Below, in pieces: positions 1 to 23,873 of a DNA stretch of 23,873 nucleotides (the first letter of the stretch is position 1; the number at the start of each line of letters is the position of its first letter). The stretch spans positions 1-23,873 of the IMG/VR virus record IMGVR_UViG_3300034073_001528; one strand, 5' to 3'. The notes beneath the pieces were generated by a model that was not told where the DNA came from, did no database searches, and saw only the letters and a program-made list of their open reading frames with translations. Source of the DNA: a virus. A program made the translations under genes and the position numbers.

Positions 1-196
1 TGCGTCGATAGAATCGCCATGAACAGATTTCCTCCGACACTCTGGCCGCCGTAATCACGCCGCCAACTTGTTCGTCGCAGGTCGTGCAATGGTTGTCGGT
101 GTAGCCAAAGTCGATGTCGAATTCACTTGGAGCGTTGCCATTGCAGCAATCCGTGCATCCGCAGCAACATCGGCCAACGGAGAATCTATCTTTCAC
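1..196 (-). CDS. Cysteine-rich virion or tail-tip protein, cut at the window edge
   Basis: This is the N-terminal 65 residues of a gene that runs off the left edge. The GTG start overlaps the stop of the preceding gene by four bases (GTGA), the same coupling seen elsewhere in the window. The first residues read MKDRFSVGRCCCGCTDCCNG, followed by a second cluster, HCTTC. That is nine cysteines within about 50 residues, suggesting bound zinc or a disulfide-rich knob. The gene follows the tail genes in the same transcription unit, so a virion or tail-tip role is the natural inference. I do not recognise the family and the rest of the protein is not visible. Confidence 0.72.
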   Translation of the reverse strand, partial: MKDRFSVGRCCCGCTDCCNGNAPSEFDIDFGYTDNHCTTCDEQVGGVITAARVSEEICSWRFYRR

Positions 197-1167
197 GCGG
201 CACACTCCGCGCCCACGACAACCCACTTGTCCTCGTCGTGAAAATATTCGATGAACAAGTCCGAGCCGTTGGCAATGTTGCCCGCGCCTGTCATCCAGTT
301 GTAATGCACCGTCACATTGCCACGGGCTGAGTCTTGAATGTAGACGTCCGCCGATCCTGTTGAGCCATCGGTGACGGTTGTTGTTGCTCTTGCCTTGCGT
401 CGTACGGTTCGCGTTTCGCCAACGTGCAGAACGCATGATTTAACGCCAGTGCCTGTCGGCTTGTAGATGATGCGTGCCCATCCGCCGAAGTCGCCCTTAA
501 GCTGCGTATCGCCAGGAACGACCCTTGCGTGCGTGTTGTCAGCGTCAACGATGTCGACATTAGCAACGCACACGCCGCTCGTTGTCGCGTCGACGATTTC
601 ATTGTTTGCGGCGTCAGCCAGCAACACAGCGCATGGCGGATCGACACCAGCCCGAGCGATGCCATTTAGGACAATCGCGTAACGCGTCGGCGTTGCAACG
701 GATGTTGTTAGTTCGAGCACAGCCCCAGCGGATAGCGTGCTTCCGGTTGTGTTCTTGACGCGAAAGATGTCGCCAGTGATTACCTGTCTAATCCACCACC
801 GATAGCCCTTGCCAACGCAATAGACCAAATCGCAAATTACCGGCGTATTCTCAACCAGTGACGAGCCATCCCAGGTGCGAGCAACAATTGACCGCGTTCC
901 GTTGCCGGCTTGTGTTTTTGATCGCGTCCCTGCCGTTTCCGTGAAGTAGTAATCACGCAAGCGAACGACATAGGTATTGCCGTCGTTCGGATAGGTCGGA
1001 TTCGCCGAGTTCGTCGACGTGTAACCCGTCACCGTCCGCACAACGTCGGATTCCCGACGCTCGACCATTTGCTGAGCGGATATTGATTCCGACAATGCTT
1101 TCAACCGCGAATGGTCGCGTTGAATCTTGCGGATTGACTCTTCCGAAAACTGGCGAAAGTCGCTCAT
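193..1167 (-). CDS. Putative tail-tip or virion structural protein (324 aa)
   Basis: A 324-residue protein coupled to the gene before it by a TAATG overlap. The first 40 residues are charged and helical (FRQFSEESIRKIQRDHSRLK). The rest is rich in Thr, Ser, Val and Gly with alternating hydrophobic residues, as in beta-rich virion proteins. A stretch near residues 140-165 (RVKNTTGSTLSAGAVLEL) resembles small barrel modules of phage structural proteins. There is no signal peptide, membrane segment or catalytic motif. It is the third gene after the tape measure, a position usually held by tail-tip or baseplate components. The exact role is unknown. A head or tail fibre is equally possible. Confidence 0.8.
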   Translation of the reverse strand: MSDFRQFSEESIRKIQRDHSRLKALSESISAQQMVERRESDVVRTVTGYTSTNSANPTYPNDGNTYVVRLRDYYFTETAGTRSKTQAGNGTRSIVARTWDGSSLVENTPVICDLVYCVGKGYRWWIRQVITGDIFRVKNTTGSTLSAGAVLELTTSVATPTRYAIVLNGIARAGVDPPCAVLLADAANNEIVDATTSGVCVANVDIVDADNTHARVVPGDTQLKGDFGGWARIIYKPTGTGVKSCVLHVGETRTVRRKARATTTVTDGSTGSADVYIQDSARGNVTVHYNWMTGAGNIANGSDLFIEYFHDEDKWVVVGAECAA

Positions 1168-1691
1168 TAGGTCGGCTGCTCCGAGATGCCCAAGGCCACA
1201 ACCAGCCCCGCGCCCTGCGTGCCAGTGCTTCCGCTCGTCGTGATGACGATGTAGAGCACGTCCTTCGCGTCAACGCCTGTCGTCGTCACATTGGCTGCCT
1301 GCTGCGTCTGCGACGTGTCGGCCGAACTAATCTCGACCGCTGCGGACAATACGCTGGTGAGCGTAGCAGAGCCGTCAGCAGACTTCTTCAAATCGACCGT
1401 GTATTTTAAGTCGCCGCCAGTGGGCGACGTCAGCGGACGAATCCAGAGATGACTGATTGTTGCCGATCCGTAGGCCAGAAAAACGGCAACAGTTTGGCTT
1501 GCCACCGTTGTCGCCAGCGGAATCTGAAACAGGTGTTGCCCGTAATGTACGGCCTTCGTGTAGGCCAACCTATCGGCCGCGACGGCTGAAAATGTAGATG
1601 TCGTAACACTGCCAGCCGGTAGGCCCACAGTGCCACCAAAGCTAGCAACGCCTTGCACCTCAAGATCACCGCGAATTGTCGTCAGGCTCAT
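1167..1691 (-). CDS. Putative virion fibre-like protein (174 aa)
   Basis: A 174-residue protein that opens with SLTTIRGDLEVQGVASFGG. Such glycine- and threonine-rich beta repeats are common at the base of phage fibres. The body is small-residue-rich and predicted beta, with a middle segment (YTVDLKKSADGSATL) resembling phage decoration proteins. The ATG overlaps the upstream stop by four bases (ATGA), and the stop is coupled to the next gene through TAATG. No enzymatic motif, signal peptide or membrane segment is visible. A minor tail or fibre role is inferred from composition and position only. Confidence 0.78.
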   Translation of the reverse strand: MSLTTIRGDLEVQGVASFGGTVGLPAGSVTTSTFSAVAADRLAYTKAVHYGQHLFQIPLATTVASQTVAVFLAYGSATISHLWIRPLTSPTGGDLKYTVDLKKSADGSATLTSVLSAAVEISSADTSQTQQAANVTTTGVDAKDVLYIVITTSGSTGTQGAGLVVALGISEQPT

Positions 1692-2770
1692 TGTGTCACC
1701 TCGAAAGCTTGTGTCAGGAATGAAATTGCCCCGAGGGTAAACGTGTCGGGAACACGGTATTCAATCACAACCGGATCGGCTGTTGGGTCTTGGAGCGGTT
1801 GCCCGGCACCGTCGAGCAACTGCGGCGACTTGACAGGCTGCCCCAACACCGGATCAAGGATTGGCGCACGGATCGCTAGCCCGTCGAGAATGTCCGTGAA
1901 TGACACCGTTCCGCCCTTGCCGTCAGGATCGCCGGCCGCCAGTTGGCGGTTGAATCCTAGGTCGAACAGCTTAGTGTTCCAGCCTTCGGGATTGAAGCTG
2001 AATTCCGCTGTCGCTTCGCGGTAGTCGACCAGTTCACGCTGTCCGTTTCGCTCGACGGCGATCCGCTTCGTCATCACGTTCAGATCAGACAGCTTGAGCG
2101 TTCCAGCCAAGAATACGCCTGTATACCCCAGTCCGTCCTTGATCTTGATTTTCTGCGACAGGATACGGCCTACGTTTCGCAGCAGGTCGACATCGAACAC
2201 GCCGATATTGATTCGCGCATACATTCTGGCAACTGGCTTATCCTGCGTCACGGGTGGCGAGTCGATGCGATCGCCAGCCGAGTTTTGCACGCGGATCAAT
2301 TCGCCCGGCTGGAACTTTTGGACGGGATGCGTGAATCCGCTGACGTAATACGCCTTCTCGGCTGGCTCCGTCTGCGTGCCGCCCGCGAACCAAATGTACG
2401 GCCGCCAGTCCTCCGGATCTTGCGACGGATTGCCGTTGGCGTCAACCGCCTGTGCGGCCTGCGTGCTGCCGCCGCTTCCGGCTGTCGGCTGGCTGGCAAA
2501 CGTGAACGTCACTTCCCAGACGTTCGCCGATCCTGCGACATGTCGAGGAGCGCTTACCTTGGTGCATATGGCGTTCGAGTCGCTATCTCCGCCGTAGCTG
2601 TAGCTCGATTTAAGCCACGGTCCGTTGGTTCGAAAATAATTGAATATTGCCGCCGGTCCGGTTGCTGTGTTGTCTGTCTGCACGCGGTAAACGGCCGTGT
2701 ATTCCAGCGAGTCCGCTGTTGCGTCGCCAGTTGCCCCGCTCCAATGCAGCGTAACGGATGTCACCGCCAT
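1688..2770 (-). CDS. Putative distal tail or baseplate protein (360 aa), unrecognised family
   Basis: A 360-residue protein whose ATG directly abuts the TAG of the tape-measure gene. GGAG sits about nine bases upstream. The first gene after the tape measure usually encodes the distal tail protein (Dit) or a tail-tip homologue, and position is the only support for that idea. Visible features are a beta-rich N-terminal half (TLHWSGATGD, VWEVTFTFASQP) and a middle region (residues 180-250) with ARINIGVFDV and a basic stretch. A proline-rich C-terminal part names repeated DP motifs and ends with TLGAISFLTQAFEVTQ. No membrane segment or catalytic motif is seen. I do not recognise the family. Confidence 0.8.
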   Translation of the reverse strand: MAVTSVTLHWSGATGDATADSLEYTAVYRVQTDNTATGPAAIFNYFRTNGPWLKSSYSYGGDSDSNAICTKVSAPRHVAGSANVWEVTFTFASQPTAGSGGSTQAAQAVDANGNPSQDPEDWRPYIWFAGGTQTEPAEKAYYVSGFTHPVQKFQPGELIRVQNSAGDRIDSPPVTQDKPVARMYARINIGVFDVDLLRNVGRILSQKIKIKDGLGYTGVFLAGTLKLSDLNVMTKRIAVERNGQRELVDYREATAEFSFNPEGWNTKLFDLGFNRQLAAGDPDGKGGTVSFTDILDGLAIRAPILDPVLGQPVKSPQLLDGAGQPLQDPTADPVVIEYRVPDTFTLGAISFLTQAFEVTQ

Positions 2771-4480
2771 CTAGTAAAGCTCCGCTGTGCCTACGACGAG
2801 CGTAGGCTTGGTTTTGGTTGTGTCCAAAAGCTGCTGCAAGGTATCGCGCGTCTCTCGCATGATATCACGCATCTCGCGGTCGAACACGCCTTCCGCTGTT
2901 CGAACGCCACCGCCTTGGGCGGCTTGGATCTGTTGCTGAATGTTGGCCGCCTGATCTTGTCGAGCTATGGCAAGCTCCGTCGCTCGACGGGCGTCAGCCA
3001 TTGCCCGGAAACCTTCCATTGTGTTCGCGGCAGCCGCGCCTAGTCCCTGAATCTGCTCATTCAGTCCGGCCGCTTCGATGCGTGCTTGGCCAAGCTTATT
3101 GGCCGCTTCGCCAAACGCCGCGTCGAACACTTCCTGCGTAATCGCCCCGGCCGCCGCTAGGTCTTGCAGCTCTTGCACCGTGCCAGCGAACGCCGCTTCC
3201 GGCGGCGCGAATTGCTCAGCCAATTGGGCGCCGCGTTCGAGTAGTTCGCGATGGCGTTCCGCTCCCGCTGTCGCGTCAGCCCATTTGCCAGCCACTTCGG
3301 ACAGCTTGGCGGACAGGTCGGCTGAAGCTTGTGCGGCCGACTTCACCGCGTTCGCTGTCGCCGATCCAGCTTTGTCGCCCTGCTCCGCTAACGCCTTGGT
3401 TTGCTGGACAGCCTTCTCGGCTTCTGTGCTCACACCGGAAAACGCGAATTCAACGGCCGCTACGGCCCCTGCGGCCACGACTAGCGATGCCGCGAGCGTA
3501 GCCCAGCCCTGCGGCCCAGATAGAGCCTGGAACACGGCCTGTGCCATGCTCATGGCCCTGATGGCGGTGACGATGTTTTTCATTGCGGCTACAACGCGGC
3601 CAGCGTAGGTGACGGTCAGCAAGAATGACCCCGCGAACGCGATCACTTGGGCACTAGCCAACGCCGATCGGCCGTCGATGCTGCCGATCGCCGCGACCAT
3701 CGATTCCAACGCACCGACAACGCTAGACGCGGCAGGAAGCATTGCTTCGCCTAGGCTTGTGGCCAACGCTTGAACGCGTCCCTTGAGCATCTCGAATCGA
3801 CCGGCGACAGTTTGACCGCCAGCCTCGATCATGCCAGCGAATCGACCGCCCGCCGATGTCGCGTCGACCAAGGCTTGACGCACCTCGTCAAAGCTGACAG
3901 CACCCGCCGTCATACGCTCACGCACTTGAGCCATCGTTTCGCCCGTACGCTGCGCGATTTGCTGGAGTGGATTCCACCCCGCATTGACGAATTGCAGCAG
4001 ATCTTGACCGGTAAGTTTGCTGGCTGCCGCCACCTGCCCAATAACAAGCGACAACCGCGAAAACTGATCCGCGTTCCCCATCGAGACGTCGCCAAGCATC
4101 TTGGCAATCGGCACAACCTGCTGTGTCGCCACGCCGAATTGCAGCATCGTATTGGTGCCGCTAAGCAATGTTTCCAACCCGAGCGGCGACACAATATCAA
4201 ATTGCCGTAACTGGCCGAGGATCGACGACGCCTGTTGAGCGTTTCCGATCAGCACGCCGAATTGCATTTGCGTTCGTTCCAGGTTGGCTGCCAGCCCGAC
4301 GGCCCATTGAACAGCACCAGCGGCGGACAGCCCGCCGAATGCCAGCCCTGCAGCCCCAGCTACCTGCGTAGCCGTCGCACCGAATTGCTTGATGGCGGCT
4401 TGTGCCTTTGTCAGCCCCGCGTATAGCCCGCCAGCGCTCGCGGAAACGACGACAGCCAGCTTGCCTACGTTAGTCGCCAT
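2771..4480 (-). CDS. Tail tape-measure protein (569 aa)
   Basis: This protein sets tail length and acts in genome ejection from inside the tail tube. Residues 55-245 match the tape-measure N-terminal domain seen in many siphoviruses: NLERTQMQFGVLIGN near 67-80, LTGQDLLQFVNAGWNPL near 157-172, and GGQTVAGRFEMLKGRVQ near 221-237. Two hydrophobic stretches follow at about 278-295 and 325-348. The C-terminal 200 residues are Ala/Gln/Glu-rich helix, probably coiled coil. At 569 residues it is short. By the usual rule of about 1.5 angstroms per residue the tail would be roughly 85 nm (inference). The start overlaps the end of the GT reading frame by 11 bases, as expected for a gene directly after the chaperone pair. 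Confidence 0.95.
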   Translation of the reverse strand: MATNVGKLAVVVSASAGGLYAGLTKAQAAIKQFGATATQVAGAAGLAFGGLSAAGAVQWAVGLAANLERTQMQFGVLIGNAQQASSILGQLRQFDIVSPLGLETLLSGTNTMLQFGVATQQVVPIAKMLGDVSMGNADQFSRLSLVIGQVAAASKLTGQDLLQFVNAGWNPLQQIAQRTGETMAQVRERMTAGAVSFDEVRQALVDATSAGGRFAGMIEAGGQTVAGRFEMLKGRVQALATSLGEAMLPAASSVVGALESMVAAIGSIDGRSALASAQVIAFAGSFLLTVTYAGRVVAAMKNIVTAIRAMSMAQAVFQALSGPQGWATLAASLVVAAGAVAAVEFAFSGVSTEAEKAVQQTKALAEQGDKAGSATANAVKSAAQASADLSAKLSEVAGKWADATAGAERHRELLERGAQLAEQFAPPEAAFAGTVQELQDLAAAGAITQEVFDAAFGEAANKLGQARIEAAGLNEQIQGLGAAAANTMEGFRAMADARRATELAIARQDQAANIQQQIQAAQGGGVRTAEGVFDREMRDIMRETRDTLQQLLDTTKTKPTLVVGTAELY

Positions 4481-4775
4481 TCAATGCCGCCCTTCGTTCT
4501 GCTTTGGCTTTTCGCAGCTTTTCGAGCACCGCTTGCGGATCTTCTTTCGGCGGCCAGTGCGGCCACAATCCCGAGACGTTTTCGACGGCGTGAATGTGCC
4601 GCTGTGCGTACGCTTCCATCCGCATATCGGCCCTTACGTCGCCCCACGCCTCCTCAGACCAGTAACGCCGCCATCCGTCCGCCTGCGACGCGGTAAGCTC
4701 GTCAGCGAGCCTATCCGGATGGCTGTAGCCAAGGGCGAGACACAAGCGATATGCCCACTTCTCGCCCTCGGTTAG
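4470..4775 (-). CDS. Tail assembly chaperone GT extension, made by -1 frameshift from the G gene
   Basis: This frame has no convincing start of its own: its first in-frame start-like codon is a TTG without a good ribosome site. It continues the G gene after a -1 slip at A AAA AAC (4775-4781, minus strand), which sits immediately before G's TAA. The shifted reading gives LTEGEKWAYRLCLALGY and then the T domain, with GWRRYWSEEAWGD and DMRMEAYAQ, typical of phage tail assembly T-like proteins. It would add 101 residues to the 111 of G, for a fusion of about 212. In lambda-type phages G and GT bind the tape measure and recruit tube subunits, and the gene pair lies just before the tape measure as here. 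It ends inside the tape-measure start. Confidence 0.88.
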   Translation of the reverse strand, partial: LTEGEKWAYRLCLALGYSHPDRLADELTASQADGWRRYWSEEAWGDVRADMRMEAYAQRHIHAVENVSGLWPHWPPKEDPQAVLEKLRKAKAERRAALNGD

Positions 4776-5107
4776 TTTTTTGCTGCTGCCCCTGCCGAAT
4801 TGATTGTCATGGCTTCTTGACCGGCTTCCATCAGCACGTCAATCGGCCATCCGGCAAGCTCAGCCCTTCCCGCGTCGTTGTCGAGCGGTCGCGTTCCGTC
4901 CTGCTCGACAATCGACACGCTCAGCAGGTAAACGAACAAATCAACCAGCACCGGCCCCTCGATCTTGTCGTTGCCGCCAGTCTGCGCGTCGAGAATTCGC
5001 TTCGCGATTTCTAGCCCAGCCTTGCCGTCAGCCTCAACAAGCTCGAAGTCGAGCCCGCGATCCTGGTTGACGTATCGTGCCGCCTTCCGCTTCAGTTTGT
5101 AGCCCAC
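4772..5107 (-). CDS. Tail assembly chaperone G-like protein (111 aa)
   Basis: A small protein between the tail tube and tape-measure genes, the fixed position of the tail assembly chaperone. It starts at GTG, chosen because AGGAG lies seven bases upstream. The nearby ATG at 5112 is in another frame. The sequence (ARYVNQDRGLDFELVE, then VLVDLFVYLLSVSI and GWPIDVLMEAGQEAM) is mixed alpha/beta and has the size of G-like chaperones. The protein ends in AAAKN followed by TAA, and those last codons form the slippery sequence that lets some ribosomes continue into the T frame. It is not expected in the finished virion (family knowledge). Confidence 0.87.
   Translation of the reverse strand: MGYKLKRKAARYVNQDRGLDFELVEADGKAGLEIAKRILDAQTGGNDKIEGPVLVDLFVYLLSVSIVEQDGTRPLDNDAGRAELAGWPIDVLMEAGQEAMTINSAGAAAKN
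4775..4781 (-). promoter_or_regulatory. Slippery heptamer A AAA AAC for programmed -1 frameshift
   Basis: In the G frame the codons read GCA AAA AAC TAA, so the heptamer A AAA AAC fits X XXY YYZ exactly and is followed at once by the stop codon. Slipping back one base opens the frame that encodes the T domain. The same logic makes GT from G in phage lambda and relatives, although the heptamer differs (family knowledge). A stop directly after the slippery site is unusual and could tune the efficiency. Confidence 0.87.
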
Positions 5108-5128
5108 GCCATTGCTCCTAAATGACCG

Positions 5129-5521
5129 TTACGTAAACGCCGATGTCCGCTGAATAGTAACATCCCACGCGTTCGGCTGGTTGTGCTCGATCTGCGACGG
5201 TTCAACCTTGCTGACGAATCCGCTAAACGTCTGGACGGTTGGCGTCGCGTCGGTGTAGGTAATCGTCACCGTCTTGATTGCCTTCGATCCAAACAGCGTA
5301 TCGAGCGACGTTTGATCGGTGTCGTCCGGGTCGCGAAGCAGCCGGAAAGTAAATTCCGAATGCTTTTCGATTCCTGCGATGTACGTTTGCAGCGTCGCGT
5401 CCAGCGTCGTGATATCGACAAGCTCGCGGTCGCGCATTGGAGGCTTGGCGTTGACGATTAAATCGATGGTTTTCGAGTCGACGGTAACAACCGTCCCGAG
5501 TCCGATGATTGGCGTAGGCAT
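5129..5521 (-). CDS. Major tail (tube) protein (130 aa)
   Basis: Candidate tail tube subunit. The order terminator, this gene, G/GT, tape measure is the standard siphovirus tail order. Text such as PMRDRELVDITTLDATLQTYIAGIEKHSEF is typical of tube proteins, where a D-I-T-T-L-like loop follows the first strands. The C-terminal part (TVTITYTDATPTVQTFSGFVSKVEPSQIEHNQPNAWDVTIQRTSAF) is a run of beta strands ending in a conserved-looking I-Q-R strand. The start has TAGGAG upstream, where the TAG is the stop of the preceding gene. At 130 residues it is at the small end for tube proteins and carries no extra Ig-like decoration domain. Confidence 0.86.
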   Translation of the reverse strand: MPTPIIGLGTVVTVDSKTIDLIVNAKPPMRDRELVDITTLDATLQTYIAGIEKHSEFTFRLLRDPDDTDQTSLDTLFGSKAIKTVTITYTDATPTVQTFSGFVSKVEPSQIEHNQPNAWDVTIQRTSAFT

Positions 5522-5530
5522 GGCTTTCTC

Positions 5531-5935
5531 CTAGGGAATTATCTGCACACTTAATGCGGCGACATGCGCCACGTCATCGCTACTGACACTGCGGGGAATG
5601 TAATCGTCGCTGTGATCCTCGACAAAAATCCCTTTGACGGTGCTATCCGCGAACGCGCCGCGATAGTTGTTCAGCTTGTCGCGTACGGCCAACGCCAAAT
5701 CTTGGCATTGGTCCAGGTCTTCGCTAACGCATTCGATGTCGAAAAACTGCTCGTATCCCGAAGGCGATCCGCCGTCCAGCGTACGCGGTTCGTCGGTGCG
5801 TGACCGACGAAACCAAATAAACGGCACGATGGAAGATTCCGGCACGATGCCCTGATGCACCCGCGTCGACACAACGCCAGCAATGCCAGCGTCAGCCGTC
5901 AGGAATGTCCGTAGTCGTTCGGCAACGTCTGGCAT
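5531..5935 (-). CDS. Tail terminator, DUF3168-like (134 aa)
   Basis: Tail completion proteins of this type cap the finished tube and join it to the head. The N-terminus (AERLRTFLTADAGIAGVVSTRVHQGIVPESSIVPFIWFRR) has the typical pattern: short helix, a turn at G-I-A-G, R-V-[HY] strand, then P-[FY]-[IV] strand. The middle (FFDIECVSEDLDQCQDLALAVRDKLNNY) follows with the D-I-E-C strand and the long helix expected for the family. It sits directly after the gp10-like gene, coupled by TAATG, and directly before the tube gene, which is the usual place. I am fairly sure of the family from pattern and context, without a database comparison. Confidence 0.86.
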   Translation of the reverse strand: MPDVAERLRTFLTADAGIAGVVSTRVHQGIVPESSIVPFIWFRRSRTDEPRTLDGGSPSGYEQFFDIECVSEDLDQCQDLALAVRDKLNNYRGAFADSTVKGIFVEDHSDDYIPRSVSSDDVAHVAALSVQIIP

Positions 5936-6471
5936 TAGCGGGACGCCTCCAGTTCGACATTGCGGCGGAATGTTTGCGCGAACTTGGCAATCGATCCTGA
6001 CACATTCACTTGCAACGCTGGACCAACAAACGGCCTGCCTTGTACTTGCCCGGCATTCACGGCTTGCGTCTGGCCAGGCTGCAAAAACTTCTTGCCACGT
6101 TGTAACAGCACAGCATCGCGAACAGAGCCACCGCGACGGCCTACGGCTATTCGATGGCCAAGCTCGACCAAGTGGCCATAGTTGGCCGGAACCCGTTTTT
6201 TTCCGCGATAGATGCCTCGTGCGTTGCGATCAACGCCAATCACGCTGGCAATGATGCCAGTGCCATAGGTTTTCGTCCGCAGAATCAATGCCTGCCGCAA
6301 CAATCCAGAACGATCGACAAACGCCGCTGTCTTGCGTGCGGTTGATCTTACCGGACGAGCGGCGGAAACATTCGCCCGCCGCAAAATGCGACGACGAACG
6401 CTGTTCGTCAGCATGTCGAACTTGCCAATCAAAGGCTGAATGCCTTGAACATCGATTTTAAGTTGCAGCAT
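5935..6471 (-). CDS. HK97 gp10-like neck or tail-completion protein (178 aa)
   Basis: The first 60 residues (LQLKIDVQGIQPLIGKFDML, then RRRILRRANVSAARPVRSTARKTA) match the usual start of HK97 gp10-like proteins: a short strand, a helix with G-x-x-x-L, then a basic helix with A-[AR]-x-[VL]-x-x-x-A-[KR]. The motif YGHLVELGHR near residue 98 is the familiar Y-[GA]-x-x-[VI]-E-x-G strand of the family, and RPFVGPAL near 145 is the family's R-P-F-[LV]-x-P-A-L. It is longer than many relatives because of a basic insert between residues 85 and 135. It acts at the head-tail neck. It overlaps the closure gene by 14 bases. Confidence 0.9.
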   Translation of the reverse strand: MLQLKIDVQGIQPLIGKFDMLTNSVRRRILRRANVSAARPVRSTARKTAAFVDRSGLLRQALILRTKTYGTGIIASVIGVDRNARGIYRGKKRVPANYGHLVELGHRIAVGRRGGSVRDAVLLQRGKKFLQPGQTQAVNAGQVQGRPFVGPALQVNVSGSIAKFAQTFRRNVELEASR

Positions 6472-6832
6472 CGACAGCCTCCGCGCACAAAAGCTCGATC
6501 AGCCCCTTATCCTGCCCCAGGTCGTTGACGTGCCCGATATTCAGCCGTCGCGTTCCCCACTGCAAGTAATGCCTCACCGTAATCTGATCGCCACGCCGCC
6601 ACCAACCGCGCACGACGTGCGACGCCGTAGGGTAGGTTTGGCGGGCGTTGATTAGCTCGACGCCCGTCAATGTCCGTATCTCGCATGGCCAAGCGATCGT
6701 CAGACTGACATCGGCTCCCGTGATCTGTCCGCGACTATCGACGCCCGTAGCCGGCCGCTTGACGTCAACGCGTTGACGCATCGAGCCTAGCCGGGCTGTC
6801 TGCGGGATGATTCGCGGAAGTCGTGCAGCCAT
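6458..6832 (-). CDS. Phage head closure protein, gp16-like (124 aa)
   Basis: A small beta-barrel-type neck protein. The N-terminus has the hallmark [LM]-R-x-[RK]-[VI] strand (GSMRQRVDVKRP near residues 17-27), and the centre has WPCEIRTLTGVELINARQTYPTASHVVRGWWR, the usual A-x-[IV]-x-x-[LV]-x-G-x-E pattern of head closure proteins. The tail end (RRLNIGHVNDLGQDKGLIELLCAEA) is the last paired strands. In relatives this ring closes the connector before the tail docks. Its ATG is coupled to the connector stop by TAATG, and its end overlaps the gp10-like gene by 14 bases. Family and place in the operon agree, so I am confident. Confidence 0.92.
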   Translation of the reverse strand: MAARLPRIIPQTARLGSMRQRVDVKRPATGVDSRGQITGADVSLTIAWPCEIRTLTGVELINARQTYPTASHVVRGWWRRGDQITVRHYLQWGTRRLNIGHVNDLGQDKGLIELLCAEAVDAAT

Positions 6833-7416
6833 TACGGATAGCTCGGTCGTTGATAGCGTAGGATCATGCGTTCGTAAGCCATGTTTTCAGTCAGCTTTTC
6901 CAGTCCCTCACGGTCTTGGAATCGTCGAGCGATGTCAACAAGCATCATCTGCTTGAACGCTTGCGGAATCGCGGCTTGCGACGCGTAGCCAGCAACAAAC
7001 GTCACCGTTACGCTATTCGGTTCGCCTCTGGCTGATGGCCAATCCTTCAAGTAGGCAAGTTTGATTTCCGGGATCGGCTCGTTGTTGTCGAGCGCGTAAT
7101 CCGCGCTCGTGAATGTGTAGGTGTTTCCATCGTCGCCGATGTACGTGATTGACGTCACGCTTTGTACTGGCCTCACCGGTAGATAAATTTCCGGTTCGCC
7201 AGGGAAGTCGTCAAGCGTCAGCGTATGCGTCCCTGTCGCCAGTACAACGCCGCAATCATGCTCGACTTGCTCGCGTGCAGCCTGAATCAGCCGCAGCACG
7301 TGCGCATCGTGCGCGTTGTCGTCGTCGGCTAGCTCAAGATGCTTTTTCGCTTCCGCCAACGTCACCGGCTCGAAAGTCGGTGACGTTGTGCGAATAGCTC
7401 GGCGTTCGCCTTGCAT
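6832..7416 (-). CDS. Head-tail connector, phiE125 gp8 / HK97 gp6-like (194 aa)
   Basis: This adaptor protein forms the ring below the portal. The beginning (PVTLAEAKKHLELADDDNAHDAHVLRLIQAAREQVEHDCG) is the diagnostic pattern of gp6-like connectors: a helix with [LV]-x-E-A-K-x-H-L, an acidic turn with D-D, and a long helix with I-x-A-A-R-x-x-[VI]-E. The middle beta strands (LPVRPVQSVTSITYIGDDG) and the C-terminal helices (AFKQMMLVDIARRF) complete the fold of the phiE125 gp8 type, which at about 190 residues fits this length. It starts three bases after the stop of the decoration-like gene. Confidence 0.92.
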   Translation of the reverse strand: MQGERRAIRTTSPTFEPVTLAEAKKHLELADDDNAHDAHVLRLIQAAREQVEHDCGVVLATGTHTLTLDDFPGEPEIYLPVRPVQSVTSITYIGDDGNTYTFTSADYALDNNEPIPEIKLAYLKDWPSARGEPNSVTVTFVAGYASQAAIPQAFKQMMLVDIARRFQDREGLEKLTENMAYERMILRYQRPSYP

Positions 7417-7419
7417 GGC

Positions 7420-7878
7420 TTACACTCGCAGGATGGCGCCAAACCCACGTTCCGAAGCGGACACACCCACGTCACCGGCTCGGCTCAGCAGAGCGAACGC
7501 GGCAAGGTAGGTGCCAGTCGATCCATCGCCAGCAGTGGCAACCAAATCGATGTACCGCTTGCGGCCCCGCAAGTCCACCTCAAACGAGAAACACTTGTTG
7601 TCGTCCGTGGCAGTTGGCAAAGCGGAAGTCGTTCCCGCAATGCTGGCACTGGTGCCGTAGACGAGCCCCGTGATGTCGGCCGCACCGCTCATGCCGCTGT
7701 CGTCGCTTTCTTGCAGCTTCAGAGCGGTCATGGCAATATCGGTGGCGCCAAGATAAACCAAGACTCGCAGATAAGCGAATCCGGCCGTATCAATGGTCGC
7801 CGTGGTGTAGCTGGCGTTGTCGACAATCGCCGCAGGCGGCGTAATGCTCACGAACTTGTCATGCTGTGCAGGATTCAT
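7420..7878 (-). CDS. Putative head decoration protein (152 aa)
   Basis: A 152-residue, beta-rich protein between capsid and connector genes, a place often used by head decoration or fibre-base proteins. The text includes ATIDTAGFAYLRVLVYLGATDIAMTAL and KLQESDD, then FEVDLRGRKRYIDLVATAGDG, a pattern of paired strands without catalytic residues, signal peptide or membrane segment. AAGGA five bases before the ATG is a clear ribosome site. It follows a strong hairpin after the capsid gene. The role as a capsid-binding protein is inferred from position and composition. Another minor virion role is possible. Confidence 0.82.
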   Translation of the reverse strand: MNPAQHDKFVSITPPAAIVDNASYTTATIDTAGFAYLRVLVYLGATDIAMTALKLQESDDSGMSGAADITGLVYGTSASIAGTTSALPTATDDNKCFSFEVDLRGRKRYIDLVATAGDGSTGTYLAAFALLSRAGDVGVSASERGFGAILRV

Positions 7879-7907
7879 TTTGATTCCTTTGCTTGATATG
7901 CGGGAAA

Positions 7908-7929
7908 GCGGCTAGCGGTTGCTAGCCGC
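7908..7929 (-). terminator. Strong hairpin in the capsid-decoration intergenic gap
   Basis: A perfect nine-base-pair stem, GCGGCTAGC, with a four-base loop, located 17 bases after the capsid stop codon. On the minus strand the 3' side is followed by only TTTCCC, so it would be a leaky terminator at best. A partial terminator or a 3' mRNA-protecting hairpin would let the capsid message be more abundant than the genes downstream (inference). Confidence 0.6.
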
Positions 7930-7946
7930 GAGAATGTCAATCAACA

Positions 7947-9320
7947 CTAGCTGCCAGGAGTCGACAGCATCACGATCGAGCCAGCCACGCTGGCCGTGCC
8001 TGTCTCGTGAACTTTGATGTCGAACCGCTCTGTGCCGAGGATGGCGATTTGCTGCGTCAGGAATTTCACTTCCCGAGACAGGTCAACCGTCACCCCGCGC
8101 CGATCGCCAAACTTGACGCCTTGGCGGAGGTTGCCAAAGTAAACAAGTCCGTCCGTGCTGGCTTGGTCGCCAGTCGTGTTGTTCATCACCTCGACGAACA
8201 CCACCGGATAGCCCAAAAACTGCACCTGCGACGCACCGCCCGCGATTTCGCGAGTCGTGTTGCCGCCAGCAGCCGCAGCCAAGCGAAGCATCGACAACGC
8301 CCAGCCCGACCGGTGGATGTACCACGACGGCCCACCGTTCATAAACGCGTAGCTTGGCAGCTTGGCGATCATGCCTTCGAAATCTTCCAGGTCAAGCTTT
8401 TGGAACCCCAGGTTGCCAGCGATCGCGGTGTATTTCGCACCGGCAGCCAGTGCGTTTTTAACACCGACAATGCCGCCGTAGGTCGACGTTCCGTCGCCAT
8501 TGAATCCGGCGTTGTCTTCGTTGTAGGCCATGGCGAGCGCCATTTCCTGCGTGATGAGATTGCCGACGGCAATGGCCGAGTCCTCGTCAACGTCTCGGCT
8601 GTAGTAGCTCAACGCACCCAGCTTTTTGGCGACAAGCTTCACCATGTCCAGCGTAGGCGTCGTCTCGGTAGGCGTGCCCGTTTCGCCGATCCAATAGCCG
8701 GTAATGCCATTGGTTCGACGAGGCGTATCCTTGACGTCGCGAGCCATTGGCACAATTTCAGCGGCACGGCGAATGACGCCGTATTCATTGACCAGCCGAA
8801 TCAAGTTGGCCTCGTATTCGACGGGAATCAGGAATCCGCCGTCCGAATCGCTGCTGCCGCTCATCGCGTTCTGGACGTCGATGCCAAGGATGTCCTGGCA
8901 CCACTGGCCAGCCGACTTGTTGCCAGCGACGGCCATCACCAATTTGCCAAACCCGTACGCGGCCTGCGCGGCGTGCTCACCTTGGAATGCGGTGATCGGC
9001 GCCCGAGCGGTGGCCTTCGCGGGAATGCGAATCCGAGCGAACAGATTGCTCGCATCGAGCACGCCCTTCGATTCGTGCACAGCAGGAATCTGGCGGCTGG
9101 CTTGCACGTTGGCAAGCTCGCGTTCGAACGCGGTGGCTTGTGCTAGTTGCTTTTTCAGATTGGCGACAATGCCGCCGTTTCCGTCCTCGCCGATCAACTC
9201 GGCAATGCGGGCGGATTCCTCCGCTTTCGGCTCGCGGTTTTCGCTGTCGATCACATTGGTGAGCGCCTGAACTTCGTCGAGCGAAGCGGCGATCTTTTCT
9301 TGCAAAACCTTCGATTTCAT
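7947..9320 (-). CDS. HK97-fold major capsid protein with N-terminal delta domain (457 aa)
   Basis: The coat protein that builds the head. I place the start at the ATG at 9320, behind AGGAG. The frame is open farther upstream, but that part covers the non-coding gap. Residues 1-75 are a charged, coiled-coil-type helix region like the delta (scaffold) domain that the prohead protease removes. The HK97 fold begins near residue 150: SDGGFLIPVEYEANLIRLV, then VIRRAAEIVPMARD, and later SYYSRDVDEDSAIAVGNLITQEMALAMAYNEDNAGFNGDG (the spine helix and turn), SWYIHRSG and FLGYPVVFVEVMNN near the end. The neighbouring protease and portal agree. Confidence 0.96.
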   Translation of the reverse strand: MKSKVLQEKIAASLDEVQALTNVIDSENREPKAEESARIAELIGEDGNGGIVANLKKQLAQATAFERELANVQASRQIPAVHESKGVLDASNLFARIRIPAKATARAPITAFQGEHAAQAAYGFGKLVMAVAGNKSAGQWCQDILGIDVQNAMSGSSDSDGGFLIPVEYEANLIRLVNEYGVIRRAAEIVPMARDVKDTPRRTNGITGYWIGETGTPTETTPTLDMVKLVAKKLGALSYYSRDVDEDSAIAVGNLITQEMALAMAYNEDNAGFNGDGTSTYGGIVGVKNALAAGAKYTAIAGNLGFQKLDLEDFEGMIAKLPSYAFMNGGPSWYIHRSGWALSMLRLAAAAGGNTTREIAGGASQVQFLGYPVVFVEVMNNTTGDQASTDGLVYFGNLRQGVKFGDRRGVTVDLSREVKFLTQQIAILGTERFDIKVHETGTASVAGSIVMLSTPGS

Positions 9321-9361
9321 CTGGCATCTCCTGTTGAAGTTGGCCGGGTGCCAACGACAAA

Positions 9362-9393
9362 GGGCACAACCCGGCGTAAGCTGGATCGTGCCC
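9362..9393 (-). promoter_or_regulatory. Stem-loop in the capsid leader
   Basis: In the transcript an 11-pair stem (GGGCACGATCC with GGGTTGTGCCC, two pairs being G-U) encloses a ten-base loop and is followed by TTTG. It lies about 40 bases before the capsid start codon, downstream of the candidate promoter. It may protect the 5' end of the capsid mRNA or attenuate it. There is no long T-run, so a classical terminator is unlikely. Confidence 0.5.
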
Positions 9394-9482
9394 CTAACAA
9401 GAGACTCGATTGGTTTGGCCGCGACACCTAACAAGACGCCGCGACCATCGAAATATACGCTACTGGACGCGTCCTAGCAAGA
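9393..9482 (-). repeat. Three copies of TCTTGYTAGG around the capsid leader
   Basis: On the minus strand TCTTGCTAGG (9473-9482), TCTTGTTAGG (9427-9436) and TCTTGTTAGG (9393-9402) occur within 90 bases. The first overlaps the stop of the protease gene and the -35 candidate. The two perfect copies are 34 bases apart and the first pair 46. They could be binding sites for a phage regulator or a host factor. Chance is possible for ten-base words, but three in one short gap is notable. Confidence 0.45.
9452..9480 (-). promoter_or_regulatory. Candidate sigma70-type promoter before the capsid gene
   Basis: TTGCTA (9475-9480), a 17-base spacer, then TATATT (9452-9457), all on the minus strand. The -10 matches five of six consensus bases and the spacer has the ideal length. 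The spacer contains the perfect 10-base palindrome GGACGCGTCC (9465-9474), a possible operator. It lies in one of the few real gaps in the gene string (9321-9473), just before the gene that needs the highest expression. Sigma70 consensus is only assumed to hold for the unknown host. Confidence 0.5.
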
Positions 9483-10109
9483 TGCTCGCGCCAAAGCCAG
9501 TCGGCGACGCATGGCGGCCGCCGCGACGTTTGGCGATACACTGGCAGCCCCTGTGAGCAAATCTTGAGGCGTTTTGGCAAACATCCCATCGCGGACACAA
9601 GCTTTGATCGCTAGCTGCTGGCCGACAGCATCGGCAAATCCATTTTTGACCGCTTCCTCCGCCGTCATCCAAGTTTCGGCGGCCATCCACTCGCGGATCT
9701 TTTCCTTATCCTGCTTGGTTCTCGCCGCGTATTGATCCACAAGCTGTTCGTCGATTTTCCGCAGCAACGCGGCCGCTTTTTCGTGCTCGGCGGCGTTGCC
9801 GTACAGCCCGCCCCACGCGTTGTGAATCATCACCATCGCGTTAGCCGCAATCTCAATGCGGCTTGCAGCCATGGCGACAAACGAAGCGGCGGATGCCGCC
9901 AACGCGTCAATCTGCACGACGACGCCAGGCGTGTAAGCGGCCAACGCCGAATACATGGCCTGCCCTTCGAACACGCTCCCGCCCGGCGAATTCACACGCA
10001 CGCGGACTGGTTGCCCGCCAGCTTCGCGCAGTTGGTCGACCATCCATTTTCCATCGAGCAGCCCGTAATAAGACGGCCCGATTTCATCGTAGAGCATGAT
10101 TTCCTTCAT
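9474..10109 (-). CDS. ClpP-like prohead protease (211 aa)
   Basis: A serine protease of the S14 (ClpP) type that cuts the scaffold part of the capsid protein inside the prohead. The start is the ATG at 10109, coupled to the portal stop by ATGA and preceded by GGAG. The longer frame upstream lies within the portal gene. Visible hallmarks are NSPGGSVFEGQAMYSAL at residues 40-56, the nucleophile serine 76 in AASAASFVAMA, and the histidine 96 in VMIHNAWGG. The acidic third member is expected in the segment after residue 115, and WMTAEEAVKNGFAD near 140 is the standard C-terminal motif. The portal-protease-capsid order is canonical. Confidence 0.95.
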   Translation of the reverse strand: MKEIMLYDEIGPSYYGLLDGKWMVDQLREAGGQPVRVRVNSPGGSVFEGQAMYSALAAYTPGVVVQIDALAASAASFVAMAASRIEIAANAMVMIHNAWGGLYGNAAEHEKAAALLRKIDEQLVDQYAARTKQDKEKIREWMAAETWMTAEEAVKNGFADAVGQQLAIKACVRDGMFAKTPQDLLTGAASVSPNVAAAAMRRRLALARASC

Positions 10110-11692
10110 GTGACATCTCCCGCAACGATGGCCGTTGCTAGTTGGTCGATACGATCTTGCCACAACGCTGTCTCAGCCCTGACAGCCTCCGCAAGCCCAT
10201 CAGGAACGCGGCTAGCGACTTCGGACAATCGCCGCTTACTTTCGGCCGTCCAATCATTGGCGAGCGTAGGCGGCCCGTCACACTCGCTCACAGCGGATGC
10301 AACTCGCTCCGTCCACGTCGCGTAAAACTTGTCGAGCCAGCCAGTAAAGTTCGGTTCTGCTGATGCTTGCATCACTCGGCTCACCTCCACTTTCGCCATT
10401 GCCGCAATCCGCGCCGCGACAATCTTGCGGAGCCTTGCTTCAACCGCTGGCGGCTCAGTTGTGCGGGTAGGTTGTTCGGTTGTCGCGGGCGGCGTAGTCG
10501 TAATTGCTGGGTTGGCATACGAGTTTCCATCCGGGTCCGTGCGTCGGTTCATGTCCTCCAATTCGCGCACCTCGTTCGCGTTCATCACGCCAATCTGGCG
10601 AGCGATTTGATACACGCCGTAGCGTTCCTTTGTCGTGCCCTTAAGCAACGCGGCCGTCACGAATTTGAAATAGTATTGATCCGAGTAGAATTGCGTTGTC
10701 GTCAACAGCTTGCTGGCGCACTCCTCTTCCCAGCGAATCATCCAGCGTTGTAGGCAGTTGTTGATATACGCCTGATTCTTCATTTCCAGCGAGTTGTACG
10801 ATACGCTGGTATCATCGCCCAACATCTGCTCAACGCAAAACAGCAAGCCAATATCCTGCCGCGAAAACTTGCGGCTTTCGATCGATTGGGCCTCAGCGTT
10901 CGTCTGGCTGATCTGCTCAACGCTCAGCCCCTCGCGGATCAAGCCAACTTTGTCCGCGTTTTCCGGACCGCTATGAAACTCGTTGAACTTGTCGACAAAC
11001 TGCTTGGCATCGGCCTCAGAACGAAACGCCCCAGGCGGAGCCTTGAGTAAAAACTTGACGCGTGCGCCGTTCTTTTCGCTCATCACGGCCCGCGTTTGCT
11101 GGGCAATCGCCAGCCCGAGCGTTTGCTTGGCGGCGTCGATGATGCCAAGCCCGGAAAAGCCATCATCACTCAGCCCCATGATGTGCAGCACGTCCTCGTC
11201 CGAAATCCGCGATGTCGGATCGTCAATCCGAACGTGCCATTTACGAGCAGGCACGTTTTGGCCTACGATCTGTCGGCCAGGATCGACAACAATGGCCCAC
11301 GCATCCGGCCTCATCAAGATAAGCTCGCTCGGCTCGCCACGCCCATTGCGGACGATCGCCGATCGTCCGTCGCCGTGCAGCAACGCGTGATGCTGCATCG
11401 TCTCCCGCCAAACGCTCGACGTCATCAACGCGTTTGGCTGGCGACGGACAAGCCAATACGCCGGATGCAAGCGGGCAATCTCCGCGTCGCCGTCGGATTC
11501 GCGGTAGTACAGATTGAGCGGCAGGCTTCCGATGTGGCCGCAGATTTTGTTTAGGCTGTACCAAGCGGCAGGCATCCCTCGAACAGTCGACGGATTGACC
11601 GCCACGCCAAGCGATTCCTGCGACTCGCCAAACGCCTCCTGAATCCATCGCTGCAACGCGCTGGAGCCTGCGGAAATATTTTGCGGTTCCAT
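10106..11692 (-). CDS. HK97-family portal protein (528 aa)
   Basis: The dodecameric ring through which DNA enters and leaves the head. The order of landmarks is typical: AVNPSTVRGMPAAWYSLNKICGHIGSLPLNLYYR near 30-64, HPAYWLVRRQPNALMTSSVWRETMQHHALLHGDGRSAIVRN near 76-116, then SDEDVLHIMGLSDDGFSGLGIIDAA near 163-187 and KFSRQDIGLLFCVEQMLGD near 273-292. The C-terminal 130 residues include a Thr/Pro-rich link (TTTPPATTEQPTRTTEPPA) and an extra helical region, longer than in HK97 itself. Its SD is TAGGAG, where TAG is the terminase stop. Confidence 0.95.
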   Translation of the reverse strand: MEPQNISAGSSALQRWIQEAFGESQESLGVAVNPSTVRGMPAAWYSLNKICGHIGSLPLNLYYRESDGDAEIARLHPAYWLVRRQPNALMTSSVWRETMQHHALLHGDGRSAIVRNGRGEPSELILMRPDAWAIVVDPGRQIVGQNVPARKWHVRIDDPTSRISDEDVLHIMGLSDDGFSGLGIIDAAKQTLGLAIAQQTRAVMSEKNGARVKFLLKAPPGAFRSEADAKQFVDKFNEFHSGPENADKVGLIREGLSVEQISQTNAEAQSIESRKFSRQDIGLLFCVEQMLGDDTSVSYNSLEMKNQAYINNCLQRWMIRWEEECASKLLTTTQFYSDQYYFKFVTAALLKGTTKERYGVYQIARQIGVMNANEVRELEDMNRRTDPDGNSYANPAITTTPPATTEQPTRTTEPPAVEARLRKIVAARIAAMAKVEVSRVMQASAEPNFTGWLDKFYATWTERVASAVSECDGPPTLANDWTAESKRRLSEVASRVPDGLAEAVRAETALWQDRIDQLATAIVAGDVT

Positions 11693-11700
11693 GTAGGCTC

Positions 11701-13413
11701 CTAGAAAACAACCATCGACCCAGAGGGTTTACGCGCCGCGTACATGCACTCGGAGAACGCCATCAACATCGACACCATGCCGTCAACCTTATGCTTTTCG
11801 TCGCCCTTCATCGGCATGACGTGATCTTTGTGATTGCGGTAGAGGGCCATATTTTTGGCCTGCCACTCCAACACCGGATCGCCGCCATGATACACAATTC
11901 CAGCGTCCAACGCGTCCAAAAACCGCATTGTCGGTTCGTGGTAGTGGTACGGCGCTTGCGTGAACTTAAACACGGGCAGCCCGTGTTCCTCTTGGAGGCT
12001 CTGTCCAAAGCTAGCGGCGAAAGCCGGGTCGAACGCCCACGACTCGATTTGATACTTCCCAGCCATCTCCAATATCCACGCCTTGACCGCTGCGTAATCG
12101 ACGGCCGATCCACGGCACACGTTGAGCAGTCCGCGTTTGGCCCAGCCGCGAAACGGTTCGTAGTCCGGCCGAAACTTGCCTTCGTCGCAGCACCAGCAAC
12201 GCGAGACAATCGAATACTTCACCGGCGACTTGCCCTCAGCCCGCTCGATGTACTCCGGGAACACTAGCGACACCGCGCACCAATCATTCGAGCGGCCTAG
12301 GTCAATTCCGCCATGGCCGTACGTTCCATCAGCCACAACGACAGGTTGATTGCCGCGTTTCCAGCGCGTCGCCGTGATCGGCTTATCTTCCTTTTCGGCT
12401 TTGCGGTTGCAGTTGTATCGAATGAACGCACCCAGCTTTTCCGGTCGCCGCTGTGCTGTTTCCGATTCGCTTCGAAGGTATTCAATCTTTGCCGATACGC
12501 CTAAATTTGGGTTGGCCTTCGCCCAGCATGCTTCGTCAAACGGATCGTCCTCGTCGTCAATCCGAGCGATAAACGCGAATAGCTCGTCGTCATACACTTC
12601 GCCATTCGCAACAGCCTCAACAGCATGAACTGCCGCAGCGTCTTCCTGTAGCCAGATAATCGAATCATCGCTACCGGCAGTCGTAATCATCAAAAGCATC
12701 GGCTGGCGACGCGCAGCCCCGCCGGTTTCCATTTTCTCTTTCGATTCGCGTTGCCGTTCCGTCCAGGCGTGTAGCTCGTCCTCGATCACGCAATGCGGGT
12801 TGAGTCCGTCTTTCTGGCTGTCAGCCCCTAACGGCATGAACTTGCTGTTCTGGTTGACATACCATATCGCGTGCGGAGCCTTACGCACTTTCGACCGGCT
12901 GTTGAGCGCGGGCGATGCAGTCACCATCTGCACCGCGTCATCGTAGCAGATGTGCGCCTGCTCTTTTTTCGTCGCCACCACGTACACTTCGGCTCCCGGC
13001 TCGTTCGGCTCATCGAAGTATTGGCACAACAAACCGACACCAGCACCGAGGGTTGTTTTGCCGTTCTTACGTGCGACAGTGACGTATCCGCGACGGAATC
13101 GCCGCAAGCCGTCAACCTTGCGACGCCACCCAAACAAGCTCCAGATGATAAACTGCTGCCAATCGGATAACACGAACGGCTGGCCTGCCCACTGGCCTTT
13201 GTAGTGCCTCAAAACCTTCGGAAAAAACATGCACGCCCGGTGGGCAATGTCAGCGTCGAAGTAATAGCCGCGTTCGTGGGCGTGCTCCAAGTCCGCCAAA
13301 TGTCGCTGCACCGCCAGCTTGACCAGCTTGGACGCGACGATATCGCCACGCATCACCGCGTCACAATATGCGGCTACGTTCTCGCGCGGCTTTGGCGGTT
13401 CGGTGGCAATCAT
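11701..13413 (-). CDS. Terminase large subunit (570 aa)
   Basis: ATP-driven motor and nuclease that packages DNA. Motor domain: the adenine-side motif with QPFVLSDWQQFI near 78-90, Walker A ARKNGKTT at 114-121, Walker B CVIEDE at 208-213, and the coupling motif LLMITTAGSDDS near 240-251. Nuclease domain: a metal-binding aspartate in GGIDLGRSND (Asp371), then FDPAFAASFGQSLQ, and a final aspartate in HKVDGMVSMLMAFSE (Asp544). This is the Terminase_1 type used by HK97-like cos phages. It starts with ATGA coupling to the small subunit. The length is normal and all catalytic motifs are present. Confidence 0.97.
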   Translation of the reverse strand: MIATEPPKPRENVAAYCDAVMRGDIVASKLVKLAVQRHLADLEHAHERGYYFDADIAHRACMFFPKVLRHYKGQWAGQPFVLSDWQQFIIWSLFGWRRKVDGLRRFRRGYVTVARKNGKTTLGAGVGLLCQYFDEPNEPGAEVYVVATKKEQAHICYDDAVQMVTASPALNSRSKVRKAPHAIWYVNQNSKFMPLGADSQKDGLNPHCVIEDELHAWTERQRESKEKMETGGAARRQPMLLMITTAGSDDSIIWLQEDAAAVHAVEAVANGEVYDDELFAFIARIDDEDDPFDEACWAKANPNLGVSAKIEYLRSESETAQRRPEKLGAFIRYNCNRKAEKEDKPITATRWKRGNQPVVVADGTYGHGGIDLGRSNDWCAVSLVFPEYIERAEGKSPVKYSIVSRCWCCDEGKFRPDYEPFRGWAKRGLLNVCRGSAVDYAAVKAWILEMAGKYQIESWAFDPAFAASFGQSLQEEHGLPVFKFTQAPYHYHEPTMRFLDALDAGIVYHGGDPVLEWQAKNMALYRNHKDHVMPMKGDEKHKVDGMVSMLMAFSECMYAARKPSGSMVVF

Positions 13414-13847
13414 GCTGTCTCTCGTCGTAGTGCCAATAGATCGTCCTCCGGCGCATCAGCCGCAGCACCTCGAAGACGTTGACGGGCGATTGGTGTTGCC
13501 CCGATGGCATTGGCCATCGACATAAACGCCCGTGTTGCCGTTCCGGCATTGCCGACAGCCTTTTGCCGCTCGCGATCGTCGCCGGCCTGCGTCACCGCTC
13601 GAAGTTCATCGAGCAAAATGCACCACCATCGAGCCATGCCCTCCAAAACCGCTCGATCGCCTTGCCCAAGGCTCTGCGATAGCGATTCGGCGACATCATG
13701 CCACAGTCGCATACCGTGCGCGGGTAGGTCGGCAGGCGGTTCGCCGATGTCGCCAATGGGGTCGGCGTAGATTCGGTCACCCATCCGATCGGCTCGATAC
13801 GTGCCATCGGCCATGTGCTGTGCGATCGACTTGGGAATTGCTGGCAT
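13410..13847 (-). CDS. Terminase small subunit, P27 family (145 aa)
   Basis: DNA-recognition partner of the large terminase. I start it at the ATG at 13847 behind AGGAA. The frame runs further up only through a TTG in the gap. The arrangement is P27-like: a basic N-terminus, the landmark EPPADLPAHGMRLWHDVAESL near residues 36-56, a helical middle, and the end FMSMANAIGATPIARQRL near 109-126, the G-[ML]-[TS]-P-x-[AS]-R-x-[RK]-L signature of the family. The stop overlaps the large-subunit start. The gene follows HNH and a small gap, matching the HNH-TerS-TerL module of HK97-type phages. Confidence 0.92.
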   Translation of the reverse strand: MPAIPKSIAQHMADGTYRADRMGDRIYADPIGDIGEPPADLPAHGMRLWHDVAESLSQSLGQGDRAVLEGMARWWCILLDELRAVTQAGDDRERQKAVGNAGTATRAFMSMANAIGATPIARQRLRGAAADAPEDDLLALRRETA

Positions 13848-13957
13848 GTTTCCTAGTTCCAATATGGCAAAAGCCGTTTTTTGATTGCCCAAAACTCACG
13901 GAACCTTGCAACGGCGGTCCTAACACACTCCAAACCTAGATTTTTGGCACCCCGGGT

Positions 13958-13977
13958 ACCCCCATAGGGGGGTTTTT
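13958..13977 (+). terminator. Intrinsic terminator-like hairpin, plus orientation
   Basis: ACCCCC, loop ATAG, GGGGGT, then TTTT: a six-pair GC stem with a T-run, in the plus direction, although no accepted gene reads that way. It could block antisense transcripts. Read on the other strand it has A's before the stem and no T-run after it. Confidence 0.5.
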
Positions 13978-13983
13978 GAAAAT

Positions 13984-13998
13984 CCACCTTGCGGGTGG
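13984..13998 (-). terminator. Weak terminator-like hairpin after the HNH gene
   Basis: In the minus direction CCACC, loop CGCAA, GGTGG, followed by ATTTTC. It lies 12 bases after the HNH stop. The stem has five pairs only and the T-run is short, so it would be a leaky stop, reducing read-through from the accessory and fibre genes into the packaging genes. Confidence 0.35.
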
Positions 13999-14009
13999 GA
14001 ATTGAATTG

Positions 14010-14351
14010 TCACCCATCAACTGGGTATTCATTGGTCAACCCGTACCTCTCGCGTAGGGTATGCCACGACAGCCCCTCAACCTCGTCGTGGCATTGCTGG
14101 CACACCGGCAACAGGTTGCCAACGTGATCGGCTAGCGTACGATCGGCCTGCACCGGGACGACGTGATGCGTTTCCACAGCCTCACGCACCACGCCACGTG
14201 TTTCACATACTCGGCACAATGGATAGCGGCCTAGGACAATCGCCCGAGCCTTTTCGTATGTGCGGCTGTAACCACGCTGCCTAGCGGTCGGTCGATGCTT
14301 GTATGCGTCACCCCTTGACCGCTCACCACGTACTGGGATTGCATTGGCCAT
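14010..14351 (-). CDS. HNH endonuclease (113 aa)
   Basis: A small nuclease next to the terminase genes. The zinc pairs CRVC (46-49) and CQQC (84-87) frame the beta-beta-alpha metal motif: THHVVPV with His62/His63, NLLPVCQQCH with Asn79 and His88. In HK97-like phages an HNH protein encoded beside the terminase stimulates cos cleavage and DNA packaging (family knowledge), and position suits the same role here. The ATG is coupled to the fibre gene by TAATG. The N-terminal 30 residues are basic and probably bind DNA. The length is normal for these packaging HNH proteins. Confidence 0.94.
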   Translation of the reverse strand: MANAIPVRGERSRGDAYKHRPTARQRGYSRTYEKARAIVLGRYPLCRVCETRGVVREAVETHHVVPVQADRTLADHVGNLLPVCQQCHDEVEGLSWHTLRERYGLTNEYPVDG

Positions 14352-15961
14352 TAGTCGCGCCCCACGATTTCCGACAGGTCAAACGATACGGCGTTCGGCA
14401 CCGTGAACGATTTCGCCTCACCTCTAACACCACGCCGTATCGAGTAGGTAGCCCCTCGAACAAATCCGTTGTGCGATATCACGCCGCTTGCATTGCTTGT
14501 CAGCGTGAACGTGTCGCCATCGTAGGCCGAGCCATCCGTGCCAGTGCCTTGCACCTGCTGGATTGTCACGACGACGCCTTGCAACGGCAATCCCGTTGTG
14601 CCGTAGCAGATGGCCGTGCCTGTCGACAGGTTGGCCGCAGCGGGAAGCGTAGGCGTCACCGCCGTCATCGAGTAGGTCTGCGACGTCGTGTTGGCGATCA
14701 CCTTGGTTGTTGGCGTGAAACTGTAGCCAGCCTTCGAAATGGCCACGCTGTATGTTGCCGCATCCAACGCAAACACGGCAACTCCGCTTGCGTTCGTCAC
14801 CGCGACATAGTTGTTGACGCCTTCCACAAGGCGAACGGTTGCGTTCTGCAATGCCGTCGTGCCATCATCCACCGTGACAGTGAACGTATACGCTCCGCTT
14901 CCGCTGCCGATCGAACCCCACGCTCCGCCGCCATGAGTGCCGCTTAGTTGCGTGTCGATTTCGGCTGCCGTTGGCAAGTCGCCCAACTGCGTATCCAGGT
15001 TAGCCGCAGCCAGCCCCAAAGCCGATCGAGTACCTGCCGCATCGAGCGGTGCCGTGTAATCCGCATCCGCCAACCGACTGCCGACCGTTACATCGAGGCG
15101 AGCGAGCTCGACCGCCAATTCCGTCCGCACCCCAGCCGCGATAGCGGTGATGGGGTGAACGTGATCCGGCAGCAGCACAAACTCATCGCCCACAGTCGGC
15201 GCGGATGTCAACGCCTCAGCCAGCGTGAACGTGCCGTTCGTCTGTGAGTAGGTGTCAATCGGCCTGCTTTCGCCCGCCAGCGTGCCCGTCAAAAATAGCA
15301 ATGTCTGATGGTCGTACGTGCCCGATGGAGCGGTCAGATTCGAGCGGAACACCGTCGTAGTCGGCGTCTGTCCGCTCGCTACCGTGCCATCAGTGACGTA
15401 GTTCGACTTACGCAGCGTGTCCATCAGCTTGCCGAACGAACCCGCCGCAACATGGCTTGCGTAAGCTTCATCCCATACGGCGTCAGCGTTTTCGCCAGCG
15501 GTCGGAATCGTCGGCAACGCCCCTCCGTTCCACTGCGTGACGTTGGCCGAGACCGTAAACGAGAACGCGGATAGCGTGCGGGTCGAGTATTCCCAAACCT
15601 GCTGCGCCGTTAGCGTGCTATACCCAGCCGCGCCAGACGCAAATAGCGCATCGAATACAGGCTGCTCCAGTACGCAACACACAAGCCGCACAGGCAACGC
15701 ACCAGCGACAGCCACATTGATTATCAATTCCCCGGTCGTATCAGTGTCGGTGGCGTCTAGCGTCGCGTAATACCGCCCGTCCGCAATATGCGTTGCCCCG
15801 CCGCTGTTCTTGCTACTCTCCGTGGTGCCGCCCCGCTTCCACAATTTGATATCGCTCGCGTTGATCGTCAGCGCGGTCTCAGCCGTCTTGCCGTCCGTGT
15901 CGTCCAAAAACGGCCCGAGCAACACCTCTTGGGATGCCGTAGACTTGCGTAATGGAATCAT
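14351..15961 (-). CDS. Multi-domain tail fibre-like protein (536 aa)
   Basis: The N-terminal 105 residues (VLLGPFLDDTDGKTAE, DIKLWKRGG, GRYYATLDATDTDTTG) form a beta domain often seen at the start of phage fibre proteins. A linker then holds QVWEYSTRTL and NADAVWDEAYASHVAAGSFGKLMD (near 158-181), short units repeated in many phage fibres, here once each. Residues about 357-434 are an Ig-like or carboxypeptidase-regulatory-like fold (TVTVDDGTTALQNATVRLVE, YSVAISKAGYSF), followed by a second, similar domain to the end (LPLQGVVVTIQQV, TYSIRRGVRGE). Such modules bind sugars or stack virion fibres. The gene is coupled to the lectin gene by ATGA, so both probably serve host recognition. Confidence 0.85.
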   Translation of the reverse strand: MIPLRKSTASQEVLLGPFLDDTDGKTAETALTINASDIKLWKRGGTTESSKNSGGATHIADGRYYATLDATDTDTTGELIINVAVAGALPVRLVCCVLEQPVFDALFASGAAGYSTLTAQQVWEYSTRTLSAFSFTVSANVTQWNGGALPTIPTAGENADAVWDEAYASHVAAGSFGKLMDTLRKSNYVTDGTVASGQTPTTTVFRSNLTAPSGTYDHQTLLFLTGTLAGESRPIDTYSQTNGTFTLAEALTSAPTVGDEFVLLPDHVHPITAIAAGVRTELAVELARLDVTVGSRLADADYTAPLDAAGTRSALGLAAANLDTQLGDLPTAAEIDTQLSGTHGGGAWGSIGSGSGAYTFTVTVDDGTTALQNATVRLVEGVNNYVAVTNASGVAVFALDAATYSVAISKAGYSFTPTTKVIANTTSQTYSMTAVTPTLPAAANLSTGTAICYGTTGLPLQGVVVTIQQVQGTGTDGSAYDGDTFTLTSNASGVISHNGFVRGATYSIRRGVRGEAKSFTVPNAVSFDLSEIVGRD

Positions 15962-16704
15962 GGCCGCATCCCTTGAGACATGTAATGCGAATGAAATAAC
16001 ACCGGCTTAGCGACTCCGCCAGCGGAAACAACGCGACTCGGCAATATCATCGGCTGCGGGTATATGATACGCGGATGCTCAACCCACGTCGGCGAATTCG
16101 TCGCAGTCAAATCAAGCTTATCTTTCCAACGGTCGACGTCCGACTGGCCATACCGACCGCCCATCGGGTAATACGCCGCAAGTGACGCCGGTCTTACCGT
16201 CGACACGTCGCGGCCATCAGCGAGCCCCTCGATTTCCGCCGCCTTCAATCCGGTTGACCAAATGCCAAACTCGGCCATCCGGCCATTGAAATAATCCTGC
16301 GCTACGCCGTTATAGATTAGGCCAGAAAATTGCGTAAAGCTTAACGTCGGGGAAGCGGTCGCGTCTGTGCTTACGGCTTGGCTTACTCCGTCCAGATAAA
16401 TGCGATGTTCTCCGCCCTGCATGACTGCCGCGACGTGATACCATTGACCAGTGGATAACGACGTTGTTCCGCTGATGTTGATGGATTGCGTCAAACCGTA
16501 CTGGTAATAATACTGCATCACATTCGACGAATTGAACAGAAACTCCTGAATTAGCACCCCAGTGGCGCTGCCACGCATGTAAATCGTATGTTGCGCGCTT
16601 CCGGTCGAGCGATAGACCCATCCCGCGACAGTGTACGCCGCGCCTCCAATCATGCCCGTGTAGCGCAAATACTGGCTGGACGCGCTCGCAAAACTGCGTG
16701 CCAT
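15958..16704 (-). CDS. LamG / concanavalin A-like lectin protein (248 aa)
   Basis: Residues about 5-165 form a LamG-type jelly roll. The typical strands are YTVAGWVYR near 24-32, LSTGQWYHVAAVMQGGEHRIYLDG near 83-106 (the G-x-W-[HY]-H-[VI]-A strand and the [IL]-Y-[VL]-D-G turn), and YFNGRMAEFGIWSTGLKAAEIEGL near 137-160. The remaining 80 residues mention LAAYYPMGGRYGQSDVDRW and a basic, aromatic tail. Such domains bind polysaccharides and are common in phage adhesins and in planctomycete surface proteins. There is no signal peptide, which favours a virion part over a secreted host-type protein. The start follows the preceding stop by three bases. Confidence 0.88.
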   Translation of the reverse strand: MARSFASASSQYLRYTGMIGGAAYTVAGWVYRSTGSAQHTIYMRGSATGVLIQEFLFNSSNVMQYYYQYGLTQSINISGTTSLSTGQWYHVAAVMQGGEHRIYLDGVSQAVSTDATASPTLSFTQFSGLIYNGVAQDYFNGRMAEFGIWSTGLKAAEIEGLADGRDVSTVRPASLAAYYPMGGRYGQSDVDRWKDKLDLTATNSPTWVEHPRIIYPQPMILPSRVVSAGGVAKPVLFHSHYMSQGMRP

Positions 16705-16707
16705 AGC

Positions 16708-17217
16708 CTACGTCTCCGTCACCATGACCGCGTGCAATTCCGCATCGCCAGTCATATTGTCGGCAGCGTCATCAGCCTTGCGTCGCACCCGCAGCACGAA
16801 CGATTCACCAGCGGCCAGCGAATCCATATCGGCACCGCTGGTGAAGGTAATCGTCGTGTAGTCGACTTCGCCCGAGGCGCTTGCCGTTGTGGCCGTTACG
16901 CCGTTGAAATCGTAGGACTGCGAAGCGTCGACATCCTCCGCGTCATCCTCAATCCGTCGAAATGCCGCTTCCCATCGCACCGCGTTCGACGTCGCACTGG
17001 TCGCCGACCAGCGGATACGCACCGTCAGCCCCCCGCCGCCATATTGCGGCGACAAGATGCCATGGAAATCGAGCGACTCCACGGTTGCGTCATCGAAATC
17101 CCAGACCGGAAAAGACTCAGCCGGAGTTGATCCGCCAGCGCGGGCGTCAGGCGTCGCATAGGCGGTTGCCGGTGGAACCACCGCAACCAGATATCCGACA
17201 ACATCACCAGATGCCAT
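16708..17217 (-). CDS. Putative virion protein of a widespread phage family (169 aa)
   Basis: A 169-residue, acidic, beta-rich protein. The block FDDATVESLDFHGILSPQYGGGGLTVRIRWSATSATSNAVRWEAAFRRIEDD near 40-91 and the later AGESFVLRVRRKADDAADNMTGDAELHAV near 136-164 resemble a protein type seen beside fibre genes in many marine and environmental phages, never with an enzyme motif. It overlaps the DUF4376-like gene by 14 bases and has GAGGTG before the ATG. A fibre-associated or capsid-surface role is likely, but I recall the family by sequence pattern only. Confidence 0.8.
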   Translation of the reverse strand: MASGDVVGYLVAVVPPATAYATPDARAGGSTPAESFPVWDFDDATVESLDFHGILSPQYGGGGLTVRIRWSATSATSNAVRWEAAFRRIEDDAEDVDASQSYDFNGVTATTASASGEVDYTTITFTSGADMDSLAAGESFVLRVRRKADDAADNMTGDAELHAVMVTET

Positions 17218-17773
17218 TTGTCACCTCGCGATCGTCCACGATTGCGTCAAGCTCCGCCTGCGTCGTCGCGGCCAGCACTTGGGCGCGTAGTTGGCGGCCC
17301 GCGTCAAGGGCGGTTCGTTGATGCACAGCAAGCACGCCAGCCACTCGCACCATGTCCGCCGTATTCACGATCGTATACGCTCCGCCGTCCGTCGTGCTAA
17401 TATCCTGCGGCAGGTCGAGCACGCCAAGATTGACCCCGAGCACAAGATTCTGCAAGTTCTGCGTCGCGGCCAAGCTGGTCGATACGCGGCTTCCGGGCGC
17501 CACCTCAACGCCGCTGGTGACGATAGCCGCCGTCTTAGCATCGATCGCTGCCATCCGCTCGGCCTTTGCGGCCGGCAGCCTAGCGGCTTCAATCGCCGCC
17601 AATTCGCCGGCCCTCGGCGGTCGTATCGTGTCGCCCTCAATCACCCATTGCCACGTCGGCAAGCCAGCAACGGCCGACAGGTCAGGATTGGCGATCCATT
17701 CGACGGCCGGATAATCGGGCGTGTTGACGCTACGCAGTAGCTCGCGGGTTGTGCGATTAAGAACGTCGGCCAT
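17204..17773 (-). CDS. DUF4376-like tail fibre accessory protein (189 aa)
   Basis: I start it at the ATG at 17773, one base after the TAG of the zinc-ribbon gene and behind GGAG. The frame extends upstream only through the preceding gene. The first 70 residues (PDYPAVEWIANPDLSAVAGLPTWQWVIEGDTIRP) resemble the N-terminal part of phage tail fibre assembly-type proteins. From residue 80 the text ERMAAIDAKTAAIVTSGVEVAPGSRVSTSLAATQNLQNL fits DUF4376: an A-I-[DN]-x-[KR]-T helix, a short beta hairpin around the exposed turn, and helices with a conserved Q-x-N-[LI]. The C-terminal segment (HQRTALDAGRQLRAQVLAATTQAELDAIVD) is the closing helix pair of that domain. It opens the fibre block. Confidence 0.85.
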   Translation of the reverse strand: MADVLNRTTRELLRSVNTPDYPAVEWIANPDLSAVAGLPTWQWVIEGDTIRPPRAGELAAIEAARLPAAKAERMAAIDAKTAAIVTSGVEVAPGSRVSTSLAATQNLQNLVLGVNLGVLDLPQDISTTDGGAYTIVNTADMVRVAGVLAVHQRTALDAGRQLRAQVLAATTQAELDAIVDDREVTNGIW

Positions 17774-17774
17774 C

Positions 17775-18137
17775 CTAGCTCCCCATATATCCGCTAATGC
17801 CCAGAACCGATTCCACCGCCGGTATTCGTTCCGGGTTGCTTTGCAGCATAGCGTTGATTTGCATGATCCGCATTTGGTTCGACAACGCGATTGCTTCAAG
17901 CGTGTCAGGATTTGGCGACTCGCCAATCACCACGCCATCGTCCTGGAACACATACACTTCGGCCAGTTCCGCGTTCGCGTCGTCGATGTCGCTAGCGATA
18001 TGACGGCCATGCGGGCAAACGGGACATGGCGGCAAGCCAAGTTGCAAATGCCCGAGCATACCGCCACATCCAGGACAAATGCCTGTCGATCGATGACGGC
18101 AAATGCGGCAGGGCCCGCTAGTCGGCTCAGTTGCCAT
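17775..18137 (-). CDS. Small zinc-ribbon-like protein (120 aa)
   Basis: Three Cys pairs lie in the first 41 residues: CRIC (10-13), CPGC (21-24) and CPVC (38-41), with histidines 15, 30, 43 and 46 between and after them. This looks like one or two treble zinc sites. The following text (NAELAEVYVFQDDGVVIGES) is a beta segment, and the end is helix with IMQINAMLQSNPERIPAVESVLGISGYMG, like protein-binding tails. There is no signal peptide. The ATG overlaps the previous gene by 11 bases and the stop touches the next start. It may be a virion assembly, nucleic-acid or protein adaptor. I cannot name it. Confidence 0.77.
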   Translation of the reverse strand: MATEPTSGPCRICRHRSTGICPGCGGMLGHLQLGLPPCPVCPHGRHIASDIDDANAELAEVYVFQDDGVVIGESPNPDTLEAIALSNQMRIMQINAMLQSNPERIPAVESVLGISGYMGS

Positions 18138-18531
18138 AGTTGTCCCCCACTATCCCGCACATGTCCGTCCAGGCGATGCCCGATTGCGTGTCGGCCTCCG
18201 GCAACACCTGCTCGATCCGCTTTTGCTCTTCACGCTCACGGGCAATCCGTTCCTGCGTCGCTTCCACCCGCCAGGCGAACAGCCCGAGTAGTCCAAGGAT
18301 CACGGCGTAGGCGGCGACTCGGATTGCGATTGCCGCTTGGTACGTGCGGCGGGCTTTGGCGCATCGGGCAAGCTTGCGGCTGGCAAGGCGTTTCGCAACA
18401 CGTTGACGGCGGTCCGCCTCAGCCAGTCGAGCGACGATGGCGCCGACCAATCGACCGCCACCGACGCCACAATGGTCCAGGCTATTGCCGACGTCGGCTG
18501 GATCGCTAGCGACTCGATCAGTAGGAGACAT
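18127..18531 (-). CDS. Single-span membrane protein (134 aa), spanin- or holin-like candidate
   Basis: A start at ATG 18531 with GGAGG six bases upstream. The first 66 residues are basic (RRQRVAKRLASRKLARCAKARR) and would stay in the cytoplasm. A hydrophobic helix follows at about 67-88 (AAIAIRVAAYAVILGLLGLFAW). The rest begins with a charged helix (RVEATQERIAREREEQKRIEQ), which would face the periplasm and looks like the rod of an inner-membrane spanin. The family is not recognisable. The gene lies in the cluster of membrane and secreted proteins next to the fibre block, so a lysis role is worth testing, but the evidence is shape only. Confidence 0.75.
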   Translation of the reverse strand: MSPTDRVASDPADVGNSLDHCGVGGGRLVGAIVARLAEADRRQRVAKRLASRKLARCAKARRTYQAAIAIRVAAYAVILGLLGLFAWRVEATQERIAREREEQKRIEQVLPEADTQSGIAWTDMCGIVGDNYGN

Positions 18532-18718
18532 ACAGCACCTCCGAGTGATCCGTTAGTCGCCGCCGTGCCCCAGATAGCGGCTGTAGTCGTCCAGCATTCA
18601 TTGCGGCAAGCAACGATTTCCTTTCGCGTCGCTTGGCGGGCAACCGACAGCCAGAAACTGGCAACGGAGACAGCCGACGCAACGCACAGCGGTTCAGCAA
18701 GACATATCCGGTAGTCAA
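18518..18718 (-). CDS. Possible small basic protein, TTG start (66 aa)
   Basis: The gap between the secreted 83-aa gene and the membrane gene holds a 66-codon frame starting at TTG (18718), behind GAGGGG, and overlapping the next gene by 14 bases in the style of this genome. The product is strongly basic (RRLSPLPVSGCRLPAKRRERK and GARRRL) and has no signal peptide or membrane span. The ribosome site and fit into the gap favour a real gene. The rare start codon and low complexity speak against it. It could instead be a leader for the following gene. Confidence 0.45.
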   Translation of the reverse strand: MTTGYVLLNRCALRRLSPLPVSGCRLPAKRRERKSLLAAMNAGRLQPLSGARRRLTDHSEVLYVSY

Positions 18719-18737
18719 TGGCTGTCCCCTCTCGCGG

Positions 18738-18989
18738 TTAGCGGACGATAATCAATGGCTGTGCGAAATGGTGCGGCACAACCAGTTGTTGCGGAAAAAG
18801 CAACTGCTGGCTATGCGGCACAATGATAGCAGATTGTCGCGGCACGACGATCTGTTGCCGATCGACCACGACTTGCCGCCTACGGCCTAATGGACCGCGC
18901 ACAACCTGACGCCGCACAACCTCAGCCCCATCAGCGGCTACGGCAGCCAGCACGATAGCCGCAATCAAGATAATCCGAGACACAATCAC
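18738..18989 (-). CDS. Small secreted basic protein (83 aa)
   Basis: The first 22 residues (MIVSRIILIAAIVLAAVAADG) form a clear signal peptide with an A-x-A site near position 19-21. The mature part is short, rich in Val, Gln, Arg, Pro and His, with a repeated [VI]-V-[PRD]-[RQH] rhythm (QVVVDRQQIVVPRQSAIIVP) and no cysteines. The GTG start at 18989 has AAAGG just before it. The GTG two codons later (18983) is an alternative. Such Val/Gln/Pro repeats suggest an extended, sticky periplasmic or outer-surface peptide. The family and function are unknown. It belongs to the export-rich block. Confidence 0.75.
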   Translation of the reverse strand: MIVSRIILIAAIVLAAVAADGAEVVRRQVVRGPLGRRRQVVVDRQQIVVPRQSAIIVPHSQQLLFPQQLVVPHHFAQPLIIVR

Positions 18990-19003
18990 CTGCCTTTCTT
19001 GGG

Positions 19004-19342
19004 TTAGCCCTTCAGCCCCATGATTTCGCGGAACAACCCCGCAAACTTCTTGAATCGAGCCAGCTTCGGAAAAAATCCGATCAGCAATTCAATGATCGAA
19101 TCAAAGTCGATCTTGCCCTGTCCGTTGTCGGCGGATTCAATCTGCGCCGACTCAAGCTCGCCAACAAACGCCGATCGAATTTGCTCGCTGATACGCGTTT
19201 GCCGCAATCCGCGTAAAATCTGGTTTGCTTGTTGAGCAGTCAGTAGCCTGCTTGCATAAGCCGCCTGCACAGCCTCGTTAGCAACTCTCACCCACTCACG
19301 ACGCCTACGCCTACGCTCACCCGCCATTAGTTTTTTCGCCAT
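19004..19342 (-). CDS. Hypothetical helical protein with basic N-terminus (112 aa)
   Basis: I place the start at ATG 19342, behind AAGGGG. The longer frame overlaps the cytochrome gene. The first 17 residues include a run of arginines (ERRRRRREW), a likely nucleic-acid- or membrane-lipid-binding segment. Then come helices with AAYASRLLTAQQANQILRGLRQ, an acidic middle (ELESAQIESADNGQGKIDFD), and an amphipathic C-terminal part (SIIELLIGFFPKLARFKKFAGLFREIMGLKG) that may touch a membrane. No signal peptide or catalytic motif. It lies between two exported genes, 14 bases from the next. No family is recognised. Confidence 0.72.
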   Translation of the reverse strand: MAKKLMAGERRRRRREWVRVANEAVQAAYASRLLTAQQANQILRGLRQTRISEQIRSAFVGELESAQIESADNGQGKIDFDSIIELLIGFFPKLARFKKFAGLFREIMGLKG

Positions 19343-19353
19343 CACCGATCCCC

Positions 19354-20127
19354 TTATTTCGCCTCTGACAGTTCGAGAACAATTCCCTGACGATCTTCCT
19401 GCGATAGTTGTGAACCCGGTGGCATGCGTCCAGACAACACGGCTGCCACGGCCGATAGACTCACTTTGCAATCGACCTCCTCACCTCCAAGATACACGCC
19501 GCCCTTTGGGGCCGCGATGTCCGTTCCATGGCATTTGCCGCAATGCTTGTTGGTCAAAGGAAAACCCCGCGCCGGCGACACAGCGCTGGCGGAACGCTGC
19601 GGAGGATCTTGTGCCGGCGCGGGGGGCGTGGATACCGTTGGCTGGACGATCTGCCATTTGCCGTCGCGTAATTCGATCTGGAGAGTTTGCGGCGGTTGCT
19701 GGATCGGCTGGACAATCGCCGCTTGAACAGCGGGCTGACTGGCTTGCAGAGTCAACGCTAACGCGGCAGTTTGGCCGTATCCCTTGAGTCCTTGATCGGC
19801 TAGTTGCTGGGCTCCTCTGGTCAATTCCGCAGCCTGACGCAATACGGCGGCCGGATCGAGCGAATACGCTTGGACGGCCGTTGACAGACCGTAGACGCTT
19901 CCACCCTGCGGAGCGATCAGCGTAGCGGCGGCGCCGTTGCCAGGAGCGTAGTTATTGATGATTGAAATGGGTGGCTGTGCAATCACGGGTGCCGCCACGA
20001 CAGCGGCCGCAACGTGATGTTGCTGCGACACAAACCGGCAACGGCTGCCGAACAGCCCGCACCGCGAACACGCCCAACAGTCGCTAGCGACTATTGCCAG
20101 CATGCAAAATATGATTGCTCGAATCAT
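19354..20127 (-). CDS. Exported cytochrome c-domain protein (257 aa)
   Basis: A signal-like N-terminus (MIRAIIFCMLAIVASDCWAC) is followed by a Cys-rich spot (CSRCGLFGSRC, residues 20-30) and a long Ala/Gln/Pro-rich region to about 185. The C-terminal 70 residues form a small class I cytochrome c: covalent heme site CGKCH at 196-200 followed by G-x-x, then GVYLGGEEVDC near 210-220, and the distal-ligand candidate Met235 in SGRMPPGSQLSQEDRQGIVLEL, which is the usual M-P-P-x-x-x-L-[ST]-x-x-[ED]-x loop before the last helix. Export is required for heme attachment, which the signal explains. It is coupled to the upstream heme-motif gene by ATGA. Its function in a phage is unknown. Confidence 0.85.
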   Translation of the reverse strand: MIRAIIFCMLAIVASDCWACSRCGLFGSRCRFVSQQHHVAAAVVAAPVIAQPPISIINNYAPGNGAAATLIAPQGGSVYGLSTAVQAYSLDPAAVLRQAAELTRGAQQLADQGLKGYGQTAALALTLQASQPAVQAAIVQPIQQPPQTLQIELRDGKWQIVQPTVSTPPAPAQDPPQRSASAVSPARGFPLTNKHCGKCHGTDIAAPKGGVYLGGEEVDCKVSLSAVAAVLSGRMPPGSQLSQEDRQGIVLELSEAK

Positions 20128-21620
20128 TTCGCCACCTCCAAGCTTTGCCTCAGCAGGTCCTGATAGATCGTCTCAAAGTCTGGACGATTGATCCGCAAAC
20201 CTGCCCGCAAGTATGCCGCCACGCCGTCTATCTCACGTGTCGGATTGTCCGGCCCTAGGGCCACGTCCAACGCGTTCCGCTTATCGTCTGGTCCAATCAT
20301 GTATCCAAGCTCTAACGCGGCCCTACGGCCGTCTATCCGCTCATAATCATAAGCGTAGAGAACGTCCCGAAGCAACTGACCAACTTGAGCCACTAGCGAC
20401 TTGTCGGCCTGGAAATTGATTCCGATAGGCACACAGCGAGCGATTGCCGCCGAGTAATCACGGCGTGCGCGGCCCAGCAATCCATCAGCCGAGTCCACGT
20501 CAAGCGCGTACAGTTCGGCTAGCTTGTCGATCGCTTCTTCGCGGCTGATGCCCAGGTTTGCCAAGTCGCTCACGACGTCGAACCGCCCCGACTTTAGCAC
20601 CGTCTGAACGTCGTTCGGGAACTCACGCCAACCTTCCGCACGCTCGATGTTGTGACACACGATGCACGATCGAGCAGGTCTAAGGCGTGCCGTATTTGGC
20701 GGCGGTATGTTGTGATCGCGGACAAGTTCTGGAGGGGCCTCACGCACTAGCTTTCCATTGCCGTCGAACAGCGTGTATTCAATCATGCCGTTCGTCAACG
20801 TCAGCAATACTTCGCGGCCCTGATCTTTGAAAATAAACAGGTTCTTAAGCGGATGCCGTTCGGCCTGCTGACCGCCATCGGCGATGTCACGCGTTACGCT
20901 CCACAGCCCGCCGCTCAGCCCAAGTCCGAAGTCCGCTCGACGAGGCTTGGCGGTCACATCTGATGCCGTTAACGCGGCTCTGCGTTCGCCTCCTGCGTCT
21001 TGGGTAGCTCGAAGAAAAACGCCACGGCCCCGCAAGTAGCGATCAAACTCGGTTAGCCCGCCAGCGTCCTTATCCGTATCCGTCGGCAATTGCCGGAACT
21101 CGTAGTAGGCACCGCCGTCGAGCGTATCGAGCGCTTTCGCCACCCACCAATCAGCCCGATAGACAGCGCCGGCGGATAGCGTGAGTTGTGCCAGCAACAC
21201 GGCCTGATCTTGCGGCACCGTCGGTGCAATCACCGCCACATCAACGCCGCTATTGGCTTTCGGGACGTGCAAGTACGGGTCGATTTTCGCGAGCGAATCC
21301 CATGTCGCCAGTGTCTTGGCGATCGTCGTTTTTCGCGGGCTGAATCGTCGCAAGTCCACCCGCATCATCCAGCCGTTGGCAATCACGTCAGCCCGCTGGA
21401 TCGTCGACGCCTGCGACACCGAAGTATTGAGCGCGAAATTCAGCAGCGGCACCCACTGCTCGTTGCCCCAGGGCGGGATTGCCAGATAGCGAAGAAACGG
21501 CCGATCGGCTTCCGGTTGCTGGACCAGGTCCGTCAGCGCCCAACCAACCCAATCCGGCGGGATTGGTTGGCGTGCGGGCGGATCGGCACAGAGCACACAA
21601 GCCAGCAACGCTGCAATCAT
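20124..21620 (-). CDS. Large exported protein with one c-type heme motif (498 aa)
   Basis: I start at ATG 21620, which overlaps the stop of the 45-aa gene (ATGA) and gives a short hydrophobic leader (MIAALLACVLCADPP). It may be a Sec or lipoprotein signal, since LAC or VLC could be a lipobox. The frame is open for 31 more codons upstream, but that part lies in the small gene. Residues about 40-290 are a large unrecognised region (RVDLRRFSPRKTTIAK, LATWDSLAKIDPYLHV, then TNGMIEYTLFDGNGKLVREAPPELV). A heme motif CIVCH stands at 319-323 (SCIVCHNIERAEGWRE), and about 170 helical residues follow. The layout recalls planctomycete secreted cytochrome proteins. No heme ligand methionine is obvious. 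Confidence 0.82.
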   Translation of the reverse strand: MIAALLACVLCADPPARQPIPPDWVGWALTDLVQQPEADRPFLRYLAIPPWGNEQWVPLLNFALNTSVSQASTIQRADVIANGWMMRVDLRRFSPRKTTIAKTLATWDSLAKIDPYLHVPKANSGVDVAVIAPTVPQDQAVLLAQLTLSAGAVYRADWWVAKALDTLDGGAYYEFRQLPTDTDKDAGGLTEFDRYLRGRGVFLRATQDAGGERRAALTASDVTAKPRRADFGLGLSGGLWSVTRDIADGGQQAERHPLKNLFIFKDQGREVLLTLTNGMIEYTLFDGNGKLVREAPPELVRDHNIPPPNTARLRPARSCIVCHNIERAEGWREFPNDVQTVLKSGRFDVVSDLANLGISREEAIDKLAELYALDVDSADGLLGRARRDYSAAIARCVPIGINFQADKSLVAQVGQLLRDVLYAYDYERIDGRRAALELGYMIGPDDKRNALDVALGPDNPTREIDGVAAYLRAGLRINRPDFETIYQDLLRQSLEVAK

Positions 21621-21754
21621 CGTATCCACCGCCACGCCGCACACGCCAAGATATGCAAGCCGAACAGCAGCAGCGACAACACGCCCAAGAGCCCCGCTAA
21701 GCTGATTGACCAATCCTCAATAAAGTACAACCATTCCCTCGTCTGCAAGCTCAT
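21617..21754 (-). CDS. Tiny single-span membrane protein (45 aa)
   Basis: A frame of 45 codons exactly fills the space between protease and cytochrome genes, with ATGA overlaps at both ends (start at 21754, stop at 21617-21619). The protein reads MSLQTREWLYFIEDWSISLA and then a hydrophobic helix (GLLGVLSLLLFGLHILACAAW) closed by WRWIR. The two overlaps and the full hydrophobic helix make a real gene likely, despite the small size. The basic C-terminus suggests N-out, C-in by the positive-inside rule. It could be a pinholin-type or regulatory membrane peptide, or a membrane anchor for its neighbours. No homologue is recognised. Confidence 0.7.
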   Translation of the reverse strand: MSLQTREWLYFIEDWSISLAGLLGVLSLLLFGLHILACAAWRWIR

Positions 21755-22383
21755 TTCATCCGCTCCACGCTAAGCCCTTCACGCACCAGCAACACCAACC
21801 CGCCAGCCCTCGCCACCAACCGGAACAATTCCGCGTCCGCCACAGGATCAACCGGCGCAGGCGTCTTCGGTCGCGGCGGCCCGTATGCCTCAACCGTCAG
21901 CCCGCGTTCCCAATCGCCGATCGTCATTCGCGGATCGTACACCGGCCTCATCAAATCCGTGCCTCCATGGTCGAGACCGAGCACATGACCTAGCTCATGT
22001 TCCGCAACAACTTGCAAGCCAATTCGATTTACGGGAATGGGCGTGCCAATGGCCCACGGTTCGCGGGCATCAAATCGCATTTGCAGCGGTGTCGTCCGGC
22101 CTTGCAAATACGGCAACTCGGCGTCAGCCAACACGCCACCCGGTTGCTGGCTCATCGTTGTCACCGTCAGCGATTCTCGCGAGTCAACCTCCGCAAACTC
22201 GATGCCGCAGACGGCTTGCCAAGAGTCGCAAGCAGCGCGGAACACGCGGCGGAACAAATCGCGGTCGATGCCCGGCAAGCCCGTCAGGGCCACGCGATAG
22301 CGGATAGTTGTTCCGCGCGGCCAGCGTGCTGGATTGCTTCCGAGGGGCGCGGGCTTGTAGCCGCAGATAATCCTATCGGACAT
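21751..22383 (-). CDS. Matrixin-like zinc metalloprotease (210 aa)
   Basis: The zinc motif HELGHVLGLDH at residues 129-139 fits HExxHxxGxxH exactly, with Glu130 as the catalytic base, and is followed by LM (144-145) as the Met-turn. The upstream part is typical for the matrixin fold: TTIRYRVAL near 25-33, FRRVFRAACDSWQAVCGIEFAEV near 44-66 (the A-x-x-x-W-x-x-[VI] helix and F-x-E-[VA]). No signal peptide is visible, so it works in the cell, in the virion, or after lysis. Residues 150-210 are a Pro-rich link and a short hydrophobic helix. Phage matrixins are rare. It could cut host envelope proteins or virion precursors. It starts three bases after the 93-aa gene. Confidence 0.9.
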   Translation of the reverse strand: MSDRIICGYKPAPLGSNPARWPRGTTIRYRVALTGLPGIDRDLFRRVFRAACDSWQAVCGIEFAEVDSRESLTVTTMSQQPGGVLADAELPYLQGRTTPLQMRFDAREPWAIGTPIPVNRIGLQVVAEHELGHVLGLDHGGTDLMRPVYDPRMTIGDWERGLTVEAYGPPRPKTPAPVDPVADAELFRLVARAGGLVLLVREGLSVERMK

Positions 22384-22386
22384 CGC

Positions 22387-22668
22387 CTAGTCCTCGTAGG
22401 TGTTGCTCAGCCAGCAGCCAGGATGCTTAGCGTAGTCACTCGCTAGCCACTCGGCAACTGTTTTTTCGTCGTCGTCCTCTATCTCGATAATCTCATTATC
22501 GGCCATCAACCGCACTTCCGGTTCGTACTCACGTTTGAATTCGTCGAACGATAAATCAGGATAGTTTCCGTCGCAGACATACGCCAACGCTGTGCGCGCC
22601 GTTTTTGCAAAGACGTAGTACCACGAATCGTCGATCAAATCGACGCAATAGATTTTCATTTCCGCCAT
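22387..22668 (-). CDS. Hypothetical acidic protein (93 aa)
   Basis: The start is the ATG at 22668, with a perfect AGGAGG eight bases upstream. The frame is open earlier, through the hairpin gap, but that is unlikely to be coding. The sequence starts with MAEMKIYCVDLIDDSWYYVFAKTARTALAYV, a beta-alpha pattern, then an acidic stretch (EIIEIEDDDEKTVAEWLASD), and ends with CWLSNTYED. It resembles small phage regulatory or inhibitor-like proteins in size and charge, but no family is recognised. It is the first gene after the leader hairpin and so may be the first translated from the candidate promoter. Confidence 0.78.
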   Translation of the reverse strand: MAEMKIYCVDLIDDSWYYVFAKTARTALAYVCDGNYPDLSFDEFKREYEPEVRLMADNEIIEIEDDDEKTVAEWLASDYAKHPGCWLSNTYED

Positions 22669-22687
22669 TAGCCATGCCTCCTGTCGT

Positions 22688-22733
22688 CGCGACGGCTGGC
22701 GGCGGTAGAGGCACCCGCCGCCAGCCTGTCGCG
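22688..22733 (-). promoter_or_regulatory. Very strong hairpin just before the AGGAGG of the 93-aa gene
   Basis: Twelve perfect pairs (GGCTGGCGGCGG with CCGCCGCCAGCC) around a nine-base loop, then a one-base bulge and six further pairs (CGCGAC with GTCGCG). It lies 5 bases from the ribosome site of the next gene (22677-22682). There is no T-run, so it is not a normal terminator. It may control translation, protect the mRNA 5' end, or bind a protein. Confidence 0.6.
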
Positions 22734-22753
22734 TCGTCCCCACTCACGACAAT

Positions 22754-22781
22754 ACGATACGCACACTCCAGCCCGCGTCAA
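22754..22781 (-). promoter_or_regulatory. Candidate promoter before the accessory block
   Basis: TTGACG (22776-22781), a 16-base spacer, then TATCGT (22754-22759), minus strand. Five of six -35 and four of six -10 consensus bases match. The -35 overlaps the stop of the upstream gene. It lies in one of the few true gaps. Sigma70 rules are assumed, so confidence is low. Confidence 0.35.
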
Positions 22782-23593
22782 CGGCTTGCCACACGCATGA
22801 AAGTGCCATCCTGTCCAACTGGCGAGTAGACGTAGTGTTGGGACGCCCTGTTTGCGTCCTCAACGCGTCGACGGATCGGCAATCGGTCAGCGGTAATCGT
22901 CACCTCACCAGACAAAATGCGAGCCTCCATGTCGTCGACCAACCGTTCCGTCAGATGCCCGACGTAGTAGGGATTGGCGGACAGGTCGATAAGCGTCGGC
23001 GTCGTCAGTAGCCTCACCGCCAACGCTCGACGGGCAATCAGGTCTTGCGGCAGATCGCGTTCCGCGTCCTCGTCGTGCCGACGCTCGGACTCCTTGGCAA
23101 CCCGCAGCCAAATTGCCATCCGGTCAACCTTCGGTAGCGGTTGCCGTTCCGGCTTTGGCAGCTTGATTTTCGGTAGCTTTGCAAGCTCGATTCGCTCCCG
23201 CTTCATACGGTTCCGTTCGTCGCGAATACGCTCAGCGTCTTCCCGTAGGACAATCCGCCGCAGTAACTTTCGCGGCCCAAGGATTACGCGGCGATAACGC
23301 AGCCGACCCTCAGCGATCAGCACGTCAATCGTCGAACTTTTGACACCGATAATCGCTTCCGCCTGATGGTTGAGTAGCCACTTCGTGCCGATCTCAGACT
23401 CAGGAACGTTCACCTCGTCGACGTAAACGCGTTGGAAAGCGTCGACATCAATCCACGCCACCTCCGGCCCGCCGGGTTTGACGGCGGCCCGCCGTATCGG
23501 CACGTCCCGCTTCAGCGCCGCTTTGAACACGCCGCTGTACGACATTCCCCACTTTTTCCGCGCGTCCTGAATCGTCATCCAAACTGTCGCCAT
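22778..23593 (-). CDS. Hypothetical DNA-binding-like protein (271 aa)
   Basis: A 271-residue, strongly basic protein. Two winged-helix-like segments can be seen: MTIQDARKKWGMSYSGVFKAALKRDVPI near 6-33 and LLNHQAEAIIGVKSSTIDVLIAEGRL near 73-98, each with a helix-turn-helix rhythm as in phage excisionase- or MerR-like modules. A very charged middle follows (RDERNRMKRERIELAKLPKIKLPKPERQPLPK), then helices with AIWLRVAKESERRHDEDAERD. There are no enzyme motifs. It starts five bases after the HNH gene. DNA binding, perhaps as a late-gene regulator or packaging-site protein, is inferred from these patterns only. Confidence 0.77.
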   Translation of the reverse strand: MATVWMTIQDARKKWGMSYSGVFKAALKRDVPIRRAAVKPGGPEVAWIDVDAFQRVYVDEVNVPESEIGTKWLLNHQAEAIIGVKSSTIDVLIAEGRLRYRRVILGPRKLLRRIVLREDAERIRDERNRMKRERIELAKLPKIKLPKPERQPLPKVDRMAIWLRVAKESERRHDEDAERDLPQDLIARRALAVRLLTTPTLIDLSANPYYVGHLTERLVDDMEARILSGEVTITADRLPIRRRVEDANRASQHYVYSPVGQDGTFMRVASR

Positions 23594-23598
23594 TGCCC

Positions 23599-23873
23599 CT
23601 ACTCCTCGTTAGCGTGCCGTTCAATGTGGCACTTTTTGCACAACACACGTAGCGCCGGCAACTCCACAAGGAGCCGCCTAAAAAATTCGACCGCCTGCTC
23701 GAACGACCGACATGGCCCCGCCGGCTCAATGTGGTCGACTTGCGTTTCGCGATCCATGAACCACTGCTGACAGTGGCAACACTGGATCTCCCACTTCTGC
23801 CGTGGGTTTGGCCCGCGATACGGCCGGCGTGCCGCCTTCTTCGCGTCGCGGATCGGCGGCCATTTTCTCGCCA
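23599..23873 (-). CDS. HNH-type nuclease, C-terminal part, cut at the window edge
   Basis: About 90 codons are visible and the start lies beyond the right edge. The sequence contains CCHC, then ETQVDHIEPAG, then LCKKCHIERH: two Cys pairs (HCQQ-type and CKKC) with the D-H-[IV]-x-P metal motif between them. It ends with ANEE and TAG. This is the HNH or endonuclease VII style, as found in phage homing or recombination nucleases. It differs from the HNH gene beside the terminase. Whether it is a free-standing homing nuclease or a replication-module enzyme cannot be seen. A G-rich ribosome site for the next gene follows immediately. Confidence 0.85.
   Translation of the reverse strand, partial: ARKWPPIRDAKKAARRPYRGPNPRQKWEIQCCHCQQWFMDRETQVDHIEPAGPCRSFEQAVEFFRRLLVELPALRVLCKKCHIERHANEE

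Follow-up and report, generated by a model that had tools for sequence, protein, structure and literature searches.

Between the major tail protein gene and the tape measure gene of the virus record IMGVR_UViG_3300034073_001528 lie two overlapping reading frames, G and T, and the locus raises the question of how the second of these is translated. The window analysed here is the whole 23,873 nt (23.9-kb) of that record, and its tail genes are encoded on the minus strand. Immediately upstream of G is the gene for the major tail (tube) protein (5129..5521, (-)), which matches phrog_158 major tail protein (E 2e-12), its match to the lambda-like tail tube family PF16460 (27.6 bits) falling slightly below the cut-off. 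The start of the tape measure protein gene (2771..4480, (-); phrog_9959, E 7e-27; PF20155 TMP_3, 69.8 bits) overlaps the end of T. The resulting order, major tail protein-G-T-tape measure, is that of phage lambda, the type case of the textbook frameshifted tail chaperones, in which a -1 slip near the end of G extends it into T and G and GT are made at a ratio of 30:1 (PMC5009743). Elsewhere in the window, two ORFs at 19357-20127 and 20127-21713 (-) carry the c-type cytochrome haem motifs CGKCH and CIVCH, the first with a sub-threshold match to PF13442, and are adjoined at 21754-22383 by a matrixin-type metalloprotease (PF00413, 55 bits), all of which could be either unusual phage cargo or host flank. 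A Concanavalin A-like lectin domain protein (15961-16704, (-); Laminin_G_3, 78 bits) is possibly a receptor-binding or decoration protein.

Since G had no match in sequence-family searches, its fold was searched using an AlphaFold2 prediction with a pLDDT of 73, a value that differed between the five models. The HK97 tail assembly chaperone (PDB 2ob9) came out as the top match of the predicted fold (Foldseek probability 1.00, TM 0.60, E 0.014; VIA Z 7.8), yet with 12-13% sequence identity, and YqbN (3klu) was among the next-ranked matches. G is therefore predicted to have the tail assembly chaperone fold, with moderate scores and top matches that agree with the place of the gene. T gave a weak match to PF06223 Phage_tail_T (15.2 bits against a cut-off of 25.9), the family of lambda T, and a weak sub-threshold match to phrog_337 tail protein; neither named phages (searched by tblastn) nor bacterial genomes yielded a relative of T. 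Comparison with related viral contigs indicates that T is under constraint at the protein level, as its substitutions fall mostly at third codon positions; against L003, for example, the first, second and third positions show 1, 5 and 11 changes.

Read 5′ to 3′ on the minus strand, the sequence at the junction of the two frames is ...GGG GCA GCA GCA AAA AAC TAA CCG AGG GCG AG... The G frame is open from a GTG at 5107, preceded by a Shine-Dalgarno-like AGGAG (5115..5119, (-)), to the TAA at 4774-4772 and encodes a putative tail assembly chaperone of 111 aa with the C-terminus ...AAAKN (4772..5107, (-)). Its stop codon (4772..4774, (-)) directly abuts a slippery heptamer A_AAA_AAC in the correct phase (4775..4781, (-); the plus strand reads GTTTTTT). 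The -1 frame stays open between 4838 and its own stop at 4472-4470, and the T part of the predicted GT product (4470..4775, (-)) comprises 101 residues counted from the slip point. The codon following a -1 slip would be CTA (4775-4773), giving the gap-free join ...AAAKN-LTEGEKWAYR... The preliminary description had proposed such a heptamer with the stop directly behind it, leaving the strand unstated, and a T frame opened by a one-base slip with the join AKN-LTEGEK; both are found exactly so, on the minus strand at 4781-4775 and 4774-4772. The heptamer by itself carries little weight, since the minus strand of the window has five copies of AAAAAAC. Its phase, the immediate stop, a downstream hairpin and the conservation in other contigs are the features that go beyond chance.

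Scans of viral contigs identified eleven others with the junction: L002, which is essentially identical to the window; L003-L005, with G 84-89% identical to that of the window; a second clade of L010-L014 and L016, with G 57-62% identical; and the remote locus L020, whose T is 30% identical. T identity in the two near clades is 67-100%. The heptamer AAAAAAC followed by an immediate stop is invariant in all eleven (11/11). The near clade and L020 use TAA as this stop whereas the second clade uses TGA, so that a stop has been kept through a base change. An alignment of relatives, which the preliminary description had put forward as a check, thus returned an invariant heptamer and stop, and no T with an independent start of its own was found among them.

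The hairpin (4729..4771, (-)), which was absent from the preliminary description, is predicted directly behind the stop, its conserved core pairing 4768-4761 with 4739-4732 and starting 6 nt behind the heptamer, within the distance of about 5-9 nt at which a stable stimulatory structure is expected. For the 50 nt that follow the heptamer, the minimum free energy is -27.7 kcal/mol, with a z of -5.0 relative to dinucleotide-shuffled sequences, and this stretch ranks among the most stable 0.2% of windows in the neighbourhood. A strong hairpin is predicted at the usual spacing in all eleven other contigs; that of L020 has a shorter loop and keeps 8/8 core pairs, one by a double change from G-C to C-G and one as G-U. 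Such a structure is what usually stimulates bacterial -1 frameshifting from downstream, and its presence suits the low shiftiness of A_AAA_AAC. The sequence upstream of the heptamer was inspected by eye for a stimulatory internal Shine-Dalgarno element, and the G-rich stretch seen there was not convincing.

The sequence and phase of the site, its conservation, the predicted hairpin, the gene context and the fold match all point in one direction, and from them we infer that ribosomes slip at this site. The junction is very probably a -1 programmed ribosomal frameshift signal for a G/GT tail assembly chaperone pair as in lambda. The earlier proposal of a chaperone G/GT pair made by -1 frameshifting is thus supported by gene order, fold, the conserved heptamer and stop, the hairpin and the lack of a conserved start for T.

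Of the other ways in which the two frames could be joined, the one that survives best is transcriptional slippage, in which RNA polymerase would insert one A in the A6 run and the mRNA would be read through as ...AAAKK-LTEGEK...; the six-A run is present, one added A yields the identical frame, and the less related loci L040 and L049 have seven or eight A. Six A is however a short run for bacterial transcriptional slippage, the C behind the run and the abutting stop are both conserved, and polymerase slippage does not require the stable hairpin found at the distance of a ribosomal stimulator. We consider this explanation very improbable. Still less probable is that T is an independent gene translated by re-initiation after the G stop, either at TTG 4745 or at a later ATG. 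This TTG, ten codons into T, is the earliest ATG, GTG or TTG of the frame and would give MCLALGYSHPDR beginning with Met. It is shared with L002, L004 and L020 but is missing from L003, L005, L010-L014 and L016; no start codon is common to the eleven contigs, and candidate starts lie at differing places. The TTG moreover has no good Shine-Dalgarno sequence ahead of it and is itself preceded by the strongly conserved LTEGE stretch. A sequencing or assembly error, or the decay of one chaperone gene into two frames, would suit a homopolymer run as the usual place of indel errors but is already contradicted by the relatives and is extremely unlikely, given the identical break, heptamer and stop (TAA or TGA) in eleven other contigs with G identity down to 57% and the recurrence of the break in further lineages.

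Under programmed ribosomal frameshifting, the majority of ribosomes would read GCA AAA AAC and terminate at the abutting TAA to give G. A minority, delayed by the downstream hairpin while tRNA-Lys and tRNA-Asn occupy A_AAA_AAC, would slip to AAA_AAA and continue with CTA ACC GAG..., producing a GT fusion of 212 aa. As the 0-frame codon that comes next is a stop, the tRNA-Leu for the shifted CTA would probably have to compete with release factor within one pause. E. coli ribosomes slip far less readily on A_AAA_AAC than on A_AAA_AAG (PMC5009743), and the efficiency of frameshifting could therefore be low.

The junction resembles lambda G/GT in gene order, in the predicted slip near the end of G and in T being read as an extension of G, with a T weakly similar to that of lambda (PF06223). 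It differs in its heptamer, A_AAA_AAC as opposed to G_GGA_AAG, and in the distance from heptamer to stop, which is 0 nt here and 15 nt in lambda. A_AAA_AAC is known as the g-t shift site of the archaeal virus HCTV-2 (PMC5009743). AAAAAAC directly before a stop has been published as a predicted frameshift in the Acinetobacter phages vB_AbaS_Loki and IME_AB3 (PMC5313236). In both sequences the heptamer abuts the stop codon of G, which is TAA in Loki and TGA in IME_AB3, and a hairpin lies 8 nt downstream of the heptamer; their chaperones share the abutting AAAAAAC and hairpin with the window, although the sequences of G and T differ. Given the lambda precedent, the junction of the window represents a known type of signal, in a compact form already described for the Acinetobacter phages. 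The statement in the preliminary description that an abutting stop is uncommon holds against the mean slippery-to-stop distances of 26 and 36 nt in two phage sets (PMC10885494) and the 15 nt of lambda, yet the arrangement recurs in several lineages, including the Acinetobacter phages (PMC5313236). Synechococcus phage S-CBS2 likewise has a heptamer directly before a TAA in a gene pair of its tail region, but the heptamer is A_AAA_AAG and the record annotates two separate hypothetical proteins and no frameshift. S-CBS2-like cyanophages (L263, L268, L275 and L362:995-1004) also have A_AAA_AAG with an abutting TAA among their tail genes. At the same junction, the S-CBS2 relative Synechococcus phage S-CRES3 (L363:993-1004) has GGGAAAG one codon before the stop; judging from these sequences, both heptamer and spacing appear to change between the two relatives. 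Beyond phages, the stop is the codon after the heptamer in the -1 sites of Rous sarcoma virus and barley yellow dwarf virus (PMC4373837), which differ in using eukaryotic ribosomes, other heptamers and other fusion products.

The occurrence of the abutting stop in other lineages was assessed by scanning viral contigs for AAAAAACTNACNGARGSNGA, with the third base of the shifted Leu codon left free. Sites were taken as frame-switch-shaped if the 0 frame was open upstream and the -1 frame open downstream and closed upstream, the 0-frame stop being unconstrained. The scan returned 99 readable sites, 23 of which (16 distinct sequences) were frame-switch-shaped. The free base was A or G, giving a 0-frame stop, in 23/23 of these and in 35/76 of the others (41 with C or T), a difference with a Fisher p of 9e-7 when all sites are counted, few independent lineages being present among them. 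The pattern also fixed the first residues of T, and the resemblance of the T starts of other lineages is thus by construction. Outside the group of the window, frame-switch sites were found in L020, L040/L064, L041, L049, L051, L072, L077, L094, L119 and L122. The junction adjoins tail genes in L040, L041, L049, L051, L064, L072, L077, L094 and L122; among the tested lineages the sole exception is L119, whose one named relative, Serratia phage OS31, has an annotated tail assembly chaperone. Judged from Pfam matches and by eye, the T domains are of several kinds, with matches to PF06223 in L041 (above cut-off), L051 and L119 and none in L040/L064, L049 or L072/L094. A clearly stable hairpin is predicted in about half of the other lineages, those of L040, L064, L094, L119 and L122 being weak or insignificant. 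With an AAAAAAG variant of the scan, a stop was present in 14/14 frame-switch sites and strong hairpins were absent; one group of these sites falls with the S-CBS2 tail region. In bacterial genomes the same DNA pattern gave frame-switch sites in 3/118 of the matches listed, a chance-like figure, and in Streptococcus, Enterococcus and Brochothrix the relatives of the L072 T domain have no A_AAA_AAC at the G stop. In a set of viral contigs (L258, L259, L307, L341, L280, L295, L310 and L327), a frame of 287-411 codons ends with A_AAA_AAG and an abutting TAA or TGA and has a conserved -1 extension of 126-128 aa (VTEAE...). The one extension compared with PHROG gave no match, named phages gave none for another, and frame and extension are a candidate new frameshift gene.

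The abutting arrangement recurs in several chaperone lineages, always with TAA or TGA, which is consistent with selection for competition between termination and slippage. The exchange of TAA and TGA together with the 23/23 count makes it less likely that G merely happens to end at this point. In HIV constructs in human cells, a stop right after the heptamer lowers -1 frameshifting in a release-factor-dependent manner (PMC4373837), and the same effect is cited in that paper for E. coli reporters as a bacterial system. With these precedents the earlier idea that the G/GT ratio depends on competition with termination is reasonable, and we regard it as plausible by analogy. A more far-reaching proposal, which we offer tentatively and consider somewhat doubtful, is that abutment behind A_AAA_AA(C/G) is a selected design that has arisen or spread repeatedly, in which release factor would compete with slippage, the G:GT ratio would answer to release-factor activity or the state of infection, and the hairpin would offset the weakness of A_AAA_AAC.

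The junction adds an uncultivated phage lineage to those with tail chaperones predicted to be made by frameshifting, with a signal that is compact and fully readable. Artificial HIV constructs, together with a small number of eukaryotic viruses, have so far been the main basis for the idea that release factors set the level of frameshifting, and because its stop abuts the heptamer, the junction would provide a natural phage test of this idea.

Follow-up and report, generated by a model that had tools for sequence, protein, structure and literature searches.

A conserved viral cassette of putative heme proteins and interchangeable proteases that probably helps phages breach or alter the envelope of planctomycete-type hosts

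In a phage genome from IMG/VR, two adjacent genes for candidate exported c-type heme proteins form the core of a conserved viral cassette that also comprises a protease, a small helical protein and a small secreted protein. The cassette probably helps viruses to breach or alter the envelope of their hosts, in this case planctomycete-type bacteria with an unusual envelope. Our preferred explanation, which we hold at a probability of roughly 0.45, is an envelope-breaking (lysis or egress) system in phages of such hosts. Its observed basis is an exported-type heme pair that nearly always occurs with a protease, lies near packaging genes and moves as a unit.

Results

Putative heme protein pair in a siphophage genome

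The window, meaning the whole stretch of DNA analyzed, corresponds to a single virus record in IMG/VR (23,873 bases), with its genes on the minus strand. Judged from its structural gene set, encoding the large and small terminase subunits, portal, ClpP-type head protease, major head protein, connectors, major tail protein and tape measure, the virus is a siphophage. An earlier note on this DNA had described two ATGA-coupled, exported-type c-type heme proteins in a phage context; motifs, overlap and N-termini were all recovered, and phage structural genes on the same strand flank the pair on both sides. For the 498-aa and 257-aa proteins, we coined the labels CXX and CBB, respectively. CXX (20124..21620, minus strand) is a putative exported heme protein with a single CxxCH, an assignment based on homology to a planctomycete family and on its conserved heme-attachment motif, CIVCH at residues 319-323 (20652..20666, minus strand). 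The gene begins with ATG, and the open frame reaches back to a TTG at 21713 (529 aa). Its stop codon overlaps the start of CBB in an ATGA (20124..20127, minus strand), a coupling also present in loci L002, L125, L129 and L151. CBB (19354..20127, minus strand) is likewise putatively exported and features a C-terminal class-I-like cytochrome c domain, as suggested by a Cytochrome_CBB3 match. It contains a CGKCH heme-attachment motif at residues 196-200 (19528..19542, minus strand) and, within RMPPG, a likely axial Met loop, Met235-Pro-Pro (19417..19425, minus strand), that aligns with the host domain discussed below. Hydrophobic N-termini on both proteins, together with the CxxCH motifs, identify CXX and CBB as candidates for exported c-type heme proteins. 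Shuffled versions of the two sequences had a mean of 0.002 CxxCH motifs and never contained two in 1000 trials.

Profile searches lent support to the cytochrome assignment for CBB, which matched Cytochrome_CBB3 (PF13442) with an E value of 6.8e-5 and 23.6 bits, below the curated cut-off of 27, and with an E value of 2.8e-7 in a genome search; we, accordingly, describe it as resembling this family and do not count it as a member. They did not do so for CXX, which had no match in Pfam. Neither protein matched NCBIfam or PHROGs, sequence searches of the PDB returned nothing matching and the same held for plasmids searched for CXX. AlphaFold models, with pLDDT values of 46.5 (CXX) and 40.3 (CBB), were too poor for a fold search. 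Among 61 aligned CXX relatives of viral-type and chromosomal origin, C319, C322 and H323 are 100% conserved, while no other histidine or internal methionine is conserved in 60% or more of the sequences.

An upstream matrixin and several small proteins, which the earlier note did not cover, complete the cassette. The matrixin, an M10-type zinc protease of 210 aa, occupies the protease slot directly upstream of CXX (21751..22383, minus strand; PF00413, E 8.4e-15). Its Pfam score of 55.4 bits exceeds the cut-off of 24, and both the zinc motif HELGHVLGLDH (HExxHxxGxxH) and the Met-turn (DLM) are present in the sequence. Downstream of CBB follows a small basic, helical protein of 112 aa with a C-terminal amphipathic helix (19004..19342, minus strand), for which a relative occupies the same place in a second phage, G001; small helical proteins are also present in other cassettes. 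The adjacent gene (18738..18989, minus strand) encodes a low-complexity, Q/V-rich protein of 83 aa that is putatively secreted on the basis of its hydrophobic N-terminus, with positional analogues of similar style after CBB in L134/L135, G540 and L174. A 134-aa protein (18127..18531, minus strand) with one predicted membrane segment and a charged helix is a tentative member: hydropathy suggests a holin-like topology only, and a family search gave no match.

The cassette in other viruses

The pair, which the earlier note proposed to look for in other phage genomes, is present in G001 and in the huge phage LR756511.1; it is, therefore, not confined to host chromosomes and, in all likelihood, not the product of a chimeric contig. 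G001 (IMGVR_UViG_3300037508_001223, 58,070 bases) carries matrixin, CXX, CBB and the helical protein with amino acid identities to the window of 94%, 86-88%, 88% and 65%, respectively. Nearly all of its other genes are unrelated to those of the window. The exception is a tail-fibre-like protein common to both phages (window 14351-15961; G001 3-983; 47% identical), which suggests the same or related hosts. DNA similarity is limited to window positions 18871-22377, thus reaching into the gene for the 83-aa protein, and to a 155-base fragment in the fibre gene; within the cassette, the two phages differ by 13-31%. The G001 cassette begins 3 bases past that phage's own terminase gene and has a G+C content of 57% in a phage of 50% G+C, indicating that it was transferred as a unit. 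Values for dN/dS of 0.06 (matrixin), 0.07 (CXX), 0.13 (CBB) and 0.24 (helical protein) point to purifying selection and argue that all four are kept as functional proteins.

A third IMG/VR contig, L055, contains the matrixin and the beginning of CXX, and viral scans with S8-type or mixed alignments yielded no new contigs besides it. Such scans detect close relatives only, so that the number of viral carriers is a lower bound. Another contig, L050 (IMG/VR 3300036770_001654), is 100% identical to window positions 1-15891 and stops there, inside the fibre gene. In GenBank, one of 50,697 phage records, the 595-kb LR756511.1, contained a CXX relative (E 0.01 or better). This phage has two CXX loci, one consisting of a C39-like peptidase followed by CXX. 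In the complete locus, genes for a papain-like peptidase (PF00112, E 0.0033) and a small helical protein precede that for CXX, which here has a membrane anchor at its N-terminus; CBB (motifs CAQCH and RMPP) and a secreted protein with repeats come next. In many genomes of Planctomycetota, too, the cassette lies beside genes for terminase or portal.

Unrelated proteases in the same slot

The protease upstream of CXX differs by lineage, and the families involved are unrelated. M10 proteases fill the slot in the window, G001, L055, G540 and G780, S8 subtilases (subtilisins) in the G378 group, and papain/C39-like proteins in LR756511.1, L136, L139, L140 and L141, the latter four having no Pfam match and being assigned from Cys/His sequence motifs. 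For the window M10 protease and the S8 proteins, inspection of the sequences revealed no signal peptide. The L141 slot protein belongs to phrog_19005. A GH16 glycosidase (PF00722, E 5.9e-16) between the papain-like protein and CXX in L140 (11413-12312; G417) adds a hydrolase of another type to the cassette. No protease was seen in the slot of L135 and L137. Phage MW202816.1 encodes a protein related to the papain-like slot protein (35% identity). Its gene overlaps an annotated N-acetylmuramoyl-L-alanine amidase gene and sits behind those for a multi-membrane-segment protein and a lipoprotein; its neighbours include no CXX or CBB genes. In G409, an S8-CXX-CBB set lies amid host genes with no phage genes nearby. 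Contig C1 of G540 features CRISPR-array-like repeats translating to NACRRQRISH (8036-10725), located ~17 kb upstream of the M10-CXX cassette.

Planctomycete relatives and evolutionary history

A first scan of genome contigs with three viral sequences gave no matches. Probing with a 54-aa consensus, we obtained 11 planctomycete loci and then tested homology with real sequences. A profile of viral CXX sequences matched host proteins with E values of 1e-8 to 3e-15, in agreement with the alignment, which substantiates the kinship with planctomycete secreted cytochromes that had been suggested before. These chromosomal relatives, which occur in Planctomycetota, are single-chain proteins comprising a PSCyt1/CBB3 cytochrome domain, a CXX domain with its own CxxCH and variable tails. 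They constitute a large unnamed planctomycete family with a central domain for which no Pfam model exists. Across L056-L066, the C-terminal tails include WD40, TPR and FGE types.

Of the 32 chromosomal members, 30 carry a fused N-terminal CxxCH and the other two have incomplete starts; none of the 29 viral-type members has such a fusion. The label 'viral-type' was assigned from context: about half of these loci have terminase or portal genes in their stretches, and the remainder are cut by contig ends or, in G409 (L144) and G540 (L151), have no terminase nearby. Downstream of CXX, 23 of the 25 testable viral-type loci contain a CxxCH partner gene, and viral CBB aligns with the fused host N-terminal domain at CxxCHG and MPP. 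By these sequence comparisons, CXX and CBB are a split form of the planctomycete di-heme protein. In an unrooted maximum-likelihood tree of the CXX domain, one branch with an SH-aLRT value of 100 parts all viral-type from all chromosomal rows. This single branch and the missing fusion argue for an old viral-type lineage; the phylogeny, thus, agrees with the planctomycete kinship but not with a recent capture from the host; the earlier note had considered a host-derived pair.

A fixed phage-like element in one planctomycete order

In one order of Planctomycetota, the cassette is located directly upstream of genes for a ParB-like protein, ATPase/GNAT, TerS, TerL, portal, head protease and capsid, which together make up a phage-like element (L089, L124-L141 and L175-L194; G378, G401-G497 and others). 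In several genomes, the element is bordered by the same host genes: moaB plus an endo/exonuclease-like gene at one end, and genes for an HTH protein and a PolB-type exonuclease-like protein at the other. Sampling 397 genomes of the order, we detected the element TerL in 138, nearly always as a single copy and with identities mostly of 45-71%. Fixed flanks and copy number suggest vertical inheritance; a rank correlation between the identities of element genes and those of the neighboring host genes gave no information. No integrase was seen in the loci inspected, and the element is a candidate gene transfer agent or domesticated prophage. The freely accessible papers searched contained no description of it. 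As a further feature, L124 (6844-7974) and homologues beside TerS/TerL encode an ABC-type ATPase fused to a GNAT acetyltransferase, a fusion that corresponds to phrog_11143 and is also found in Gordonia and other phages.

Elements devoid of CXX were informative about the slot. Among 19 further elements of this kind, 15 contain a secreted trypsin-like protein upstream of ParB-ATPase-TerS-TerL, at the same place as the cassette and mostly paired with a ~200-aa protein; the two trypsin-like proteins tested matched Trypsin_2 (E 4.5e-18 and 1.2e-17). The slot, therefore, usually holds a protease, and the heme pair belongs to one set of accessory genes among two or more alternatives.

Discussion

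Lysis or egress is favored by the interchangeable proteases in combination with a gene-order analogy to phage lambda, whose lysis genes also stand beside the terminase genes. The place of the papain-like protein in MW202816.1, at an amidase gene, points the same way, as do the trypsin-like proteases in elements devoid of CXX. Late in infection, the signal-less protease would reach the envelope, perhaps by means of the small helical or membrane proteins, and cut a protein-rich wall. CXX and CBB would be exported by Sec, receive heme from the host cytochrome c maturation system and act as a periplasmic redox pair, with CBB (His/Met heme) exchanging electrons in either direction with CXX, which has no conserved second ligand. 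Such a pair could loosen a disulfide-linked protein sacculus or tune the timing of lysis. Of this model, we are least sure about the redox step, and the role of heme is its weakest point. We regard as rather unlikely the most specific version, in which a split di-heme redox pair and an interchangeable protease dismantle a disulfide-linked protein wall by redox-assisted proteolytic lysis, and it is similarly speculative that this would serve phages of small size, one huge phage and a phage-like element domesticated in Planctomycetota alike. Counting against a lysis function are the copy among host genes in G409 and the fact that many planctomycetes possess peptidoglycan. It speaks for such a function that no endolysin or holin families were among the Pfam matches listed (25 of 28 families) for window and G001 proteins, for which the PHROG matches listed covered 25 of 58 families; small helical or membrane proteins are present, none of them with a holin family match. 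The window genome is, however, incomplete, and a canonical endolysin may lie beyond it.

An envelope role was one option named in the earlier note and is supported as such, but it might take a form other than lysis. The exported heme pair and protease could reshape the surface of the host in the course of infection or in lysogeny, perhaps as a block to superinfection or as a guard of the infected cell, for example against peroxide. We view such an envelope moron, and either purpose, as possible but doubtful. The export signals of CXX and CBB, the moron-like transfer of the cassette between unrelated phages and the stand-alone G409 copy are in line with it, and a conserved CXX heme whose second ligand is not conserved would be apt for binding a ligand or acting as a peroxidase. 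However, the M10 and S8 proteases differ from typical exclusion proteins in having no signal peptides, and the swapping of protease families as well as the trypsin-like set in the same slot suit degradation better than surface blocking. The latter two observations also favor lysis or egress over a diversion or maintenance of respiratory electron flow during infection, an earlier suggestion that found no support and that we now deem improbable. CBB as a predicted Met/His-type cytochrome c domain and the reported phage-borne c-type cytochrome SoxD (PMC8190135) would agree with auxiliary metabolism. Yet the cassette neighborhoods examined contained no respiratory partner, quinol or oxidase gene, the constant companion being a protease, and an old lineage conserved at the terminase in fixed elements is unlike a recently captured metabolic gene.

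Proximity to late structural and packaging genes, in phages and elements alike, could mean that the protease and heme proteins travel in or on the particle and aid the genome in crossing the envelope. This is very unlikely: the Sec-type signals on CXX and CBB would send both proteins out before assembly, and no similarity to tail or virion families was found. Finally, the genes might belong to a host or an assembly chimera, given that the family is otherwise planctomycete, that the identical shorter contig L050 stops before the cassette and that the G001 sample also contains a relative of the window phage. We rejected this scarcely credible explanation on the basis of multiple carriers, comprising three IMG/VR contigs (the window, G001 and L055), the GenBank huge phage and prophage-like loci, of the diverged G001 copy next to that phage's own terminase gene and of the uniform base composition along the window.

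A search of freely accessible papers identified no description of the cassette and no paper on phage exit from, or change of, planctomycete envelopes, and exit from cells with such envelopes appears little studied. With a near-constant heme pair, the cassette spans viral records of 24 kb to 595 kb and an order-wide phage-like element. To our knowledge, no redox component has so far been linked to an envelope step of a phage, and the cassette, which offers a directly testable handle, would be the first case. Should the redox step turn out to be essential, the mechanism would be new in kind. The cassette also provides a first hint from gene context for the large, unnamed planctomycete cytochrome family.

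Among known systems, the lambda S-R-Rz/Rz1 (holin-endolysin-spanin) cassette shares with ours a small helical or membrane protein, a signal-less hydrolase, two overlapping exported envelope proteins and an adjacent terminase. It differs in that the hydrolase here is a protease and the exported pair carries heme c motifs; the family matches listed include none to known holins, endolysins or spanins. The amidase and papain-like pair of MW202816.1 resembles the cassette in its slot protein adjoining a hydrolase but has neither CXX nor CBB nearby. SoxD, the product of a metabolic gene, is likewise a c-type heme protein on a phage contig but partners SoxC in sulfur oxidation (PMC8190135), whereas the partners here are a protease and a second, split heme protein. 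Also close are the planctomycete secreted multidomain cytochromes of the PSCyt1 (PF07635)/CBB3 type: their N-terminal cytochrome domain, with CxxCHG and MPP, is similar to CBB, and their second, unnamed domain, marked by 'LPNGLQxY...GLSCMSCH', is a homologue of CXX. The host form is one chain, often with WD40, TPR or FGE tails, whereas the viral form consists of two genes, is tail-less, falls into a separate clade and is coupled to a protease.
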